Shown here: one piece after another, positions 1 to 64,000 of the stretch | Numbering within the stretch: position 1 is the stretch's first letter | Layout of the letters: each line of letters opens with the position of its first letter | Assembly (NCBI GenBank): GCA_949293555.1 | Contig: CASFDV010000003.1 | Location: 71,614 to 135,613, forward strand | DNA: 64,000 nucleotides | Direction of reading: 5' to 3' | Source of the DNA: an uncultured Bacillota bacterium | GTDB taxonomy: Bacteria; Bacillota_I; Bacilli_A; RFN20; CAG-826 | The notes under the pieces: model-generated | What the model was told of the DNA's origin: nothing | Databases searched by the model: none | What the model saw: the letters and a program-made list of their open reading frames with translations, nothing else | Program-made: the position numbers and the translations under genes

Positions 1-1
1 T

Positions 2-1966
2 TCTGAAACGGGCATGGCCAGGACCAATGCCGAGATCGTCGGAAGCGCACGTACGAACGACATCATCATCAGCTTCAAAGGCCTCGAGATCGATTTTGGC
101 ATAAGCATCCCTATTGGCGACGGAATTGAAATCGGCACAGGGGGCGGACGTGTCTTTGGGCTTTTGTCCTATGACACCCTTGCCATTCCCTTTTCGTACA
201 AATGGGACATCGCTGTCGCTGGCGGGACGATGAGCATCCCGAACCACGTGAAGTTCCTGCCCGGAGCCAACCTCGAGCTGATGTCCGGGGGGACGCTTTC
301 CGTTACAGGGGAGTTCGTCTCCGTCGGGGCGAACGAGAGCATCAGCCCTTACTATCCGACGGCAAGCAAGGACAAGGCGGCGATCCCCGGATGCGTCGTC
401 TTGAACAACGGCGCCATCCAGGTGGGGTCCGGCGGCCGCTTCGGCTCGGAAGTCACCACCAGCGTCTCCGGCGCGACCGTGACGTTCGCGGGAGGAGCGA
501 ACCAGACTAATGCCACCGCGGATGCCTTCGAGCCTTCCTACAAGAGCGCAGCCGGCGTGTATGGCCCAAGAAACTTCGCCTCCAAGGCCTACATCGGGGC
601 AAGCGGCGATTCCGCCTCGCTCAAGCCCTTCTCCGGGGAAGGGGAGACCTTTGTCTCGAAGGCCGGGGGAGATGCCGGCTACTACTTCGGCTATCCGACT
701 TCGACGCTCGGCATTGAGACGAACGGCATTGAAGGCGTCGATATTCAGATAGATGGCGTCTCTGTCGATTATTCATCCGGGAGCCTTCAGATTAAGACAG
801 GGGCGACGGTCAGGCTCGTCTTCGACTACGCGGCACTTGGCGAGCTCCGCTTCGATTTAGATGGAACCCCGTTGGACCTCGTTCCTGAGGGGAACAATCA
901 CGTCTCCGCTTCCTTTGCGCCCGGAGTCGGACATCACCTGGTTGAGTTCTATAAGGCGGAACCGATCTCCTTCTCAGGCGCCAAGGCCCATATCGCGGAT
1001 GAACACAGGTCATTTACGATAACTTGGCAGATCAAGAATGTGGTCGGAGACGTTGTGGACAGCGGGACTTATGCGGTTGATCAGAGCGGGACCTTGGATT
1101 ATACGCTCTTTAGCGCCGCGAAAACCGTCTACCCAGGCTGGATCTTCACGGTCTCCGCAAGCAATCCAGGGAACGGGGACACAGCTAGCATTTCCTTCAT
1201 TGCCAGCTCGGGCGGCGGGTCCGCGAGCGGCTCCACCTATACTTTCTCTTCCAGTGACAACAACGCCACCTTGACCGTGAACGTCGGCTACTCCGGCTGC
1301 ATCGTCGAGGGCACCCTTATCGACATGGCGGACGGCACCTCCAAGAAAGTAGAGGACCTCGAGGTCGGGGACATGGTCATGGCCTTCGACCACGAGAAAG
1401 GACAGGAAGTTGCCTCGCCCATCCTCTGCGTCGACGTCGAGCCGGAGGGGGAGTACCTTGTGAGCGACCTCCTCTTCTCCGACGGCACCTCGATCGGCAT
1501 CGCCTTCGAGCACGGCTTCTTCGACAGGACGCTTAACCAGTACGTCTATCTTACCCCGGAGAACGCGGAAGAGTATGTCGGGCATGAGTTCTATTCTCTC
1601 GGAGGCGAGAGCCTTACCCTCGAGGGGGTGGAGACATTGCGGAAGGAAGTCGCCCTCTACTCTCCCGTCACCGCCTATACGATGAACCTCTTCCACGAAG
1701 GGCTCCTCGGGATGCCGGGAGGGGTTGAAGGCTTCTTCAACGTCTTCGAGTACGGCGAGGACATGGCCTACGACCCCGCCAAGAAGGCGGAGGACATCGC
1801 GAAGTACGGCCTTTATACCTACGAGGATGTCTCCGGGCTCATCTCCAGGGAGGCCTTCGACCTCCTCCCGATCCCCTACCTCAAGGTCGCCGTGGGGAAG
1901 GGCATCATCGCCTGGGAGGACATCGTCCGCATGGCGAGGATGTTCGCGGACCTCCTTCCCCAGTAA
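2..1966 (+). CDS. Surface protein with C-terminal Hint (hedgehog/intein-like) domain, 5' partial
   Basis: The reading frame is open to the window edge. The first in-frame ATG (position 14) has no ribosome binding site or signal peptide, so the gene probably begins upstream. The first ~425 residues are Gly/Ser/Thr-rich and beta-rich, as in a secreted adhesin-like protein. A Hint domain starts at Cys429 (GCIVEGTLIDMADG), followed by the EDLEVGDMVMAF strand, a block-B-like FEHGFF histidine, and the closing strand AYTMNLFHEG. The usual terminal His-Asn is replaced, so if active it would cleave like a hedgehog/BIL domain rather than splice. About 85 helical residues follow, ending in LLPQ. Family knowledge: Hint domains self-cleave at the N-terminal Cys. 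Cleavage here is inference. Confidence 0.75.
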   Translation, partial: SETGMARTNAEIVGSARTNDIIISFKGLEIDFGISIPIGDGIEIGTGGGRVFGLLSYDTLAIPFSYKWDIAVAGGTMSIPNHVKFLPGANLELMSGGTLSVTGEFVSVGANESISPYYPTASKDKAAIPGCVVLNNGAIQVGSGGRFGSEVTTSVSGATVTFAGGANQTNATADAFEPSYKSAAGVYGPRNFASKAYIGASGDSASLKPFSGEGETFVSKAGGDAGYYFGYPTSTLGIETNGIEGVDIQIDGVSVDYSSGSLQIKTGATVRLVFDYAALGELRFDLDGTPLDLVPEGNNHVSASFAPGVGHHLVEFYKAEPISFSGAKAHIADEHRSFTITWQIKNVVGDVVDSGTYAVDQSGTLDYTLFSAAKTVYPGWIFTVSASNPGNGDTASISFIASSGGGSASGSTYTFSSSDNNATLTVNVGYSGCIVEGTLIDMADGTSKKVEDLEVGDMVMAFDHEKGQEVASPILCVDVEPEGEYLVSDLLFSDGTSIGIAFEHGFFDRTLNQYVYLTPENAEEYVGHEFYSLGGESLTLEGVETLRKEVALYSPVTAYTMNLFHEGLLGMPGGVEGFFNVFEYGEDMAYDPAKKAEDIAKYGLYTYEDVSGLISREAFDLLPIPYLKVAVGKGIIAWEDIVRMARMFADLLPQ

Positions 1967-2000
1967 AGGACAAGGATCCTGGTCCCTTCCCCCTTTCTCC

Positions 2001-2009
2001 TGGGATAAT
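2001..2009 (+). promoter_or_regulatory. Extended -10 promoter, leaderless start
   Basis: TGGGATAAT lies six nucleotides before the ATG at 2016. No Shine-Dalgarno is present, so transcription would begin at or next to the start codon. No convincing -35 is seen. Confidence 0.45.
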
Positions 2010-2015
2010 CCCCCC

Positions 2016-3287
2016 ATGGAAGGAAGAAGGACGCTCGCGGAGTGCCTTTCCTACGTGATGGAGCACTTCCTTTCGGAATGGAAGGAGAAGACCGACAAGA
2101 GGGACAAGAGCTACCAGGCCCTTGCCGAGGCGAAGCACTTCCTGAAGGAGTTCTTCAAGGACGAGGGGTACGACGCGAAGGCTTCCTTCGGGATGAACCA
2201 GAGGAGCCACGTCCCCTGGCTTTGCCTGAGCGACCCGAACCTTGGGAAGGGCGCCTCCTGCGGGCTTTATATCTCCTACCTCTTCCAGGCGGACATGGAG
2301 GCGGTCCATCTCGCCCTTTGCCAGGGATCGCGCTACTGGGAGGACCTTTTCGGCGGCAGGAAGAAGGAACATGCCCTGTCTCTCCTCGACGACTTCTCCG
2401 ATCGCCTGTTCGATGCCTTCGGGGACGGAGGGGAAAGGACGAGGATCGACCTGAGGGAGAGCCTTTTCCCTAGGGCGAGGGCGGCAAAGGGCTACGCCCC
2501 GGGGACGGTGTTCTCGATCCGCTACCCAAGGGGGACCCTCCGGGACGAGGTCCTCCTGAGGGACCTCCGGAAGATGGACGCCCTCTACCGGCGGATGGTG
2601 GACGAGATTCCCTCGATGGACGCCTACCGGAGGCTTGTCGAAAGTTATGTTGAGGGAGCGCTCGGGAAGGAAGGCCTTTTCCTCCTCCCGATCGAGGAGG
2701 CGGAGCGAAGGATCCAGGAGGCCCTTTCCCCCGCGGGAGGATGGGGCCCGCACCACAAGGAGAAGGAAGTCCTCCTCATCGCTCCCGAGGAAGCGCCGCG
2801 CTCCCTTCTCGGGGGACTTCCTTCTTCCCGGGGGAAGCTCGACTACCTCGAGGTGGCGAAGGAGAGGATGGAGGTGGGGCTCATGGGGGAAGGGCTCGTC
2901 CTTTCCTACGAGAGGAAGAGGCTCCTTTCCCTCGGGAAGGAGGACCTCGCGGAGAAGATCAAGTGGGCGAGCCGGGAGTCCGACTCCTATGGGTTCGACG
3001 TCCTTTCCTTCGACGAGGACGGGGGAAGGCGCCTCATCGAGGTGAAGTCGACGAAGGAAGGCGCGGACTGCCCCTTCTTCCTGAGCAGGAACGAGCTGAG
3101 GGTGTCGCGGAAGGAGAAGGGCCGCTACTGGCTATACCGGGTGATCGACTGCTACGAGAGCCCGAGGATGTATGCCCTCAAGGGGGCGCTCGACGAGCGC
3201 TTCCTCCTCGACCCCTCGGAACACCTCGCCTACGGTCCCAGGGGAATCCCTTCCGTCCAGAGGATGAAGGAATTCCTCGGGGGATAG
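2016..3287 (+). CDS. McrB N-terminal-like DNA-binding domain fused to DUF3883 nuclease-like domain
   Basis: 423 aa. The first ~190 residues resemble the MrcB_N/DUF3578 domain (WLCLSDP, GLYISYLFQADMEAVHLAL), which in McrB reads modified DNA. The C-terminal ~110 residues match DUF3883 (SYGFDVLSFDEDG, RLIEVKSTK with an ExK pair, FLSRNEL, YWLYRV), a PD-(D/E)XK-like fold. The combination suggests a single-chain modification-dependent restriction protein; that role is inference. The start at 2016 was chosen because the longer frame upstream is a shadow of the preceding gene. It is followed by a GIY-YIG gene and lies in the same region as McrBC. Confidence 0.7.
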   Translation: MEGRRTLAECLSYVMEHFLSEWKEKTDKRDKSYQALAEAKHFLKEFFKDEGYDAKASFGMNQRSHVPWLCLSDPNLGKGASCGLYISYLFQADMEAVHLALCQGSRYWEDLFGGRKKEHALSLLDDFSDRLFDAFGDGGERTRIDLRESLFPRARAAKGYAPGTVFSIRYPRGTLRDEVLLRDLRKMDALYRRMVDEIPSMDAYRRLVESYVEGALGKEGLFLLPIEEAERRIQEALSPAGGWGPHHKEKEVLLIAPEEAPRSLLGGLPSSRGKLDYLEVAKERMEVGLMGEGLVLSYERKRLLSLGKEDLAEKIKWASRESDSYGFDVLSFDEDGGRRLIEVKSTKEGADCPFFLSRNELRVSRKEKGRYWLYRVIDCYESPRMYALKGALDERFLLDPSEHLAYGPRGIPSVQRMKEFLGG

Positions 3288-3298
3288 CCTCCTGGATC

Positions 3299-3327
3299 TT
3301 CAAAAGGAAGCCTTCGCTTGCTATCTT
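3299..3327 (+). promoter_or_regulatory. Promoter of GIY-YIG gene, leaderless start
   Basis: TTCAAA, a 17-bp spacer, then TGC-TATCTT (extended -10). The -10 ends six nucleotides before the ATG at 3334, and there is no ribosome binding site. Confidence 0.5.
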
Positions 3328-3333
3328 TCCCCC

Positions 3334-4227
3334 ATGGCAGGGGAGCTGAAGGTCCTGAAGATCCTCCTTGAGGAAGGAAGCCTTTCCGGGATCGCGAAGG
3401 TGAGGATGGCCAACTGGAGCGGCGAGCTCCTTTCCTCGCCCCGCGAGAAGTCGGAGGATCTTCTGGAAGAGGAGGACATACACCGCTACGGGGTGTACCT
3501 CCTCCTTTCGGACGAGAAGGCCTACGTCGGGCAGTCCCGCGATCTCGCCAGGAGGCTCGGGGAGCATCTCCTCGGGAAGGACTGGTGGGACCGGGCGATC
3601 GTCCTCACGAGGATCGAGGGCGAGGCCTTCGACCGGAGCGACATCGACTACCTCGAAAGCGTCCTCATCGAGAAGGCGGAGGAGGCGGGGACCCTCGACG
3701 TGGATAACCATAACCACGGGAACCCCCGCAAGGTGGACGAGTTCAAGAAGGCGGAGCTCGATAGCTTCCTCGAGAACGCCTTGTTCATCATGAGCCTCCT
3801 GGGGGTTAGCGCCCTTGAGAAGGGGGCGAGGAAGGAAAGGCCCCTCATCGAGGCCCCGGGGCATCCCGACGAGGAAGGGCTGAGGAGGAGAAGGAAGGGC
3901 GACGCGATCAGGTTTCTCAAGAGCAAAGGAGTGCCCGTCGAAGGGAAGAAGGCGAACTACGCGGTCCTCGACCAGAAGGGGAAGAGCTTCTGGCTGAACC
4001 CAAGGCCGGAGAGGCTCGAGGACGACTGGTGGCTCATCCTGAACGACACGGAGGAAAAGAGGGTCCATGTCCTCTTCGTCCCGAAGGGAAGCCTAAGGAA
4101 GGAGCAGTTCCTTGTTCGTTCGGACAAGCCTTACTACCTCGACATCCATATCGAGAAGGGCGCCTTCGTCGAAAGGAAGAGCGGGGTGGATTTCTCCCCG
4201 TATTTCTTGGAAGTCGTAAGTTACTGA
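3334..4227 (+). CDS. GIY-YIG nuclease-family protein
   Basis: 297 aa. Residues ~50-125 carry the GIY-YIG fold: YGVYLLLSDEKAYVGQS, then the conserved Arg in DLARRLGEHL, and the catalytic Glu in DYLESVLIEKA. The rest resembles the GIY-YIG/DUF4357 class of stand-alone proteins, with a DUF4357-like segment (FWLNPRPERLEDDWW). It would cut DNA with one metal ion. It lies 46 bp after the McrB_N-DUF3883 gene with its own promoter, so a defence or mobile-element role is likely but not shown. Confidence 0.75.
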   Translation: MAGELKVLKILLEEGSLSGIAKVRMANWSGELLSSPREKSEDLLEEEDIHRYGVYLLLSDEKAYVGQSRDLARRLGEHLLGKDWWDRAIVLTRIEGEAFDRSDIDYLESVLIEKAEEAGTLDVDNHNHGNPRKVDEFKKAELDSFLENALFIMSLLGVSALEKGARKERPLIEAPGHPDEEGLRRRRKGDAIRFLKSKGVPVEGKKANYAVLDQKGKSFWLNPRPERLEDDWWLILNDTEEKRVHVLFVPKGSLRKEQFLVRSDKPYYLDIHIEKGAFVERKSGVDFSPYFLEVVSY

Positions 4228-4445
4228 GGGGCTCTGGCTTCGGGCTTCTCCTCTGTACGGAGGTTACTAGGGCTAGCCCCCTTTCCGATGCGGTAGCGCC
4301 TCGCCCTCACATCCTTGGCGACGGTCGTCCGGTCCTTGCCGATCCGCCTGGCGATGGCGGAGAAGCTGAGGCCGGCTCCCGCGGGGACCTCGATCGTCAC
4401 GCGGTCCTCCATGGCCAGGTGCTTGTTCTTCCTGGCCTTCTTCAT
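4221..4445 (-). pseudogene. IS30-type transposase N-terminal fragment
   Basis: 74 codons containing a helix-turn-helix of the HTH_38 type at the start of IS30 transposases (KNKHLAMEDRVTIEV, FSAIARRIGKDRTTVAKDV). The DDE catalytic part is missing and the frame stops inside the end of the GIY-YIG gene. It is a remnant of an insertion sequence at the edge of the low-GC DUF2971 segment. Confidence 0.6.
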
Positions 4446-4621
4446 GTTCCTTTCCCTCCTTCCGGGCCAGGGGCCGGGGCCGGCGGGGACAGAATATCGG
4501 AAGGCTCCCCTCGCTGTTTCCCAAACTAACTTCCCGAAAAGCGCAAAAGCGGGAACTTAAATAAAAAACTTACTTAGGAAGCTCGGGTCTTGAAATTCTT
4601 GGGGGGGGTATTCTAAGCGAT
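4446..4621. other. Intergenic region with G8 tract before DUF2971 gene
   Basis: There is no gene here. TTGAAA (4590) and TATTCT (4609) flank a run of eight G (4601-4608). The spacer is only 13 bp, so the two boxes would work as a promoter only if the tract lengthened. Confidence 0.3.
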
Positions 4622-5548
4622 GTGGGTCAGGATATTTACCATTACACGACAGTTGGATCGCTGATATCCATTCTTTCTACCGGGATTTTTCGATTTTACA
4701 GCCTGCAAGAAGGCAACGACCCTAAGGAATTGTCGAATTTAGCTGAAGCGTTGACGTGTTATGCAAGAAGAAAAGCGGGGAACGGTCTCAGTTCTTTTCA
4801 ATCAGCTTTAGCTGTGAACGAGCTCAAGCGGGCTCTGGAACAATATTCCTGTTATGGCATATGCCTGACGGATAAAGGGGACGATTCCGAGCTTTGGCTT
4901 AGGTATGCGCCCGATGATGGAATTAATATCAGATTTGATTACGATAGGATTTACGATTATTTCAAGAATATCCACGTTCAAGTCGGTTTTGAGGATGACA
5001 ACAAGAATTACCTCATCACCCAATGCGACCGGGTCGCTTATTGCGTTCCTTCTTCCTGTGCGCTCGATAAAAGATTCAACGAAATATTTGGGGAACAGCT
5101 GGTCTCGATTGACGCGTTGACTTCTGAAGAAGTCCTTGCGCGTCTATTTAGATTGTCCTGCCTTATCAAAAGTAGGGAATGGAGATCGGAATCCGAAACA
5201 AGGATTTGTTTCCTGAATTTTGCGGATTCGGGGTCTAACTCAGCGCCGCCTTCTGTTTCTTTTGACGGCAAGCAAGAAGCATGCGATCTGAAGGTTGCTT
5301 ATACCTGCGGGAAATTTCGTTACTACTACGAAATCCCCTTTGATCCAAATCTTATTGAGGGGATTGTGGTTGGACCGACTTGTTCGATTCAGGACAAAGA
5401 TCGGCTTAAGCGCATCCTCCGTATCGCCTATTTCGCAGGCTGTAAGCGGCAACAGTACAGCCTTCAGCCTCCTTCTGGCGTTATAGGCTTTTTATCAGAC
5501 GGCAGCATTTCTTCATCACTGTTCTGCATAGGAGGAAGAAGAAGATGA
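4622..5548 (+). CDS. DUF2971 family protein
   Basis: 308 aa from a GTG start. The N-terminus IYHYTTVGSLISILSTG and the core SLQEGNDPKE, LTDKGDDSELWLRYAPDDG match the DUF2971 family, found in many accessory regions and sometimes linked to phage defence. Its biochemical function is unknown to me. The gene is clearly richer in A+T than its neighbours, which points to recent transfer. Its stop overlaps the next start in ATGA, so it may be co-transcribed with the lipoprotein that follows. No signal peptide is seen, so it should be cytosolic. Confidence 0.65.
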   Translation: MGQDIYHYTTVGSLISILSTGIFRFYSLQEGNDPKELSNLAEALTCYARRKAGNGLSSFQSALAVNELKRALEQYSCYGICLTDKGDDSELWLRYAPDDGINIRFDYDRIYDYFKNIHVQVGFEDDNKNYLITQCDRVAYCVPSSCALDKRFNEIFGEQLVSIDALTSEEVLARLFRLSCLIKSREWRSESETRICFLNFADSGSNSAPPSVSFDGKQEACDLKVAYTCGKFRYYYEIPFDPNLIEGIVVGPTCSIQDKDRLKRILRIAYFAGCKRQQYSLQPPSGVIGFLSDGSISSSLFCIGGRRR

Positions 5549-8500
5549 AAAAAACGAATAGGTTTGTATTCTTTGGGTTGGCCCTTTTGTCGATTTTTGG
5601 CCTATCCGCTTGCTCGGGCGAAGGGCCGGCCGGACCCCAGGGGGAGCAGGGGTTGCCAGGGAAGCCTGGTCTAGACGGCGAAGACGGACGATCGATCGTC
5701 GCTATCGACCTGCTGGATTCTGACGGATTGGTTGATACTTACGTTATATCTTATTCGGACGGGACGACCTCGACGTTCGTCGTTACAAACGGAGCGCAGG
5801 GGGAACAGGGGATTCAGGGACTTCCTGGGGAAGACGGACATAGCCCTACCGTGAACATAGACTCCAATGGCTATTGGGTCATCGACGGCGTCACTACGAA
5901 CATCTGCGCCAAGGGCGAGGATGGGGAAAAGGGAGCTGATGGAACTTCCTGCCGCACAGGGAACGGGGCCCCCGATAGCAGCCTTGGTATAAGCGGCGAT
6001 TCCTACATTGACCTTGATACCTGGGACTATTACGTAAAGGTTTCCGGTCAATGGGTTAAGTCCGGCAACCTAAAGGGCGGGCAAGGCCCCCAGGGCGACA
6101 AAGGCGACCAAGGTCCCCAAGGCGAAAAAGGCGATAAAGGAGAACAGGGCGTTCCGGGCGAAGATGGGAGCGCTGTCTTGACTGGAAACGGAAGGCCGGT
6201 TGGAACCACTGGGAAAAACGGCGATTCTTACATCGATCTGAGCACCTGGGACTATTACGTGAAGAAAGACGGCCTGTGGGTCAAGGAGGGAAACATCAAG
6301 GGAGATGGCCAGGATGGCGAAGACGGGGTCTCCATCGTTTCGATCAAGCTAACTTCTTCGAAGGAGAACATTGATACCTACACGATTGAATATTCAGATG
6401 GGAGCAAGACTACCTTCACGGTTACTAACGGCGTCGACGGAGAACAAGGCATCCAGGGGCAGCCGGGAAAGGACGGGCACACGCCCGTTATAACCATTAG
6501 CGAAGACGGCTATTGGGTCATCGACGGGGAAAAGACAGGCACTCTCGCTCAAGGGGACAAGGGCGAGCAAGGGGACGAGGGGCTATCGGCTTACGAAATC
6601 TACATCAAGTACCATCCCGAATACACTGGGACGGAGCAAGAATGGATCGAAGATCTCGTAAACGGCGACCTTCGCGAGACCTACACCGTCACCTTCAATA
6701 CGACCGGGGGTTCGAAGGTAGAATCCCAGGAAGTCAAATACGGGCGCTTGGTCACGAGGCCAGCCGACGATCCGACGAGGACGGGCTACCTCTTCGACGG
6801 CTGGTATATGAACGGGGAGCCCTTCCCGTTCAATTCGTATCAGGTGTATGACGACTTGACCATCCAGGCAAGATGGAAGGCCAACAACCTGACAATCACT
6901 TTCGACCCGAACGGCGGAACGGTGGAGTACAACACAAAGATCATTACTTATGGGGTTTCCTATGTTCTCCCGACTCCGGAGCGAGCGAACTACGTGTTCG
7001 ACGGTTGGTATTTGGACGAGACGGTCCTCTGTCCGCAGAGCGGCACGTGGGACTTTGCTAAGAGCGACATAACCCTTGTCGCCCGCTGGGCCGGGACGGT
7101 CGCGGATATAATCTTGGTCGGCGACGAGAACGTCTCGATCAAGGAACCAAATGTACAGCTCTCCTATGGATCGGACTATCAGTTGCCGGTTCCAACGATC
7201 ACCAGCGGGGATTCTTTCCAAGGCTGGGCAGGTCCTGACGGAAATCTGGTGACCGACGAGACCGGGGCATCTTTGAGCCCATCAGCTTTCACCGGGCCTA
7301 CGACATTGACAGCTGTCTATTACGTCCCGGTTCGAACCCCGAATGAGCTCCTGAAGCTTTGCAGCCTCACGGCTGGCGATAAGAATCTTTCCCTGACCTA
7401 CTCCATTCAGAACGACCTTGACTTCACTGGTTTGGCGAACGAGCGGATTGAGAATTTTGAAGGCCGTCTGCTGGGCAACGGCTACAAGATTATCGGGCTT
7501 GAGAACCCGCTGTTCGGCTCTGTAGGGCGACGAGTTGTCAACGCCTCTTCGGACATTGTCATCCAGGATATTGAGTTTGACGATTTCTCCGCCTCCTCCT
7601 TCATCGAAAACGTCTATAAGTGCTCCAGCTTGGTTGTCTCTGGCCTGACGATCAATTCCTTTGTCCGAGATGACATGTCCTATTGCGGGACCTACGGCGT
7701 TGTCCGGAACGTCGGACTCGAAAATTATCTGGCCTTTGGACCCGACGATATGACGATGAGGGATTGCCATATCCTTGACGAATGGGCGACGATCGAAAGT
7801 GGGCTTATCCAGGCCTTCGAGTCAGGGCGATCCTTGTCGGTTGAATGTTGCTCTGTTCGCGCCAACACGAAACAGGCAGCCTTCTTGAGTGAGACATCTC
7901 ATAACATTGAACGTATTAAAGAAGTGTATTTTAGTGAAGTATACTCACCTGATCGTTCTTATGTTGGAGTGAAAGAAAATATCCATTTCTTGAGATGTTC
8001 TAACAGCGGTTCAACCGCTGGGTTGATCCGGGCGGCAGTTGGAAAACTCGTGTACTCTACTAATTCATACTCAAATGGTTTCTATAGAGATTTAAATGTT
8101 GTTGAGTGTATAAACACTGGAGACTCGATAAGACCACTATTCACGAGCACCTTAAGTGATTATGACTTCAACTGGTATGAGTCAGAGCGTTCCGTTCGTC
8201 TTAATAATTCATTCAACGTTAAGTCTACGCTGAATTTCGGTTCTGCACCTACAGTCTTCGGAGCCATGGTGGAGGCAGATAGCTATCTTTCCGAGGATAA
8301 TTCCTTCAGCGTCGAGTCCTGCTTCAACGCAGGAGAAGTCAGTTCTGCATCCTTTTCGATAACAACGTCCATTAATAACAATTATCAGTTTGTACCGATC
8401 GCGGGCATTGAGGATCCGGGCGCTTCATCCATCAATAACTACGCTCAAGTCAATGCCGATTTCTTCCGAAACACGATCGGCCTGGATGATGAGGTCTGGA

Positions 8501-8556
8501 ATCTGTCGTACATCAATCTCCAGGATGAATATGGACTGCCGAAGATTTTCTATTAA
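5545..8556 (+). CDS. Collagen-like lipoprotein with InlB-type repeats
   Basis: 1003 aa with a strong ribosome binding site (AGGAGGAAGAAG). A lipobox (LSIFGLSAC) predicts lipid anchoring. Residues ~27-375 are interrupted collagen-like Gly-X-Y tracts (GPAGPQGEQGLPGKPG, GDKGDQGPQGEKGDKG) alternating twice with a ~50-residue module (GDSYIDL.TWDYYVK..G.WVK.GN). Residues ~380-520 hold two Listeria-Bacteroides/InlB-like repeats (YTVTFNTTGGS, FDGWY). The C-terminal half looks like a parallel beta-helix without catalytic motifs. It is likely a cell-surface adhesin. Parts of the C-terminal half are A+T-rich, suggesting mosaic origin. Confidence 0.75.
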   Translation: MKKTNRFVFFGLALLSIFGLSACSGEGPAGPQGEQGLPGKPGLDGEDGRSIVAIDLLDSDGLVDTYVISYSDGTTSTFVVTNGAQGEQGIQGLPGEDGHSPTVNIDSNGYWVIDGVTTNICAKGEDGEKGADGTSCRTGNGAPDSSLGISGDSYIDLDTWDYYVKVSGQWVKSGNLKGGQGPQGDKGDQGPQGEKGDKGEQGVPGEDGSAVLTGNGRPVGTTGKNGDSYIDLSTWDYYVKKDGLWVKEGNIKGDGQDGEDGVSIVSIKLTSSKENIDTYTIEYSDGSKTTFTVTNGVDGEQGIQGQPGKDGHTPVITISEDGYWVIDGEKTGTLAQGDKGEQGDEGLSAYEIYIKYHPEYTGTEQEWIEDLVNGDLRETYTVTFNTTGGSKVESQEVKYGRLVTRPADDPTRTGYLFDGWYMNGEPFPFNSYQVYDDLTIQARWKANNLTITFDPNGGTVEYNTKIITYGVSYVLPTPERANYVFDGWYLDETVLCPQSGTWDFAKSDITLVARWAGTVADIILVGDENVSIKEPNVQLSYGSDYQLPVPTITSGDSFQGWAGPDGNLVTDETGASLSPSAFTGPTTLTAVYYVPVRTPNELLKLCSLTAGDKNLSLTYSIQNDLDFTGLANERIENFEGRLLGNGYKIIGLENPLFGSVGRRVVNASSDIVIQDIEFDDFSASSFIENVYKCSSLVVSGLTINSFVRDDMSYCGTYGVVRNVGLENYLAFGPDDMTMRDCHILDEWATIESGLIQAFESGRSLSVECCSVRANTKQAAFLSETSHNIERIKEVYFSEVYSPDRSYVGVKENIHFLRCSNSGSTAGLIRAAVGKLVYSTNSYSNGFYRDLNVVECINTGDSIRPLFTSTLSDYDFNWYESERSVRLNNSFNVKSTLNFGSAPTVFGAMVEADSYLSEDNSFSVESCFNAGEVSSASFSITTSINNNYQFVPIAGIEDPGASSINNYAQVNADFFRNTIGLDDEVWNLSYINLQDEYGLPKIFY

Positions 8557-8566
8557 GGAAAGTGGA

Positions 8567-10519
8567 ATGAAGAAATTCCTCTTTGCCCTTTTCCCTCTAA
8601 TTTGCTTAGTTTCGTGCTCGACCTCTTCCGCATCGTCCTTGACCCATATTCATGCCGGCGACAGGGTTTCTCATGACGACGATAATCATTGGCATATCTG
8701 CGACCATGACGGAGAGAGATTCGACGAGGAGCCCCACTCTTTCGTCGAAGTTCGTACCCTCAAGGAACCGACCTGCGTAAACGAAGGCAAGGTGGAGGTT
8801 GCATGCACGGGCTGTGGATATGTCGCTTATCAAACGGCGCCTGCTAATGGACACCGTTACGATAAGCGCTCGTATGGGCATTCAAATAGCTACCATTGGC
8901 TTTTGTGCGACGTTTGCGGGGCGATCGGGGAAAGGCAGGAGCACGACTTCGATGGCGGCGTGGACAAAGTCGAGGCCACTTGCCTTTCTAATGGCATAAG
9001 GACGTTCGCTTGCAAAACTTGCGGCTTCCGGAAAGATGTCGAAACATTGGCATTGGGACACCAATGGGAAATGAGTTTTGATGAGGATTTCCATTGGGAA
9101 AAATGCCATAGGTGCGGCAAAGAAGACTCTCGCAAGGCGCATACGTGGGAAGTTGCGGATGCCACCACACACGCCGGGACCTCGCTCCGGCAGCTTGAGT
9201 GTTCCGTCTGCGGATATCGGAAGACTATCTGCATTGAACATCATTCCGAGGATGGATACGAATACGATGGGTCCCGCCATTGGAAGGTATGTTCTTCCTG
9301 CGGGGCGAATTTTGACGAGGGAGAGCATGACGTTTCGACATTTTATAGTCATGATGGCGAAAGCCATTGGCGCGAATGCCGGGTCTGCCATGCCAAGTTT
9401 GAGCTAGAGGTCCATGACTTCTTCAGGCAGCTCGTAGCGGTTCCTGACCATTTTGACGACGGGCTCGAGAAGTTCACTTGCAAGATATGCGGTTATGTTA
9501 AGGAAACGACGCTCCCCAAGGGCGAGCACGCATCAAGTGCGCCATATTATTCTGACGAAGAGGGGCACTGGCTCGTTTGTGATGCCGATGGCGCTAAGTT
9601 CGATCTCGAGGATCACGTTTTCTTTGATAGAGAAACCATAGAGGAACCCACATGCGCCGAAAGCGGATCCAAAGTGCAGGAATGCTTGGTTTGCGGGTTT
9701 GATCGGACAATCGAGGTCCCGCCCCTTGGCCACGTCGAAACCTGGGAATACGATGCGAGGACCCACAAGTGCGTTTGCTCAAGATGCCACGCGACGTTGA
9801 AATGGGAGGAGCAGCATCGTTTCGATGACGGCGAGATCATCGGGATCGTGAGCTGCACCTCGAGCCATGAGGTTTTGTACAAGTGCTTGGATTGCGGCTA
9901 CTCCTACCAAGTGACGGTAGAAGCCAAGGGCCACACGAGCCAATCTTGGGAAATGAATGCGGAAAGGCATTGGCAGATCTGCTCCGCTTGCGGAGAAATC
10001 TTCAACGATTCTCCGCATGTGTTCGACGAGGGGACGATAACCGAGCGACCTATGGCGGACAAGGAAGGCGTTCTCTTGCGAACATGCGAGGATTGCGGCT
10101 ATCACATCGAAGAGCCCGTGCCGTATGAATATCGGATCGTGATGAAGGATCTTCCTATAGCGATCGAGAATTCCTCGTATACCGGAGGAACGACATATAG
10201 CGAGGTAACCGACATCTTCTTCGCGCCAGATGGAAGCGGGGTAGAAGGATCCATCTATGCTTATGTCCGTCTCATTCGCGGCCAGGCCAGTTCGATTTCC
10301 TTGGAATTTAAAGTGTCCGATAGCCAAGGCTTCGTCTATTTCACAGGCTCTTCCCAAAATGTGAGCGCGAGCCTTACGCCCGGTGAGACCACGAGAATCA
10401 AGGTAACTTCGATCAGCCCGAATTGGAGCTCGGGGAATTATGTACCGGTAGGCCCCTTTGTTTTCGAAATCCTGAATGAATGCGAAGTGCCCGAAGATGC
10501 CTACCCGGAAGGGTGGTAG
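8567..10519 (+). CDS. Lipoprotein with tandem Cys-x2-Cys / His repeats
   Basis: 650 aa. The signal peptide ends in a lipobox (LICLVSC). The body repeats about seven times a unit in which HW-x-x-C-x-x-C/D-G-x-x-F-(D)-x-x-x-H (HWHICDHDGERFDEEPH, HWLVCDADGAKFDLEDH) is followed by a second knuckle such as CTGCGYV or CKTCGFR. The spacing suggests zinc-ribbon-like extracellular modules. A ~130-residue beta-rich domain without Cys pairs ends the protein. It starts 10 bp after the collagen-like lipoprotein and is probably in its operon. I do not recognise a named family; metal binding is inferred. Confidence 0.7.
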   Translation: MKKFLFALFPLICLVSCSTSSASSLTHIHAGDRVSHDDDNHWHICDHDGERFDEEPHSFVEVRTLKEPTCVNEGKVEVACTGCGYVAYQTAPANGHRYDKRSYGHSNSYHWLLCDVCGAIGERQEHDFDGGVDKVEATCLSNGIRTFACKTCGFRKDVETLALGHQWEMSFDEDFHWEKCHRCGKEDSRKAHTWEVADATTHAGTSLRQLECSVCGYRKTICIEHHSEDGYEYDGSRHWKVCSSCGANFDEGEHDVSTFYSHDGESHWRECRVCHAKFELEVHDFFRQLVAVPDHFDDGLEKFTCKICGYVKETTLPKGEHASSAPYYSDEEGHWLVCDADGAKFDLEDHVFFDRETIEEPTCAESGSKVQECLVCGFDRTIEVPPLGHVETWEYDARTHKCVCSRCHATLKWEEQHRFDDGEIIGIVSCTSSHEVLYKCLDCGYSYQVTVEAKGHTSQSWEMNAERHWQICSACGEIFNDSPHVFDEGTITERPMADKEGVLLRTCEDCGYHIEEPVPYEYRIVMKDLPIAIENSSYTGGTTYSEVTDIFFAPDGSGVEGSIYAYVRLIRGQASSISLEFKVSDSQGFVYFTGSSQNVSASLTPGETTRIKVTSISPNWSSGNYVPVGPFVFEILNECEVPEDAYPEGW

Positions 10520-10609
10520 AGGAGAGGAATCATTCCCCTTACCTAGGGCGCTATCGAATTGAATTCGTAGAACGACCCCCCCTCCTTCTGTGAATAAGGG
10601 AAATTTAGC

Positions 10610-10638
10610 TTGGGCAGCTTCCTTTTTCGAGCTTAGCT
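10610..10638 (+). promoter_or_regulatory. Promoter of the R-M pair, leaderless start
   Basis: TTGGGC, 17-bp spacer, TTAGCT, then six nucleotides to the ATG at 10645. No Shine-Dalgarno is present. Confidence 0.4.
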
Positions 10639-10644
10639 AACCCC

Positions 10645-12128
10645 ATGGAATTGTGTGGCCTCGACCGCGGGATGTATCTGGCCCTGTTAGCCAAGCATGG
10701 CGCGAAAAGGACCTGGGACGCTCTCCTGGAGAAGCTTGAGGAGATGGGGGAGGAAGAATTTTCCTCTGCAATCTGTCCCATACCCTACCTATGCCGGCTA
10801 TATGAATCCGGCCTGGCGGAAAAGGACAAGGATTCGAAGAAGTCATCCGGAGTCTATTTCACCCCCGAGGACATCGCCTCCCTCATGGCGGACCTTCTTC
10901 TTGAGAAGGGGCTTCCTGAGGCGCCTTTCTGCGACGTGGGGTGCGGGACCGGCATGCTTTCGATCGCCTTGGGCAGGGCGATTGAGAAGAATTTCACCCC
11001 CCCTGCCGTCCTGTTGAGCTCCACCTCTACGACGTAGACCGCCTGGCGCTTTCGATTGCCCGCCGCCTCTTGGAAATCCTTTTCCCGGGGATGTTCGCCA
11101 TCCATCTTCACTCCGGGTCCTTCCTTGCCTCCCGCGTCTCCCTTCCGGAAGGGTGCTACGTAATCAGCAACCCTCCCTATTCCAGAAGCGGCGGCGCCTT
11201 GAAGATGGAAGGCGCGGGCGATGCCAAGGACCTTTACGCCGGATTCCTTGCGAAGACTGTCGAAAAGGCTGATCGGTCGGTCGCGATCTCTCCCCAGTCC
11301 TTCCTAGTGGGCGGGACCTTCCTTACTCTTCGGCGCCATATCGCCTCCCATGCCCATGGGGAGATCTTTGTCTTCGACAACGTGCCTTCCGGCGCCTTCT
11401 GCTTCCGGAAGGAAGGGGTCTTCAACACGAATTCCTCGAATTCCGTAAGGGCGGCGATTTCCCTTTTCGAAAAAGGAGCGGGACTCTTCCGTCTCACTCC
11501 TCTCATCCGGTTCCATTCCTATGAGCGGAGGCGCCTGTTCAAGAAGGAGACTCTAAGAGGCCTTCTCGGGAACAGGGGGCAGGATTTGGAGCGGCCGGCG
11601 AAGCTGGACCGCGCCCTTGAGGATTTTTATTTCGAAAGGGTCGTCCCAAGCAAAGCCTGTGTCGGTGACCTTTTGGATGATTCGCGCCTCGACGTGCCAC
11701 CGCTTTGCCTTTCCACGTCCGCTCGCTATTTCCTGACCGCCTCATCCAGGAACCTCAATCGCGGAGGGAAGATCATGCTTCACGCCAGGGATGAGAAAGC
11801 TAGGATGCTTCTCTACGCTCTCCTGAACTCGAGCTACGGGTTCATGGTCTTCCGGGCATGGGACGGAGGAATCAATATCTCCTCATCCTTCATCCGGAGC
11901 GTCCCCATTCCCCTCGGCGTCTCGATCACGCCCGGAATCGAATCCATCGTCCATAGCTTGATTGCGAAAGAGGATCTGCGACTTTCCTATAAGAAGAACG
12001 CTGGGGTTTACCAAGAAACCGTGAAATTCATCGAGGAAGAACGGGGTTTTCTCGATGAGGCGTTGTTCCCCGGAATCGACTTCTCTTCATTGACTTCAAG
12101 GAGTCCTTTCGATGGCAAGGGGTGCTAG
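10645..12128 (+). pseudogene. N6-adenine DNA methyltransferase, frameshifted at a C7 tract (OFF state or pseudogene)
   Basis: Two frames join into one methyltransferase. The first (10645-11037) has SGVYFTPEDIA and motif I DVGCGTGML. The second, open upstream of 11070 to 12128, continues with ELHLYDVDRLAL and motif IV SNPPYSRSG. The break falls at seven consecutive C (10997-11003). One extra C would restore a frame running through into LYDVDRLAL, giving a protein of ~494 aa. The 3' end overlaps the putative restriction gene by 17 bp. Either the tract switches the gene on and off, or this copy is inactive, or it is a sequencing error. Confidence 0.7.
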
Positions 12129-13368
12129 GAGGGCGGGAGACGTCCGCCTTCTCCGCTCCTTCTTCAAGAGGGTTTATGCGAACGGAGACTTCCTTCCCTT
12201 GGTCCCTTCCTGGGAAATGCTCCGGACGATGGAGGAACGCCTGAAAGCGAGCGAAGAAGGAATAGCATGTGATATCGCGGATTTCCTGAGGGATTGTGGA
12301 TTGGACGGTGATGCGGAGAAGGCCCTGAACTTCGGGGCCCAGGATGCCGGGTATCTTCTTCTAGAGAAAAAGCTTCGGGAGGGAAAGCCTCATCTCCGGC
12401 CCATGGAGCTTCACGAGTGCGCCGTGGCAAAGACGGTCGCTGCTCTCTACGGGATGTCGTCCATTTGGTCGAAGGACATGGATTCCAGCCCCGGCTGGCT
12501 CACCGCGGCCCTCCAAAGGGTGAACAACGCGGATCGTTCCGTCGCCGAATATATCTACTACGCTCCGCGCGACGAGGGCTCTTCGCTCCTCATGCTCCTC
12601 GGCGGCCCGAATACGACCGACATGCTTCTTTCGAAAACAGGCGGGTCTGTTCGGATCGAGGCAAAGGGTCAGCTATCGAAGCTCGGAGAATACGATTTCC
12701 CAGATATCGACAAGGATGGGAAGCTCGTTATCGACGATGAGTTCAGAGACAAACGGCAAGGCCTTGTCCCATTTGCCGCGGAGTTCAATCGGAGGACGAG
12801 CATCTTCGAGATTCTTGGTTCGAATTACTCGCTCGTTCCGATGATAAACGAACACCCGGAATGGCTAGAGGGGGCTGTAGGCGGCTATCTCGACGAGAAA
12901 TCCCCGGACATCTTCCTCATAGAACATGCCCCGGGGAGAGGAAAGCCGACGGTCTTGGTGCCGGCCCTCCCTGAATTCCTATGCAAGGCCCTCGACTTCT
13001 CGGGGAGCGAGATCCGTTCCAACGGAAGGAACCACAAGAAGGTGCGGAAGGACGCCGATGAACCGTACTTCCAGATGGCTATTGAATTTGCCTTAAAGCT
13101 TGGCGGCCGGTACGAAGGCGGCCGTTTCGTTTTGCCAGCCTCGAAGCTTGAACCAAGGAAGGAAAGAGGCAAGGCGAACTCCATTTCCGGTTGGAAAATG
13201 AACGGACTCTTTTATTTCGAGGGCGCGCCCATAGCGATGTCAGGGGACGAGATGTCCTTCTCCCCGGAATCGCTCCAGCGGACGAAGCCATCCATATCGA
13301 TCCATGCGAGGCCTAGGGTTGATGACCATTCCTTATTCCTTGAAGAGCTTGCGTTTCTTCGGGATTAA
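12112..13368 (+). CDS. Putative type II restriction endonuclease, PD-(D/E)XK-like
   Basis: 418 aa; family not recognised by name. It contains a D170-x12-E183-A-K185 arrangement (NTTDMLLSKTGGSVRIEAKG) typical of PD-(D/E)XK nucleases. It overlaps the upstream methyltransferase by 17 bp, the usual layout of a restriction-modification pair. No membrane segments or signal peptide are seen. If the methyltransferase is truly off, this nuclease would be unprotected, so its expression or activity may also be affected. The assignment rests on context plus the motif. Confidence 0.5.
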   Translation: MARGARRAGDVRLLRSFFKRVYANGDFLPLVPSWEMLRTMEERLKASEEGIACDIADFLRDCGLDGDAEKALNFGAQDAGYLLLEKKLREGKPHLRPMELHECAVAKTVAALYGMSSIWSKDMDSSPGWLTAALQRVNNADRSVAEYIYYAPRDEGSSLLMLLGGPNTTDMLLSKTGGSVRIEAKGQLSKLGEYDFPDIDKDGKLVIDDEFRDKRQGLVPFAAEFNRRTSIFEILGSNYSLVPMINEHPEWLEGAVGGYLDEKSPDIFLIEHAPGRGKPTVLVPALPEFLCKALDFSGSEIRSNGRNHKKVRKDADEPYFQMAIEFALKLGGRYEGGRFVLPASKLEPRKERGKANSISGWKMNGLFYFEGAPIAMSGDEMSFSPESLQRTKPSISIHARPRVDDHSLFLEELAFLRD

Positions 13369-13461
13369 TTCAGGAAATGTAATCTCTTCAGGGTTTCGAT
13401 AGTCTTAGTCAGTTTTGCTCGCCACCGTTTTTCCCAAGCTATTTGGGTGCATTTGGGATGA

Positions 13462-13467
13462 TAAAAT
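13462..13467 (+). promoter_or_regulatory. -10 box of mcrB, leaderless start
   Basis: TAAAAT within TGATAAAAT lies six nucleotides before the ATG at 13474, without a ribosome binding site. No clear -35 is seen. Confidence 0.35.
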
Positions 13468-13473
13468 TCAAGC

Positions 13474-15309
13474 ATGAGCATCCAGGAAATTTTGGACGCT
13501 TTCCGAGAACAATTGGGCAGGAAAGACAAGCACCGCCAAGGGGATGAACTGGGGGAGGTGCTTAAATCTGCAGCTTGGGAGTTTGTTCGTTTTGCCTTGA
13601 GTCTTGACGGCGAACTAGTTAAGCCAAAGGGGACAGGAGCTCAGTGGCAGCATAGTGGTAAGGTTTGCGACTATATTTGGGTCCGCCTGGTTCCAAAGGA
13701 ACATGTTAACGACTTTGCCACCAAGAGGGCGAGAGATCCTCAAAGGGCCGTCCCCTTCTCTGTTTCCCTGTTTCTCCATCGTTCCGCGACTGATTCCTCG
13801 CTTATGGCCCTTACGGTCTCCCTCGAGCCGGAGCATGATCGCATGGACCCGGAAGGGTTCGAAGCATTGAAGAGCCTTCTCGGAAGCGTCCCCGTGGGAC
13901 TCGAAATGCGCCCGAAATCCTCGTGGGCAGGTTCAAAGCTCACTTCGCAAGAAGAGGCTTTGGAATTTGCTACGGTTACGCCTGCGAAGAAAAAAGGAAA
14001 GAAGCCCAAATACCATTTCGTCCACATCGCCCAGACTATCGAAGAAGTCCCTGGCAAGGACGACGACTACTATAGGAATGCCCTCGTCCCGATCTTTGAG
14101 AAGCTCGTCCCTCTCTACTGGAAGGCCTATGACAAACTCATTGAGCTTCGTACCGGCCAAAAGCCTGTCCGTGCCGAAAGCCCTGTCGTGGAGGATGCTC
14201 CATCCGCCGTCATAGAGGAGAAAGACCCTTCTCCCGTTATTAAGAAAGACCCCTCCTTCCCCCTGAACCTCATCCTTCAGGGACCTCCCGGGACAGGGAA
14301 GACCTATCGCTCGATCGCCCTAGCCTCCGCCCTCGCCCAGGGGAACTACTCCATGGCGAGGGATATCGTCTCCGGCAAGGGCATCAATGATGATGAATAC
14401 AATGGCCTCCAGTCCCACTACAAGAAGGACCTTCTTTCCTTTGGAGCGAACGGGGAGCCTTCCAAAGGCCATATCGCCTTCACCACCTTCCACCAGTCCT
14501 ACTCCTACGAGGAGTTCGTCGAAGGGATTTTCCCAAAGGTGGACGAGAAAGGGTCCCTGACCTACTCCATCAAGGACGGGATCTTTAAGTCCATCGCCAA
14601 CCTGGCACACGAGCATCCCCACGAGAACTACGTCCTCCTCATCGACGAGATCAACAGAGGCAACGTCTCCAAGATCCTCGGGGACCTCATCTCCCTCCTC
14701 GAAGGGGACAAGCGCCTTGGGGGCGAGCATGAGCTCAAGGCCGTCCTTCCCTACTCAAGGACCCTCTGGGGAGTGCCCCGTAACCTCTACCTCATCGGGA
14801 CGATGAACACCGCGGACCGCTCGATCGAAAGGCTCGACACCGCGCTCATGCGCCGCTTCGCCTTCTTCGAGATCGGCCCGAACCCCGTCCTTCTTTCCGA
14901 CCGCCTTCTCAGGAACGGGAACGACCCCCTCTCCCTCTCCCTCTCCCTCCAGGAGCTCCTCGAGGCGATGAACGAGCGCATCAAGCGCTACCTCGGGCCC
15001 GAGAGGATGATCGGCCATAGCTACTTCATGGGCCTCGGGAAGGACGTCTCCCTCGAAGCGCTTGCCGACGTCTTTCGGAACCGCATCCTCCCGACCCTCC
15101 TGGAAAGCGCCCTTGGGGACTACCGCAAGGTCCGGAAGGCCCTCGGGGAAGAGGAAAGCCTCAAGGACGGGATCGTGCGCGCCCTCGGGGACGAGGATTC
15201 CTACGAGGACCACGCCGGCTACGCCTTCAACTATGGAGCCCTCTCCTTCTTCGAGACCTACCGGAGGATCGCGACGAAGGAATCCTCCCTTGAGGACGAG
15301 GAAGGCTAG
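13474..15309 (+). CDS. mcrB: McrB-type AAA+ GTPase of a modification-dependent restriction system
   Basis: 611 aa. The AAA+ core begins near residue 260: Walker A GPPGTGKT (270-277), the McrB-specific FTTFHQSYSYEEFVEG, Walker B LLIDEINRG (~389-397), then GTMNTADRS and ALMRRFAF. Family knowledge: McrB uses GTP to translocate DNA and activates the McrC nuclease. The first ~245 residues are not the standard MrcB_N domain, so the recognition specificity is unknown. mcrC follows two bases later. Composition shifts from moderate GC in the N-terminal part to high GC in the motor, which hints at a recombined specificity domain. Confidence 0.88.
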   Translation: MSIQEILDAFREQLGRKDKHRQGDELGEVLKSAAWEFVRFALSLDGELVKPKGTGAQWQHSGKVCDYIWVRLVPKEHVNDFATKRARDPQRAVPFSVSLFLHRSATDSSLMALTVSLEPEHDRMDPEGFEALKSLLGSVPVGLEMRPKSSWAGSKLTSQEEALEFATVTPAKKKGKKPKYHFVHIAQTIEEVPGKDDDYYRNALVPIFEKLVPLYWKAYDKLIELRTGQKPVRAESPVVEDAPSAVIEEKDPSPVIKKDPSFPLNLILQGPPGTGKTYRSIALASALAQGNYSMARDIVSGKGINDDEYNGLQSHYKKDLLSFGANGEPSKGHIAFTTFHQSYSYEEFVEGIFPKVDEKGSLTYSIKDGIFKSIANLAHEHPHENYVLLIDEINRGNVSKILGDLISLLEGDKRLGGEHELKAVLPYSRTLWGVPRNLYLIGTMNTADRSIERLDTALMRRFAFFEIGPNPVLLSDRLLRNGNDPLSLSLSLQELLEAMNERIKRYLGPERMIGHSYFMGLGKDVSLEALADVFRNRILPTLLESALGDYRKVRKALGEEESLKDGIVRALGDEDSYEDHAGYAFNYGALSFFETYRRIATKESSLEDEEG

Positions 15310-15311
15310 GG

Positions 15312-16700
15312 ATGGCCTCCTCCCATCCTTACCTCAGGGAGTACGACAGGATCCTTTCGATGCTCCCCGGGAAGGAAGGGGAGGAGCCTTTCTACTACGA
15401 CGAGAAGGAGAAGGCCTATCTCCTGAAAGCGGACCGCTTCGACAGGATGCTCCATGAGCTTTCCGCGATGAGCAAGAAGAGGAAGGCGGGGAAAGAACCT
15501 TTCTACTCCTTCTCCAAGAAAGGGGGGCACGACTGCCTTTCCATCAAGAACTACGTCGGGGTGCTCTCCCTCGGGAAGGGGCTCCAGCTCGAGGTGCTCC
15601 CCAAGGTGGACCTCCTGGGGGAGGAGGCACTTCCCAGGGAGGAGGAACGGAAGAGGCTCCTCAACATCCTCGTGGGGATGCTTTCCTTCCTCCCCGACTT
15701 CCCGGGAAGGCCGGGGGACTCCGCCTACTTCCAGGACCAGGAGATGGAGCTCCGGGAATTTTTCATCGGGCTATATCTCCGGAAGGCCGAGCGCCTCTTC
15801 CAGGAAGGACTGAGGCGTTCCTACCGCGAGGTGAAGGAAGAGCTCCCCGCCCCGAAAGGGAAGCTCGACGTCCATAAGGCCTCCTTCCTTCCGCCCGGGA
15901 AGCTCCACCGCCTGCCCTACGTCCATGACGAATATCTCCTAGACAATCCCGAGAACCGCCTCGTGAAGTCGACGCTCCTTCTCCTTGCCGGGGAGGCGCG
16001 GGAGGAAAGAAACGCGAGGAAGGCGCTCTCCCTCCTTTCCTACCTCGAGAACGTAGGGGAGTCCCGCGACCCGGAAGGGGACTATCTCCGGGCCAGGAAG
16101 GACAAAGAAGGAGGGCGCTACGAGCAAATACTCGCCTGGTCGCGGGCGTTCCTCCTCCATCGCTCCTTCCTCGTTGAGCAGGGGGACGTCCCCTCCCACT
16201 CCCTCCTCTTCCCGATGGAGAAGGTCTTCGAGTCCTTCGTCGGGCGGCTCCTCAAGGAAGCGGCCGGTAAGGTGGCCCCGGGCTGGAAGGTCTCTCTCCA
16301 GGGAAGGGACCATCTCTTCGACGTGCCCCGGAAATTCGAGATCCGCCCCGACATCCGCCTCCACAAGGAGGGCCGGAGCATCGTCCTCGACACCAAGCGG
16401 AAGAGGCTCTCCGACGAGATGAGGCACGGGGGAGCCAGCCAAGGGGACATGTACCAGATGTACGCCTACGCGAAGCGCTTCCGCGCGCATGACGCCTGGC
16501 TCCTCTACCCATGGTCGCCGAAGGCCGCGCCCCTTGACGGAAGGGTCTATCGTACGACGAGCGACCCCGGGGACACCAACGTGGCCGTCCACATCCGCCT
16601 CGTCGACCTCTCGCCCCTCGGGGACAGCTCCGGGAGGAAGGGGATCGACGAGGTGAGGCAGTCCCTTTCCTCTCTCCTCAAGGAGTGCCTTCCTTCCTAA
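15312..16700 (+). CDS. mcrC: McrC nuclease subunit
   Basis: 462 aa. The N-terminal half has the McrC signature around NYVGVLSLGKGLQLEVLPKV and NPENRLVKSTL. The C-terminal nuclease shows RPDIRL (D~346) and VLDTKRK, forming the PD-(D/E)XK site, followed by DMYQMYAYAKRF. McrC cuts DNA when stimulated by McrB. It is two bases from mcrB and certainly in its operon. Confidence 0.88.
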   Translation: MASSHPYLREYDRILSMLPGKEGEEPFYYDEKEKAYLLKADRFDRMLHELSAMSKKRKAGKEPFYSFSKKGGHDCLSIKNYVGVLSLGKGLQLEVLPKVDLLGEEALPREEERKRLLNILVGMLSFLPDFPGRPGDSAYFQDQEMELREFFIGLYLRKAERLFQEGLRRSYREVKEELPAPKGKLDVHKASFLPPGKLHRLPYVHDEYLLDNPENRLVKSTLLLLAGEAREERNARKALSLLSYLENVGESRDPEGDYLRARKDKEGGRYEQILAWSRAFLLHRSFLVEQGDVPSHSLLFPMEKVFESFVGRLLKEAAGKVAPGWKVSLQGRDHLFDVPRKFEIRPDIRLHKEGRSIVLDTKRKRLSDEMRHGGASQGDMYQMYAYAKRFRAHDAWLLYPWSPKAAPLDGRVYRTTSDPGDTNVAVHIRLVDLSPLGDSSGRKGIDEVRQSLSSLLKECLPS

Positions 16701-16769
16701 TCCTAGGATTTCCCTACAAATCCTCCCCGAAGGACCTTATCCTTACCTTGACCAAAAAGGAGGATTCCC

Positions 16770-17243
16770 ATGGAAGAGAGAGTCCGGAAGTACGTCCGCC
16801 TGGGAGGGAACATCGCCCTTATCCTGGGCCTTGCCCTTCTTCTTATAGCTTTCCTTTTCTCCGCCTCGATGGACCAGTTTGCGACCTTCAACGCCTACGT
16901 GAACACCCTCTCCGGCCTAGGAGTCTCCCTCCCGATCCTCCTCCTCGTCCTCGGGACCGCCTTCTGGTTCCTGGGGAAGGAGGGAATCCTGAGGATCCTC
17001 GCCTGGTGCTTCCTCCTTTCCGGGGACCTCATCGCCCTCGGGGCGTCCCTTTCCGCCTTCGCGGACCAGCACTCGAACTCCGCGATCGTCGCCTTCGTCG
17101 GCGCGCTCCTCCTTCTCCTGGGGATGCTCGCCCTTCCGGCCTACAAGGCCGCGGAGCACTACGTCCCTCTCCTCGTCTCCGGGGCGCGCGGGGAGCCTTC
17201 CTCCGCCCCTAGGGAGCAGGACGGTGAAGGGGAGGACTACTGA
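16770..17243 (+). CDS. Small membrane protein, four transmembrane segments
   Basis: 157 aa with a good ribosome binding site (AAGGAGG). Hydrophobic segments lie near residues 13-33, 48-67, 75-93 and 103-122; a polar tail rich in Glu/Asp ends the protein. No family is recognised. It is separated by two bases from the next small gene, so the two are probably co-expressed. Confidence 0.6.
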   Translation: MEERVRKYVRLGGNIALILGLALLLIAFLFSASMDQFATFNAYVNTLSGLGVSLPILLLVLGTAFWFLGKEGILRILAWCFLLSGDLIALGASLSAFADQHSNSAIVAFVGALLLLLGMLALPAYKAAEHYVPLLVSGARGEPSSAPREQDGEGEDY

Positions 17244-17245
17244 AC

Positions 17246-17506
17246 ATGGCCTACATCCTGAAGGACTCCACCCTCGAGGCGATCCGCCTCCTCTACAAGG
17301 ACCAGGGGGAGAAGCCCGTCCTCTCTTCCAAGAAGGACGCGGAAAGCCTCGTCTACGCGATCGCCTTCTTCCTCATGGCGGCGTCCTCCAAGAAGAACCC
17401 CACCCCGGAGCAAGAAAGGACCCTCGCCCTCCTCAAAGGGGCCGCCGAGGAGCTCAAGGAGCACTCCTCCGAGATCGACTGGGACGATGCCAATAGGCGC
17501 CTCTAG
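17246..17506 (+). CDS. Small helical hypothetical protein
   Basis: 86 aa, no signal peptide or membrane segment, mostly helical and charged. It begins two bases after the preceding membrane protein and its stop lies inside the loop of the downstream terminator. No family is recognised. Confidence 0.55.
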   Translation: MAYILKDSTLEAIRLLYKDQGEKPVLSSKKDAESLVYAIAFFLMAASSKKNPTPEQERTLALLKGAAEELKEHSSEIDWDDANRRL

Positions 17507-17520
17507 GAAGGCGCCTTTTC
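17495..17520 (+). terminator. Rho-independent terminator
   Basis: AGGCGCCT, six-base loop, AGGCGCCT, then TTT. It overlaps the stop codon of the preceding gene. Confidence 0.65.
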
Positions 17521-17539
17521 CGTTCCGAACCATTTTCGC

Positions 17540-17567
17540 TTGAGTTGAAGCGCCTTTCTTGTATATT
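17540..17567 (+). promoter_or_regulatory. Promoter of repeat lipoprotein
   Basis: TTGAGT, 16-bp spacer, TATATT. The transcript would carry a ~20-nt leader with AAAAGGAG before the ATG at 17594. Confidence 0.55.
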
Positions 17568-17593
17568 CGCCCCATCCTTGAAAAGGAGAAGAC

Positions 17594-20344
17594 ATGGACA
17601 AGAAGACCCTTCTCATCCCCCTCGCCCTCCTCGCCCTCGGGCTCAGCTCCTGCGTCCCCGAGAGCTCTTCCTCATCCTCATCCGCCGGAAGCGCCGGAGG
17701 CTCCTCTTCTTCCTCCTCCCAGGGGGATTCTGGATCCTCCTCCATCCCCGTCCCGGACATCCGGACGGACATCGACCAGGAGTTCCTCGACCGCCTTTCC
17801 TCGTCCTCCCTTTCCTTCTCAGGGACGATGGACGTGGACGGCTTCCTTTCCTCCGTCCAGGGCTTCATCGGGAAGGAAAGCTACTCCTTCCATGACGAAG
17901 ACATCCTCCAGGTCTACGCGTATGCGGACGTCTCCCTCTGGAAGGACGAGGAAGGGAACGCCATCACCATGATGGTGGACACCACGAACACCCTCCAGGT
18001 CGGAGACTACCTTGACGAGAACTACCAGAAGGTGTCCTTCGACGAGCACTTCCACAACCCCTTCCAAGGCGTATCCCTCGCCGATCTCACCCACGAGGAC
18101 GGGCTCTACCTCCTCTCGACTGAGAAGGCCCTGTCCGCTGCCGAACCCCTCAACTACTACACGGACACCGCCGTCTCCTCCTTCGTCCTCGAACGGAGGG
18201 ACGACGTCCTCCTCGTCGAGATCGTCTCTTCCTACACGGATTCCTACGGGGACATCTACGCGCGGGTCTCCGACTACGAGATCCACATCGAGGGGGACAA
18301 GGAGATCCCCGAGCCCGCCCCTTACGAGACGGAGGAGTACCACGGGGCGATCCAGGACGCCATCGACGCCTGGAACATCGCCCTCTCCGGCCCCGGGGAC
18401 GAGACGGGCTTCGTCTACGAGAAGACGATGACGCCCCTCGACGACGAGAGCATGGGCATCGCCACGAGCCGGAGCACCATCACCTACGACGCGACCCTCT
18501 GGGACAACGACGGAGGGATCACTTCCGAATACGACCACGGCTACGCGACCTTCGACGACGGGAACATGTACGAGTTCACGATCGTCGAGGGCGAGGTCGT
18601 CGTGGGCGACCAGATCAGCTTCTACGACGCCTACATGCCCTGGCCCGGGATGGTCGCCGCCGAGCTTTTCGTCCCCACCGAGGAGGAGAACGTCTACGCC
18701 TACCGGGACGAGGTGAGCCTCCTCGACGCCGTCTGCTCCTTCCTCGAGGACGGCGAGGTCGCGAGCTACCTCTACTACTACGGCGGGGCCGAGGACCTCA
18801 CCATCACCCTCGGCGAGGACGGGAACGTGACGAACTTCTCCTACACCTCGCTCATGATGAACTACTCCGGAGGCTTCTATCACGAGCGCACCTCCGTCGA
18901 CATCAAGGACATGGACGAGGCCACGATCCCCTATGAGTTCATCCTCCCCGAGGTCGAGATCCCCCAGGGGATGCTGGGCGAGTGGTCCGGGAAGGACCTC
19001 TACACCCAGGAGCCCTACGAGATGACCGTCACGGAGGACTCCATCCTCGTCAACGGGGAGGAGGCGACCCTATCCGGACTTACCGAGGACCAGTGGGGGA
19101 GCTGGAACGGCACCCTCTCCTTCGGAGGGGAGTCCTATGACTTCACCTACAGCCCCGCGACCGACACCCTGCCCGCCCAGATCACCTTCGGGGACGACTA
19201 TGGGTACGTCAACGTCGTCCTTACTCCCTACGTCCCCCTCGGGGTTCCCGCGGAGATCCACGGCACCTGGATCGGGGAGGGCTACACGGTCGTCGTCTCC
19301 GAGGACGGGGTCACCCTCAACGGCGAGAACGTCGAGACCAGCGAGTGGACCGAGTCCCTCAAGGGCTACAAGGCCACCTTTACCCACGACGGGCTCGAGC
19401 TGACCCTCTCCTACAGCATCAAGGACGATACGATGCTCCTTTCCACGGACGATGGGGAGACGGTATACGTTGAGCTTACGAGAGAAGGCGCGGAGACGCC
19501 TGCCCTCGACCCCAAATACGTCGGCACCTGGAAGGGCACCGACGATGCGGGGACGGAGCACACCCTCGTCATTAATGAGGACGGGACCGCGACCTTCGAC
19601 GGGAACGCCTTCGACGAGCCCCTCGAGTTCAAGTCCTCTCTCTTCATGACCACCGCGGAAGGGACGATCGACGGAGTCCTCTACACCCTTAACTACATGG
19701 ATGCGACGGACGGGACCTACATCCGCCTCTTCGACGACAACTACCTCATCGATGTCGATCTCTACAAGGAAGAGGTTACCACCCCCACTATCGACCCCAA
19801 GTACGTCGGGACCTGGGAGGGGACGGACGAATGGACGGGGATCCACTACACCCTCGTGATCGAGGAGGACGGGACGGCGACTCTTAATGGGGAAGCCTTT
19901 GACGAGCCCCTCGAGTTCGTCGCCGGCTTGTTTGGCGAAAAGGCCGAAGCCACCCTTGGAGGCGTTTCCTACACCCTCACGTATAGCGAAGGCTTGGATG
20001 GCGCCCAGATCCGCGTGGTGGACGAGAACTATGACGTCGACGTCTTCCTCACCCTCCAGGAGGAGGGAGGGGACGAGCCCGTGACATCCGAAGTCTTCCC
20101 CTCCGAGATCCTCGGGGAATGGAAGACGAATGACGGGAGCCACACTCTTGTCGTGAACGCGGACGGGACTGTGACCTTCGATGGGACGACCTCGGACGGG
20201 GCCTTCGCCGATACCGGGTACGGGAACGAGTGGTCGGGGACGATCGGGGGCGAGGGCTATTCCCTTAGCTACGTCGACTATCAGGACCCGGCCTTCCTCA
20301 TGCTCTTCTCGGACGCGGGCGACTACTTCATGTTCTACCGCTAG
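17594..20344 (+). CDS. Large lipoprotein with tandem ~100-residue beta repeats
   Basis: 916 aa. The lipobox is LGLSSC, followed by a low-complexity Ser-rich linker (~residues 20-55) that would lift the protein off the membrane. The first half is acidic and Tyr-rich with no recognised family. From about residue 450 a module repeats at least five times: G.W.G.......(T)L.I.EDGTATLNG.AF...L with a closing SYTLTYSEG strand, resembling small beta-barrel (lipocalin-like) units. It is likely a surface or substrate-binding protein; function unknown. It has its own promoter and terminator. Confidence 0.65.
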   Translation: MDKKTLLIPLALLALGLSSCVPESSSSSSSAGSAGGSSSSSSQGDSGSSSIPVPDIRTDIDQEFLDRLSSSSLSFSGTMDVDGFLSSVQGFIGKESYSFHDEDILQVYAYADVSLWKDEEGNAITMMVDTTNTLQVGDYLDENYQKVSFDEHFHNPFQGVSLADLTHEDGLYLLSTEKALSAAEPLNYYTDTAVSSFVLERRDDVLLVEIVSSYTDSYGDIYARVSDYEIHIEGDKEIPEPAPYETEEYHGAIQDAIDAWNIALSGPGDETGFVYEKTMTPLDDESMGIATSRSTITYDATLWDNDGGITSEYDHGYATFDDGNMYEFTIVEGEVVVGDQISFYDAYMPWPGMVAAELFVPTEEENVYAYRDEVSLLDAVCSFLEDGEVASYLYYYGGAEDLTITLGEDGNVTNFSYTSLMMNYSGGFYHERTSVDIKDMDEATIPYEFILPEVEIPQGMLGEWSGKDLYTQEPYEMTVTEDSILVNGEEATLSGLTEDQWGSWNGTLSFGGESYDFTYSPATDTLPAQITFGDDYGYVNVVLTPYVPLGVPAEIHGTWIGEGYTVVVSEDGVTLNGENVETSEWTESLKGYKATFTHDGLELTLSYSIKDDTMLLSTDDGETVYVELTREGAETPALDPKYVGTWKGTDDAGTEHTLVINEDGTATFDGNAFDEPLEFKSSLFMTTAEGTIDGVLYTLNYMDATDGTYIRLFDDNYLIDVDLYKEEVTTPTIDPKYVGTWEGTDEWTGIHYTLVIEEDGTATLNGEAFDEPLEFVAGLFGEKAEATLGGVSYTLTYSEGLDGAQIRVVDENYDVDVFLTLQEEGGDEPVTSEVFPSEILGEWKTNDGSHTLVVNADGTVTFDGTTSDGAFADTGYGNEWSGTIGGEGYSLSYVDYQDPAFLMLFSDAGDYFMFYR

Positions 20345-20362
20345 GGAGACTAACGCTTCTCC

Positions 20363-20387
20363 AAGGAGGCCCTCCGGGGCCTTTTTC
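20363..20387 (+). terminator. Rho-independent terminator
   Basis: AGGCCC, loop TCCG, GGGCCT followed by TTTT. Confidence 0.6.
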
Positions 20388-20489
20388 TTCTGGAAGGGAG
20401 GGGGATTGCGAGGAAATCCCTTCTCCCACCTTCAAGGAACGAGGGGAAGGCCTTACAATCACGGGTAGAAAAAGAATGGAGGAGCATCC

Positions 20490-23093
20490 ATGGCGAAAAA
20501 AGGCAGGATCGTAGTCGACGACCCCGGGAGGAAGGAGAGGAAGGCCCGCTACAGGGCCGAGATCCTCAAGGGCGGCATCCTCCGCCTCCTCGTCCTCCTC
20601 CGCGGGGAGTTCCCCGAGGGGGACACCTTCCTCGTCCCCGGGCTTTCCGCCCTCCGGGGCGCGGAAGGCGAAGTCATCGAGGAAGGCGAGGGGCGCTTCC
20701 TCTTCGAGGTCCCCGGGGAAGGGGAGTACCGCCTCTCCGTCCAGGGGACGGGGGAGCGCTCGCTCGCCCTGGAGGGGCCAAGGGGCCTCCTCCTCGTCCA
20801 GAACCCGCTCGTGCTAAGGAACTCCGGCACCCTCCCCGACCCTTCCCTCACCCCCGAGGCCTATCTCCTCGTGGACTACCCGATGGTGACCCTCCCGAAG
20901 GACCGCTACGGGACATCGGAAAGGCTGGACGGCGGCTTCAAGGCGAGGCGGGACTGCTTCGCCGTCTACATCCTCCTCGCCCACAAGGACCCGCGGCTCC
21001 TCCGGAGGCAGTACCTCTCCCTCACGGGAAGGCCCCCGATGCTTCCCCTCGGGGCGCTCGGATGCTGGGACTCCCGCTACTACGAGTACACCGACGAGAC
21101 GGTGAAGGAGGAGGTCCTCCGCTACGAGAAGGAGGGCCTCCCCCTCGACTACTTCGTCATCGACACCGACTGGCGCGAGTCGGGCGCGAAGAAAGGCGCC
21201 GGCTATAAGCTGAACGAGAAGGACTTCCCCGACCTTCCCGCCACCTTCCGGTGGCTCCATGAAAGAGGGATCCGGGCGATGTTCAACGACCATCCGGAGC
21301 CCGTCGAGGGGGCCAGGAGCCTCATGGATCCCGAGGAGAGCAAGTACCGCGCGGAGAACCTGGAGCATTACCTCGCCCTCGGGCTCGACTCCTGGTGGTA
21401 CGACCGCAACTGGTGGACGCGCCTCAAGGCGCCCGTGAAGGAGATCCGCCCCGAGACCTGGGGCTTCCACCTCTACCAGGACGTCACGGAAGCCTTCCAC
21501 GAGAAGAACCCCCTCCCGAGCGGGAAGGTGCTCCGGAGCCTCATGATGGGGAACGTCGACGAGGTCACCAACGGCGAGTGGAAGGGCATCGGGAATAGCG
21601 CGAGCCACCGCTACGGCGTCCAGTGGACGGGGGACAACTGGATGAGCTGCCGCTCCCTCAAGGCAGAGTTCCGCAACATGCTCCGCGCCGGGAGGGACAT
21701 GGTCCCCTACTGCTCGAGCGACCTCACCGGCCACATCGGGGACGGCTCCTCGAGGCTCTACGCCCGCTGGGTCGAGTTCGGCGCCCTCTCGCCCATCTAC
21801 CGCTTCCACTCCACCTGCGGGAACAAGCGCTACCGCCAGCCCTGGAACTACGGGGAGGAGGGGATGAGGGCCGCCAAGGAGTACGGCTCGCTCCGCTACC
21901 GCCTCATGCCCCTCTACTACGCCCTCGCCCACGAGGCCTACGAGACGGGGATGCCGCTCCTCCGGAGCCTTTCCTTCGAGGATCCTTCCCCCGCGGCGAG
22001 AAGGGAGGACGTCGCCCTCCTCGGGCGTGACCTCGCCTTCGGCCTCGTGCCCCACGAGGACCGCTACTACGAGCCTTCCGCGGATAGCTTCCCCGGCGGG
22101 ATCGAGGCGACCTACTACGACGGGGTAAGCCTCGAGGGAGAACCTGTCCACCGGGCCAAGGAAGGCGTCCTTTCCTTCGACTGGTCGAGGAGGTGCCCGA
22201 TCCCCGGGCATGGCCTTGAGAAATGGAGCGCCTCCTTCGAGTTCGACTTCCGCTCGCCCCTCCCCGGCAAGAACGTCCTCCTCATCGGCTCCGACGACGG
22301 GATCCGCGTGTGGGTCGACGGGATCCTCCTCGACGACTCCTGGGGGAACCGGGGCTTCGCCTACGACGAGGTGCTGACCCTCGAGGGGAAGGAAAGCCAC
22401 CATGTCAGGATCGAATACTTCCAGGACGGGGGCGGCGCGGGGCTCCGCCTCGCCCTCCGCCCGGTCGAGGAGAAGGAGGATATCGCCGGGAGCTACCTCC
22501 CCAGGGGGAGGACGTGGATCGACCTCTTCAGCGGGAAGAGGAGGCGGGGCGGGCGCTCCTTCAAAGGCAAGTACGCGTCCCTCGAGATCCCCCTCCACGT
22601 CGCCGAGTGGGGGATCCTCCCGCTCCTCCCGGACCACAGGAACGCTTCAAAGATGGGCTGGGACCGCATCGCCCTCGAGCTCTTCCCCGGGGAGCGATCC
22701 GGGATGGGGAGGCTCGATTTATACGAGGACGACGGGGAGACCCTCGACTACAAGGACGGGAAGTTCCGGACCACGGGCTTCCGCCTTTACCGGATCAATG
22801 ACGACGTCGACGAGCTCGCCTTCGAGGTCCCCAAGGGAACCTTCGACGGCCCCCGCTTCATCAAGGCGAGGCACTACGTCTTCCGCGTCCACGCCCCCAA
22901 GGGGAAGAAGGTCGTCTACTGCTACGACCCCGGGGACGGGCAGGTGCTTCCGATCAAGTACATCCCCCGGGACGAGCATGCCTTCCCCCTCAAGGGCAAG
23001 GGCGGCGCTCCCGACGGGGACGTCTACGAGATGGAGGCCGACGTCCCGCTCGTGAACGTCGGGGAGATGCGGCTCCGCTTCGTCTACGAATAA
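20490..23093 (+). CDS. GH31 family alpha-glucosidase with PA14 domain
   Basis: 867 aa, no signal peptide. The GH31 barrel is clear: PLGALGCWDSRYYEY, DYFVIDTDWRE, SWWYDRNWW with candidate nucleophile D305, and MVPYCSSDLTGHIGDG with candidate acid/base D411, then YARWVEFGALSPIYRFHS. A PA14-like carbohydrate-binding insertion (GIEATYYDG, IGSDDGIRVWVDGILLDDSW) covers ~535-670, and a C-terminal beta domain follows. It should hydrolyse alpha-glucosidic linkages inside the cell; exact linkage unknown. GGAGG lies before the ATG, and TACAAT at 20454 is a likely -10. It fits the starch-binding-like surface proteins nearby. Confidence 0.85.
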   Translation: MAKKGRIVVDDPGRKERKARYRAEILKGGILRLLVLLRGEFPEGDTFLVPGLSALRGAEGEVIEEGEGRFLFEVPGEGEYRLSVQGTGERSLALEGPRGLLLVQNPLVLRNSGTLPDPSLTPEAYLLVDYPMVTLPKDRYGTSERLDGGFKARRDCFAVYILLAHKDPRLLRRQYLSLTGRPPMLPLGALGCWDSRYYEYTDETVKEEVLRYEKEGLPLDYFVIDTDWRESGAKKGAGYKLNEKDFPDLPATFRWLHERGIRAMFNDHPEPVEGARSLMDPEESKYRAENLEHYLALGLDSWWYDRNWWTRLKAPVKEIRPETWGFHLYQDVTEAFHEKNPLPSGKVLRSLMMGNVDEVTNGEWKGIGNSASHRYGVQWTGDNWMSCRSLKAEFRNMLRAGRDMVPYCSSDLTGHIGDGSSRLYARWVEFGALSPIYRFHSTCGNKRYRQPWNYGEEGMRAAKEYGSLRYRLMPLYYALAHEAYETGMPLLRSLSFEDPSPAARREDVALLGRDLAFGLVPHEDRYYEPSADSFPGGIEATYYDGVSLEGEPVHRAKEGVLSFDWSRRCPIPGHGLEKWSASFEFDFRSPLPGKNVLLIGSDDGIRVWVDGILLDDSWGNRGFAYDEVLTLEGKESHHVRIEYFQDGGGAGLRLALRPVEEKEDIAGSYLPRGRTWIDLFSGKRRRGGRSFKGKYASLEIPLHVAEWGILPLLPDHRNASKMGWDRIALELFPGERSGMGRLDLYEDDGETLDYKDGKFRTTGFRLYRINDDVDELAFEVPKGTFDGPRFIKARHYVFRVHAPKGKKVVYCYDPGDGQVLPIKYIPRDEHAFPLKGKGGAPDGDVYEMEADVPLVNVGEMRLRFVYE

Positions 23094-23104
23094 GGGACAT
23101 CTTC

Positions 23105-23130
23105 AAAAAAGGGGCCGCGCGCCCCTTTTT
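23105..23130 (+). terminator. Rho-independent terminator
   Basis: AAAAAGGGGC, five-base loop, GCCCCTTTTT. It is symmetrical and may also serve the converging nitroreductase gene. Confidence 0.75.
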
Positions 23131-23171
23131 CGATGGAAATCCCCGCAGAAGGGATGTCTTTCCCTAGTTTT

Positions 23172-23633
23172 CTAGAGCGCCTCGCCGATCGCGACGGCGG
23201 CAAGGGGCAGGCACCTTTCCTCCACCCCGGCCGTCTTCCGGAGGGCGAGGAGCCTTTCTTCGAAGGGCGCCCCCTCGTGGACCCCGAGCCAGACCGTGCC
23301 TAGGCCGAGGGACGCCGCCATGAGCATGACGTTTTCCGCGAGCGACCCCGCCTCCTGGTCAAGGAAGGGGCGGTACGGCTGGACTTCCGGGTCCCCGTAG
23401 ACGAGGAGGAGGGCGGAGCAGTCCCCGATCGAAGGCTGGCCCTTCTCCTCGAGGATCCTCTTGATGAGCCCGCGGTCCTCGAGAAGATAGGTCCGGAGAG
23501 GCCTTTTGTTCATCGCGCTCGGGACGAGCGTCGCGGCGAGGAGGATCCTTTCCCTCTCCTCTTCCTTCAGGGGGCGGTCGTTCCTGTAGGAGCGGACGCT
23601 CCTCCTTTTTTCGAGAAGTTCCTTGAATTCCAC
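23172..23633 (-). CDS. Nitroreductase family protein
   Basis: 153 aa from a GTG start preceded by AAGGAGG at proper spacing; this start also gives the family's usual N-terminus (EFKELLEKRRSVRSY). FMN-binding features are RRSVRSY, ATLVPSAMNKRP, and SLAENVMLMAASLGLGTVWLG. Such enzymes reduce nitro compounds, quinones or flavins with NAD(P)H; the substrate cannot be told. An in-frame ATG at 23693 is possible but would add 20 atypical residues. It is divergent from the degV-like gene. Confidence 0.8.
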   Translation of the reverse strand: MEFKELLEKRRSVRSYRNDRPLKEEERERILLAATLVPSAMNKRPLRTYLLEDRGLIKRILEEKGQPSIGDCSALLLVYGDPEVQPYRPFLDQEAGSLAENVMLMAASLGLGTVWLGVHEGAPFEERLLALRKTAGVEERCLPLAAVAIGEAL

Positions 23634-23720
23634 TCTTCCTTCCTCCTTCAGTAGAGCGCCCTCGCCCTTGCCGTGGGCGTTCCTTTTCTCCATGATAGCG
23701 CCGAAAGAGAGGAATACCTC

Positions 23721-24599
23721 ATGAGTTCGAAGATCATCATCAGCGCCGAGGCGAGCTGCGACCTCCCCAAGGAGCTGGTCGAGAAATACGACGTCCGCAT
23801 CATGCCCGCGACGGTCATCGTCGGGGACGACATCCTCCACGACGGGGAGATCGAGGGGGAGGATTTGTTCCGCTACTTCGAGACCACCGGGAAGCTCCCA
23901 AGGACCTCGGCGACGAACGTCAACGAGTTCGACGGCTACTTCGGGAAGCTCCTCGAGGAGGCGGACAGCGTCATCCACTTCTCCATCTCCGGCGGCATCA
24001 GCGCCACCTGCGGGAACGGGGCCAAGAGCGCCCAGGGGATGAGCGAGAGGACCGGGAAGGAGGTGCTCTCCTTCGACACGAGGAGCCTTTCCACCGGGAT
24101 GGCCCTCCAGGTGCTCTACGCGGCGAGGCTCCGCGACACCGGGAAGTACACCGCCAGGGAGATCTACGACATGGTCATGGCGAGGCGCCCATACGCCGAG
24201 ACGAGCTTCGCCACGGAGTCCGTCAACTACCTCGCCGCCGGGGGGAGGTGCCCGAGCGTCCTCGCCCTCGCCGCGAACGTCCTCAAGCTCCGCCCGCAGA
24301 TCGTCATGAAGGACGGGAAGCTCCAGAGCGCCAAGAAGTACCGCGGCAAGATGTCCAAGTGGGTGCCCGAGCTCATCAAGGACACCCTCGAGGAAAACCC
24401 GGACGCGGACAAGGAGATCTGCTTCCTCACCTATAGCTCCGCGGAGGAGGACGTCCTCGAGGCCGCGGAGAAGCAGCTCTACGACTTCGGCTTCCGCAAG
24501 GTCGTCAGGGCCTTGGCCGGGGCGACGATCTGCTCCCACTGCGGCCCCCACACCCTCGGGGTCCTCTACTACTCCGACGGGGAGCATCCGGTCGAGTAG
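23721..24599 (+). CDS. DegV family fatty-acid-binding protein
   Basis: 292 aa. The N-terminal half has IIISAEASCDLPKELVEKYDVRIMPATVIVGDD and PRTSATNVNEF; the ligand-binding region has FSISGGISATCGNG and SFDTRSLSTGM, and the C-terminal lobe ends with GATICSHCGPHTLGVLYY. FakB/DegV proteins present fatty acids to a kinase for phospholipid synthesis. The start at 23721 follows an AGAGGAA ribosome binding site; a longer frame upstream is not supported. Confidence 0.85.
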   Translation: MSSKIIISAEASCDLPKELVEKYDVRIMPATVIVGDDILHDGEIEGEDLFRYFETTGKLPRTSATNVNEFDGYFGKLLEEADSVIHFSISGGISATCGNGAKSAQGMSERTGKEVLSFDTRSLSTGMALQVLYAARLRDTGKYTAREIYDMVMARRPYAETSFATESVNYLAAGGRCPSVLALAANVLKLRPQIVMKDGKLQSAKKYRGKMSKWVPELIKDTLEENPDADKEICFLTYSSAEEDVLEAAEKQLYDFGFRKVVRALAGATICSHCGPHTLGVLYYSDGEHPVE

Positions 24600-24618
24600 G
24601 GAACGGACATCCCTAAGA

Positions 24619-24641
24619 AGAAGGCCTTCGGGCCTTTTTCT
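24619..24641 (+). terminator. Rho-independent terminator
   Basis: AAGGCC, loop TTCG, GGCCTT followed by TTT. Confidence 0.65.
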
Positions 24642-24656
24642 CTATCTTTACAGATA

Positions 24657-24696
24657 GAAAGCGCTTTCTTGACGTATCCCGAAAGGGATGTATATT
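24657..24696 (+). promoter_or_regulatory. cre-like operator and promoter of surface protein gene
   Basis: GAAAGCGCTTTC (24657-24668), a perfect 12-bp palindrome matching CcpA/LacI-family cre sites, abuts TTGACG (24669), a 16-bp spacer and TATATT (24691). The ATG at 24704 is seven bases after the -10, without a ribosome binding site, so the mRNA would be leaderless. Confidence 0.65.
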
Positions 24697-24703
24697 GCCT
24701 CAC

Positions 24704-25897
24704 ATGAAGAAGGTTCTTTCTCTCGCTTTGGCATCCCTCGGGGGACTGTCCCTCCTGGGCGGCGCGCTCCTCGTCGGGAACGAGGCGCCCACGGAGGTCC
24801 TCGCGGAGGGGACGGGGACGTCTTCCTATGAGTGGACCGAGGAGATCCCGGACGATGTGCTTTATGTCTGCATCCCCAATGGGTCCACTTGGTCTAATCA
24901 GTTCGGTTGGGGAAGCAGCCTTTACGCGGAGTTCTGGGGTGGGACCACCGAGAACCTGGATGGCGTCCAGGCCGTCTGGGACGAGACGACCGGCTACTGG
25001 AAGATCGAGGGCTACGCGAGTGATTCCACGAACCTTGTGCTTGAAGTTCGCGCCAATTCCGACCAGAACGTCTGGAATACATGGGATTACTACGGAACCA
25101 ACGCACTTCCTGCCGGAGGATATGACTTCTTATTCCATGGCGGTGGCGAGAACAATTTCTACGGCTACAAGATCGACCACTTCGTTTGCCAGGAAGTGAT
25201 TGTCGAGGCCGAATCGGCCCCTTACCTCTACTATTGGACGGATGAGAAGGAAAATATATCCGTGGGTCCTAGCTGGCCCGGATTTAGGATGGAGGCGGTC
25301 GATTCCTCCTGCGTGTACTCCGTTACGGATGAATACTCCCTCTACCGCGGGGTCGCCCGCTTCATTCCTTTCAGTTGGATTGAAGATTACAGCAGCGTCT
25401 GGAAAGCGATCGTCCATGACAACATTGGCCATCAGACCGCGGACCTTCCCGATTCCCTTCTTCAGGAAGCCGGGTATCTCCTGCGGTTCGATAATACAGA
25501 TGGGAGCTATTCCACTGATGATTCCCCCACGAAGCGCTCCGCCTACGAGTTCCTCCAGGAATGGAGGACCCTCCGGAAGGAGCACGAGGGGGTGCAGGAC
25601 TCCATCTGCTGGCTCCTCGAGAACGAGGTTAAGCTCGGGGAAGTGATCAAGACCTACGAGGGGGCCTCTGCCTATCTCTCGGGAGTGACGGACATCGACG
25701 GGGTCACGATCGATAAGACCATCGAGTACCTCCGGAGCGTCTCGGGAGGGACTTCTCCCGGGGGCGAGCCCTTCCGCGCCTTCTCCGGCGGGAAGGAGGA
25801 AGGGACGCTCTATCTCCTCGGAGGGGCCCTTCTCCTCGGGCTCTTCGCCGCGGGAGGCTACTTCATCTACCGGAAGAAGGCCCGCCGGGGCTTGTAA
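24704..25897 (+). CDS. Membrane-anchored surface protein with starch-binding-like (CBM26-type) module
   Basis: 397 aa. A signal peptide (MKKVLSLALASLGGLSLLGGALL) and a C-terminal transmembrane anchor with basic tail (LLGLFAAGGYFIYRKKARRGL) are visible; there is no LPxTG. Residues ~165-255 resemble CBM26: YYWTDEKENISVGPSWPGFRM and a C-terminal HDNIGHQTADL. A conserved helical domain with DSICWL lies near 300-350 and is shared with the proteins at 35476 and 36916. It probably holds starch or glycogen at the cell surface. A cre-like operator implies carbon control. I took the ATG at 24704, not the TTG nine bases earlier. Confidence 0.7.
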   Translation: MKKVLSLALASLGGLSLLGGALLVGNEAPTEVLAEGTGTSSYEWTEEIPDDVLYVCIPNGSTWSNQFGWGSSLYAEFWGGTTENLDGVQAVWDETTGYWKIEGYASDSTNLVLEVRANSDQNVWNTWDYYGTNALPAGGYDFLFHGGGENNFYGYKIDHFVCQEVIVEAESAPYLYYWTDEKENISVGPSWPGFRMEAVDSSCVYSVTDEYSLYRGVARFIPFSWIEDYSSVWKAIVHDNIGHQTADLPDSLLQEAGYLLRFDNTDGSYSTDDSPTKRSAYEFLQEWRTLRKEHEGVQDSICWLLENEVKLGEVIKTYEGASAYLSGVTDIDGVTIDKTIEYLRSVSGGTSPGGEPFRAFSGGKEEGTLYLLGGALLLGLFAAGGYFIYRKKARRGL

Positions 25898-25972
25898 AGG
25901 GAGGAGGAAGCCTCTAATATCCTCCACGACGGAAGCCCCGCGGGGCTCCGTTACGCGCCAATCGATAGAGTT

Positions 25973-25997
25973 GGGCGGCCTCAGGGTCGCCCTTTCT
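25973..25997 (+). terminator. Terminator-like hairpin before rimP
   Basis: GGGCGGCC, loop TCAG, GGTCGCCC followed by TTTCT. It ends the surface-protein transcript; because it lies only ~15 bp before the rimP ATG it might also act as an attenuator. Confidence 0.5.
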
Positions 25998-26010
25998 CGT
26001 TAGGAGGGAC

Positions 26011-26472
26011 ATGGCAGGGACCGAGGAACTAAGGAACATCGCCGAGGAAGCGCTCGGGAGGCTAGGCTACCGCCTCCATTCCCTGAGGCTCTCGCGCCAG
26101 AAGGAAGGGACGCTCCTCAAGATCGAGATCGACCGCGAGGAGCCCATCTCGCTCGAGGACATCGTCGAGGCGAGCGAGGCCCTCGGGGCGGCCTTCGACG
26201 AGAAGGACCCGATCGATGGGGCCTACACGCTGGACGTGAGCTCCCTGGGAGCCGAGAAGCCGATCCCCGTGGAGGATCTTCCCAGGAAGAGCGGGGCCTA
26301 CGTCCTCCTCTCGCTCCTCCATCCCATCGACGGGGAGAACGAGCTCGAGGGGACGCTCCTACCGATGGAAGGGGAAGCCCTCGCCCTCGAATGGAACAGG
26401 AAGGGAAGGAAGAAAAGGAGCGAGATCCCTCTCTCCGAGGTGAGGGAGGCGCGCCACGCGATCAAGTTCTAG
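26011..26472 (+). CDS. rimP: Ribosome maturation factor RimP
   Basis: 153 aa, the usual length. RimP features are LRLSRQKEGTLLKIEIDREEPISLEDIVEASEALGAAFDE and YTLDVSSLGAEKPI (family consensus LEVSSPGLDRPL). It assists 30S subunit assembly. It leads the rimP-nusA-ylxR-ylxQ-infB-rbfA operon, with TAGGAGGG before its ATG. Confidence 0.9.
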   Translation: MAGTEELRNIAEEALGRLGYRLHSLRLSRQKEGTLLKIEIDREEPISLEDIVEASEALGAAFDEKDPIDGAYTLDVSSLGAEKPIPVEDLPRKSGAYVLLSLLHPIDGENELEGTLLPMEGEALALEWNRKGRKKRSEIPLSEVREARHAIKF

Positions 26473-26504
26473 GGAACTAGGAAGAAGATATTGAGGTAAT
26501 AGAC

Positions 26505-28367
26505 ATGGACTTCGAGATGCTCAAGGCGGCGATCAAGGAGATCGCCGGGAACCACAATCTGTCGGAGAAGGTCGTCGTCGCCTCCCTGGAGTCGGCGATC
26601 GAGAAGGCCTACCTCCGCGAGATAAAGACGCCGGACGCCGAGGTGAAGGTCGGGCTCGACATGGAGACGGGCCTCATCACCGTCGCCCAGCTGAAGCTCG
26701 TCATGAAGGACGAGGAGATCCAGGACGACGCCCTCGAGATCGACTACGACGCCGCCAAGGAGGACGCCGACCTCTTCCTCGAGAACCTCGAGGAGGAGAA
26801 GGAGGAGGCCCTCAAGGACAGGGAGGAGGCCCTTTCCCAGAAGAAGTCCCCGAAGAGGGACAGCCGCCTCAAGGACCTCGACTGGCGCCTCCTCGAGGTG
26901 GAGAACCTCTCGCGCCTCGTCAAGGAAGCCCGGGAGAACGTCCGCTTCGGGGGGAAGTACCCGATGTACTGCGACATCGAGTCCCTTTCCAAGATGATCG
27001 TGCGGATGGTCGGCTCCGGCTTCCGCCAGGCGATCGCCGAGGCGGAGAGGGAGGCTCTCTACGACGTCTACAAGGACCACATCGGCGAGATGGAGACCGG
27101 CATCGTCGACAAGGCCGACGAGCGGACGATCGTCGTCAGGCTCCGGCACGGGGTCACGGAGATGTCGCGCCGCGAGCTCATCGGCGAGGAGACCTTCAAG
27201 CCCGGCGAGCAGATCAAGGTGTACATCGAGGAAGTCCGCCCCGTGAACGAGCCCGGGAAGCCCCAGAGGGGCCCCCAGGTGCAGGCCACCAGGGCGAGCG
27301 AGGGCTTCCTCCGCCGCCTCTTCGAGGAAGAGATCCGCGAGGTCTACGACGGCACCGTCCTCATCAAGGGGGTCGCCCGCGAGGCCGGGGTCCGGAGCAA
27401 GGTCGCCGTCCTTTCCACGGACGATGCGATCGACGCGACCGGCGCCTGCATCGGCGCCCAGGGCTCGCGCATCCAGAAGGTCGTCGACCAGCTCGGCCAT
27501 AACCTGAGCGAGAAGGAGAAGATCGACATCATCTCCTATAGCGACTACCTGCCCCTTTACGCCGCGGAGTCGCTCCGCCCGGCCGAGGTCCTCGGGGTCC
27601 ATATCTCCGAGGAGGAGCCGGAGGAGGGGAAGCACAGGGTCTGCCACCTCATCGTCGACGAGAGCCAGAAGAAGCGCGCCTACGGGCGGAAGAGGAGCAA
27701 CCAGCGCCTCGCCGGGAAGCTGACGGGCCTCCACATGGAGATCCTCACCCCGGAGGAGGCCGAGGACCTCGGGATCGAGTGGACCCCGACGGAGGAGCTC
27801 CGGAAGCTCGCCCAGGAGGACAAGCTCCGGCGCGAGATGGCCGAGTACGCCCGGAAGAACCGCGAGGAGGCCGAGAAGAAGGCCCAGCGCCTCAAGGAGG
27901 CCGAGGCGAGCCTTCCCGCGGAGAAGGAGGCGGAAGCGCCCCTCCCCGGGGAGGAGACGCCTCTCGTCGAGGAAGTCCCGTCCGGGGAAACGCTTCCCGA
28001 GGAGCATGTCGAGGAGGAAATCCCCGCCTCGCCGCTCCCCAAGGAGCCCGAGCCCGTCCGGGAGACCCTCCACGTCCGCACCACCACGACCCTCGAGGAC
28101 CTCGAGAAGGAGCTCTCGAGCACCCCGAGGAAGAAGGAGGGCGGGCGCGAGGACGCCCGGAAGAAGGGCGGCAAGAAGCGGCCCCACCATATCGGCGAGG
28201 AGGAGGTCGCCCACGTCAAGCCCCAGGAGGCCCCGGCCCCCGCGATGCCCATCTACAGCGAGGAAGAGCTCGCCGAGATCGAGAAGGAGGAGGCCCTCGA
28301 GGAAGAAGGGCAGGGCTACGACGACCTCGACTTCGAGGACTACGACAAGTACTACGACGACAATTGA
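26505..28367 (+). CDS. nusA: Transcription termination/antitermination factor NusA
   Basis: 620 aa. Order: N-terminal RNA polymerase-binding domain, S1 domain (HIGEMETGIVDKADERTIVVRL), and two KH domains (GVRSKVAVLS, GACIGAQGSRIQKVVDQLG). The N-terminal domain holds an unusual ~70-residue charged insertion (about 85-150, EEEKEEALKDREEAL...). A ~185-residue acidic, low-complexity tail rich in Glu/Pro extends the C-terminus and replaces the acidic repeats of other NusA proteins. It pauses and terminates transcription and couples to rRNA synthesis. Confidence 0.9.
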   Translation: MDFEMLKAAIKEIAGNHNLSEKVVVASLESAIEKAYLREIKTPDAEVKVGLDMETGLITVAQLKLVMKDEEIQDDALEIDYDAAKEDADLFLENLEEEKEEALKDREEALSQKKSPKRDSRLKDLDWRLLEVENLSRLVKEARENVRFGGKYPMYCDIESLSKMIVRMVGSGFRQAIAEAEREALYDVYKDHIGEMETGIVDKADERTIVVRLRHGVTEMSRRELIGEETFKPGEQIKVYIEEVRPVNEPGKPQRGPQVQATRASEGFLRRLFEEEIREVYDGTVLIKGVAREAGVRSKVAVLSTDDAIDATGACIGAQGSRIQKVVDQLGHNLSEKEKIDIISYSDYLPLYAAESLRPAEVLGVHISEEEPEEGKHRVCHLIVDESQKKRAYGRKRSNQRLAGKLTGLHMEILTPEEAEDLGIEWTPTEELRKLAQEDKLRREMAEYARKNREEAEKKAQRLKEAEASLPAEKEAEAPLPGEETPLVEEVPSGETLPEEHVEEEIPASPLPKEPEPVRETLHVRTTTTLEDLEKELSSTPRKKEGGREDARKKGGKKRPHHIGEEEVAHVKPQEAPAPAMPIYSEEELAEIEKEEALEEEGQGYDDLDFEDYDKYYDDN

Positions 28368-28370
28368 GCG

Positions 28371-28619
28371 ATGAGGAGAGAGAACCCCCGCATGTGCCTC
28401 CTCACCGGGAGGAGGCTCCCCAAGGACGCGCTCCTTCGCTTCGAGGAGAAGGAAGGAAGGCTCCTCCTTTCCCCCGAGGGGGAGGGGAGGGGGATCTACC
28501 TTTCCCCGGAAGGGCTCCGCTCCCCGAAGGCGCGGAAGGCCCTCGAGGGCAGGCTCCGGAGGAAGCTCTCCGAGGAGGAGTGGAAGGAGGCGCTCTCCCA
28601 TGGCGGGGAGGACCGCTAG
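28371..28619 (+). CDS. ylxR: YlxR (DUF448) family RNA-binding protein
   Basis: 82 aa. It has the family start PRMCLLTGRRLPKDALLRF (usually R-x-C-x-x-[CT]) and GRGIYLSPEGL. It lies three bases after nusA and overlaps the next gene by 20 bp, the canonical position. YlxR proteins bind RNA and affect transcription or RNase P. Confidence 0.85.
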   Translation: MRRENPRMCLLTGRRLPKDALLRFEEKEGRLLLSPEGEGRGIYLSPEGLRSPKARKALEGRLRRKLSEEEWKEALSHGGEDR

Positions 28620-28902
28620 GCTCCGCTTCCTCGGGCTCCTCGAGCGAGGAGGGAACCTCGTCTACGGGCCGCTCCTCCAAAGCGCGAGCTGCGCCCTCTA
28701 CGTCGAGGCCAAGGGCGGGGAGGAGACCGGCGAGAGGATCCGCCAGAGAGGAAGGCTCCAGGTCCGCGGGACCCTCGTCCAGGACGAGTTCTCGCCCGAG
28801 GAGCTCGGCCTTGCGATCGGCAGGGGCTCCCCGGTGAACTTCGTCGGCATCAAGGACAGGAAGGCGGCGGAAGGCTACCTCATGAAGTTCGAAAGGAGAT
28901 AG
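28600..28902 (+). CDS. ylxQ: YlxQ, L7Ae-family ribosomal-like protein
   Basis: 100 aa. L7Ae/L30e-like features include LGLLERGGNLVYGPLLQ and the basic RKAAEGYLMKF end. It would bind kink-turn RNA on ribosomes. It overlaps ylxR and sits directly before infB, the conserved order in Bacillota. Confidence 0.8.
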   Translation: MAGRTARLRFLGLLERGGNLVYGPLLQSASCALYVEAKGGEETGERIRQRGRLQVRGTLVQDEFSPEELGLAIGRGSPVNFVGIKDRKAAEGYLMKFERR

Positions 28903-28904
28903 GG

Positions 28905-30755
28905 ATGGACAAGAAGAGATACGGCAGGAAGAAGAGCGACAGGCCCAAGCAGAGGCAGAGCAACTTCGAGCCCCGGCAGCAGGGGAAGAAGGAGTACGCC
29001 AAGGTCAACGGCGGCGTCTTCCTTTACTCCAAGCCCCTTTCCGTGAGCGACCTTTCCCAGGCGATCAACGTCCCCATCAACGCGATCATCAAGTACCTCT
29101 TCGCCCAGGGGAAGATGGTGACCATCAACCAGATGCTGGACGACGAGATGATCGGCGAGCTCTGCCTCGAGTTCGGCTACGACTTCAAGAAGGAGAAGGT
29201 CGTGGACGCCGAGCACTTCGAGGAGCTCGTCGTCGAGGACGACCCCTCCCTCCTCGAGGAGCGTCCCGCGGTCGTCACCGTCATGGGCCACGTCGACCAT
29301 GGGAAGACCTCGATCATCGACGCGATCCGCCACACGAACGTCGCCGGGAAGGAAGCCGGCGGCATCAGCCAGGCGATCGGCGCCTACCAGAAGGACTGGA
29401 AGGGCAAGAAGATCACCATCATCGACACCCCGGGGCACGCCGCCTTCACCCAGATGAGGGCCAGGGGCGCGAGCGTCACCGACATCGTCGTCCTCGTGGT
29501 GGCCGCCGACGACGGGGTCATGCCCCAGACCATCGAGGCCATCGACCATGCCCGCGCCGCGGGGAGCGAGATCATCGTCGCCATCAACAAGATGGACCTT
29601 CCCGGCGCGAACCCGAACAGGGTCAAGAACGACCTCGTCGCCCAGGAGGTCGTCCCCGAGGAGTTCGGGGGCGACGTCCTCACCGTCGAGGTGAGCGCCA
29701 AGACGGGGAAGGGTCTGGACGACCTCCTCGACACCATCCTCCTCAAGGCGGAGATGATGGAGCTGAAGGCGAATCCCGCGCGCTACGCGATCGGGACCGT
29801 CCTCGAGGCGAACCTCGACAAGGGCGAGGGCCCCAAGGCGACCCTCCTCATCCAGAACGGCACCCTTTCCCAGGGCGACTTCGTCGTCGTCGGCACGACC
29901 TTCGGGAAGATCCGGCGCATGGTGAGCGCGGACGGGGAGGTGCTGAAGACCGCCGGGCCCTCAACCCCGGTATCCGTCATCGGCCTCAGCGAGGTGCCCC
30001 AGGCGGGGGACCGCTTCATGGCCTTCCCCACCGAGAAGGAGGCGAAGGAGGTCGCCGAGGCGCGCGCCCTCAAGAAGAGGGAGGAGGAGCGGGGAGGGAC
30101 GAGCGCCCTCACGCTCGCCGACCTCAACAACATCGTCAACTCCGGGAAGATCCAGGACCTCAACATCATCGTCAAGGCGGACACCCAGGGCTCCGCGGAG
30201 TCCTTGAAGGCGAACCTCGAGAAGCTCTCGGGCGAGCAGGTGCGGATCCGCGTCCTCGAGGCGCGGGCCGGGGCCATCTCCGACAGCGACGTCCTCCTCG
30301 CCAGCGCTTCCAAGGCCATCATCTACGGCTTCAACCTCCGCCCGGACCAGCACGTTCAGGAGAAGGCGAAGGAGGAAGGGGTCGAGATCCGCACCTACCG
30401 CATCATCTACGAGATCCTCGAGGAGGTGGAGCGCGCGGTGAAGGGCATGTACAAGGCCGAGATGGTCGAGCGGATCGTCGGGACCGCGGAGGTCAGGCAC
30501 CGCTACAAGATCACCGACGTCGGCGTCGTCGCTGGCTCCTACGTGCTCGATGGCTCCATCAAGGTGGGCGAGAAGTGCCGCCTCATCCGCGACCAGGTGG
30601 TCGTTTACGAGGGAAAGGTCAACTCTCTCGCCCGCTTCAAGGACCGCGTGAACGAGGTCAAGAAGGGGTACGAATGCGGCATCACCCTCCACAACTACCA
30701 GGACATCAAGGAAGGCGACCTCATCGAGTGCTTCGAGATGGTCGAGAAGGAGTAG
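28905..30755 (+). CDS. infB: Translation initiation factor IF-2
   Basis: 616 aa, a short-N-terminus form. GTPase motifs: GHVDHGKT (~127-134), DTPGHAAF, NKMDL, and SAKTGKG. Domains II-IV follow (ALTLADLNNIVNSGKIQDLNIIVKADTQGSAESLK; HRYKITDVGVVAGSYVLDG). It places initiator tRNA on the 30S subunit. It is translationally close to ylxQ (two-base gap). Confidence 0.95.
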   Translation: MDKKRYGRKKSDRPKQRQSNFEPRQQGKKEYAKVNGGVFLYSKPLSVSDLSQAINVPINAIIKYLFAQGKMVTINQMLDDEMIGELCLEFGYDFKKEKVVDAEHFEELVVEDDPSLLEERPAVVTVMGHVDHGKTSIIDAIRHTNVAGKEAGGISQAIGAYQKDWKGKKITIIDTPGHAAFTQMRARGASVTDIVVLVVAADDGVMPQTIEAIDHARAAGSEIIVAINKMDLPGANPNRVKNDLVAQEVVPEEFGGDVLTVEVSAKTGKGLDDLLDTILLKAEMMELKANPARYAIGTVLEANLDKGEGPKATLLIQNGTLSQGDFVVVGTTFGKIRRMVSADGEVLKTAGPSTPVSVIGLSEVPQAGDRFMAFPTEKEAKEVAEARALKKREEERGGTSALTLADLNNIVNSGKIQDLNIIVKADTQGSAESLKANLEKLSGEQVRIRVLEARAGAISDSDVLLASASKAIIYGFNLRPDQHVQEKAKEEGVEIRTYRIIYEILEEVERAVKGMYKAEMVERIVGTAEVRHRYKITDVGVVAGSYVLDGSIKVGEKCRLIRDQVVVYEGKVNSLARFKDRVNEVKKGYECGITLHNYQDIKEGDLIECFEMVEKE

Positions 30756-30757
30756 GG

Positions 30758-31117
30758 ATGGACCGGCGGCCTCGCCTGGAGTCGATCGTCCAGAAGGAGC
30801 TATCCGAGATCCTCGCAAGGGAGCTCCATAACAAGGGGATCGGCTTCCCCTGCCTGAGCGAGGTGCGGCTCAACGAGGACTACTCCCTGGCGCGCTGCTA
30901 CGTCTCCTTCCTCGGGAGCAAGCGCCCGCAGGAGAACCTCGAGGAGCTGAGGAAGCTCAAGGGCCTCGCGCGGAGCCTCCTCGCGAAGAGGATGTCCCTC
31001 TACAAGGTCCCCGACCTCCAGTTCCTCCTCGATGACACCTTCGAGAAGGCCGAAAGCCTCGAGAAGACGCTCGAGGAGGAGGAGAAGGCGATCCGCTCCT
31101 TCCACAAGGACGAGTGA
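30758..31117 (+). CDS. rbfA: Ribosome-binding factor A
   Basis: 119 aa starting two bases after infB. It shows the KH-like RbfA fold: RLESIVQKELSEILAREL, VRLNEDYSLARCYVSFLG, then PDLQFLLDDTFEKAESLEK. It matures the 16S 5' end. The longer frame reading back into infB is a shadow. Confidence 0.9.
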   Translation: MDRRPRLESIVQKELSEILARELHNKGIGFPCLSEVRLNEDYSLARCYVSFLGSKRPQENLEELRKLKGLARSLLAKRMSLYKVPDLQFLLDDTFEKAESLEKTLEEEEKAIRSFHKDE

Positions 31118-31118
31118 G

Positions 31119-31145
31119 AAAACGGGCCGCCTGGCCCGTTTTTCT
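31119..31145. terminator. Bidirectional Rho-independent terminator
   Basis: AACGGGCC, loop GCCT, GGCCCGTT with TTTC on one side and AAAA on the other. It serves rbfA and the converging TtcA-like gene. Confidence 0.8.
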
Positions 31146-31172
31146 TCATTCGAAGGCAGTTTTGCGAGGCTT

Positions 31173-32300
31173 TTAGAACGTCCGTCCCCTTTGAAGGACC
31201 TTCCCCATCCTCGTCCTCCCCTTCCTTCCGTCGAAGAGGGGGGAGTAGCCCGCTTCCTCGGGGATCCCCTTGCGGGCGGAAAGATAGATGGTCACGGGGT
31301 TGATCGAGCGCGCGATCTTGTTCTCGAGGTAGTCGATCGCGAAGAGGAGCGCCTCCTTCCCGCCCTTGAGCGCGCGGATCGAGTATTTCCTCGCCCCTTC
31401 CTCCCGGACAAGGATCTCCCCGACGGGCCTTTCCTTCCCGAGGATGAGGTAGCCTTCCTCCCCTTCCCTCCTCCTCCTTTTCGCGAAGGTCGTCCCGGGG
31501 ACGTCCTCGATGCCCCGGATGGGCCGGAGGGCGAAGCGGTGGTCCCGCCAGCTGAGGCGCTCGTCCTCAAAGGGGAGGTAGAGCGAGCCCGCGTTATATA
31601 GCATCGAGAGGAAGTTGTCCTTCGCCTCGGGGAAGAGGGAATAGGCGTTCCTGAGGAACTCCTTCATCTTCTCCCTGTCGGTGAACCCGTCCGCGGGGCA
31701 GCGGCTCTTCATGACGGGGAGCCCCTCCTCCTCGGCGCACCTCCGGACGTCCTCCTCCCTGGCGAGGTAGAGGGGGCGGAGGAAGGTGACCCCGGCTTTC
31801 TTGAGCTCCATCCGGGGCGCGAAGGTCGCGATCCTGCTCCCGTGGACCATGTTGAGGAAAAGCGTCTCGATCGCATCCTCCGCGTGGTGGGCGAAGGCGA
31901 CCTTCTTCGCATGGAGGCGCCTGGCGGCGCCGCAGATCGCGGCCTTCTTCATCCTCGAGCAGATGGAGCAGGGGAGATGCGCTGCCTTCCCCTGGTGTTC
32001 CTTGAGCACCTCGTAGGCGAAGCGGGAGTCGTCCACCTCGAGCGCGAGCCCGAGGGAGGAGACCCATTCCTTGACCGGGGCGATGTCCGCGCCGAAGCCA
32101 AGGTCGATGAAGACGGGGAGGATCTCGAAGCCCTTCCTCCCGTAGTAGCGGTACTCCAATAGCGCCCTCAGGAGGACGAGGGAGTCCTTGCCGCCGCTCA
32201 CGCCTACGACGATGCGGTCCCCTTCCTGGATGAGGTCGTGCCTTTCGTCGGCCTCCCTCATCGCGCGGAGCACTCTCCGGATGCTTTTCATGGGCGACAT
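31173..32300 (-). CDS. TtcA/TilS-superfamily tRNA-modifying PP-loop ATPase with C-terminal extension
   Basis: 375 aa. The PP-loop is VVGVSGGKDSLVLL; a TtcA-type PCSICSRMK Cys pair and AFAHHAEDAIETLFLNMVHG follow, with RCPADG further on. Such enzymes thiolate tRNA cytidine 32, usually with an iron-sulfur cluster. Residues ~275-375 (EEGYLILGKERPVGEILV...) are an extra domain, GNAT-like in appearance, absent from ordinary TtcA. The start is either the ATG at 32300 or the one at 32291. The tRNA target is inferred from family. Confidence 0.8.
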   Translation of the reverse strand: MSPMKSIRRVLRAMREADERHDLIQEGDRIVVGVSGGKDSLVLLRALLEYRYYGRKGFEILPVFIDLGFGADIAPVKEWVSSLGLALEVDDSRFAYEVLKEHQGKAAHLPCSICSRMKKAAICGAARRLHAKKVAFAHHAEDAIETLFLNMVHGSRIATFAPRMELKKAGVTFLRPLYLAREEDVRRCAEEEGLPVMKSRCPADGFTDREKMKEFLRNAYSLFPEAKDNFLSMLYNAGSLYLPFEDERLSWRDHRFALRPIRGIEDVPGTTFAKRRRREGEEGYLILGKERPVGEILVREEGARKYSIRALKGGKEALLFAIDYLENKIARSINPVTIYLSARKGIPEEAGYSPLFDGRKGRTRMGKVLQRGRTF

Positions 32301-32348
32301 TCTCTCATAAGCGTGCCCTGGATGCCCGGGGAAGGGGGAGGTTCGCGC

Positions 32349-32354
32349 TATAAT
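32349..32354 (+). promoter_or_regulatory. -10 box of truB, near-leaderless start
   Basis: A perfect TATAAT lies eight bases before the truB ATG at 32363. The leader would be 0-3 nt. No ribosome binding site is present. Confidence 0.5.
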
Positions 32355-32362
32355 CCCCCCGC

Positions 32363-33214
32363 ATGAAGGACGGCATTCTCCTGATCGACAAGGAGGCGGG
32401 GGTCACCTCCCGCTTCGTGGACAACAAGGTGCAGCATCTCTTCCAGACGAGGAAGGTCGGGCACCTTGGGACCCTCGATCCTTTCGCCACGGGGCTCCTC
32501 GTGCTCGCCCTCGGGAAGGGGACGAAGTTCCTCCCCTACATCGGGGACGAGGAGAAGGAGTACGAGGCGCGGCTCCGCCTCTTCGAAAGGACTTCCACCG
32601 GGGACCTCGACGGCGAGATCCTGGAACGGAGGGAAGGGGAGTTCCCCGGGGAAGGGAAGATCCGCGAGGCTTCCTCCAGGATGCTCGGGGAGAGGGAGCA
32701 GCTCCCCCCGATGGCAAGCGCGGTCAAGGTCGGGGGGAAGCCCCTCTACGAGCGCTTCCGGAAAGGGGAGGAAGTCGGGAGGAAGCCGAGGAAGATCAAG
32801 GTCCTTTCCTTCGATATCCTTGGGATCGACAAGGATTTGAAGGAGATTTCCTTCCGGACGAAGGTGAGCAGGGGCACCTACGTCAGGGTGCTGGGGGAGG
32901 AGTTCGCCTCGCTTCTGGGGACGATCGGGCACCTCGTCGCCCTCCGGAGGCTTTCGATCGGCGCGATACCCCTGGAGAAGGCCCGCCTTCTTTCCGAAAT
33001 CCGCGAGGAGGACGTCCTGGATCCCATGCCTTTCCTTAGCCTCCCCAAGGCCGAGATCGAGGACGAGGAGGACTTCCGCTTCGTGATGAACGGGGCGGGA
33101 ATCACCCTCATGAGGGAGGAGGAGAGGCTCCTTCTCGTGAAAGAGGGGAAGGCCCTCGCCGTCTATCGGAAGGCGCTTCCCCATTACTACGTCTCCGAAA
33201 GGGGGCTCTTCTGA
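32363..33214 (+). CDS. truB: tRNA pseudouridine(55) synthase
   Basis: 283 aa. N-terminus GILLIDKEAGVTSRFVDNKV and the catalytic motif KVGHLGTLDPFATGLLVLALG (the Asp in TLDP is the catalytic residue), then VSRGTYVRVLGEEF. It makes pseudouridine 55 in the T-loop of tRNAs. It shares one base with ribF (TGATG). Confidence 0.93.
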   Translation: MKDGILLIDKEAGVTSRFVDNKVQHLFQTRKVGHLGTLDPFATGLLVLALGKGTKFLPYIGDEEKEYEARLRLFERTSTGDLDGEILERREGEFPGEGKIREASSRMLGEREQLPPMASAVKVGGKPLYERFRKGEEVGRKPRKIKVLSFDILGIDKDLKEISFRTKVSRGTYVRVLGEEFASLLGTIGHLVALRRLSIGAIPLEKARLLSEIREEDVLDPMPFLSLPKAEIEDEEDFRFVMNGAGITLMREEERLLLVKEGKALAVYRKALPHYYVSERGLF

Positions 33215-34125
33215 TGGAAAGGATCCTCCTCCCGTTCGGGAAGGCAGTCTCCGGGCCCGGGGGAGGGACGATCCTCCTCGGGACCTTCGACGGGGTCCAC
33301 AGGGGCCACCAGGCGCTCGTCCTCAGGGCGAGGATGGAGGGGCCAGACCCCATATCCGCCCTCCTCTTCGACAAGAACCCTGCGGAAGTGCTTCCGATCG
33401 GGAAGAGGAAGGAGGTCCTCACCTCGATGGAGGACAAGGTCCGCCTCCTCCGGGGGCTCGGGGTGGAGCGCTTCTACCTCCTTTCCCCGACCCTCGACTA
33501 CATGGGGCTCCCGCCGGAGGAGTTCCTGGGGAAGGTGCTCCTTCCCCTGGCGCCCCGCGCCCTCGCCTTCGGGGAGGACTACCGGTTCGGGAAGGGGGCG
33601 AAGGGGACGCCTTCGCTCCTCCGCGAGCATTTCCCGACGATCGAGTCGCCCCTCCTCGAGCTCGAGGGCGGGAAGGTCTCGACCCAGCGGATCGGCTCGC
33701 TCCTCGAGAAAGGGGACGTCAGGGGCGCGGCGCGCCTCCTCGGCCGCCCCTACGAGATCCAGGGGAAGGTCGTCCCCGGGCTCAGGAACGGGCATCGGCT
33801 CGGCTTCCCGACGATGAACCTTTCCCTGTCCGCCCCCTACCTCCTTCCCAAGGAAGGGGTGTACTTCGGGCTTTCCCATCGCCTCGGGAAGATATACCGC
33901 TCGATCGTGAACGTCGGGAGGAACCCGACGATCGGGGTGCTCAAGGAACGGAAGGTCGAGGCGCATCTCCTCGACTATCCCGAGGAGGAAGGCTACGGGG
34001 GGACCCTCTACGTGGAGTTCCTCTCCTTCATGCGGGAGGAGAAGACGTTCGCGGGCCTCGATGGACTGAGAAAACAGCTCGAGATGGACAAGGAAGAGGC
34101 AAGGAGGCTTCCTCTCGACCTATAA
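33214..34125 (+). CDS. ribF: Bifunctional riboflavin kinase/FAD synthetase
   Basis: 303 aa. The adenylyltransferase domain has LGTFDGVHRGHQALV and FGEDYRFGKGAKG; the kinase domain has GLRNGHRLGFPTMNL, GVYFGL and NVGRNPTIG. It converts riboflavin to FMN and FAD. truB-ribF adjacency is typical; rpsO, which usually follows, is 20 kb away here. Confidence 0.92.
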   Translation: MERILLPFGKAVSGPGGGTILLGTFDGVHRGHQALVLRARMEGPDPISALLFDKNPAEVLPIGKRKEVLTSMEDKVRLLRGLGVERFYLLSPTLDYMGLPPEEFLGKVLLPLAPRALAFGEDYRFGKGAKGTPSLLREHFPTIESPLLELEGGKVSTQRIGSLLEKGDVRGAARLLGRPYEIQGKVVPGLRNGHRLGFPTMNLSLSAPYLLPKEGVYFGLSHRLGKIYRSIVNVGRNPTIGVLKERKVEAHLLDYPEEEGYGGTLYVEFLSFMREEKTFAGLDGLRKQLEMDKEEARRLPLDL

Positions 34126-34136
34126 GGAGGGTGGAC

Positions 34137-35426
34137 ATGGAAACACTGTTCAAGAACGCGCGGATCCTGAGGAGGCCTTCCTCCGGGATCGTCGAGGAAG
34201 GGGAGCTCCTCGTCTCGGGGACGAGGATCTCCTACGTAGGGAGGAAGGCCCCTTCCCGCCCCTATGACAGGGTCATCGACTGCCGGGGCGGGCTCCTGAT
34301 GCCGGGCTTCAAGGACGCGCACGCCCACTCGGCGATGGTCTTCGCCAGGAGCGCGAGCGACGACCTGCCCCTCGACCGCTGGCTGAACGAGCGGATCTTC
34401 CCCCTCGAGGAGCATCTCTCCCCGGGGGACGTCCTCGCCCTCTCGAAGGTCGCGATCCTCGAGTACCTTTCCGGCGGGATCACCGCCGCCGCGGACATGT
34501 ACTACTTCCCGGAGGAGATCGCCGAGGCCGGGCTCAGGACGGGCTTCCGCTTCCTTGTCGTGGGCACCCCCAAGGAGGACGGGGAGGGGATGGAGGAGTT
34601 CATGGGGCTCCTTCGGAAGTGGAACTCCCTCCCGGACTCCCTCGTCCGCTTCGTCCCGGGCTTCCACGCCGAGTATACGGCGAGAGAAAGGATGCTCCTC
34701 GCCCTTTCGAAGGCGAGCCATGAGCTAAGGATGCCGGTCTGGGCGCATAACTCCGAGACGGCGAGGGAGGTGGAGGAGTGCCGGAGGCGCCACCGCGGGA
34801 TGAGCCCCACGGAGTACATGGATTCCCTCGGGCTCTTCGACTACGGGGGCGGGGGCTACCACTGCGTCCATTTCTCCGAGTCGGACATGGAGATCTTCAG
34901 GAGGAGGGGCTGCCACGTCGTGAGCTGCCCCGGGAGCAACTCCAAGCTCGCCTCCGGGATCGCCCCTCTCTCGGAGTTCCGCGAGAAAGGCATCTCCCTC
35001 GCCCTCGGGACGGACGGGGCCGGGAGCAACAACGCGCTCGACATGTTCTACGAGATGCGCCTTTCCGCTGTGCTCCAGAAGCTCCGCCTCCAGCGGGCGG
35101 ACGCCTTCGACGGGCTCCTCGCCCTGGAGGCCGCGACGGAAGGGGGCGCCCGCGCGATGGGCCTTGCGGACTCCCTCTTCCTCGAGGAGGGGCAGAAGGC
35201 CGACCTCGTCCTCATCGACCTCGACCGGCCCGAGATGCGGCCCCTCAACGACATCGCGCGGAACCTCGTCTACTCCGGCTCCAGGGACGCCGTCCGCCTC
35301 ACGATGGTGGACGGGAAAGTGCTCTACGAGGACGGGGAGTTCCATGTGGGCGAGAGGCCGGAGGAAATCTACCGCAAGGCCGAGGAAGTCACCCATCGCC
35401 TCCTTTCCGAGAGCGAGTCCGCTTGA
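34137..35426 (+). CDS. Amidohydrolase, MtaD/chlorohydrolase-like deaminase
   Basis: 429 aa. Metal ligands: HAHS (first strand), HAEYTARE, AHNSET, CVHFSESD and the Asp in LGTDGAGSNN. This is the pattern of the S-adenosylhomocysteine/5'-methylthioadenosine deaminase group, so it probably deaminates an adenosine- or guanine-type substrate; exact substrate unknown. I chose the ATG at 34137 because AAGGAGG is six bases before it; the GTG at 34131 overlaps that site. It follows ribF by 11 bp and is likely co-transcribed. Confidence 0.8.
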   Translation: METLFKNARILRRPSSGIVEEGELLVSGTRISYVGRKAPSRPYDRVIDCRGGLLMPGFKDAHAHSAMVFARSASDDLPLDRWLNERIFPLEEHLSPGDVLALSKVAILEYLSGGITAAADMYYFPEEIAEAGLRTGFRFLVVGTPKEDGEGMEEFMGLLRKWNSLPDSLVRFVPGFHAEYTARERMLLALSKASHELRMPVWAHNSETAREVEECRRRHRGMSPTEYMDSLGLFDYGGGGYHCVHFSESDMEIFRRRGCHVVSCPGSNSKLASGIAPLSEFREKGISLALGTDGAGSNNALDMFYEMRLSAVLQKLRLQRADAFDGLLALEAATEGGARAMGLADSLFLEEGQKADLVLIDLDRPEMRPLNDIARNLVYSGSRDAVRLTMVDGKVLYEDGEFHVGERPEEIYRKAEEVTHRLLSESESA

Positions 35427-35450
35427 AAGCCCTTACAACTGGTCTATAAT
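35423..35450 (+). promoter_or_regulatory. Promoter of surface protein gene
   Basis: TTGAAA, 16-bp spacer, TATAAT. It gives a ~20-nt leader with AGAAGGAGA before the ATG at 35476. Confidence 0.65.
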
Positions 35451-35475
35451 CCCCAAGAGAAAGAAGGAGAATCTC

Positions 35476-36831
35476 ATGAGAAAGCTCTTCCTCCTAGCCT
35501 TCCTCCCGCTTCTCGGGCTTCTGGCCCCCAGCCCTGCCATCGTCGCGAAGGCCGCGGACACCTCGCTCCCCCCTCCGGGAGGGGAGGTCGAGCTTCCGGC
35601 AGTCGGGCTCGTCGGGGACTTCACCGACCCCAGGACCGGGAACGAGCAGGACTGGAACACGAGCGACCCCGTGCCCTTCGAGGAGAAGGTCGAGGACGAG
35701 GACGGGACCTGGTGGGCCCTTGAGATCCACCTCGACGAAGGGAACGAGTTCAAGGCCTACGCGCCTTCCGGCGGAATCTGGATCGGCCCGGGCCAGGACG
35801 GCGGGCTCGATCCTGAGTCCTTCTCCTTTGGCGCCTGGGACGGGAACTGGTCCGTCCTCAAGAGCGGCAGCTACCGCATCCTCGTGAACGAGGAGGCGCC
35901 GACTTCCTTCGGCGCGGATTCCTCCGGCGTCTGGAAGGGCGGCGAGGAGGTCGAGATCGAGCTTGGCAAGATCGTCTACCACAACGGGGACGAGGTCATC
36001 GGGGAGGACGAGGGCCCCCTCGGAAGCGCGAAGCAGACCCGCTGGATCTTCCAGGAAGGGATGGTCCTCGACGGCTGGTTCTTCGACCCCGAGCTCACGC
36101 TTCCCGTCTCGATGGCGATCCAGCTCGACGGGACGGTGAACGTCTACGGCAAGTACTCGCCCGCCGGCCCGGACATCCGGATCGAGCACCTCGGGGAGTA
36201 CACCCACTACCACTACTGGAACAGCGCCTCGGGCGCCTCGAGCGTCTGGCCCGGGAGCGAGATGACCTTCGAGGAGGACCTCCTCGGCGGCCACCATGTC
36301 GCGGTCATCCCGGGGGAGTACGACCCCACCGGCATCCTCTTCCACGACAACCAGGGGAACCAGACCCCGGACATGAACATCGACGAGGCGCTCGTCGGGG
36401 AGGACGGGGCGTATCCCCTCTTCGCCACCGACTCCGGCTGGCTCCCCGAGGAGAGCTCCCTCGCGAGGAGGGAGGCGCTTTCCTTCCTCGACGCCTGGGA
36501 GAAGGACGTCGTCAAGGACGGGGACGTCTGCTGGCTTGAGGAGGACAAGGAGAGCTGGGACGCCCTCCGCGCCTCCTACGAAGGGCTTTCCGCGAGCGCC
36601 CGGAACCTCGTGGATTCCTACGAGACCGTCGGCGAGACGACGATCGGCGACACGATGGGCTACCTGTCGCTCCTCATCGACGGGGCGCTTCCCGGGGAAG
36701 GGCTGAGCCCCTACCAGGGGATCGACCCCCTCGCCCTCGGGCTCGGGATCGGGGCCGGTGCGCTCGTCCTCCTCGGCGCCGCCGTCATCATCCTCCGCTC
36801 CAGGAAGAAGGGGCGGAAAGAGGCCGAATAG
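35476..36831 (+). CDS. Membrane-anchored surface protein with CBM26-like module
   Basis: 451 aa. Signal peptide (MRKLFLLAFLPLLGLLAPSPAIVAKA), an N-terminal ~120-residue beta domain, an InlB-like segment (TRWIFQEGMVLDGWFFDPEL), then a CBM26-like module (~235-315: HYHYWNSASGASSVWPGSEM, ILFHDNQGNQTPDM). A helical domain with GDVCWLEEDKESW and a C-terminal anchor (ALGLGIGAGALVLLGAAVIILRSRKKGRKEAE) complete it. The architecture matches the proteins at 24704 and 36916. It likely binds alpha-glucan at the cell surface. Confidence 0.7.
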   Translation: MRKLFLLAFLPLLGLLAPSPAIVAKAADTSLPPPGGEVELPAVGLVGDFTDPRTGNEQDWNTSDPVPFEEKVEDEDGTWWALEIHLDEGNEFKAYAPSGGIWIGPGQDGGLDPESFSFGAWDGNWSVLKSGSYRILVNEEAPTSFGADSSGVWKGGEEVEIELGKIVYHNGDEVIGEDEGPLGSAKQTRWIFQEGMVLDGWFFDPELTLPVSMAIQLDGTVNVYGKYSPAGPDIRIEHLGEYTHYHYWNSASGASSVWPGSEMTFEEDLLGGHHVAVIPGEYDPTGILFHDNQGNQTPDMNIDEALVGEDGAYPLFATDSGWLPEESSLARREALSFLDAWEKDVVKDGDVCWLEEDKESWDALRASYEGLSASARNLVDSYETVGETTIGDTMGYLSLLIDGALPGEGLSPYQGIDPLALGLGIGAGALVLLGAAVIILRSRKKGRKEAE

Positions 36832-36857
36832 CCTTTGTAAGTCTTTCTTTCCACCAC

Positions 36858-36886
36858 TTGTCCGCTTTGTAAGCGGTTACTAGAAT
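36858..36886 (+). promoter_or_regulatory. Promoter overlapped by cre-like operator
   Basis: TTGTCC (36858), 17-bp spacer, TAGAAT (36881). TGTAAGCGGTTACT (36868-36881) fits the CcpA cre consensus with one mismatch and covers the spacer up to the -10, suggesting repression. Confidence 0.55.
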
Positions 36887-36915
36887 TCCCATAAGGTTTC
36901 AAAGGAGTTTCATCA

Positions 36916-38331
36916 ATGAGAAAAGGATGGATCCTCGGGCTCGGGGCGCTTCTCGCCCTCGGCTCGTTCGCCGCGCTTCCCCACGGGGAGGCTTCTATCG
37001 CCTACGCCGCGGAGGGGGACATCACTCCTGTCGAGGATGCCGACCTCCAGAAGTACTTCATCGCCGGCTCGGGCTTCATGGTGGGGGATGTCTCTGCGTC
37101 CTGGCAGAATACTCCGCTTTATCCGACCTCCGCCTTCCACAAGGAAATCGAGGACGGCGCACAGCAGCTTTGGTACCAGGTCGAGGTCGTCTTCACCGAG
37201 GGGGCCGAGTTCAAGATCGTGAAGGTCGTCGACGGGAACCAGAATTGGATGACTCCTCCGATTGCCGACGCGAACCCCGACTATTTCCAGGTCTATGGGA
37301 ACGACGCCAACATCAAGGTTCTCCAGACGGGGAAATACACTCTCAAGTGGGCGGACGGCTACGAGACGTGGGGCGAAGGAGCGAGCTGGGGATGGGCTAT
37401 TGAGTACGCGCCCATCGAGACGAAGTACGACGTAACCTACTGGGACGGGGACACGGTCGTCGCGAAGTACGAGGACGCCGCTCTCGAGGGCACCTTCTAC
37501 CAGCCGACCTTCCAGTTCTACGAGGGGCATACGCTCGACGGCTACTACAGCGATCCGGAGTGCGAGAACCCCATCACGGGCGCCATCCCTGTCGCGGGCG
37601 ATATCGACATCTATGGCCTTTGGGGACCTGCCGCCACGGTCATCGACCTTACCATCTACTTCCAGGGAACCTATGAGTACGCCTACGCCTGGCGCGATGT
37701 CGACGGGGGCTTCGAAGTAGCCTACCCGGGCTACGTCATGACGACCGATGTCCCCGGTTCCTTCGCTTCCGACGTGAAGGCGGTGGTGCTGCCCGGCGAA
37801 TACGAGTTCGACAGGATCATCTTCGGGAACAACAGCGACGACGCGAAGACGGCGAATCTCGAGATTTCCATCGACAACTATCTCTACACCTCCGACACGA
37901 CCGCGGAGTACAAGTTCTGGGGCTCCGATGCGGGATGGATGGACGAGACCGCTTCCGCGGACCGCCATACCGCCCTCGAAGTCGTCGAGCTCTGGAGGAC
38001 CTATATCCGCCGCGGGGATTCGATCTGCTGGCTCGAGGATAACCCCACGATGTGGGAGACGGTGAAGGCCCAGGTGGAGGAGGTCAGCGCCGGGGCCTAC
38101 AATCTCATCTATAACGCCGAGGACATCGAAGGCGTCACGATCGGACAAAGCTACGACTACCTCGTCCAGCTGATCGACGGGACGGTCCCGGGCGGCGAGG
38201 CCTTCGGGCTATATCCCGCCGGGACGAGCCAGGAGGACATCGCCCTCTATCTCGCCCTCGGGTCCCTCGGGCTCCTCGTCCTCGGGGCGGGGGCCTACCT
38301 CCTCTACCGGAGGAAGAGGAACCGCGCCTAG
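36916..38331 (+). CDS. Membrane-anchored surface protein, third member of the CBM26-like family
   Basis: 471 aa with CAAAGGAG before the ATG. Signal peptide (GLGALLALGSFAALPHGEASIAYA), an N-terminal beta domain, an InlB-like segment (YDVTYWDGD, HTLDGYYSD), a CBM26-like module (~245-330: YAYAWRDVDGGFEVAYPGYVM, IIFGNNSDDAKTANL), the shared helical domain (GDSICWLEDNPTMWETVK), and an anchor (LALGSLGLLVLGAGAYLLYRRKRNRA). In the module the WPG tripeptide is replaced by YPG. The cre-like promoter implies catabolite control. Confidence 0.7.
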   Translation: MRKGWILGLGALLALGSFAALPHGEASIAYAAEGDITPVEDADLQKYFIAGSGFMVGDVSASWQNTPLYPTSAFHKEIEDGAQQLWYQVEVVFTEGAEFKIVKVVDGNQNWMTPPIADANPDYFQVYGNDANIKVLQTGKYTLKWADGYETWGEGASWGWAIEYAPIETKYDVTYWDGDTVVAKYEDAALEGTFYQPTFQFYEGHTLDGYYSDPECENPITGAIPVAGDIDIYGLWGPAATVIDLTIYFQGTYEYAYAWRDVDGGFEVAYPGYVMTTDVPGSFASDVKAVVLPGEYEFDRIIFGNNSDDAKTANLEISIDNYLYTSDTTAEYKFWGSDAGWMDETASADRHTALEVVELWRTYIRRGDSICWLEDNPTMWETVKAQVEEVSAGAYNLIYNAEDIEGVTIGQSYDYLVQLIDGTVPGGEAFGLYPAGTSQEDIALYLALGSLGLLVLGAGAYLLYRRKRNRA

Positions 38332-38348
38332 GAAGGTTTCCCTCATAG

Positions 38349-38373
38349 GGGGAGCGGGTTCGCTCCCCTTTTT
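38349..38373 (+). terminator. Rho-independent terminator
   Basis: GGGGAGCG, short loop, CGCTCCCC, TTTTT. Confidence 0.8.
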
Positions 38374-38435
38374 GCGTTATCCCCTTCAAATCCCACGGAT
38401 TTCCTTTAAAATTTGGAAAACCAAGGAGGACGAAC

Positions 38436-38984
38436 ATGTCCAAGAAACGCCGCGCCAAAGCATCCCTCCTCCCGCGCATCCTCGTCTGCGTCGGGATCCT
38501 TCTCGCCATCGCCGCCATCATCTTCCCGGCGATGGACGCGCTCATGCTGGAGACCGTCACTAAGAACCTGATCACCGGGGAGGTCCTCTCCACCAGCCAG
38601 GAGCCGCTCCTGACCGGCTTCCAGGTCGCCTTCGGGACCGAGGTCTCCAACGACTACTTCAGCATCCAGACCCTCGAGCCGAGCGGCGGGACGATCGCCT
38701 TCCTCGCGCTTCTTGCCGCTGGCCTCCTCGCCGGGCTCCTCGCCCTTGCTCTCAAGTGGACCCACCGGAGGAAAGGCGCCCTCATCCTCGGCCTTGCCGC
38801 CGGTCTCCTCCTTGTCGTAGGCGGGGTCGGGTTCTTCTTCCTCCCCCAGATCGCCGAGCTCAAGCTCAGCGCCGACATCGGGTTCGCGGAGACGAACGTC
38901 GTCCTCGGCCCCGGGGCCTACCTTCCTGCGATCTTCGGGATCTCCGGGGGAGTCCTCGTCGCCGGCGGGTCTGCGCTCCGCTAG
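38436..38984 (+). CDS. Membrane protein, four transmembrane segments
   Basis: 182 aa, CAAGGAGG before the ATG. Hydrophobic stretches lie near residues 12-32, 86-106, 112-134 and 158-178, with a ~50-residue loop between the first two that probably faces outside. No family is recognised. It lies between the surface-protein genes and a decayed secreted nuclease. Confidence 0.55.
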   Translation: MSKKRRAKASLLPRILVCVGILLAIAAIIFPAMDALMLETVTKNLITGEVLSTSQEPLLTGFQVAFGTEVSNDYFSIQTLEPSGGTIAFLALLAAGLLAGLLALALKWTHRRKGALILGLAAGLLLVVGGVGFFFLPQIAELKLSADIGFAETNVVLGPGAYLPAIFGISGGVLVAGGSALR

Positions 38985-39003
38985 CGGGCAGTCCCTTGGC
39001 TTC

Positions 39004-39028
39004 AGGCGGGCATCGCCCGCCTTTTCTT
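39004..39028 (+). terminator. Rho-independent terminator
   Basis: GGCGGGC, loop ATC, GCCCGCC then TTTTCTT. Confidence 0.75.
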
Positions 39029-39069
39029 GTCCCCGGGGCATCCCTTCGCTTCTGGGGAGGAATCCTTCG

Positions 39070-40035
39070 CCAGAATCGGGCAAGAGGGCGTCCGGGATCC
39101 AGATCGGCTCCAACAAAGAGCCGTCCAGGCCCCGGTCGATCTCCTGCCAGTTCCCGGAGAAGATCGCCGTCCTTTCCTTCGAAGCGACGCTGACCTAGAA
39201 CGCGACGGGCACGTGGAACGCGGCCCTTGGCGAGGAGTCCTTCGAGGAGCTGTTCACCAACCAGGACCAGACGGCCGGGTTCGGCAGGGATGGCCTTCCA
39301 TCCGGACGATGTCTTCCTGCCTTCCGGCGACGACCGCGGAGGAGTACTACGAGGGGATCGACTTCGACGCGGACGGGGAAGCCCTCGAGGAGGATCCCCC
39401 GCCCTTGTCTCTGACATGACGCGGATTGGCTACCAGGACGCCACGGACATCATGAGGTACACCGACGAGGATCCGGAGAACCCAGGCTACATGCACGGGG
39501 CCGGGGACGGGGACCTCATCCCGGCGACGGAGGACGGCTCCTGGAACAAGGAGCACGTCTGGGCATGCTCCCACATGAAGCTGAACGGGGTCGATCCCCG
39601 CCCGGACGGAAACGAGAAGAACCACGCCTCCGACATCCATAACCTCCGGGTCGCCTGCACCTGGGCGAACGGCCTCCACGGGAACCTCCATTACGACGAG
39701 CCCGGGCCGAACGAAGGGTTCTACCCGAACGTCCAGGACAACGGGAACGAGGTCCATCTCGTCGAGGGCGTCATCGCGGGGACGTCGCCCGCGCCCTCTT
39801 CTACATGGCGGTCCGCTACGACTTCCTGAGCCTCGCCTCGGGCAAGGCGGAGTACGGCGAGTGCGAGATGGGGAGCCTCGAGACCCTCCTGGAGCGGAAC
39901 GAGGAGGACCCGGTGGACGCCTTCGAGAGGCAGAGGACCTCCCGCATCTATGAGTATTAGGGGAACCGCAATCCCTTCATCGACCACCCGGAGGCAGCCG
40001 ATGCCATCTTCGGCCAGGATATCGCGACCGCTTGA
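39070..40035 (+). pseudogene. Decayed secreted endonuclease I-family protein
   Basis: Pieces of one protein lie in successive frames. A beta-domain segment (IQIGSNKEPSR, CQFPEKIAVLSFEATLT) is followed by a stop at 39196. Then come YYEGIDFDADGEALEED, a frame change near 39395, the catalytic core of endonuclease I (DGSWNKEHVWACSHMKLNG, DIHNLRVACTWANG), another frame change near 39785, and FYMAVRYDFLSLASG, ending in a TAG in place of a sense codon before GNRNPFIDHPE. At least two frameshifts and two nonsense changes make it inactive. The intact form would be a secreted non-specific nuclease. Confidence 0.75.
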
Positions 40036-40062
40036 TTTCGATAAGAAAGTGCTTCCCTTTCT

Positions 40063-40080
40063 GAAAGCGCTTTCTATAAT
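40063..40080 (+). promoter_or_regulatory. cre-like operator fused to a TATAAT box
   Basis: GAAAGCGCTTTC (40063-40074) is identical to the operator at 24657 and is followed directly by TATAAT (40075-40080). The predicted transcription start is near 40087. The -35 region is weak. Confidence 0.6.
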
Positions 40081-40086
40081 GTCCTG

Positions 40087-40180
40087 AACGGGAAGCAATT
40101 CGGCTAAGCCTTTGCTTCCCGCGACATCAGCCGGCGATCGATCGCCGGGGAGATGAGAGGGACGGCTCGCCGTCCCTTTT
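40087..40180 (+). ncRNA. Candidate structured small RNA
   Basis: No open frame of note. Between a promoter and a terminator lie three stable hairpins: GGGAAGCAA pairing with TTGCTTCCC (40090-40120), the palindrome CCGGCGATCGATCGCCGG (40131-40148), and the terminator (40159-40180). The predicted length is ~94 nt. It resembles no RNA family I know. The cre-like operator suggests a carbon-responsive regulator, which is inference. Confidence 0.5.
40159..40180 (+). terminator. Rho-independent terminator of the small RNA
   Basis: GGGACGGC, loop TC, GCCGTCCC, TTTT. Confidence 0.75.
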
Positions 40181-40301
40181 CATTGCCTCCCAAGCTGGAG
40201 GAGCGCGTCTATCGCCACGTTCCTTTGGATTGCGCTCGCTCATGAAGAAGGGTCTCCGCCTTGCCTCTTTTCCCCTAAAATTCATGAGGAAAGGGCCCTT
40301 C

Positions 40302-41756
40302 ATGCGGAACGACGATTTCCAAGATGCTTGTCCTAGGGGTGAGTCCCTGGCGATCCTTTCTTCCGAAATGTCCGGGGACCCGGACTCGGAGGAAGGCTGC
40401 TCCTGGCTAAGGGCGCTTGTAGCCTTTGCGAACACCCAAGGCGGCTCCCTTTGCGTTGGCATGGACAGTCGCACGCGCATGGCGAAGCCCCTTTCCCAGG
40501 AAGAGGCCGACAGGGTCCAGCTCCTCGCATGGCGCCTTCTGAGCGAAAGGTCGGAACCCGTCCTTCGTCCGCGGATCGAAGCGATCCCCATCGCTTCGAA
40601 GGGAGAGATCGGCTATCTGGTCGAGATATGTGTGGAGAAAAGCAAGCGGCCGCCCGTCGTTATCAGGGAAAGGGGTTCCTCCGCAATCTACATCCGAAGG
40701 GCCGGGCGGAATGTCCTGGCCTCAGGAGAAGAGATCCGTTTCCTTGTCCAGAATAGCGGGCAAGCCGCCTACGACTCCCTCTTCACAGAGGAAGTCTACG
40801 ACCCTTCTGAATTCCGGCGCCTGCGGAAGGAATACGCAAAGTCGCACAATGGCGAAGAGCTTTCCGTGCGAGACCTGATCTCGATGGGCTTCCTGAGCCC
40901 AGACGGACATCTTTCCCGCGGGGCGCTCCTGTTTCGTGACGGGGAGAGCGACCCTCGGACCCTTCTCGTCTGCACCCATTACCCGGGCTTTGACAAAGGA
41001 AGCGACCTTTTCCTTGCCACGCGCGCTAGGAAAGGATGTCTCCTGGACGTCATCGAGGCAGCCCTTTCTTTCGTTCGCGAAAGAAGCGCCTCGGGCTTCC
41101 GAAAGACGGAAGATGGCCAGGTAGACGCCTTTTCCTACCCTCCGATGGCGGTGCGCGAGGCCCTCGCGCACGCTTTCTGCCAACGGAACTACTATCTCCA
41201 AGGCAGACAGGTCGAGGTGAACGTCTATCGCGACAGGCTGGAGATCGTTTCCCCCGGGTCCCTTCCCGACTGTCCCGATGCCAGCGGGGAAAGGGATCTA
41301 GGGAGAGTGCCGCCCGGGAAAAGGAACAAGGTCCTTGCCAAGATGTTGTCCGCCCTTGGGATGATGGAAGGGGAAGAAAGCGGGTTCCCGCGCATGGAAA
41401 GCGCCTACCGCGACGCGGATTTCAGGCATCGTCCCTTCTTTGGGAATGATGGTTTTTCCTCCGCCCTTACCCTTCCTGACCTCGAGTACGCCCCAGGGCT
41501 TCTTTCGGATAGGGAGAGCCCTGCCATCGTCGTAAGGCCGGCCCCGAAAGGCGCGAGGTCGGTCCCCGTCCTTTCCTTCTGCTTCCTGAGGGAGAGGAAC
41601 ATCGGTGAGATTGCGAATCATCTAGGGCTTTCCTCCGCCTCCTACTTGCGGAGCAGGATCCTCCGCCCTCTCGTGGAGGAGGGATACCTCCTTCGAAGAA
41701 GCGCCGCCGGGAAGTTTCTCTACCGCACGAACCCTGCCAAGGTTACGCTTGAGTGA
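40302..41756 (+). CDS. AlbA_2/Schlafen-type putative regulator with RecG-like ATPase-fold segment
   Basis: 484 aa. The N-terminal ~120 residues are AlbA_2 (LVAFANTQGGSLCVGMD, IYIRRAGRNVLAS). A HATPase_c_4-like region follows (YPPMAVREALAHAFCQRNYYLQGRQVEVNVYRDRLEIVSPGSLP), then a C-terminal winged helix (NIGEIANHLGLSSASYLRSRILRPLVEEGYLLR). Such proteins are often called RecG-like helicases but lack helicase motifs and are thought to be regulators. I chose the ATG at 40302 (GAGGAAAG eight bases before). The stop codon lies in the first of three GAGTGAAGT repeats. Confidence 0.75.
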   Translation: MRNDDFQDACPRGESLAILSSEMSGDPDSEEGCSWLRALVAFANTQGGSLCVGMDSRTRMAKPLSQEEADRVQLLAWRLLSERSEPVLRPRIEAIPIASKGEIGYLVEICVEKSKRPPVVIRERGSSAIYIRRAGRNVLASGEEIRFLVQNSGQAAYDSLFTEEVYDPSEFRRLRKEYAKSHNGEELSVRDLISMGFLSPDGHLSRGALLFRDGESDPRTLLVCTHYPGFDKGSDLFLATRARKGCLLDVIEAALSFVRERSASGFRKTEDGQVDAFSYPPMAVREALAHAFCQRNYYLQGRQVEVNVYRDRLEIVSPGSLPDCPDASGERDLGRVPPGKRNKVLAKMLSALGMMEGEESGFPRMESAYRDADFRHRPFFGNDGFSSALTLPDLEYAPGLLSDRESPAIVVRPAPKGARSVPVLSFCFLRERNIGEIANHLGLSSASYLRSRILRPLVEEGYLLRRSAAGKFLYRTNPAKVTLE

Positions 41757-41801
41757 AGTTCTGAGTGAAGTCGAGTGAAGTTTACTTCATTCGCTTCACT
41801 C
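41751..41801. repeat. Tandem GAGTGAAGT repeats with inverted copies
   Basis: GAGTGAAGT occurs at 41751, 41763 and 41773; inverted ACTTCATTC (41784) and CTTCACTC (41794) follow. Together they can fold as a hairpin without a T tail, or act as a cluster of binding sites for the winged helix of the gene that ends here. Confidence 0.6.
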
Positions 41802-41846
41802 GTGATAAAGAAAGAGGCGCATGCATGAAAATAAGGGCCGAGGCCC

Positions 41847-43676
41847 TTACTTTCCTTCCTTCTCGGCCCGGCGCCTCGCGTCGAACTTCTTCCGCTCGCT
41901 CGTGTCGAGGATCCTCTTCCTCATGCGGATCGCCCCGGGGGTCACCTCCACGAGCTCGTCGAGGTTGATGTAGTCCAGGCACGCCTCGAGGGCCATCCTC
42001 CTCGGGGTCTTGAGGACGACGGTCGTCTCCTTGGTGCTGCTCCGGACGTTGGTCATGGGCTTGCTCATCGTGCAGTTGACCGCGAGGTCGGAGGGGTAGC
42101 GGTGCTCCCCGATGATCATCCCTTCGTAGCAGGTCTCCCCGGGGGTGATGAACATCGTCCCGTGCTCCTCGACCTTTTCGAGCGCATAGGCGGTCGCCTG
42201 GCCCTTGTCGGTGGAGACGAGGACGCCGATCTGGCGTTCGCCGACCTCCTTCCCGTAGAGGGGCCGGTATTCCTTGAAGGTGTGGTTGATGATCCCGTAG
42301 CCCTTCGTCATCGTCAGGAAGTTCGAGACGAAGCCGAGGAGCCCGCGGGAAGGGATCACGTAGACGAGGCGGGTGTTCGTCCCGTCGTCCGTCATGTCGA
42401 GGAGCTCCGCGCCCCGCTCGCCGAGGGTGGTCATGATGTCGCCGACGAACTCGTCGGGGACGTCGATCTGGAGGTCCTCGTAAGGCTCCTCCCGCACCCC
42501 GTCGACCTCCTTGACGATGACCTGGGGCTTGCTGACCTCGAGCTCGTAGCCTTCCCGCCTCATCGTCTCGATGAGGACGCCGAGGTGGAGCTCGCCCCTC
42601 CCGGAGACGAGCCACCTCTCGCTATTGGGGATCCTCTGGTAGCGGAGCGAGACGTCGCGCTGGGTCTCCTTGAAGAGCCTCTCCTCGATGAGGCGCGCGG
42701 TCACGAACTTCCCGTCCTGGCCCCGGAGGGGGGAGCTGTTGGTCCCGAACTCCATCTGGAGGGTGGGTTCGTCCACCCGGAGGGGCGGGAGGGGCGAGAG
42801 GAAGCCCTCGCCGCAGACCGTGTCGCCCACCCCGATGTCCGGAAGCCCGGCGATGCCGACGATGTCCCCGTAGGAGGCTTCCTCGACCTCCTCCCTCCTC
42901 ATCCCGAGGAAGGTGTAGATCTTCATCGCCTTGAAGGACTTCTTCGTCCCGTCGGGCCTGAGGTCGGTGACCGTGTCCCCGACATGGACGTGGCCCCTCC
43001 GGATGGTGCCGATGCCGATCCTCCCGACGAAGTCGTTGTAGTCGAGGAGGGCGCACTGCCACTGGAAGGGGCCCTCTTCCGCGCGCGGGGAGGGGATCTC
43101 GCGGAGGATCATGTCGAGGAGGGGCTCCATCCCCGGCTTCTGGGACTGGGGGTCGGGGGAGAGGGAGGAGGTATCCTGGAGGGCGGAGACGTAGCAGACG
43201 GGGAAGTCGAGCGCCTCCTCAGGTGCGCCGAGCTCGATCATGAGGTCGAGGACCTCGTCGACGGCCTTGGCGGGGTCGGCATGCGGGCGGTCGACCTTGT
43301 TGATGCAGACGATGGGGCGGAGCCCGTGCTCGAGCGCCTGCTTCAGGACGAAGCGGGTCTGGGGCATCGTCCCCTCATAGGCGTCCACGAGGAGGAGGCA
43401 GCCGTCCACCATCCCCATGATGCGCTCGACCTCGCCGCCGAAGTCGGCATGCCCCGGGGTGTCGACGATGTTGATCTTGCTGCCCTTGTAGTGGATCGCG
43501 GTCGTCTTGGCGAGGATGGTGATGCCCCTTTCCCTTTCCAAGGAGTTGCTGTCGAGCATCCGGTCCTGGACCGCCTCGTTCTCGCGGAAGGTCCCGGAGC
43601 TTTCCAGGAGGGCGTTGACGAGGGTCGTCTTCCCGTGGTCGACGTGCGCGATGATGGCGATGTTCCTGATGTCCAT
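41847..43676 (-). CDS. typA: Ribosome-associated translational GTPase TypA/BipA
   Basis: 609 aa, standard length. G motifs: [37 protein letters not shown]. The BipA C-terminal domain has [23 protein letters not shown] and [19 protein letters not shown]. It helps 50S assembly and stress adaptation. TATAAT (minus strand, 43706-43711) and GAAGGAGG precede the start. Confidence 0.95.
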
Positions 43677-43756
43677 GGGGATCCTCCTTCGTCTTTGACG
43701 GGCGGATTATACGCGCCTGCGCGAGGACGGGCGCATGAAAGCCCCTTCACCGGATT

Positions 43757-43796
43757 AGCGTTCCGATTTTCTCATTTCGGGGAAAAACGGAACGAT
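43757..43796. repeat. 40-bp direct repeat, copy 1, containing an inverted repeat
   Basis: Identical over 40 bp to 45047-45086. Inside, CGTTCCG (43759) and CGGAACG (43788) form inverted arms, extended by TTTT/AAAA. This copy covers the expected -35 region of the ATPase gene. Confidence 0.85.
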
Positions 43797-43800
43797 GATG

Positions 43801-43809
43801 TGGTAGCAT
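43801..43809 (+). promoter_or_regulatory. Extended -10 promoter of ATPase gene, leaderless start
   Basis: TGGTAGCAT lies six bases before the ATG at 43816; no ribosome binding site is present. The 40-bp repeat sits directly upstream. Confidence 0.45.
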
Positions 43810-43815
43810 TTCTCC

Positions 43816-45045
43816 ATGAAGGAAATCAAGCGCGAGATATACCTGGAGCGGATCCGCCCTTTCTATGATTCCTCCTACATCAAGCTCGTGGCGGGGACCC
43901 GGCGCTCGGGCAAGAGCGTCATCCTCCGCCAGATCGCCGCGGAGCTTCTTGAAAGGGGAGTTCCCGGGGAGAACATCCATTTCTACGACCTCGAGGGGAA
44001 GTCCGGGTCCGGGATCGTCGATAAGGATTCCCTGGAGCGGAAGCTTGACGCGGACCTTGTTTCGCCCGGAAGGCACTATGTCTTCCTCGACGAAGTCCAG
44101 AGGATGGAAGGGTTCGAGGAGGCGCTTGGCTATGCGCGTGCGAGCTACGGCTGCTCCATTTTCGCTACGGGGAGCAACTCGCGCCTTCTCCACGGAAGGA
44201 TGCAGCATTTGCTGACGGGAAGGGCGAAGGAGTTCCGCGTCCTCCCCTTCACGTACCGGGAGTGCATGGAATTCCGTTCCCTTAACGGCATCGAGACGCC
44301 GGAAAGGCCTGTCCTCGAGTTCCTGCGGCTCGGGGGGATGCCCCAGAGGTTCGAGGAAAGGGATGAGGAAGGGGTCCTCGACTATCTCCGGGCCGTTTTC
44401 TCCTCGATCGTCGAGAAGGACGTCTTCGGGGAGCACCCCCGCATCTCCCGTCCTGCCTTCATGAACATCGCCGAGTATGTCGTCGGGAATGCGGGAGCGC
44501 CCTTTTCCGCGGCAAGCCTCGCCTCCTACCTCCTTGGCGGGAGGGACCGCGTCGCCTTGGAAAGAGGGGCCAGGGCCATTCTCAACTACCTCGACTATCT
44601 CGAGGAGTCCTATCTCCTCATTTCTTGCCGGCCCTACTACATTTCCGGCAAGAAGGCCCTCAAAGGGACGAGGAAACGCTATGCCCCCGACGTCGGGCTT
44701 CGTGCCTCGATGAGGAGCGAGGACAAGGAGGACGGATTTGGATTAGAAAACCTCGTGTTTCTTGAGCTTCTTTCCCGAAATTACGATGTCCGGTGGGGCG
44801 CGATGAGGGACGGGGAGATCGATTTCGTCGTTTCCAAAGGCGCGCGGAAGGCCTTCGTCCAGGTGGCCGCGCACCTATATTCGAAAGAGACCTTGGAACG
44901 GGAGTACGGCGCCCTTCTCAAGGTTCGGGACGCCTCGCCCAAGTATGTGATATCCCTCGATGAGGAGGATTCCTCCCGCGACGGGGTCGTACATGTATAT
45001 CTGCCCGACCTTCTGGAGGGGAAGGTGGATCTGTTGCTTACATGA
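43816..45045 (+). CDS. AAA_14/DUF4143 family ATPase
   Basis: 409 aa. Walker A is GTRRSGKS (~28-35), Walker B YVFLDEVQ (~92-99), followed by sensor IFATGSNSRLL and the family marker LPFTYRECMEF. The C-terminal third has the DUF4143 nuclease-like fold (VGLRASMRSEDKEDGFGLENLVFLELLSRNYDVRWG, GEIDFVVSK, an E-x-D-F-V motif). The family is abundant in anaerobes and has no settled function. The gene is bracketed by perfect 40-bp direct repeats, so the 1.3-kb cassette may be mobile or self-regulated. Confidence 0.8.
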   Translation: MKEIKREIYLERIRPFYDSSYIKLVAGTRRSGKSVILRQIAAELLERGVPGENIHFYDLEGKSGSGIVDKDSLERKLDADLVSPGRHYVFLDEVQRMEGFEEALGYARASYGCSIFATGSNSRLLHGRMQHLLTGRAKEFRVLPFTYRECMEFRSLNGIETPERPVLEFLRLGGMPQRFEERDEEGVLDYLRAVFSSIVEKDVFGEHPRISRPAFMNIAEYVVGNAGAPFSAASLASYLLGGRDRVALERGARAILNYLDYLEESYLLISCRPYYISGKKALKGTRKRYAPDVGLRASMRSEDKEDGFGLENLVFLELLSRNYDVRWGAMRDGEIDFVVSKGARKAFVQVAAHLYSKETLEREYGALLKVRDASPKYVISLDEEDSSRDGVVHVYLPDLLEGKVDLLLT

Positions 45046-45046
45046 C

Positions 45047-45086
45047 AGCGTTCCGATTTTCTCATTTCGGGGAAAAACGGAACGAT
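45047..45086. repeat. 40-bp direct repeat, copy 2
   Basis: Identical to 43757-43796. It starts two bases after the ATPase stop codon and lies 50 bp before the glycosyltransferase promoter. Confidence 0.85.
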
Positions 45087-45135
45087 AAATGAGATGGCAG
45101 CCTCTAACGAAACATTGCCTTGCGCGCGCCTGAGG

Positions 45136-45164
45136 TTGAGAGAGGGGGCGGGGGGTGGTTTAAT
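45136..45164 (+). promoter_or_regulatory. Promoter of glycosyltransferase gene
   Basis: TTGAGA, 17-bp spacer, TGG-TTTAAT (extended -10). Confidence 0.5.
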
Positions 45165-45197
45165 CCGCCTTGTACAAAATAGGCTGGTAGCAAGAGA

Positions 45198-46577
45198 ATG
45201 TCCGCTTCCCAAATAACCTGGCTCGTCTTCGAGATCATCAACTACGCCGCGATCATCCTGACCTCGGTCGGCTTCCTCTTCCAGATCGTCATGATCCTGT
45301 TTTTCTTCCTCAAGGAGAAGAAGTTCCCGAAGTCCGAGAAGCTCGCGAGGATCGCGATCTGCATCCCCGGCCATAACGAGGCGGAGGTCATCGGGACGAC
45401 GGTGAGGCGGATGCTCGAGGAGCTGGACTACCCGAAGGACCGTTACGACGTCTTCGTCTGCGCCCATAACTGCACGGACGAGACGGCGAGGCTCGCCGCG
45501 GAGGCGGGGGCGAAGGTCCTCGTCCTCGAGGATCCCTCCCAGAAGACCGCCGGCTACCCCACCGACTTCCTCTTCAAGCACGTGATGAAGGAGGAGCTCG
45601 GCTACGACTTCGCCATCAAGTTCGACGCCGACAATATCCCCGACAAGAACTACCTGCGGGCGATGAACGACGCTTACCAGTCGGGGGTGGAGATCGCCCG
45701 CCCCTTCGAGGCGAGCACGAACGCGACCCAGAACACCTGGACGGCGGTGTCCGCCGCCTACTACATCCGCGACGGCAGGATCGCCTGCAACTTCCGCGAG
45801 CGGCTCCGCCTCGACTCCATCCTCACCGGCGCGGGCATGATGGTCTCCACCAAGGTCATGCGCGAGTGCGGCGGCTACGACGCCTACTCCCGGAGCGACG
45901 ACACGGAGTTCTCGCTCAAGAGGCTATGCGAGAGCAAGAGGATCCACTACGTCGCCGACGCCATCGTCTACGAGGACCAGCCGAGCTCGGCGAAGGACAC
46001 CTACGCCCGCCTTTCCCGCATGGGGAACGGGATCAACCGGGTGTTCTGGAAGCACGGCTTCAAGCTCCTCGGGCACTTCTTCGTCTCCGGGAGGTGGAGC
46101 AACGTCGACCTCTTCGTCCAGATCATGTTCGTGCCCCTCGACGTCATCTGCTTCCTCTGGTACCCCCTCTACTACATCGCCTACGCGATCTGCCACATCA
46201 TGAACGGCTTCGGGCAGTTCGCGGGGCAGGTGCTCCCGTGGCTCGGGGCGGACGCCGCCTCCGCGGCCCTGGCGAGCCAGAACGCGCTCCTATCCCTCGC
46301 CCTCATGGCGGGCGTCGTCGTCCTTTCCTTCCTCGTGCTATATACCGCCCAGACCTTCCTCGCGATCTTCCTCGTGAAGAAGAAGCTCGGGATGAAGCAC
46401 ATCAAGGGGATGAAGAGGGGCGCCTTCCTCTCCTCCCTCTTCATGGTGTTCTACGGCTTCTGCGTCATCGCGGGCATCTTCACGAACGCCGGGTGGGCCA
46501 AGGTGACGAGGAACCAGGCTGCTCCTGCCGTGGAAGCGCCCAAGGAAGCGGAGCCTCCTTCCCAAGGGGATAAGTAA
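45198..46577 (+). CDS. Membrane-embedded family 2 glycosyltransferase
   Basis: 459 aa. One N-terminal membrane segment (IINYAAIILTSVGFLFQIVMILFFF), a GT-A catalytic domain (IAICIPGHNEAEVIGTTVRRML, FDADN as DxD, and DDTEFSLKRLCESKRIHYV), and at least three C-terminal membrane segments. The layout matches processive or polyprenyl-type GT2 enzymes that export a surface polysaccharide. QxxRW is replaced by a SRMGNG-like stretch, so processivity is unsure. It is monocistronic, with its own promoter and terminator. Confidence 0.8.
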   Translation: MSASQITWLVFEIINYAAIILTSVGFLFQIVMILFFFLKEKKFPKSEKLARIAICIPGHNEAEVIGTTVRRMLEELDYPKDRYDVFVCAHNCTDETARLAAEAGAKVLVLEDPSQKTAGYPTDFLFKHVMKEELGYDFAIKFDADNIPDKNYLRAMNDAYQSGVEIARPFEASTNATQNTWTAVSAAYYIRDGRIACNFRERLRLDSILTGAGMMVSTKVMRECGGYDAYSRSDDTEFSLKRLCESKRIHYVADAIVYEDQPSSAKDTYARLSRMGNGINRVFWKHGFKLLGHFFVSGRWSNVDLFVQIMFVPLDVICFLWYPLYYIAYAICHIMNGFGQFAGQVLPWLGADAASAALASQNALLSLALMAGVVVLSFLVLYTAQTFLAIFLVKKKLGMKHIKGMKRGAFLSSLFMVFYGFCVIAGIFTNAGWAKVTRNQAAPAVEAPKEAEPPSQGDK

Positions 46578-46585
46578 CGCTATCC

Positions 46586-46612
46586 GGGAACGCGAGGCGT
46601 TCCCCTTTTTCT
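46586..46612 (+). terminator. Rho-independent terminator
   Basis: GGGAACGC, loop GAG, GCGTTCCC, C, TTTTT. Confidence 0.8.
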
Positions 46613-46918
46613 TTCGTTCAGGAAAGCTCTGTCAGGATAAGTTCATTCGATAACCAATATCTCAGAAAACGTCATATCCATTAATAAACAAGGATTTCAT
46701 TTTCAAATCACCGAAAGAAGACCTTTCAAATCACCGAAAGTCTCCAAATGGCCGAGCCGAATGGATCGCTGGGTCGAAGTGGCTTTTTCAAGATTTTACA
46801 GCCGTATCGCAAGTGAGACCGTTGGATTTGGACTCTCGCGCTTCGTTTTCGATATGCGCCTGATAGAGTTCGGGGTGTTCTATCAGTCCCTCGCGGCAAG
46901 GCATGGAGGTTCGCGGCT
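46613..46918. other. A+T-richer intergenic stretch with a short direct repeat
   Basis: No gene is supported. It contains the 17-bp repeat listed separately. The rest shows no clear promoter or remnant that I can name. Confidence 0.4.
46701..46740. repeat. Two copies of a 17-bp repeat, 23 bp apart
   Basis: TTTCAAATCACCGAAAG at 46701-46717 and 46724-46740. Each has inverted arms TTTC/GAAA, with a further C/G pair in the second copy. It resembles the operator-like arrays near the ATPase genes but has a different period. Confidence 0.65.
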
Positions 46919-47164
46919 ATGAATGTTTCGAAGTATCGGATGCAACTGGAAGCCCAACGCGATTTCTCCGTCCGGTTTTATGGTGTCGACTACGAGCTCC
47001 GCTTCTTTGCTCTTTCCTCAGAGAAGCCCTGCCTTGGGTTCGGAAGCCCTGGCAGGGAATGGGTCTTCCTTCCCTTGGAGAAGGGATGGATCGAAAAGCT
47101 TTCTCTGCTGACCTACCGCGATCGGACGATCCGGGAGATCCTGGAGAAGGGGGATAGGCTATGA
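46919..47164 (+). CDS. Small hypothetical protein, first of a pair
   Basis: 81 aa, cytosolic. No recognised family. Its stop overlaps the next start (ATGA), showing coupling with the following gene. An alternative frame from 46903 is a shadow. Confidence 0.45.
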   Translation: MNVSKYRMQLEAQRDFSVRFYGVDYELRFFALSSEKPCLGFGSPGREWVFLPLEKGWIEKLSLLTYRDRTIREILEKGDRL

Positions 47165-47487
47165 CGCCCCTCGAGATGCACTACGTCCTCCTCTACCTCG
47201 CCGAAAGCGTGTTCGAGGTGGACGGGACCGAATACGTGATGAGTCACGAGCGTGACTGGACGGAAGAGGATCTCCTGGGAGGGGGAACCGTCTGGTCCTT
47301 CTGGTCCCGTTGGCAGGAAACGATCTCCGCGCCTTCTTTCGACATGCTCATGGAGTCCACCTGCCGTGGGCAGAAGATCAAGGACATCATCGCCCGCATC
47401 AGCTGGGAGGAAGGCTGCTCGATCGCTCTCCTTGATCATCCATCCGTCGAGGAGATGGAGGAGTTCGTCGCAAGGAACGACCCTTGA
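47161..47487 (+). CDS. Small acidic hypothetical protein, second of a pair
   Basis: 108 aa, acidic (many Glu/Asp), no membrane segment. It is translationally coupled to the preceding gene. The pair layout is like toxin-antitoxin modules, but neither protein matches a family I recognise. It ends ~60 bp before the array in front of the next ATPase. Confidence 0.45.
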   Translation: MTPLEMHYVLLYLAESVFEVDGTEYVMSHERDWTEEDLLGGGTVWSFWSRWQETISAPSFDMLMESTCRGQKIKDIIARISWEEGCSIALLDHPSVEEMEEFVARNDP

Positions 47488-47546
47488 GTGTCACGGAAAG
47501 CTGTTCCTTGTGCTCGCCGCGCACCTGATGAACAGCAGATTTTGCA

Positions 47547-47594
47547 CACCATACTATGTAAAATATGCACGTTTTGATATACCATAGTATGCAA
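47547..47594. repeat. Palindromic array B: two 15-bp units, 33-bp period
   Basis: CACCATACTATGTAA (47547-47561) and TACCATAGTATGCAA (47580-47594) lie exactly 33 bp apart; the core CATA-S-TATG is palindromic. The array ends ten bases before the ATPase ATG, overlapping its likely promoter. Confidence 0.75.
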
Positions 47595-47604
47595 AGATAA
47601 CGGT

Positions 47605-48876
47605 ATGGACACGGAACTTCTCATTCGGATAATGGACGATAACGTCCGCCTGGCGGCGAGGAAGCGCATCTTCCCCCGGGACATTTTCCTCGAGCCCAAG
47701 GGGAACCACGTCCTTTCCGGGGTGAGGAGAGCCGGGAAGTCCACCATCCTGCAGGGAGAGATCCAAAGGCTCCTCGAGGAAGGGGTGCCGGCTTCCTCTA
47801 TCGTCTATCTCAACTTCGACGATGAGCGCCTTGCTTTCATGAGGCGTGAAGAACTGGACGACATCCTTCTGGCGGAGGCCAGGAGATCTCTTGACCCCGA
47901 CGGGGCGACATTCTTCCTGGACGAGCTGCAGAACATCGATGGATGGGCCAACTTCGCAAGGCGCCTGGTTGACGAAGGGAGGCGCGTCTACATCACGGGA
48001 AGCAACGCCCGGATGCTTTCCCGTGAGTTCGAGGGAGTCCTGGGGGGAAGGTACCTCATCCATGAGGTTTTCCCCTATTCCTACGAAGAGGCTTCGCGCG
48101 CCGCGGGGATCGCGGACGGGAGGGATACGCTTGCCGTTGGGGAAAGGGAAAAATTCCTTGCCTCCTACCTCCAGTGGGGCGGCTTCCCGGAATCCCTTTC
48201 CTACGTGGACAAGAGGGGATACCTTGGCTCCCTCTATGGGAAGATTCTCATCGGTGACATCGTCGAGCGGCACGAGGTGCGCCGCCCCCAGGTCCTTCGC
48301 CTCATGGCAAGGAAGCTCGCGGAGTCCGTGGGGGAGCCTCTTTATCTTTCCCGTCTTAGGGGGATCCTTTCTTCCCTGGGGGCGAACGTGAACGCCCAGA
48401 CCGTCACGGACTACCTGTCCTTTCTCGAGGAGGGATATTTGACTTTCTCCATACCTTGCGGGGTCGGCTCCTTCCAGGAAAAGGAAGGGGCAAGGAAACG
48501 GTACTTCGTCGATGACGGCATCCTTTCGCTTTTCCTCGAAGGCGGAAGGGGCGATTCCGCCCTCCTTGAGAACGCGGTGGCGATCGCCCTCCGGCGCAAG
48601 GCGGGGGAGGGGTCGCTCCGCTTCCTTCGCGGGAGAAGCGGGCGCGAGGTCGACTTCTATTGGCCTGAGCGCTCCCTCCTCGTCCAGTGCGCATGGTCGC
48701 TTTCAAACCCCGAGGCCTTCGAGAGGGAAGTGCGGGGGCTCCTCGCGTTCAATGGCGTCGTCAAAGAAGGTTCCCGTCTCTTGATCGTCACGCGCGAGGA
48801 AAAAGGCCAGATCGAGCAAGATGGGGTCCGGATCGAAGTGCTCCCTTTGGGAGAGTTCCTCAATTCCCAGTTATAG
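47605..48876 (+). CDS. AAA_14/DUF4143 family ATPase
   Basis: 423 aa. Walker A GVRRAGKS (~38-45), Walker B FFLDELQ (~101-107), sensor ITGSNARML, family marker LIHEVFPYSYEEA. The C-terminal DUF4143 domain has KRYFVDDGILSLFLEG, LENAVAIALRR and GREVDFYW. It is distant in sequence from the ATPase at 43816, so it is not a recent duplicate. It is preceded directly by array B. Function unknown; the C-terminal fold suggests DNA binding or cutting. Confidence 0.8.
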   Translation: MDTELLIRIMDDNVRLAARKRIFPRDIFLEPKGNHVLSGVRRAGKSTILQGEIQRLLEEGVPASSIVYLNFDDERLAFMRREELDDILLAEARRSLDPDGATFFLDELQNIDGWANFARRLVDEGRRVYITGSNARMLSREFEGVLGGRYLIHEVFPYSYEEASRAAGIADGRDTLAVGEREKFLASYLQWGGFPESLSYVDKRGYLGSLYGKILIGDIVERHEVRRPQVLRLMARKLAESVGEPLYLSRLRGILSSLGANVNAQTVTDYLSFLEEGYLTFSIPCGVGSFQEKEGARKRYFVDDGILSLFLEGGRGDSALLENAVAIALRRKAGEGSLRFLRGRSGREVDFYWPERSLLVQCAWSLSNPEAFEREVRGLLAFNGVVKEGSRLLIVTREEKGQIEQDGVRIEVLPLGEFLNSQL

Positions 48877-48906
48877 CAGGACGGCTTCCCTATAGCTTGT
48901 GTTGAA

Positions 48907-51855
48907 CTAGGGGAGTGGCCGCCATCCTTGCTGGAGGAAGCGGCGCTTGGAGACGAGGACACTTCTCCCGTCCTCGGTCTCGAAAGCGACAAGGAAAGCT
49001 AGCGTCCAGCGTATGCGCACCTTCCCGTAGGAGGCGTGTTCCAGCACGGCGCCTCTGAGGAGGCCCTCCGCGCCATGGAGGAATGGCTGTTTTGCAGGTA
49101 TCGCGTTTCCTTGTTCATGTCCCCCCGAGCTTTTTTCGTGCAGTTGAACATGATCTGCAGGGATTTCAGTCAATGGTTCCTCTTCCGCCTTCTTCTCGTC
49201 CACATTGTTTCCAGAGAGGACATCATTTCGCGGAGCCAGTTCCTCGTCCTTGCCCCGAGGCCCTTCCTCGGAAACCGGATCAGCCTTTTCGGACGTCATC
49301 GGGGAGTCCGTTTCTTCATCGCTATAGAACCCGGCGATCTTCTCGCCTTCGTGCCTGTTGACCCCAAGATATGAAAGAGATTCTTGTTCATGGCGTCTGA
49401 ATGAACGTACCGCGTCATTCATCAAAGGGGCGTGGAATAGTTTTAGTTTCAGAAGAAGTTCAAAGTCTTGTATGGACAGACCCGTGACCTTTGTGAACAG
49501 GACAGGGTCTTGACTGCGGATTACGTCAACGAGAGATTGTTCCCGTTTGTCAGTGAGGTACATGAATATGGGGATTCGCTCAATGAATTTTTGCAGTTTT
49601 TCACGTATTTTCTTCTTTTTGTCAGCGTATTCCTTTTTCTCTTTCTCGATTTCCTTACTCAGTAACTTAGGATCGCCGCCTTCTTTGCTATCAAGTTCTT
49701 TAATTCTTTTCGACGTTCCGATGACAGCCGCTATTACTTCCCGTGGCCTGCCAAGTTGCCTGAATCCTTCGATTTTCTCAATTGCCCCTAAAGCATCAGG
49801 GGTAGAGAGAATATTTGTCAGTACGTCCGCGCTAAGATTGATGAGGCGTATGTCATTCCATTTCTTGGCAAGCATATCTGCCGTGGTGCCTGTAGATAGG
49901 AAATCAAGTATGGATGATGCATTTACATTTTGGAAACATGATCCGTCGTAGACAAGAACCGGAAGATAAGAGATAAGTTCTTCGATATTCTTCTCCTGTG
50001 TTTTGCCCTCTAGGCATGACACGTCTCCGGCGTTCGCCCCATACTCGGCGATCTGGCTGAGGGCGCGCGTGGGTGAGAAGTCAAAGATGTAGCACTGTTC
50101 CTTGTAGATGATCTCGTTTCCTTCCTCATCCTTTCCCGTCCACGGGGACTGAATTCGGAAGGCGCTTTGGAAATAGGTCTCGGGCGACTTGAGATCTCGG
50201 AGCATCAGAATTCCAGACCATGGCCGCACAGTCACTCCTGTGGTTAGTTTCCCGCAGGTGAGTGTGATTGTTTTTGTAAGCAAGGGATTAGCCATTGCTT
50301 CCTCAACTGGAGCAAGGGCGTCGATTCCGTTGCCGGCTTCCGGGCCAGACGCATCGATGATATGGAACTGGTTATAGAAGGGACGGTGTTCGGGACTCTG
50401 GAGCAGCTGTTTCATTGCATGGCAGGCGGCGACGCCCTTGAGGAACCACACAGTATGGTTCATTGCCTTGGGTGAGTTTTTCCCTTGGGAGAAAGGCCAT
50501 GGTGCCTCGTCTCTCTCCCCAAGTTCCTTTTCTGGGCTTCCAGCATGAAGCAGGGTTAGAAACTTAGACACTTCATTCTCGTGTAGAAAACGATAAGTCC
50601 CTCCGCTTTCTTCTGCCTTGAAAAATTCGTCAAGCGCAAAGGAATCTTTCCCTTCCTTCACCCCCGCTTCTTCTACCCATTCAGGAAGCCTGATTGCATA
50701 TAGCATTATTTCGGGAAGTGATCGATACGGATTTTCCCCTCTTCCCCCTTTCCAACTCGCCTTTGCCCTTTGCTCATCGCTATAGGTCCAGGTGAACATT
50801 TCTTTTTCGGTGAATTCCCCATTCCCTAGCATTCGGAAGGGTGTGCCAGAAAGGTACAGATAGTGTTTGCTATTTATGCGCAGGTCTTTTTCAGAAAGAG
50901 GGTAATTGTCTAACGACTTTTCAGCAACTTCTGCCTCTGCATCAGGATTCTCCTCGTCCACGTTTCCGAAGAAGGCTTTCGCTCCTTCCCTCCAAGCACC
51001 AAAGTGATACTCGTCGAAGATTACGAGATCCCAGTGCTCCTCATGGAGGAATTCATGCTGTTTCTTAAATTTTCCTGCGGTTTTGTCGGCTCCCAGAAGA
51101 TCTTGAAAGGAACCGAAAATGACGATTGGGCGAGACTTGTCCGCTTCCTTAAATTGTTTGTCTATCTTTTTCCCAAGGGACTCTCCCTTCTTCCGCGAGA
51201 TGTATTGCCATCCTTCGAAATCCCTGTGGCGGAGCAAGTCTTTCTCCCATGCGTTTTCTGCCGCTGGTTTGAAGGTGAATATAAGGACTTTCTTATAGCC
51301 CATTCTCTTCGCCAGCTGGTAAGCGGCGAAGGTTTTCCCGAAGCGCATCTTGCAGTTCCATAAAAAGCGGGCGGGAGCCCCATCTGGATCGTCGTCGGTT
51401 TCCTGGAAATGCCTTCCGGCTGCTTGGACCGCTTCCTCTTGCTCTCTTCTCATCGGAAAGGAAAGGTCTCGGGCCTCCTGGCTTTCTCGTTGATAGAAAA
51501 CATCCCAATATGCGGACACTGCCTCTTCCTTCCTGCAGCGGAAAAATTCAGTTTTCCTACCGTCTGCGCTTTCGAGCCTCCGCACCCCCTTTTCCTCGAG
51601 TCGACGGTGGACTGCGTGGTCGTCGAAGGTTGTTCCGTCGGGACGGATAGCCGCCCCGTGGAAAATTATCTCGTAGTCTTCTACACCCGCTGGACGGAGC
51701 ACGCCTGAGACGGCCTGTTCAACCCTTTCCTTCACCCCAACGGAGGTCATCCCGATTTTAAGAACATCTTCTGGGTCCCTTGAATCATGGTATATGTAGA
51801 TTTCAAGGCTCTTTGAGGGAGGTTGGGCGAGCACAATTGTCGGTTTCTCATTCAT
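48907..51855 (-). CDS. SF2 helicase-nuclease with N-terminal GIY-YIG/T5orf172-like domain
   Basis: 982 aa from the ATG at 51855, which overlaps the upstream methyltransferase stop by eight bases. Residues ~14-95 resemble T5orf172/GIY-YIG (LEIYIYHDSRD, LKIGMTSVGVKERV, HAVHRRLEEKG). The helicase core has a variant Walker A CKMRFGKTFAAYQLA, motif II IFDEYH, motif III LSGTPF, and motif VI-like QSAFRIQSPW. A coiled, Lys/Glu-rich region (~690-730) and an acidic linker precede a basic C-terminal domain. It is the likely restriction and translocation subunit of the operon. The sequence is A+T-richer than core genes. Confidence 0.75.
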   Translation of the reverse strand: MNEKPTIVLAQPPSKSLEIYIYHDSRDPEDVLKIGMTSVGVKERVEQAVSGVLRPAGVEDYEIIFHGAAIRPDGTTFDDHAVHRRLEEKGVRRLESADGRKTEFFRCRKEEAVSAYWDVFYQRESQEARDLSFPMRREQEEAVQAAGRHFQETDDDPDGAPARFLWNCKMRFGKTFAAYQLAKRMGYKKVLIFTFKPAAENAWEKDLLRHRDFEGWQYISRKKGESLGKKIDKQFKEADKSRPIVIFGSFQDLLGADKTAGKFKKQHEFLHEEHWDLVIFDEYHFGAWREGAKAFFGNVDEENPDAEAEVAEKSLDNYPLSEKDLRINSKHYLYLSGTPFRMLGNGEFTEKEMFTWTYSDEQRAKASWKGGRGENPYRSLPEIMLYAIRLPEWVEEAGVKEGKDSFALDEFFKAEESGGTYRFLHENEVSKFLTLLHAGSPEKELGERDEAPWPFSQGKNSPKAMNHTVWFLKGVAACHAMKQLLQSPEHRPFYNQFHIIDASGPEAGNGIDALAPVEEAMANPLLTKTITLTCGKLTTGVTVRPWSGILMLRDLKSPETYFQSAFRIQSPWTGKDEEGNEIIYKEQCYIFDFSPTRALSQIAEYGANAGDVSCLEGKTQEKNIEELISYLPVLVYDGSCFQNVNASSILDFLSTGTTADMLAKKWNDIRLINLSADVLTNILSTPDALGAIEKIEGFRQLGRPREVIAAVIGTSKRIKELDSKEGGDPKLLSKEIEKEKKEYADKKKKIREKLQKFIERIPIFMYLTDKREQSLVDVIRSQDPVLFTKVTGLSIQDFELLLKLKLFHAPLMNDAVRSFRRHEQESLSYLGVNRHEGEKIAGFYSDEETDSPMTSEKADPVSEEGPRGKDEELAPRNDVLSGNNVDEKKAEEEPLTEIPADHVQLHEKSSGGHEQGNAIPAKQPFLHGAEGLLRGAVLEHASYGKVRIRWTLAFLVAFETEDGRSVLVSKRRFLQQGWRPLP

Positions 51856-53443
51856 CTTCTGTACTTCCTTCGGGCCAGACGGTGGATCTGATGAGAGAAA
51901 TTTCTGCGTCATTCAGGCCAAAATATGTGTTCAGTAGCTCGTCGCTCCAAATCCTGTCCCAAGGCACTACAGGAACTTGGGCATAATTCCTCCTCAGACA
52001 ATCGTGTGTTGTCCTTGTCAAGGAAAGGAAATAGTGGAAAAACCGCGTATCAATATAGCTAGCCACTGAATCGGCTTCAGCCCGATTTTTGAACGGTGCT
52101 GCAGCGATAAATGTTTCCGTGCAGATATCTCCTGGCTCGCCAATCTCGCAAAGGACGCGGTCGTTTTCGGGCGTCCCGCTTCCTACCGCTTTCGGGAGAA
52201 AAATCTTCCAGCAATCAATGAATTCCCCTCCCTTACGAATCCGGTCTTTCGAAACGAACTGATAAAGCCGTCCGTCTTCTTTGGTTCTTCCGAGAATGCG
52301 CACACAATCTTTGAAGGGCTCTACGTTGAGAACAAGATTGTATTTTTCTGGTGCCGAGAAAGAGTCTGTTGCGAAATCGAAGGGATCTTGCCCAGTAAGG
52401 ATGTCCTGGAAGGAACCTTTTGCAATGCGTTTGACTTTAGCCACGAGTGAAAGGGCTTCCGGAAGCCGAATGAAAGTCTCCATCCCTTTTTCCAGGAACG
52501 GACGCTTCAATACAGTTTCACGTGTCAAGTCGTAGTGTGTATGTATGGTCGGGTCGCCACAATATGATCTATCCCAAAGGAAGAAGCAAATTCCTCCCTT
52601 GATATCGACATCTTTGGGGAAGCAGTCCTTGCTATGAAGGTAATCATGGAACTCTTTGATGTGATTCCCCGAAATCATTTCCCTTCGGAAAGGCGCGAGG
52701 CCGTTTGCCACCCCCGTTCCCAGCCATTTCGCAGGTATGATCATTACCACCTTGCCTGGGTTGCACTTAATTGCATTTTCAACGAAATATTGGAAAATTG
52801 GATTTGCCCCGTTATTCGCACGATTGTTCCCTAATTGATATGGCGGATTGCCTATGATCACGTCGAAATGCATGTCGAAAATCTCCTTTATGTCGCGATG
52901 AATGAATTCGTAGGCGAAGCGTTCCTTGCCTTCACGCCTCTCATCTGAGAACAGCGATGCGGGAGCGCCGCAATTGATGCATTTCCCATTTTTGTTAAAG
53001 GAGTGGCATAGATTGCTATCGAAATGAATATTCCCTTCTGAATTGTTCATCGTCGTCGCGGAGTATTTCCCGGAAGCGTCCTTCGAACAGTAGAGGGTCC
53101 TTCTGCTCATAAGCGCAGTCAATTCCGTGATGGCGATTCCATAGATTTGATGTTCGAGGATATGGCGCCTCCGTTCCTCTGGATCCGGGATCGTCTCCTT
53201 CAGCCCTTCGAAAAGCCGCCGGGCGATCTCGCGGAGGAAGATTCCGGTCTTGCAGGCCGGGTCAAGGAACGTCTTGCTTGGTTCAGAGAAGATGCCGGGG
53301 GAATTCTCCTCGAGCATGTCGAGCATCTTGTTCACGAGCCACGGGGGAGTGAACACCTCGTCATTGGAAAGGTTTGCGATTGTCTCCAGGATGTCAATTT
53401 CCCTTCGACCAGTGATAAGGAGGTTTTCTGGCACATCGCTCAT
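51848..53443 (-). CDS. Eco57I-type N6-adenine DNA methyltransferase
   Basis: 531 aa; start chosen at 53443 with AGGAGG eight bases upstream, giving MSDVPENLLITG. FTPPWLVNKMLDML precedes motif I TFLDPACKTGIF (Lys for the usual Gly), and motif IV is IIGNPPYQLGNN (~198). A zinc-knuckle-like CHSFNKNGKCINCG lies between them. The C-terminal part probably reads the DNA target. It overlaps both neighbours by a few bases, so it is in one operon with them. Confidence 0.8.
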   Translation of the reverse strand: MSDVPENLLITGRREIDILETIANLSNDEVFTPPWLVNKMLDMLEENSPGIFSEPSKTFLDPACKTGIFLREIARRLFEGLKETIPDPEERRRHILEHQIYGIAITELTALMSRRTLYCSKDASGKYSATTMNNSEGNIHFDSNLCHSFNKNGKCINCGAPASLFSDERREGKERFAYEFIHRDIKEIFDMHFDVIIGNPPYQLGNNRANNGANPIFQYFVENAIKCNPGKVVMIIPAKWLGTGVANGLAPFRREMISGNHIKEFHDYLHSKDCFPKDVDIKGGICFFLWDRSYCGDPTIHTHYDLTRETVLKRPFLEKGMETFIRLPEALSLVAKVKRIAKGSFQDILTGQDPFDFATDSFSAPEKYNLVLNVEPFKDCVRILGRTKEDGRLYQFVSKDRIRKGGEFIDCWKIFLPKAVGSGTPENDRVLCEIGEPGDICTETFIAAAPFKNRAEADSVASYIDTRFFHYFLSLTRTTHDCLRRNYAQVPVVPWDRIWSDELLNTYFGLNDAEISLIRSTVWPEGSTEDE

Positions 53444-54123
53444 TGGAATGCCTCCTGAAGGGGAACAGGGCCGACATGGGTTGTTTCGGGAGGAATCCAT
53501 TCCCCTTTCTCATCGAACTGGTCGTAGTTGAACAAATCCTGCTCGGGCGCGCCTTCCACTATGTCCTGGTAGCGGATCCCCCTCCCTTCCAGCGTGCCGT
53601 CTTCCCCGAGGCTCCATTGAAAAAGAGAGACGTCTTTCCCTGTCGCGTCCTTGAACGAAAGCGCGTCCCCTTGCACAAGGTTTGCCTTGAGGATCCCCGC
53701 GATGAGAGCTTCCTCCTCGGGCGACATGTCCCGCTTAAGCGAACGCTTCAGGCTCTTCCTGAATTCGGAAAGGCAGCGTGCCCTGGCTTCTTCGACGTTA
53801 TCTTGCTGAAGCTCGATCCCGTATGTCGAAAGGGCGACCCGGGCGTGGAGGAAGAAAGAGGCCTTCCCTACTTCCTCAGAAGACCAGGATTCCTCTCTCT
53901 CTCTCTCTCTCAGCAGCGCTCTAGCGGTCTTTAGCTTTCTTCGGAAGATTTCGACGAGGAAGTTCCCGTTCCCGCAGGACGGTTCGAGGAAGGTGGCGTC
54001 GATCGAGTAGCTTTCCTTCCTGACCAGGTCCAGCATCGCCTTCACCTCCCGAGGCGCAGTGAAGACCTCGCCGCTCAAGGCGACTCTTTCGCGGCTCTTG
54101 ATCTGAGAGGAAGGCTTCTTCAT
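53440..54123 (-). CDS. Methyltransferase-fold protein, first gene of the R-M operon
   Basis: About 227 aa. GEVFTAPREVKAMLDLV and motif I ATFLEPSCGNGNFLVEIFRRKL are clear, plus LSTYGIELQQDNVEEAR for the second strand. There is no NPPY, so it has SAM-binding parts but no catalytic motif IV. It may be a partner subunit of the next methyltransferase. The start is uncertain: ATG 54123 lacks a good ribosome binding site and a TTG at 54183 is possible. It overlaps the next gene by ATGA. Confidence 0.65.
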   Translation of the reverse strand: MKKPSSQIKSRERVALSGEVFTAPREVKAMLDLVRKESYSIDATFLEPSCGNGNFLVEIFRRKLKTARALLREREREESWSSEEVGKASFFLHARVALSTYGIELQQDNVEEARARCLSEFRKSLKRSLKRDMSPEEEALIAGILKANLVQGDALSFKDATGKDVSLFQWSLGEDGTLEGRGIRYQDIVEGAPEQDLFNYDQFDEKGEWIPPETTHVGPVPLQEAFQ

Positions 54124-54263
54124 AAGGAAATGTTCAAACTGAAGCCTCCTGATATCAAGGGAAAGTAGGTGTTTCCTTGGCAAACGCTGAGAAACTCCCT
54201 TCTTTTAGCGAGGAAATCCATTTACCAGGCTGCCGAAGCCTTCTCCTTGGCCAGGGCGTTAAG

Positions 54264-54344
54264 TTGCATAACGTGCAAGAAGCGCTGATTCCTAACTTGC
54301 ATAACGTGCAACAAAACAGAAATGCAAGCTTGCATAACGTGCAA
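54264..54344. repeat. Palindromic array C: three identical 15-bp units, 33-bp period
   Basis: TTGCATAACGTGCAA at 54264-54278, 54297-54311 and 54330-54344. The spacers are 18 bp and unrelated. Arms TTGCA/TGCAA are inverted. It lies upstream of the minus-strand R-M operon. Confidence 0.9.
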
Positions 54345-54392
54345 ACATCCGATGGCACCCGATCTTTTGCCCTAGGGAAATATAGTGCGTTT

Positions 54393-54416
54393 CCCGTTAA
54401 CGGGCATTGCTATAAC
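54393..54416 (+). promoter_or_regulatory. rpsO promoter with perfect palindrome
   Basis: TGC-TATAAC (extended -10, 54408-54416) is preceded by the 12-bp palindrome CCCGTTAACGGG (54393-54404). The leader to the ATG is ~115 nt and can fold (GGCCG/CGGCC arms), possibly an S15 autoregulatory site. Confidence 0.45.
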
Positions 54417-54538
54417 ACACTTGCCCTCCCGACCGCGCACGCGTATAGTCCGCCTTGCGACATCCCCCAGTCCAGGCCGTCTCCTCGACCGGGCCGGAGG
54501 GAAGGCCGCCTAGTACCAAAGAGAAAGGAGAAACGCAC

Positions 54539-54808
54539 ATGGCCCTCAAGAAGGAAGAGAAGAGCACCATCGTCAAGAAGTACGGCAAGAGCGCGACCGA
54601 CACCGGAAGCGCCGCCGTCCAGGTCGCCCTCCTCACCAAGCGCATCGAAGAGCTGACCGCCCACCTCAAGGCGAACAAGCAGGACGCCTGCGCCCGCCGC
54701 TCGCTCCTGATCCTGGTCGGCAAGAGGAGGAGCCTCCTCGCCTACCTGATGGATCACGACCGCCCGGCCTACGAGTCCCTCATCGCCTCGCTCGGCCTCC
54801 GGAAGTAG
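54539..54808 (+). CDS. rpsO: 30S ribosomal protein S15
   Basis: 89 aa, standard length. EEKSTIVKKYGKSATDTGSAAVQVALLTKRIEEL, LILVGKRRSLLAYL are the S15 signature. It binds 16S rRNA early in 30S assembly. AAAGGAG precedes the ATG. pnp, the usual neighbour, lies 7.7 kb downstream. Confidence 0.95.
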   Translation: MALKKEEKSTIVKKYGKSATDTGSAAVQVALLTKRIEELTAHLKANKQDACARRSLLILVGKRRSLLAYLMDHDRPAYESLIASLGLRK

Positions 54809-54827
54809 TCCCGGAAGAAGGAGATCG

Positions 54828-54856
54828 AAAAGCCGTCCCGCAGGGGCGGCTTTTCT
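54828..54856 (+). terminator. Rho-independent terminator of rpsO
   Basis: AAAAGCCG(TCCC), loop, (GGG)CGGCTTTT. Confidence 0.8.
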
Positions 54857-55448
54857 CTTCCCAAGAGATCGGGAGTGATTTAATCGTTCCAAACGGCCCA
54901 TCATCCCCAGGGTCCGGCACAGGTTGTTCGATGGAGAAGAGCCCTTGGCTTTGGTCCCATTCAAAAATTGCATATTCGGCAAAATCAAGGATCCATAACT
55001 GAAGTTCCTCCTGTTTTCTGCCAAAACACATGAAAGGTTCCTCATGATTTTTGCCAAACGCATTGAAGCAGATTGTGTCCGGAACCTTGTGCAGAAGGTC
55101 CTGCTCTTCAGGGGCTAGCAGATTGAGCAGATCGCAAAACGCATCTCCTCGCCCGTCATGCCGATGGAGCAGGGCTTCAGCGCCGCCGAGGTGACGAGGT
55201 AGGTCTTCCGGCGGCGCAGGGGCTTCGCTATGGGCCCGTGCTTCCTTTAGCCGAGGAGGCCGATGCACTCCGTCGTTTACGCTGAGTTCTGGTTACTCCC
55301 AATGAGAAATATGCGGTGACAATGTGATTAAGCCGGCAAATCACGCTCTCTTTTCCGGATAAAGAAGATTAACCCTTCGGAGCACGCCACCTTTTTGGTG
55401 AATGCGCCACTTCCCTTCATCCAGGGGGGGCTTCCGATTGACGGAAGG
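54857..55448. other. Gene-poor, A+T-richer stretch, probably decayed
   Basis: A minus-strand frame (about 54880-55150) reads like protein (DLLNLLAPEEQDLLHKVPD, FGRKQEELQLWILDFAEYA) but has no good start and no match I recognise. It may be a fragment of an acquired gene. No RNA gene is evident. Confidence 0.3.
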
Positions 55449-55475
55449 GCAGGGCGAGGCCTCGCCCTGCTTTTT
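55449..55475 (+). terminator. Strong terminator with no obvious upstream gene
   Basis: GCAGGGCGAGG and its perfect inverse CCTCGCCCTGC form an 11-bp stem, followed by TTTTT. rpsO already ends at 54856, so the transcript it stops is unidentified. Confidence 0.65.
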
Positions 55476-55707
55476 CTTCCTATTTCCGTGCGTTGTCCAA
55501 AGGAGAGGAATCCTCTCTTGAAAGAGAAGCCTTCCGAATTTACCTTGGCATGGAAAACTTTGGGAGGGAAAGAGGCTGGAAGAAGGAAAGAAAGAGGACG
55601 GGAGCCGGATCGAGGTCTCCTGGGACCTGCTGGACGAGGAGCGCGAGGAGGAATCCTTTTGCGATGCCGCGACGGCCCTTGCCCGCTGCCTGAACGAGAA
55701 GGGCCGC

Positions 55708-58707
55708 GTGGACATGGAACGGATCGCTCGCCAGGCAGGGCTTTCTGTCGAGGAGGCGCTGAAGGCGCTCGGAGGAGCGGTCTATCTCGATCCAAGGAGC
55801 GTCGCCTCCGCCCCCCGCTACCTCACCAGCGACGAATATCTTTCCGGGAACATCTTCGAGAAGCTGGGCGAAGCAAAGGAGGCCGCCGAAAGGGAGCCCC
55901 TCCTTTTCACGCGGAACGTGAAGGCGCTGGAGGCGATCCTTCCTCCCGAGATTCCGGGGAGCGAGGTGTACATCGCCCTTGGCGCCCCCTGGCTCCCCGA
56001 GGAGACGGTGGATGATTTCATCTACTACCTCTTCGGCGATTTCTACGATTACTTCGGGAGCAAGTTCCGCCCCGGGAAGCTTGCGACAAGAAGCGAGAGC
56101 GGCGTCTGGAAGATTTCCCAGAAGACGCTTTTCAACAGCGGGGACAAGGAAGTCATCAACTTCCAGAAATACGGGACCTCCCGCGTAAGCGCGATCCGGA
56201 TCATCGAGGCGACGCTCAACTGCTCCACCATCCGCGTCTATGACACGGTGGAGGGCAAGGACGGGAAGAGGAAGCGCGCCTTCAACGAGAAGGCGACCCA
56301 CCTCGCCTGGGAGAAGCAGGAGCTTATCGAGAAAGCCTTCCGCGACTGGGTGCACGGCGACAAGGCGCGCCTCAAGCGCCTCATGGGAATCTACTACGAG
56401 AAGTACGGGGCTATCCGGAAAAGAACCTACCACGGGGACTTCCTTTCCCTCCCAGGCCTCTCGGGCGGGATCGCCCTCAGGGACTACCAGAAGGACGCGG
56501 TGGCAAGGATCCTTCTCTCCCCTTCCACCCTCCTTGCCCACGACGTCGGGGCGGGGAAGACCTACGTCATGGCGGCCGCGGCGATGGAGCTCCGGAGGAT
56601 GGGCCTTGCGAAGAAGGTCATGATCGTCGTCCCAGGGAGCATCCTCACCCAGTGGAGGGCCATCTTCCTTTCGATGTACCCCCGGGCGAGCCTCTACTGC
56701 ATCGGCCGCAAGGAGTTCGAGCCAAGCCGGAGGAAGAAGGCCCTGGAGAGGATCGCGCTGGGAGGCTACGACGCCGTCCTTTGCACCTACTCCGCCTTCG
56801 GGATGATCCCCGCCCGCGCCAAAGAGGGGGATGAGGGGCGGCAAAGGAAGGCGCCTCCCAAAAGAAGCCTTTACTTCGGCTACTTCTTCGAAGACCTCGG
56901 GATCGACGCCCTCTTCGTCGACGAGGCGCATAACTTCAAGAACCTCCCGACGGAGGGGATGCAGGAGGTCGGGGGCGCCTCTTCCTCCGAGAGGAGCCTC
57001 GACCTTCTCCGGAAGGTCCGCCACGTCCAGGGCGAGACGGCGGGCAAGGGGAAGGTCGTCTTCGCCACCGGGACCCCGATCACCAACTCGATCGTCGACG
57101 TCTACACCATGCAGCGGTACCTTCAGCCGGGCGAGCTGAAGCTTCTGAGGCTCGAGCGCTTCCCGGACTGGCTGGGGCTGTTCGCGGAGAAGAAGATCCG
57201 CTTCGAGGTGGACGTCACCGGTGCGGGCTTCCGCCTCATCTCCCGCTACTCACGCTTCCATAACCTTCCCGAGCTCTCGGCGATCTTCTCATCGATCATC
57301 GACCTATACGCGATCGAGAAGGAGAACCTTCCCGACCTCCATGGCTACACGGACATCGTCTCCCCGAAGTCGGGGGAGTTCTCCTCCTTCCTGAAGAAGC
57401 TCTGCCGCCGGGCGGACCTCATCCGCGGAAGAAGGGGCGGAAGCAAGGACAACATGCTCAAGGTCACGATGGACGGGAGGAAGGCGGCCCTGGACCTTCG
57501 CCTGGTCGACGAGAAGGCGCCCTTCGATCCGGAAGGCAAGCTGGCCAAGTGCGCCGAGGAGGCAAGCAGGATCTACTTCGCCACCATGGGACGGAAGCTC
57601 GGGCAGCTCGTCTTCTGCGACACCTCCGTCCCATCCTCGGGCTTCAACGTCTATGACGAGCTCAAACGCCTTCTCGTCGAAAAAGGGGTGCCCGCGGAGG
57701 AAATCGCCTACGTCCACGAGGCAACCTCCGACAGGAGCCGGGACCTTCTCTTCTCCGCGGTGCGGGAAGGAAAGGTGAGGATCCTCATCGGATCGACCTT
57801 CAAGATGGGGATCGGGGTGAACGTCCAGGACAGGCTATATGCGATCCACCACCTCGACATCCCCTGGCGTCCCGCGGACATGGTCCAGCGGGAGGGAAGG
57901 ATCCTCCGCGAAGGAAACCAGAACGAGGAAATCAAGATATTCCGCTACATCGCCGAGGGCTCCTTCGACGCCTACTCCTGGCAGCTCCTCGAGACGAAGC
58001 AGTCTTTCATCTCGCAGCTTCTTTCCGGCGGACTCATGAGCCGGGACGGGGACGACGTGGATGAGGCGGCCCTCGACTACGCGGAGGTAAAGGCCCTGGC
58101 GATCGGGAACCCCATGGTCCGGAAGAGAGTGGAGGCGCAAAACCGCCTCTCGCACCTGAAGCTCCTCCAGCGCGCCTTTGTCCTGGAGCAGCAGGAGAGC
58201 AAGCGCTCCCTGGCCTCTTTGCCCGAGAAGATCGCCTTCGAGGAGAAGCGGCTGTGCGACCTCCGGGAAGACCTCGCGGCAAGGGACGCCTTCCTCGGTT
58301 CCTATCTCGGCGAGGAAAAGGACAGGATGCGGGGCATCCTCTTCTCCGAGCTCATAGGGAAGGTCGGCATGGTGGAGGCGCGGAAGCTCTTCGAATACCG
58401 CGGCTTCGAGATCCGTTCGCCCTCTTACATCGAGTCGGGGAAGCCCTTCGCCATCCTCCGGAAGAGCGGATTCGAGCACCGCGCCTACCTCGGCAAGACG
58501 AAGGAGAAGTCGCTCTTCCTCCTCGATCACTACCTTGATTTCACCCTGGTCCGGCTCCTCAAGGGGAAGGAGGAAGAAATCGTGAACCTCAGGACAAGGA
58601 GGAAGGCCTTGCAGGAGAGGCTTTCCCACGCGGGAGGCTATGCGAAGGAGATCGAGGATGCCGAGAAGGCCCTCGAGGAAATAGAAAAGGAGATGCTGCA
58701 TGGATAG
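55708..58707 (+). CDS. SNF2-type helicase of the mobile-element methylase-helicase class, N-terminal truncated
   Basis: At least 999 aa. Helicase motifs: I LLAHDVGAGKTYVM (~275-288), Ia VVPGSILTQW, II FVDEAHNFKN, III FATGTPITNS, V GSTFKMGIGVNVQ, VI QREGRILREGNQN. This is typical of the huge methylase-helicase proteins on conjugative elements, but the methylase part is absent. The frame stays coding for ~60 codons upstream (to about 55522, e.g. EVSWDLLDEEREEE) without ATG, GTG or TTG, so the true start is lost or frameshifted; GTG 55708 is the first usable codon. It overlaps the next gene by eight bases. Confidence 0.75.
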   Translation: MDMERIARQAGLSVEEALKALGGAVYLDPRSVASAPRYLTSDEYLSGNIFEKLGEAKEAAEREPLLFTRNVKALEAILPPEIPGSEVYIALGAPWLPEETVDDFIYYLFGDFYDYFGSKFRPGKLATRSESGVWKISQKTLFNSGDKEVINFQKYGTSRVSAIRIIEATLNCSTIRVYDTVEGKDGKRKRAFNEKATHLAWEKQELIEKAFRDWVHGDKARLKRLMGIYYEKYGAIRKRTYHGDFLSLPGLSGGIALRDYQKDAVARILLSPSTLLAHDVGAGKTYVMAAAAMELRRMGLAKKVMIVVPGSILTQWRAIFLSMYPRASLYCIGRKEFEPSRRKKALERIALGGYDAVLCTYSAFGMIPARAKEGDEGRQRKAPPKRSLYFGYFFEDLGIDALFVDEAHNFKNLPTEGMQEVGGASSSERSLDLLRKVRHVQGETAGKGKVVFATGTPITNSIVDVYTMQRYLQPGELKLLRLERFPDWLGLFAEKKIRFEVDVTGAGFRLISRYSRFHNLPELSAIFSSIIDLYAIEKENLPDLHGYTDIVSPKSGEFSSFLKKLCRRADLIRGRRGGSKDNMLKVTMDGRKAALDLRLVDEKAPFDPEGKLAKCAEEASRIYFATMGRKLGQLVFCDTSVPSSGFNVYDELKRLLVEKGVPAEEIAYVHEATSDRSRDLLFSAVREGKVRILIGSTFKMGIGVNVQDRLYAIHHLDIPWRPADMVQREGRILREGNQNEEIKIFRYIAEGSFDAYSWQLLETKQSFISQLLSGGLMSRDGDDVDEAALDYAEVKALAIGNPMVRKRVEAQNRLSHLKLLQRAFVLEQQESKRSLASLPEKIAFEEKRLCDLREDLAARDAFLGSYLGEEKDRMRGILFSELIGKVGMVEARKLFEYRGFEIRSPSYIESGKPFAILRKSGFEHRAYLGKTKEKSLFLLDHYLDFTLVRLLKGKEEEIVNLRTRRKALQERLSHAGGYAKEIEDAEKALEEIEKEMLHG

Positions 58708-59836
58708 AAATAGAGAGATCGCCCAGGACGCGAACATTCCCTCCCTTTCCGCGGGAAAGGCGGTGGAGATCCTTTCGAAGGCCTATCTCGCGCTGGCGAA
58801 GGCCGGGAAGCCTTTCCGCCTCTTCCCTTCCACGATGCTCTGGGGGCCTCCGGGCGTGGGGAAGTCCCAGGCGGTCCGCGAGATCGGGGAAATACTCGAA
58901 AGGGAGACGGGGAAGAAGGTCGTCCTCACCGACGTGCGCCTCCTTCTTTTCAACCCCGTCGACCTCCGGGGCATCCCGACCTTCGACAAGAACCGGGAGT
59001 TCGCCATATGGCTGAAGCCCAAGATCTTCGCCATGGACCCCGGGGACGGGACGATCAACATCCTTTTCCTCGACGAGATCACCGCGGCGCCCCAGTCGGT
59101 CCAGGCCTCCGCCTATCAGATTACCCTCGACAGGAAAGTGGGGGAGCACGGGCTTCCGGAAAACTGCATCGTGATCCTGGCGGGGAACCGCTTGACGGAC
59201 CGCTCGGTGGCGACCAGGATGCCCAAGGCCCTGGCCAACCGCCTCATGCACTTCGAGATCCGCGCGGATTTCCCCTCCTTCCTCCGCTGGGCGGTCTCGC
59301 GCCACCTCAACGAGAAGGTCCTGGGGTTCCTCTCCTTCGATTCCTCCAATCTCATGAAGTTCTCCGCGGAGGAAGAGTCCCTCGCCTTCGCCACGCCCCG
59401 CTCCTGGGAGATGGTCTCCCGCATCCTGGATGAAATCGAGCCGGACCCTCAGAAGGCCTCGCCCTATATCCAGGGGCTCCTCGGGAAGGGCCTGGCGCTT
59501 GCCTTCCTCAGCTATTGCAGGATCTACCGCGGCCTTCCCGACCCCAAGGACATCTTCGAGGGGAGGTTTCCCCCCGCAGGCAAGGGGGCGGACGTCCAGT
59601 ACGCCCTGGTCTCCTCGCTCACCCACTACGTCTTTCCCCGGAAGGAAGATTTCCCCAAGGTGAGGAACACGATCCTCTACGCCACCGAGCATCTGACCCC
59701 GGACTTCGCCTATCTCCTCATGGACAACTACTCCTATTTCCGGCCCGGCTACCAGAAGGACCTCCTCGAGAAGGTCCCCGAATACAAGGAATTCATCCGG
59801 AAGAAAGGCGCGCTTCTCAATGGAGCGGGACGATAG
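58700..59836 (+). CDS. MoxR-like AAA+ ATPase
   Basis: 378 aa. Walker A is GPPGVGKS (~49-56), Walker B ILFLDEITAAPQSVQ, sensor 1 IVILAGNRLTDRS, and arginine finger region PKALANRLMHFEI; the class is AAA_5/MoxR. Family knowledge: MoxR ATPases work with a VWA partner to remodel target proteins. The next gene encodes just such a partner and overlaps by 17 bp. AAAGGAG lies before the ATG. Confidence 0.8.
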   Translation: MDRNREIAQDANIPSLSAGKAVEILSKAYLALAKAGKPFRLFPSTMLWGPPGVGKSQAVREIGEILERETGKKVVLTDVRLLLFNPVDLRGIPTFDKNREFAIWLKPKIFAMDPGDGTINILFLDEITAAPQSVQASAYQITLDRKVGEHGLPENCIVILAGNRLTDRSVATRMPKALANRLMHFEIRADFPSFLRWAVSRHLNEKVLGFLSFDSSNLMKFSAEEESLAFATPRSWEMVSRILDEIEPDPQKASPYIQGLLGKGLALAFLSYCRIYRGLPDPKDIFEGRFPPAGKGADVQYALVSSLTHYVFPRKEDFPKVRNTILYATEHLTPDFAYLLMDNYSYFRPGYQKDLLEKVPEYKEFIRKKGALLNGAGR

Positions 59837-61097
59837 GGCGGAGGAGAGGAAGGCCGCGAGGAAGCTTCTCCTCGCCCGGATGGACATCCTGGCAAGGCAC
59901 GGCTTCTTCGGGATGCTCCTCATGGACGCTCCGCTGGGCCTCACGAAGGAATGCCCCACCGCGTATACCGACGGGAGGGGAATATATGTGAACCCCTCCT
60001 TCATCGAGGGGTTTAGCGTGGAGGAGGTGGGCTACCTCCTTCTCCACGAGGCGCTCCACATCGCCCTCGACCACTGCGGGCGCCGGAAGGATCTGGACAA
60101 GGAAACCTATGACATCGCCGCGGACATCGTCGTGAACTCGACGATCCTCTATAGCCTCGGGATGAGATTCGAGGAAGGCCTCCTCCTCGGAAAAGGCACT
60201 GCGAGCCCCGTTTCCATGATCCACGTGGCCCCGGACGGGAGGGAAGGCCATCTGTGCACCGCGGAAGAGGTCTATGCGATGCTTCCGAAAGGGAAGGCGC
60301 GCAAGGGAGCTTCCGGAACGATGGGCGGAATGCCCGGCATGGGGTCTGCTCAAGGGGGACAGTGCGGCCCGTTCTTCGACGACCATTCCTATTGGAAGCC
60401 CGCGGGGGAGGAGGAGAAGGCGAAGATCCTCTCCTTCGGCGAGGAATACATGAGGAAGCAAAAGGCCGACGCGGAGTTCGGAAGGAAGGGGATCGGACGC
60501 CTTCCGGCGAACCTGGAGCGGACCATCCTCGCCCTTCATCGCGGCAAGGTCGACTGGCGCCTCGCCCTCCAGGAGTTCCTGCAGCTGGAGATATCCGACT
60601 ACAGCTTCCTCCCGCCCGACCGCCGCCACCAGGAGGATTTCTTCCTTCCGGACTTCAATGACATGGGGGACCCCGAGCTCCGGAACATCGTCTTCCTCGT
60701 CGACGTGTCCGGCTCGATCTCCAGGAAAATACTCACTGCCTTCTTCTCGGAGGCGAGAAGCCTCGTCGATCAGTTCAAGGGGAAGGTCTCCTGCTGGATC
60801 GGCATCTTCGACGCGATGCTTCAGGACCTCGTCCCCTTCTCGAGCATGTCGGACGTAGGGAAGATCAAGATGAAGGGGGGAGGGGGAACGAACCTATTTG
60901 AGCCTCTTGAGCAAGTCTTCCGGAGGATCCAGGAAGACTCCATCCTCGCCTTCGTCGTCATGACGGACGGCCTTATGGTTTTCCCAGGGCCCAAGGAGTT
61001 CCGCGGGAAGCCGGTCCTTTGGGCGATCCCAGGGGATGAGGAAAGCATCGGCAGGAATGGGGGGCCTTCCTACGGGCAGGTCGTCCCTATCAACTGA
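59820..61097 (+). CDS. DUF2201-type metallopeptidase/VWA protein
   Basis: 425 aa. The N-terminal half has a zinc-protease motif HEALH inside LLLHEALHIALDH (~77-83). A Gly/Met-rich linker follows (~160-185). The C-terminal half is a VWA-like domain with an intact metal-site start FLVDVSGSIS (D~295) and GGGGTNLFEP, then VVMTDG. Both sites look usable. It is the predicted partner of the MoxR ATPase. The protease substrate is unknown. Confidence 0.8.
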   Translation: MERDDRAEERKAARKLLLARMDILARHGFFGMLLMDAPLGLTKECPTAYTDGRGIYVNPSFIEGFSVEEVGYLLLHEALHIALDHCGRRKDLDKETYDIAADIVVNSTILYSLGMRFEEGLLLGKGTASPVSMIHVAPDGREGHLCTAEEVYAMLPKGKARKGASGTMGGMPGMGSAQGGQCGPFFDDHSYWKPAGEEEKAKILSFGEEYMRKQKADAEFGRKGIGRLPANLERTILALHRGKVDWRLALQEFLQLEISDYSFLPPDRRHQEDFFLPDFNDMGDPELRNIVFLVDVSGSISRKILTAFFSEARSLVDQFKGKVSCWIGIFDAMLQDLVPFSSMSDVGKIKMKGGGGTNLFEPLEQVFRRIQEDSILAFVVMTDGLMVFPGPKEFRGKPVLWAIPGDEESIGRNGGPSYGQVVPIN

Positions 61098-61434
61098 ATG
61101 ATTAGGGGAAATCGTAATTTTGAGGTCATTATTTCAGGGTTTTCCTGCTATTCATTCCATTCTCCGAACTATGGATAGCCTCGGAAGGAAATCTTCGATG
61201 AACCTCTTCTTACGGGCGGGATGCCCGGGGCATCCGAGGGGCCGCGCGTTGGGGACGGCGGATATATCTTCGTCGTGGAAGCCGTTCTTGCGGGGCTGAG
61301 GGAGCGCCCATGGTCCCTTCGTGTCCTCCCCGGTCCGCTTCGAAAGGAAGCGACCGATGGAAATCCCTTAGGGAAGGAAAGAATCACTTTGAGACTCCTT
61401 TCTAACCGGGAGGCCGCCTCTACGCGTTCCTAGC
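61098..61434. other. Intergenic stretch without a supported gene
   Basis: I see no ribosome binding site with a credible frame, no RNA gene and no terminator with a T tail. Confidence 0.4.
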
Positions 61435-61800
61435 GGCATCTTTCATCAGAGCCTTGATCGCCTGCCTCGCCTTGGGGCAGAGCTGCACCTCGTCGAAGAC
61501 GATGAGGGTGTCGCGCCTCTTGAAGGAGACTCCGTAGGCAAGCTGGAGGCGGAGGAAGAGATAGTCCAGGTCCCGCGGGGCGTCTAAGAGCCTTCTCACT
61601 TCCTCTCCGGCGTTGGTGAAGTCGACGAGGAGATGCGAGGAATACTCCTTCCTGGCGAACTCCTTCACGATGGTGGACTTCCCGACGCGCCTCGCTCCTT
61701 CTATAAGGAGGGCGGTTTTCCCTTGGTAGCGTCCCTTCCAGGCGAGAAGCCTGTCGTAGATCTTTCTTCGGGAGAAGGCGATGGCCGATGAATACGTCTT
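61420..61800 (-). pseudogene. AAA ATPase (DUF4143-type relative), N-terminal fragment
   Basis: About 125 codons remain: RKIYDRLLAWKGRYQGKTALLIEGARRVGKST (Walker A GARRVGKS), HLLVDFTNAGEEVRRLL, and Walker B LIVFDEVQLCPKARQAIKALMKD, after which the frame ends. The family is ~400 aa, so two thirds are missing. No start codon is seen at the expected place before RRKIYD; the frame instead continues through array D. The break is near 61440. Confidence 0.7.
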
Positions 61801-61824
61801 TTTTCGGCCCCGTTCAAGGATATC

Positions 61825-61905
61825 TTGCGTTTTCCGCAACAGGAAATTGACCATTTCATGCGTTTTCCGCAATAGAGAATCGCCGGAACTCTGCGTTTTC
61901 CGCAA
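61825..61905. repeat. Palindromic array D: three 15-bp units, 33-bp period
   Basis: TTGCGTTTTCCGCAA (61825), ATGCGTTTTCCGCAA (61858) and CTGCGTTTTCCGCAA (61891) lie exactly 33 bp apart, with unrelated 18-bp spacers. On the minus strand the frame is open (LLRKT every 11 residues) and runs into the ATPase fragment. Confidence 0.9.
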
Positions 61906-62159
61906 TAAAACATGTAGCAGGCCCGCTGAAGCGCCGGAATCGGATACTTCAGGACACCGGAAAACGGAAAGAGATTCATAAGACCGAGAAGGGGAGCGTG
62001 GCAATTCCTTTCCAAGCACGGACATTCCGTCTGATGGGGATCAATCCCCGGATCTTGCGATTGAAGAACAAGCCTGAACATCCTTGTGCCCGCGGCCCTT
62101 TTGTCCGATCGTTGCGTTCTCCTGTTCTGTGACAAATGATGTGAACCAAAATCAGGAGC

Positions 62160-62408
62160 ATGAGGACGATAGCGCAAGGCAGCAAGACGCGGATCCACGC
62201 CGTCCGGCTGGCCGTCGTCTCCAGGTGGCCGATCAAGAAGGTCTGCGGCCACTGCCGCGTCTCCAGGGCGACGCTCTGGAGGTGGGTCAGGCGCTACGAC
62301 GGGACGGAGTTCTCGGACAGGGCGTTCCGAAAGGAGGGCGCCCCCGGGGCTAGGCGAGGCGCCCCATGCTCCTCCGGCGTTTCACTTCATCTGTCAGCTA
62401 ACAGTTAA
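62160..62408 (+). pseudogene. Transposase helix-turn-helix fragment
   Basis: 82 codons beginning with a transposase-like HTH (KTRIHAVRLAVVSRWPIKKVCGHCRVSRATLWRWVRRYDG), as at the start of IS3/IS481/IS630-type transposases. The catalytic part is absent. It marks past insertion between the ATPase fragment and pnp. Confidence 0.5.
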
Positions 62409-62453
62409 CCGAGCTTCATGATGCGGGTCCCTCTGCCTTCGCCCTCCTCGAGG

Positions 62454-62462
62454 TGCTAGAAT
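62454..62462 (+). promoter_or_regulatory. pnp: Extended -10 promoter of pnp
   Basis: TGC-TAGAAT; the start is expected near 62469, giving a ~38-nt leader. Confidence 0.5.
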
Positions 62463-62506
62463 TCGCCCCGTTAAGGAATAAAAGATAGAAAGAGAGACAG
62501 AAACAG

Positions 62507-64000
62507 ATGAAGAAAATCTATTCCCTCGATTTCGCCGGCAGGAAGCTCCAGGTCGAGCTCGGCGAGATCGCCAAGCAGGCCGACGGAGCGGCCTTCGTCC
62601 GCTTCGGCGACACGGTGGTGCTTTCCACTGCCTGCTGCAGCGACCAGCCCAAGGACGGCGACTTCTTCCCGCTGACGGTCGAGTTCCTCGAGCGCCAGTA
62701 CGCCATCGGGAGGATCCCCCAGGGATTCCTCCGCCGCGAGGGCCGTCCCACCGAGCACGCCACCCTCTCCGCCCGCCTCATCGACCGCCCGATCCGCCCG
62801 CTCTTCCCGGAAGGCTTCCGGAACGAGGTGCAGGTGGTGAACACCGTCATGTCCGTCGACTACGACAACGACCCGCAGATGACCGCGATGTTCGGGAGCT
62901 CCCTCGCCCTCTGCATCAGCGACATCCCCTTCGACGGCCCCGTCGCCGGGGTCTACGTCGGGCGCGTGGACGGGAAGCTTATCATCGACCCGACCGACGA
63001 GGAAATGAAGAAGAGCGACATCTCCCTTGCCGTCGCCGGCACGAAGGAGGCCATCATGATGGTCGAGGCCGGCGCCGACCAGGTCCCCGAGGAGGAGATG
63101 CTGGACGCCATCATGTTCGGCTTCGAGGCCATCAAGGAGCTCTGCCTCTTCCAGGAAAGGATCGTCGCCGAGTGCGGGAAGGCGAAGCGCCACATCGACC
63201 TCTACCAGCCCGACCCCGCGATCGTCCAGGACATCGACTCCCGCATCAAGGAGAGGATGGTCAAGGCCATCTCCATCTTCGACAAGCTCGAGAGGCAGGA
63301 CGCGATCGACGCCCTTAAGAAAGAGATCCAGGACGACTACGACTCCCGCGCCTACGAAAGCGAGAAGGCGCACGTCAAGACCATGCGGATGGTGAACGAC
63401 ATCCTCGAGAAGATGGTCGCCGACGAGGTCCGCCGGCTCATCACCGAGGAGAAGATCCGCCCCGACGGACGGAAGGTCGACGAGATCCGCCCGCTCGACG
63501 CCCAGGTCGACCTCCTGCCCCGCGCCCATGGCTCGGCCATGTTCACCCGCGGCCAGACCCAGGTCATCTCCACGACCACCCTCGGCCCGATGTCCGACGC
63601 CCAGATCATCGACAACATCACCACCGAGACCGAGCGCCGGTTCATGCATCACTACAACTTCCCGCCCTATAGCGTCGGCGAGGTCCGGCGCATGGGAAGC
63701 GTCGGCCGCCGCGAGGTCGGCCACGGGAAGCTGGGGGAGAGGGCCCTTTCCTACGTCCTTCCCTCCGTCGAGGAGTTCCCCTACACCATCCGCTGCGTCT
63801 CCGACGTCGTCGAGAGCAACGGCTCCTCCTCCCAGGCCTCGATCTGCGCCGCCTGCATGTCGCTCATGGCCGCCGGCGTTCCCATCAAGGCCATGGTCTC
63901 CGGCATCGCGATGGGCCTCATCTCGAGCGGCCCCCTCGACGGGAAGCATCCTTACACCATCCTCACCGACATCCAGGGCCTCGAGGACCACTTCGGGGAC
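62507..64000 (+). CDS. pnp: Polyribonucleotide nucleotidyltransferase, 3' partial
   Basis: 498 codons seen of ~700. First RNase PH domain: [51 protein letters not shown]. The helical linker and second RNase PH domain follow ([74 protein letters not shown]). KH and S1 domains lie beyond the window. It degrades RNA from the 3' end with phosphate. Confidence 0.95.

What the first reader, a model, noticed from the sequence alone, without database searches (positions are those of the whole stretch)
55522..61097. Helicase-MoxR-VWA/metallopeptidase operon as a candidate defence or conflict system
A SNF2-type helicase stripped of its methylase part, a MoxR AAA+ ATPase and a protein with both an HEALH protease motif and an intact VWA metal site overlap in one operon. 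MoxR-VWA pairs are known chaperone modules. Joining them to a mobile-element helicase and a possible protease suggests a DNA-sensing machine that remodels or cleaves a protein target.
Basis: partly seen in the sequence, partly recalled or inferred. Interest (0 to 1): 0.7.

Follow-up and report, generated by a model that had tools for sequence, protein, structure and literature searches.

The report
Three-gene helicase, MoxR, peptidase-VWA module
This is a real, compact set of three co-transferred genes (a DNA-tracking motor, a protein-unfolding ring and a probable metal-dependent protease) that hops between gut bacteria at unrelated chromosomal sites; it looks like an undescribed machine for stripping or cutting proteins on foreign DNA, but a defence role is inferred and not shown.

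Summary
The three genes are really there, intact and overlapping. They are not a fragment of a conjugative element. The same order, helicase-MoxR-peptidase/VWA, recurs as a stand-alone module of about 5.5 kb in at least 12 other gut Bacillota loci, at unrelated sites, mostly beside housekeeping genes. The three protein families co-diverge (Mantel r 0.86-0.87) and do not follow host taxonomy. The helicases, with one solo copy, form a fully supported branch apart from sampled plasmid and phage relatives, which carry a methylase where tested. A congener with 92-98% identical flanking DNA lacks the module, so the window holds an insertion or replacement that truncated an ATPase gene. dN/dS is 0.09-0.13 between two close species. 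HExxH and MIDAS residues are invariant. The MoxR + peptidase-VWA pair is known from phages (PMC7824862) and the SNF2 family from DarB-type proteins (PMC5512222); my searches found no description of the three together. Defence-island enrichment was not shown. The most likely function is an anti-invader, DNA-guided protein-remodelling or proteolysis system (about 40%).

The parts
54859..61438 (.). Segment holding the module, replaced by 1740 bp in congener G047
   Evidence: Window 44628-54858 and 61439-64000 align to G047 (92-98% over 53058-54858 and 61439-64000, patchier in the restriction genes); 54859-61438 has no counterpart there
55609..58707 (+). HEL: SNF2/DarB-type dsDNA translocase without methylase (start uncertain: frame open from 55522, first canonical start GTG 55708)
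   Evidence: Pfam, PHROG DarB-like 2.8e-220, motifs and alignment, model matches SNF2 fold
58700..59836 (+). MOX: MoxR-type AAA+ ATPase
   Evidence: AAA_5/AAA Pfam, PHROG_1297 2.5e-82, conserved Walker A (GPPGVGKS in the window) and LFLDE
59820..61097 (+). VWA: N-terminal HExxHxxxxH metallopeptidase-like domain plus C-terminal VWA domain with MIDAS
   Evidence: DUF2201_N and DUF2201 Pfam, PHROG_1314 5.6e-65, invariant residues, VWA fold Z 12.9 over 285-425
61420..62025 (-). Remnant (201 aa) of an AAA_14/DUF4143 ATPase gene truncated by the segment; intact 523 aa in G047
54539..54808 (+). rpsO (S15), left neighbour
   Evidence: ORF, identified by reading the protein; rpsO lies directly before pnp in G104
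62507..64000 (+). pnp (PNPase), right neighbour
   Evidence: ORF, identified by reading the protein; found in 33 of 37 genomes of the genus
48907..54183 (-). Neighbouring restriction-modification genes (T5orf172/ResIII nuclease-helicase, Eco57I-type methylase, further methylase); not part of the conserved module
   Evidence: divergent from the G047 copy within the genes

Best explanation
A horizontally transferred three-component accessory machine that acts on proteins bound to invading DNA. HEL, related to the motor half of the DarB-type SNF2-methylase proteins of mobile elements, loads on and tracks double-stranded DNA. It brings in VWA, whose MIDAS domain docks the MoxR hexamer, as in RavA-ViaA and NorQ-NorD. 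The MoxR ring then pulls apart a DNA-bound protein of the invader (for example a relaxase, replication, coating or terminal protein), and the HExxH domain cuts it, disabling the plasmid or phage. Shown: the genes, their intact motifs, their conservation as one unit, their mobility between hosts and sites, and purifying selection. Inferred: complex formation, DNA tracking, proteolysis, target and anti-invader role.
For: Same three-gene order in many gut Bacillota loci. Coupled divergence of the three proteins, permutation p 2e-4. Discordance with host phylogeny: HEL 43% identical to congener G117, whose pnp is 82% identical, against 43-44% to Clostridia copies. Different flanking genes in congeners G000, G117, G639 and G641. 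Empty or alternative site in G047 and direct rpsO-pnp adjacency in G104. Purifying selection. Invariant HExxH, MIDAS, Walker and helicase motifs. SNF2 and VWA folds. Precedent: MoxR-vWA ternary systems with SWI2/SNF2 effectors (PMC7159879). Type III CRISPR, TIR or restriction genes next to some copies.
Against: No enrichment of PADLOC families in flanks over control regions. No PADLOC hit for VWA and only Walker-level hits for MOX. The pair MOX+VWA without HEL is common in phages, where a virion-assembly role was proposed (PMC7824862), so the pair is not intrinsically defensive. I know of no demonstrated peptidase activity for DUF2201_N, and the N-terminal domain found no confident structural relative. 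The VWA model is only moderate (pLDDT 67).
Confidence: 0.4

Rival explanations
1. A genome-maintenance machine for removing stuck or cross-linked proteins from the cell's own DNA, analogous in parts (DNA translocase, AAA+ unfoldase, metalloprotease) to eukaryotic DNA-protein crosslink repair, carried as an accessory stress-tolerance module.
For: Part list fits such a machine; many copies lie alone beside housekeeping genes and there is no defence-island enrichment.
Against: Very patchy (6 of 395 class genomes with the high-scoring MoxR) and transferred between distant hosts, unusual for core repair; the HEL family belongs to mobile-element conflict proteins.
Confidence: 0.2
2. A helper of incoming or resident mobile DNA (anti-restriction, or promoting establishment of the element that once carried it), domesticated from DarB-type proteins.
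For: HEL's closest relatives outside the module are DarB-like SNF2-methylase proteins of phages and plasmids; L044 sits next to coupling-protein-like genes.
Against: HEL lacks the methylase that defines the proposed anti-restriction mechanism; triad HELs form their own branch; no sampled mobile element has HEL with MOX and VWA, except a viral-collection contig that is a triad interrupted by an element.
Confidence: 0.15
3. A metal-insertion or complex-assembly chaperone in the sense of NorQ-NorD or RavA-ViaA, in which HEL only supplies a scaffold.
For: MoxR-VWA pairs studied so far mostly have such roles (PMC9976466, PMC13036017, PMC7159879).
Against: Coupled with an intact SNF2 motor whose divergence tracks the pair; I saw no conserved metabolic target gene next to the triads.
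Confidence: 0.1
4. A decayed fragment of a conjugative element with no present function.
For: HEL family is typical of such elements; a solo HEL exists in G123.
Against: Intact frames and motifs in many hosts, conserved order, dN/dS about 0.1; flanks without recognisable relaxase or transfer genes in most loci.
Confidence: 0.05

Closest known systems
MoxR + metallopeptidase-vWA pair of jumbo phages (PHROG_1297/1314; PMC7824862)
   Same: Same two protein families in the same partnership; Bacillus phage G MoxR is 48.8% identical to MOX and a VWA homologue lies 4.5 kb away.
   Different: Phage pairs carry no HEL; proposed role is virion assembly; here the pair is in bacterial chromosomes and tied to HEL.
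DarB-like SWI2/SNF2-adenine methylase proteins of phages and conjugative elements (PMC5512222)
   Same: HEL is homologous over nearly its whole length (31-42% identity).
   Different: No methylase in HEL, 1.0-1.26k residues against 1.5-4.9k (or split genes); separate branch in the tree, support 100/100.
MoxR-vWA-VMAP and related NTP-dependent ternary conflict systems (PMC7159879)
   Same: MoxR and vWA core with a third component and peptidases; SWI2/SNF2 ATPases occur among their effectors.
   Different: No VMAP was identified in the three proteins; the peptidase here is DUF2201_N fused to the vWA; those systems are preponderantly in multicellular prokaryotes, these hosts are gut Bacillota.
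RavA-ViaA and NorQ-NorD
   Same: MoxR ATPase working with a VWA partner (as known from the literature).
   Different: No helicase partner; they remodel metalloenzymes; no PDB chain matches MOX at E 0.001.
Zorya ZorD, DISARM DrmD and other SNF2 defence helicases
   Same: Shared SNF2 fold and weak profile matches.
   Different: Far below the NCBIfam cut-offs (72 against 610 bits for DrmD); their partner genes were not seen beside the triads in the families listed.

Membership tests
Phage-type MoxR + metallopeptidase-vWA pair | MoxR AAA+ ATPase of PHROG_1297 type | tested here: met
   2.5e-82
Phage-type MoxR + metallopeptidase-vWA pair | VWA protein with N-terminal HExxH domain and MIDAS | tested here: met
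   DUF2201_N/DUF2201, PHROG_1314, invariant residues, VWA fold
Phage-type MoxR + metallopeptidase-vWA pair | Peptidase activity | not testable with these tools
   Motif only
DarB-like SNF2-methylase antirestriction proteins | Homologous SNF2 motor with intact motifs | tested here: met
DarB-like SNF2-methylase antirestriction proteins | Adenine methylase in the same protein or neighbour gene | tested here: not met
   No methylase in HEL or in L042 and G123 HEL, while L111, L112 and L115 have one. In the window a separate restriction system lies nearby on the other strand, beyond rpsO
DarB-like SNF2-methylase antirestriction proteins | Falls within the mobile-element branch | tested here: not met
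   Separate branch, 100/100 (11 mobile-element rows)
MoxR-vWA-VMAP ternary conflict systems | VMAP third component | tested here: not met
   No VMAP-family match in the three window proteins; the conserved third gene is HEL. Neighbours in other loci were not all scanned for VMAP
Zorya | ZorA/ZorB motor genes beside ZorD | tested here: inconclusive
   ZorD model only 32.8 against 1500 bits; ZorA/B not among the families listed for flanks, but only 25 of 65 families are shown
DISARM | DrmD-level helicase | tested here: not met
   72 against cut-off 610 bits
Anti-phage defence system | Enrichment in defence islands | tested here: inconclusive
   13 loci against 19 controls, no clear excess
Anti-phage defence system | Protection from phage or plasmid | not testable with these tools
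   Needs plaque and transfer assays

The most novel reading that the evidence does not exclude
An undescribed type of bacterial anti-invader system in which a SNF2 translocase guides a MoxR unfoldase and a metal-dependent protease to proteins on foreign DNA, that is, immunity that attacks the invader's DNA-bound proteins instead of its DNA.
Probability: 0.33. Interest if true: 0.78.

Novelty: new variant of a known kind. Interest (0 to 1): 0.52.

Why it matters
If the inferred mechanism holds, it would be a route of immunity that remodels or proteolyses proteins on foreign DNA, and it would give the DUF2201 peptidase-VWA proteins, which accompany MoxR ATPases in many phages, a testable function. 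Even without that, it shows a methylase-free relative of the motor half of mobile-element antirestriction proteins fixed in a three-gene module that spreads among gut Bacillota.

Tried and rejected
(1) Fragment of a conjugative element: rejected. (2) Member of a PADLOC system: generic helicase or Walker matches only. (3) Defence-island enrichment by PADLOC scan of 114 flanking and 114 control proteins: no clear excess. It is a small test with longest-ORF gene calls, and only the 25 commonest families are shown. (4) CRISPR arrays near L074, L048 and L044 by direct repeats: none found at these settings. (5) Single-protein viral scan found no relatives. The alignment scan found 39 loci; all but one (L148) lacked HEL in the DNA held, and most had MOX+VWA. 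(6) No direct repeat of 9 nt or more joins the two ends of the inserted segment, so no sign of an integrase-type insertion. (7) MOX profile found no PDB chain at E 0.001. VWA profile hits on the HExxH region were weak (M. jannaschii MJ1213, E 0.0015). VIA-align rows covered only residues 282-425 in the main, so the peptidase domain's fold is untested. (9) DNA search for near-identical copies of the module in the genus found only diverged matches, so the ATC start could not be checked against a close copy.

Full report
WHAT IS THERE. Three + strand ORFs overlap between rpsO and pnp: HEL (frame open from 55522, ends 58707), MOX (58700-59836) and VWA (59820-61097). HEL carries SNF2-rel, ResIII and Helicase_C and no methylase. 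MOX is an AAA+ ATPase. VWA combines DUF2201_N, a putative metallopeptidase, with the DUF2201 VWA-like domain. PHROG places HEL with DarB-like antirestriction proteins (2.8e-220), MOX with ATPase family 1297 (2.5e-82) and VWA with family 1314 (5.6e-65). Across the aligned relatives HExxHxxxxHxxR and the MIDAS residues are invariant, and so are the helicase motifs of HEL. The predicted HEL model matches SNF2 remodellers, RapA and ZorD. The VWA C-terminal domain matches VWA/I-domains at Z 12.9, rmsd 2.8 over 139 residues.

HEL START. The conserved N-terminal block of relatives extends upstream of the first canonical start codon (GTG 55708). The codon in the place of their common Met is ATC 55609, preceded by GGGAG. 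A non-canonical start, or an error in the assembly, is therefore likely. This is an inference from alignment.

IT IS A CONSERVED MODULE. In the genus and family, G117, G044, G639 and G641 carry the same order (VWA is cut by the contig end in G044 and beyond it in G641), and G640 a broken contig of it. Of 395 genomes sampled from the class, six have MOX at over 500 bits, and all six have HEL-MOX-VWA. A scan of 84,980 species genomes with MOX gave twelve loci. Full or nearly full triads occur in Christensenellaceae, Oscillospiraceae, Lachnospiraceae, other Clostridia, Erysipelotrichaceae and two Allobaculum strains (HEL split into two frames in L051). In a sample of 348 genomes around the Lachnospiraceae copy (L049), only that genome itself scored in this class. 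Pairwise distances of the three proteins correlate (HEL-MOX 0.863, HEL-VWA 0.868, MOX-VWA 0.872; permutation p 2e-4). Adjacent genes mostly overlap by 1-23 nt or lie within 13 nt; two HEL-MOX gaps are 122-131 nt. Between two close species (L042, L043) dN/dS is 0.13, 0.09 and 0.10 for HEL, MOX and VWA.

IT MOVES. HEL of the window is 43% identical to that of congener G117, although their pnp proteins are 82% identical, and it is 43-44% identical to Clostridia copies. The module has different neighbours in G000, G117, G639 and G641. Congener G047 aligns at 92.4% over 53058-54858 and 97.6% over 61439-64000. The 6,580 bp between them, which hold the module, are replaced there by 1,740 bp carrying the rest of a 523-aa AAA_14/DUF4143 ATPase gene, of which the window keeps 201 aa. 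In G104 rpsO lies directly before pnp. No direct repeat flanks the segment.

IT IS NOT THE MOBILE-ELEMENT PROTEIN. Plasmid and phage relatives of HEL are proteins of about 1,500 to 4,900 aa, or split genes, with an Eco57I/N6 methylase in those tested (L111, L112, L115). None of the eleven examined has MOX or VWA beside it. In a maximum-likelihood tree the twelve triad HELs plus the solo HEL of G123 are separated from the eleven mobile-element HELs with support 100/100. Conversely MOX+VWA pairs without HEL are frequent in viral contigs and occur with other partners in bacteria (G021, G195, G320, G153). The literature already describes the phage pair and proposes virion assembly (PMC7824862), the SNF2-methylase family (PMC5512222), and MoxR-vWA ternary conflict systems whose effectors include SWI2/SNF2 ATPases (PMC7159879). 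Full-text searches found no description of this triad; the library is open-access only.

IS IT DEFENCE? Individual neighbours are suggestive: a type III CRISPR-Cas operon with Csm6 beside L074, a TIR-tubulin gene and a NERD-like gene around L044, a Card1-like nuclease gene near L048, and restriction-modification genes beside the window. But a control scan showed no clear excess: PADLOC families in 114 flanking proteins and in 114 control proteins from the same genomes were comparable (65 against 42 families, dominated by one or two loci on each side). Many triads sit alone among housekeeping genes. The defence claim therefore rests on patchiness, mobility and part list, which I judge as moderate evidence.

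MECHANISM (inference, about 0.4). HEL tracks dsDNA; VWA docks MoxR through the MIDAS domain; MoxR unfolds a DNA-bound invader protein and the HExxH domain cuts it. The main rival is a host DNA-protein repair machine with the same parts. I know of no shown activity of DUF2201_N, and its fold was not resolved here (VWA model pLDDT 67).

VERDICT. Observation confirmed. The fragment reading is rejected. A new combination of known parts, conserved and mobile. Function open, with a clear set of tests.

Noticed in passing
L148:3300-5986 and L047:1-1340: In two triads HEL is cut exactly at the codons for VQREGR (motif VI), with a large serine recombinase gene (L148) or the 3' end of a recombinase-like gene (L047) directly upstream, so an element is probably inserted there. 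Streptococcal IMEs are known to insert into snf2 of ICEs (PMC5357655); this extends the target to the stand-alone module.
   Followed up: partly
L075, L076, L077, L078 (G320, G195, G153): A second class of MoxR + peptidase-VWA pairs (about 37% identity to MOX), without HEL, with several different neighbouring ORFs of about 170-290 aa; in G153 they look like diverged paralogues in a row. Two tested have no Pfam match.
   Followed up: partly
L036:5724-11225 (G021): MOX-VWA pair of the triad type without HEL; neighbours are two DUF488-like genes, a TPR/Sel1 gene and a 319-aa protein without a Pfam match, suggesting exchange of the third component.
   Followed up: partly
window 48907-54183 versus L116: Restriction-modification genes beside rpsO are 73-80% identical or unalignable between two congeners in mid-gene while flanks are 92-93% identical, as expected for switching of specificity.
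   Followed up: no
window 55120-55212: A stretch of about 92 bp left of HEL matches two other places in the same genome (G000:C1:333764, G000:C2:410) and G648 at 73-78% identity; nature unknown.
   Followed up: no
L053 (Synechocystis pSYSA) and L055 (Thermus pTHEOS01): MoxR + VWA pairs on plasmids; in Thermus the pair lies in one run of genes with RecQ-like and UvrD-like helicases, another helicase partnership.
   Followed up: no
L037:9096-12047 (G123): A solo HEL (983 aa) without MOX or VWA, sister to the G117 triad HEL; perhaps a triad that lost two genes.
   Followed up: partly
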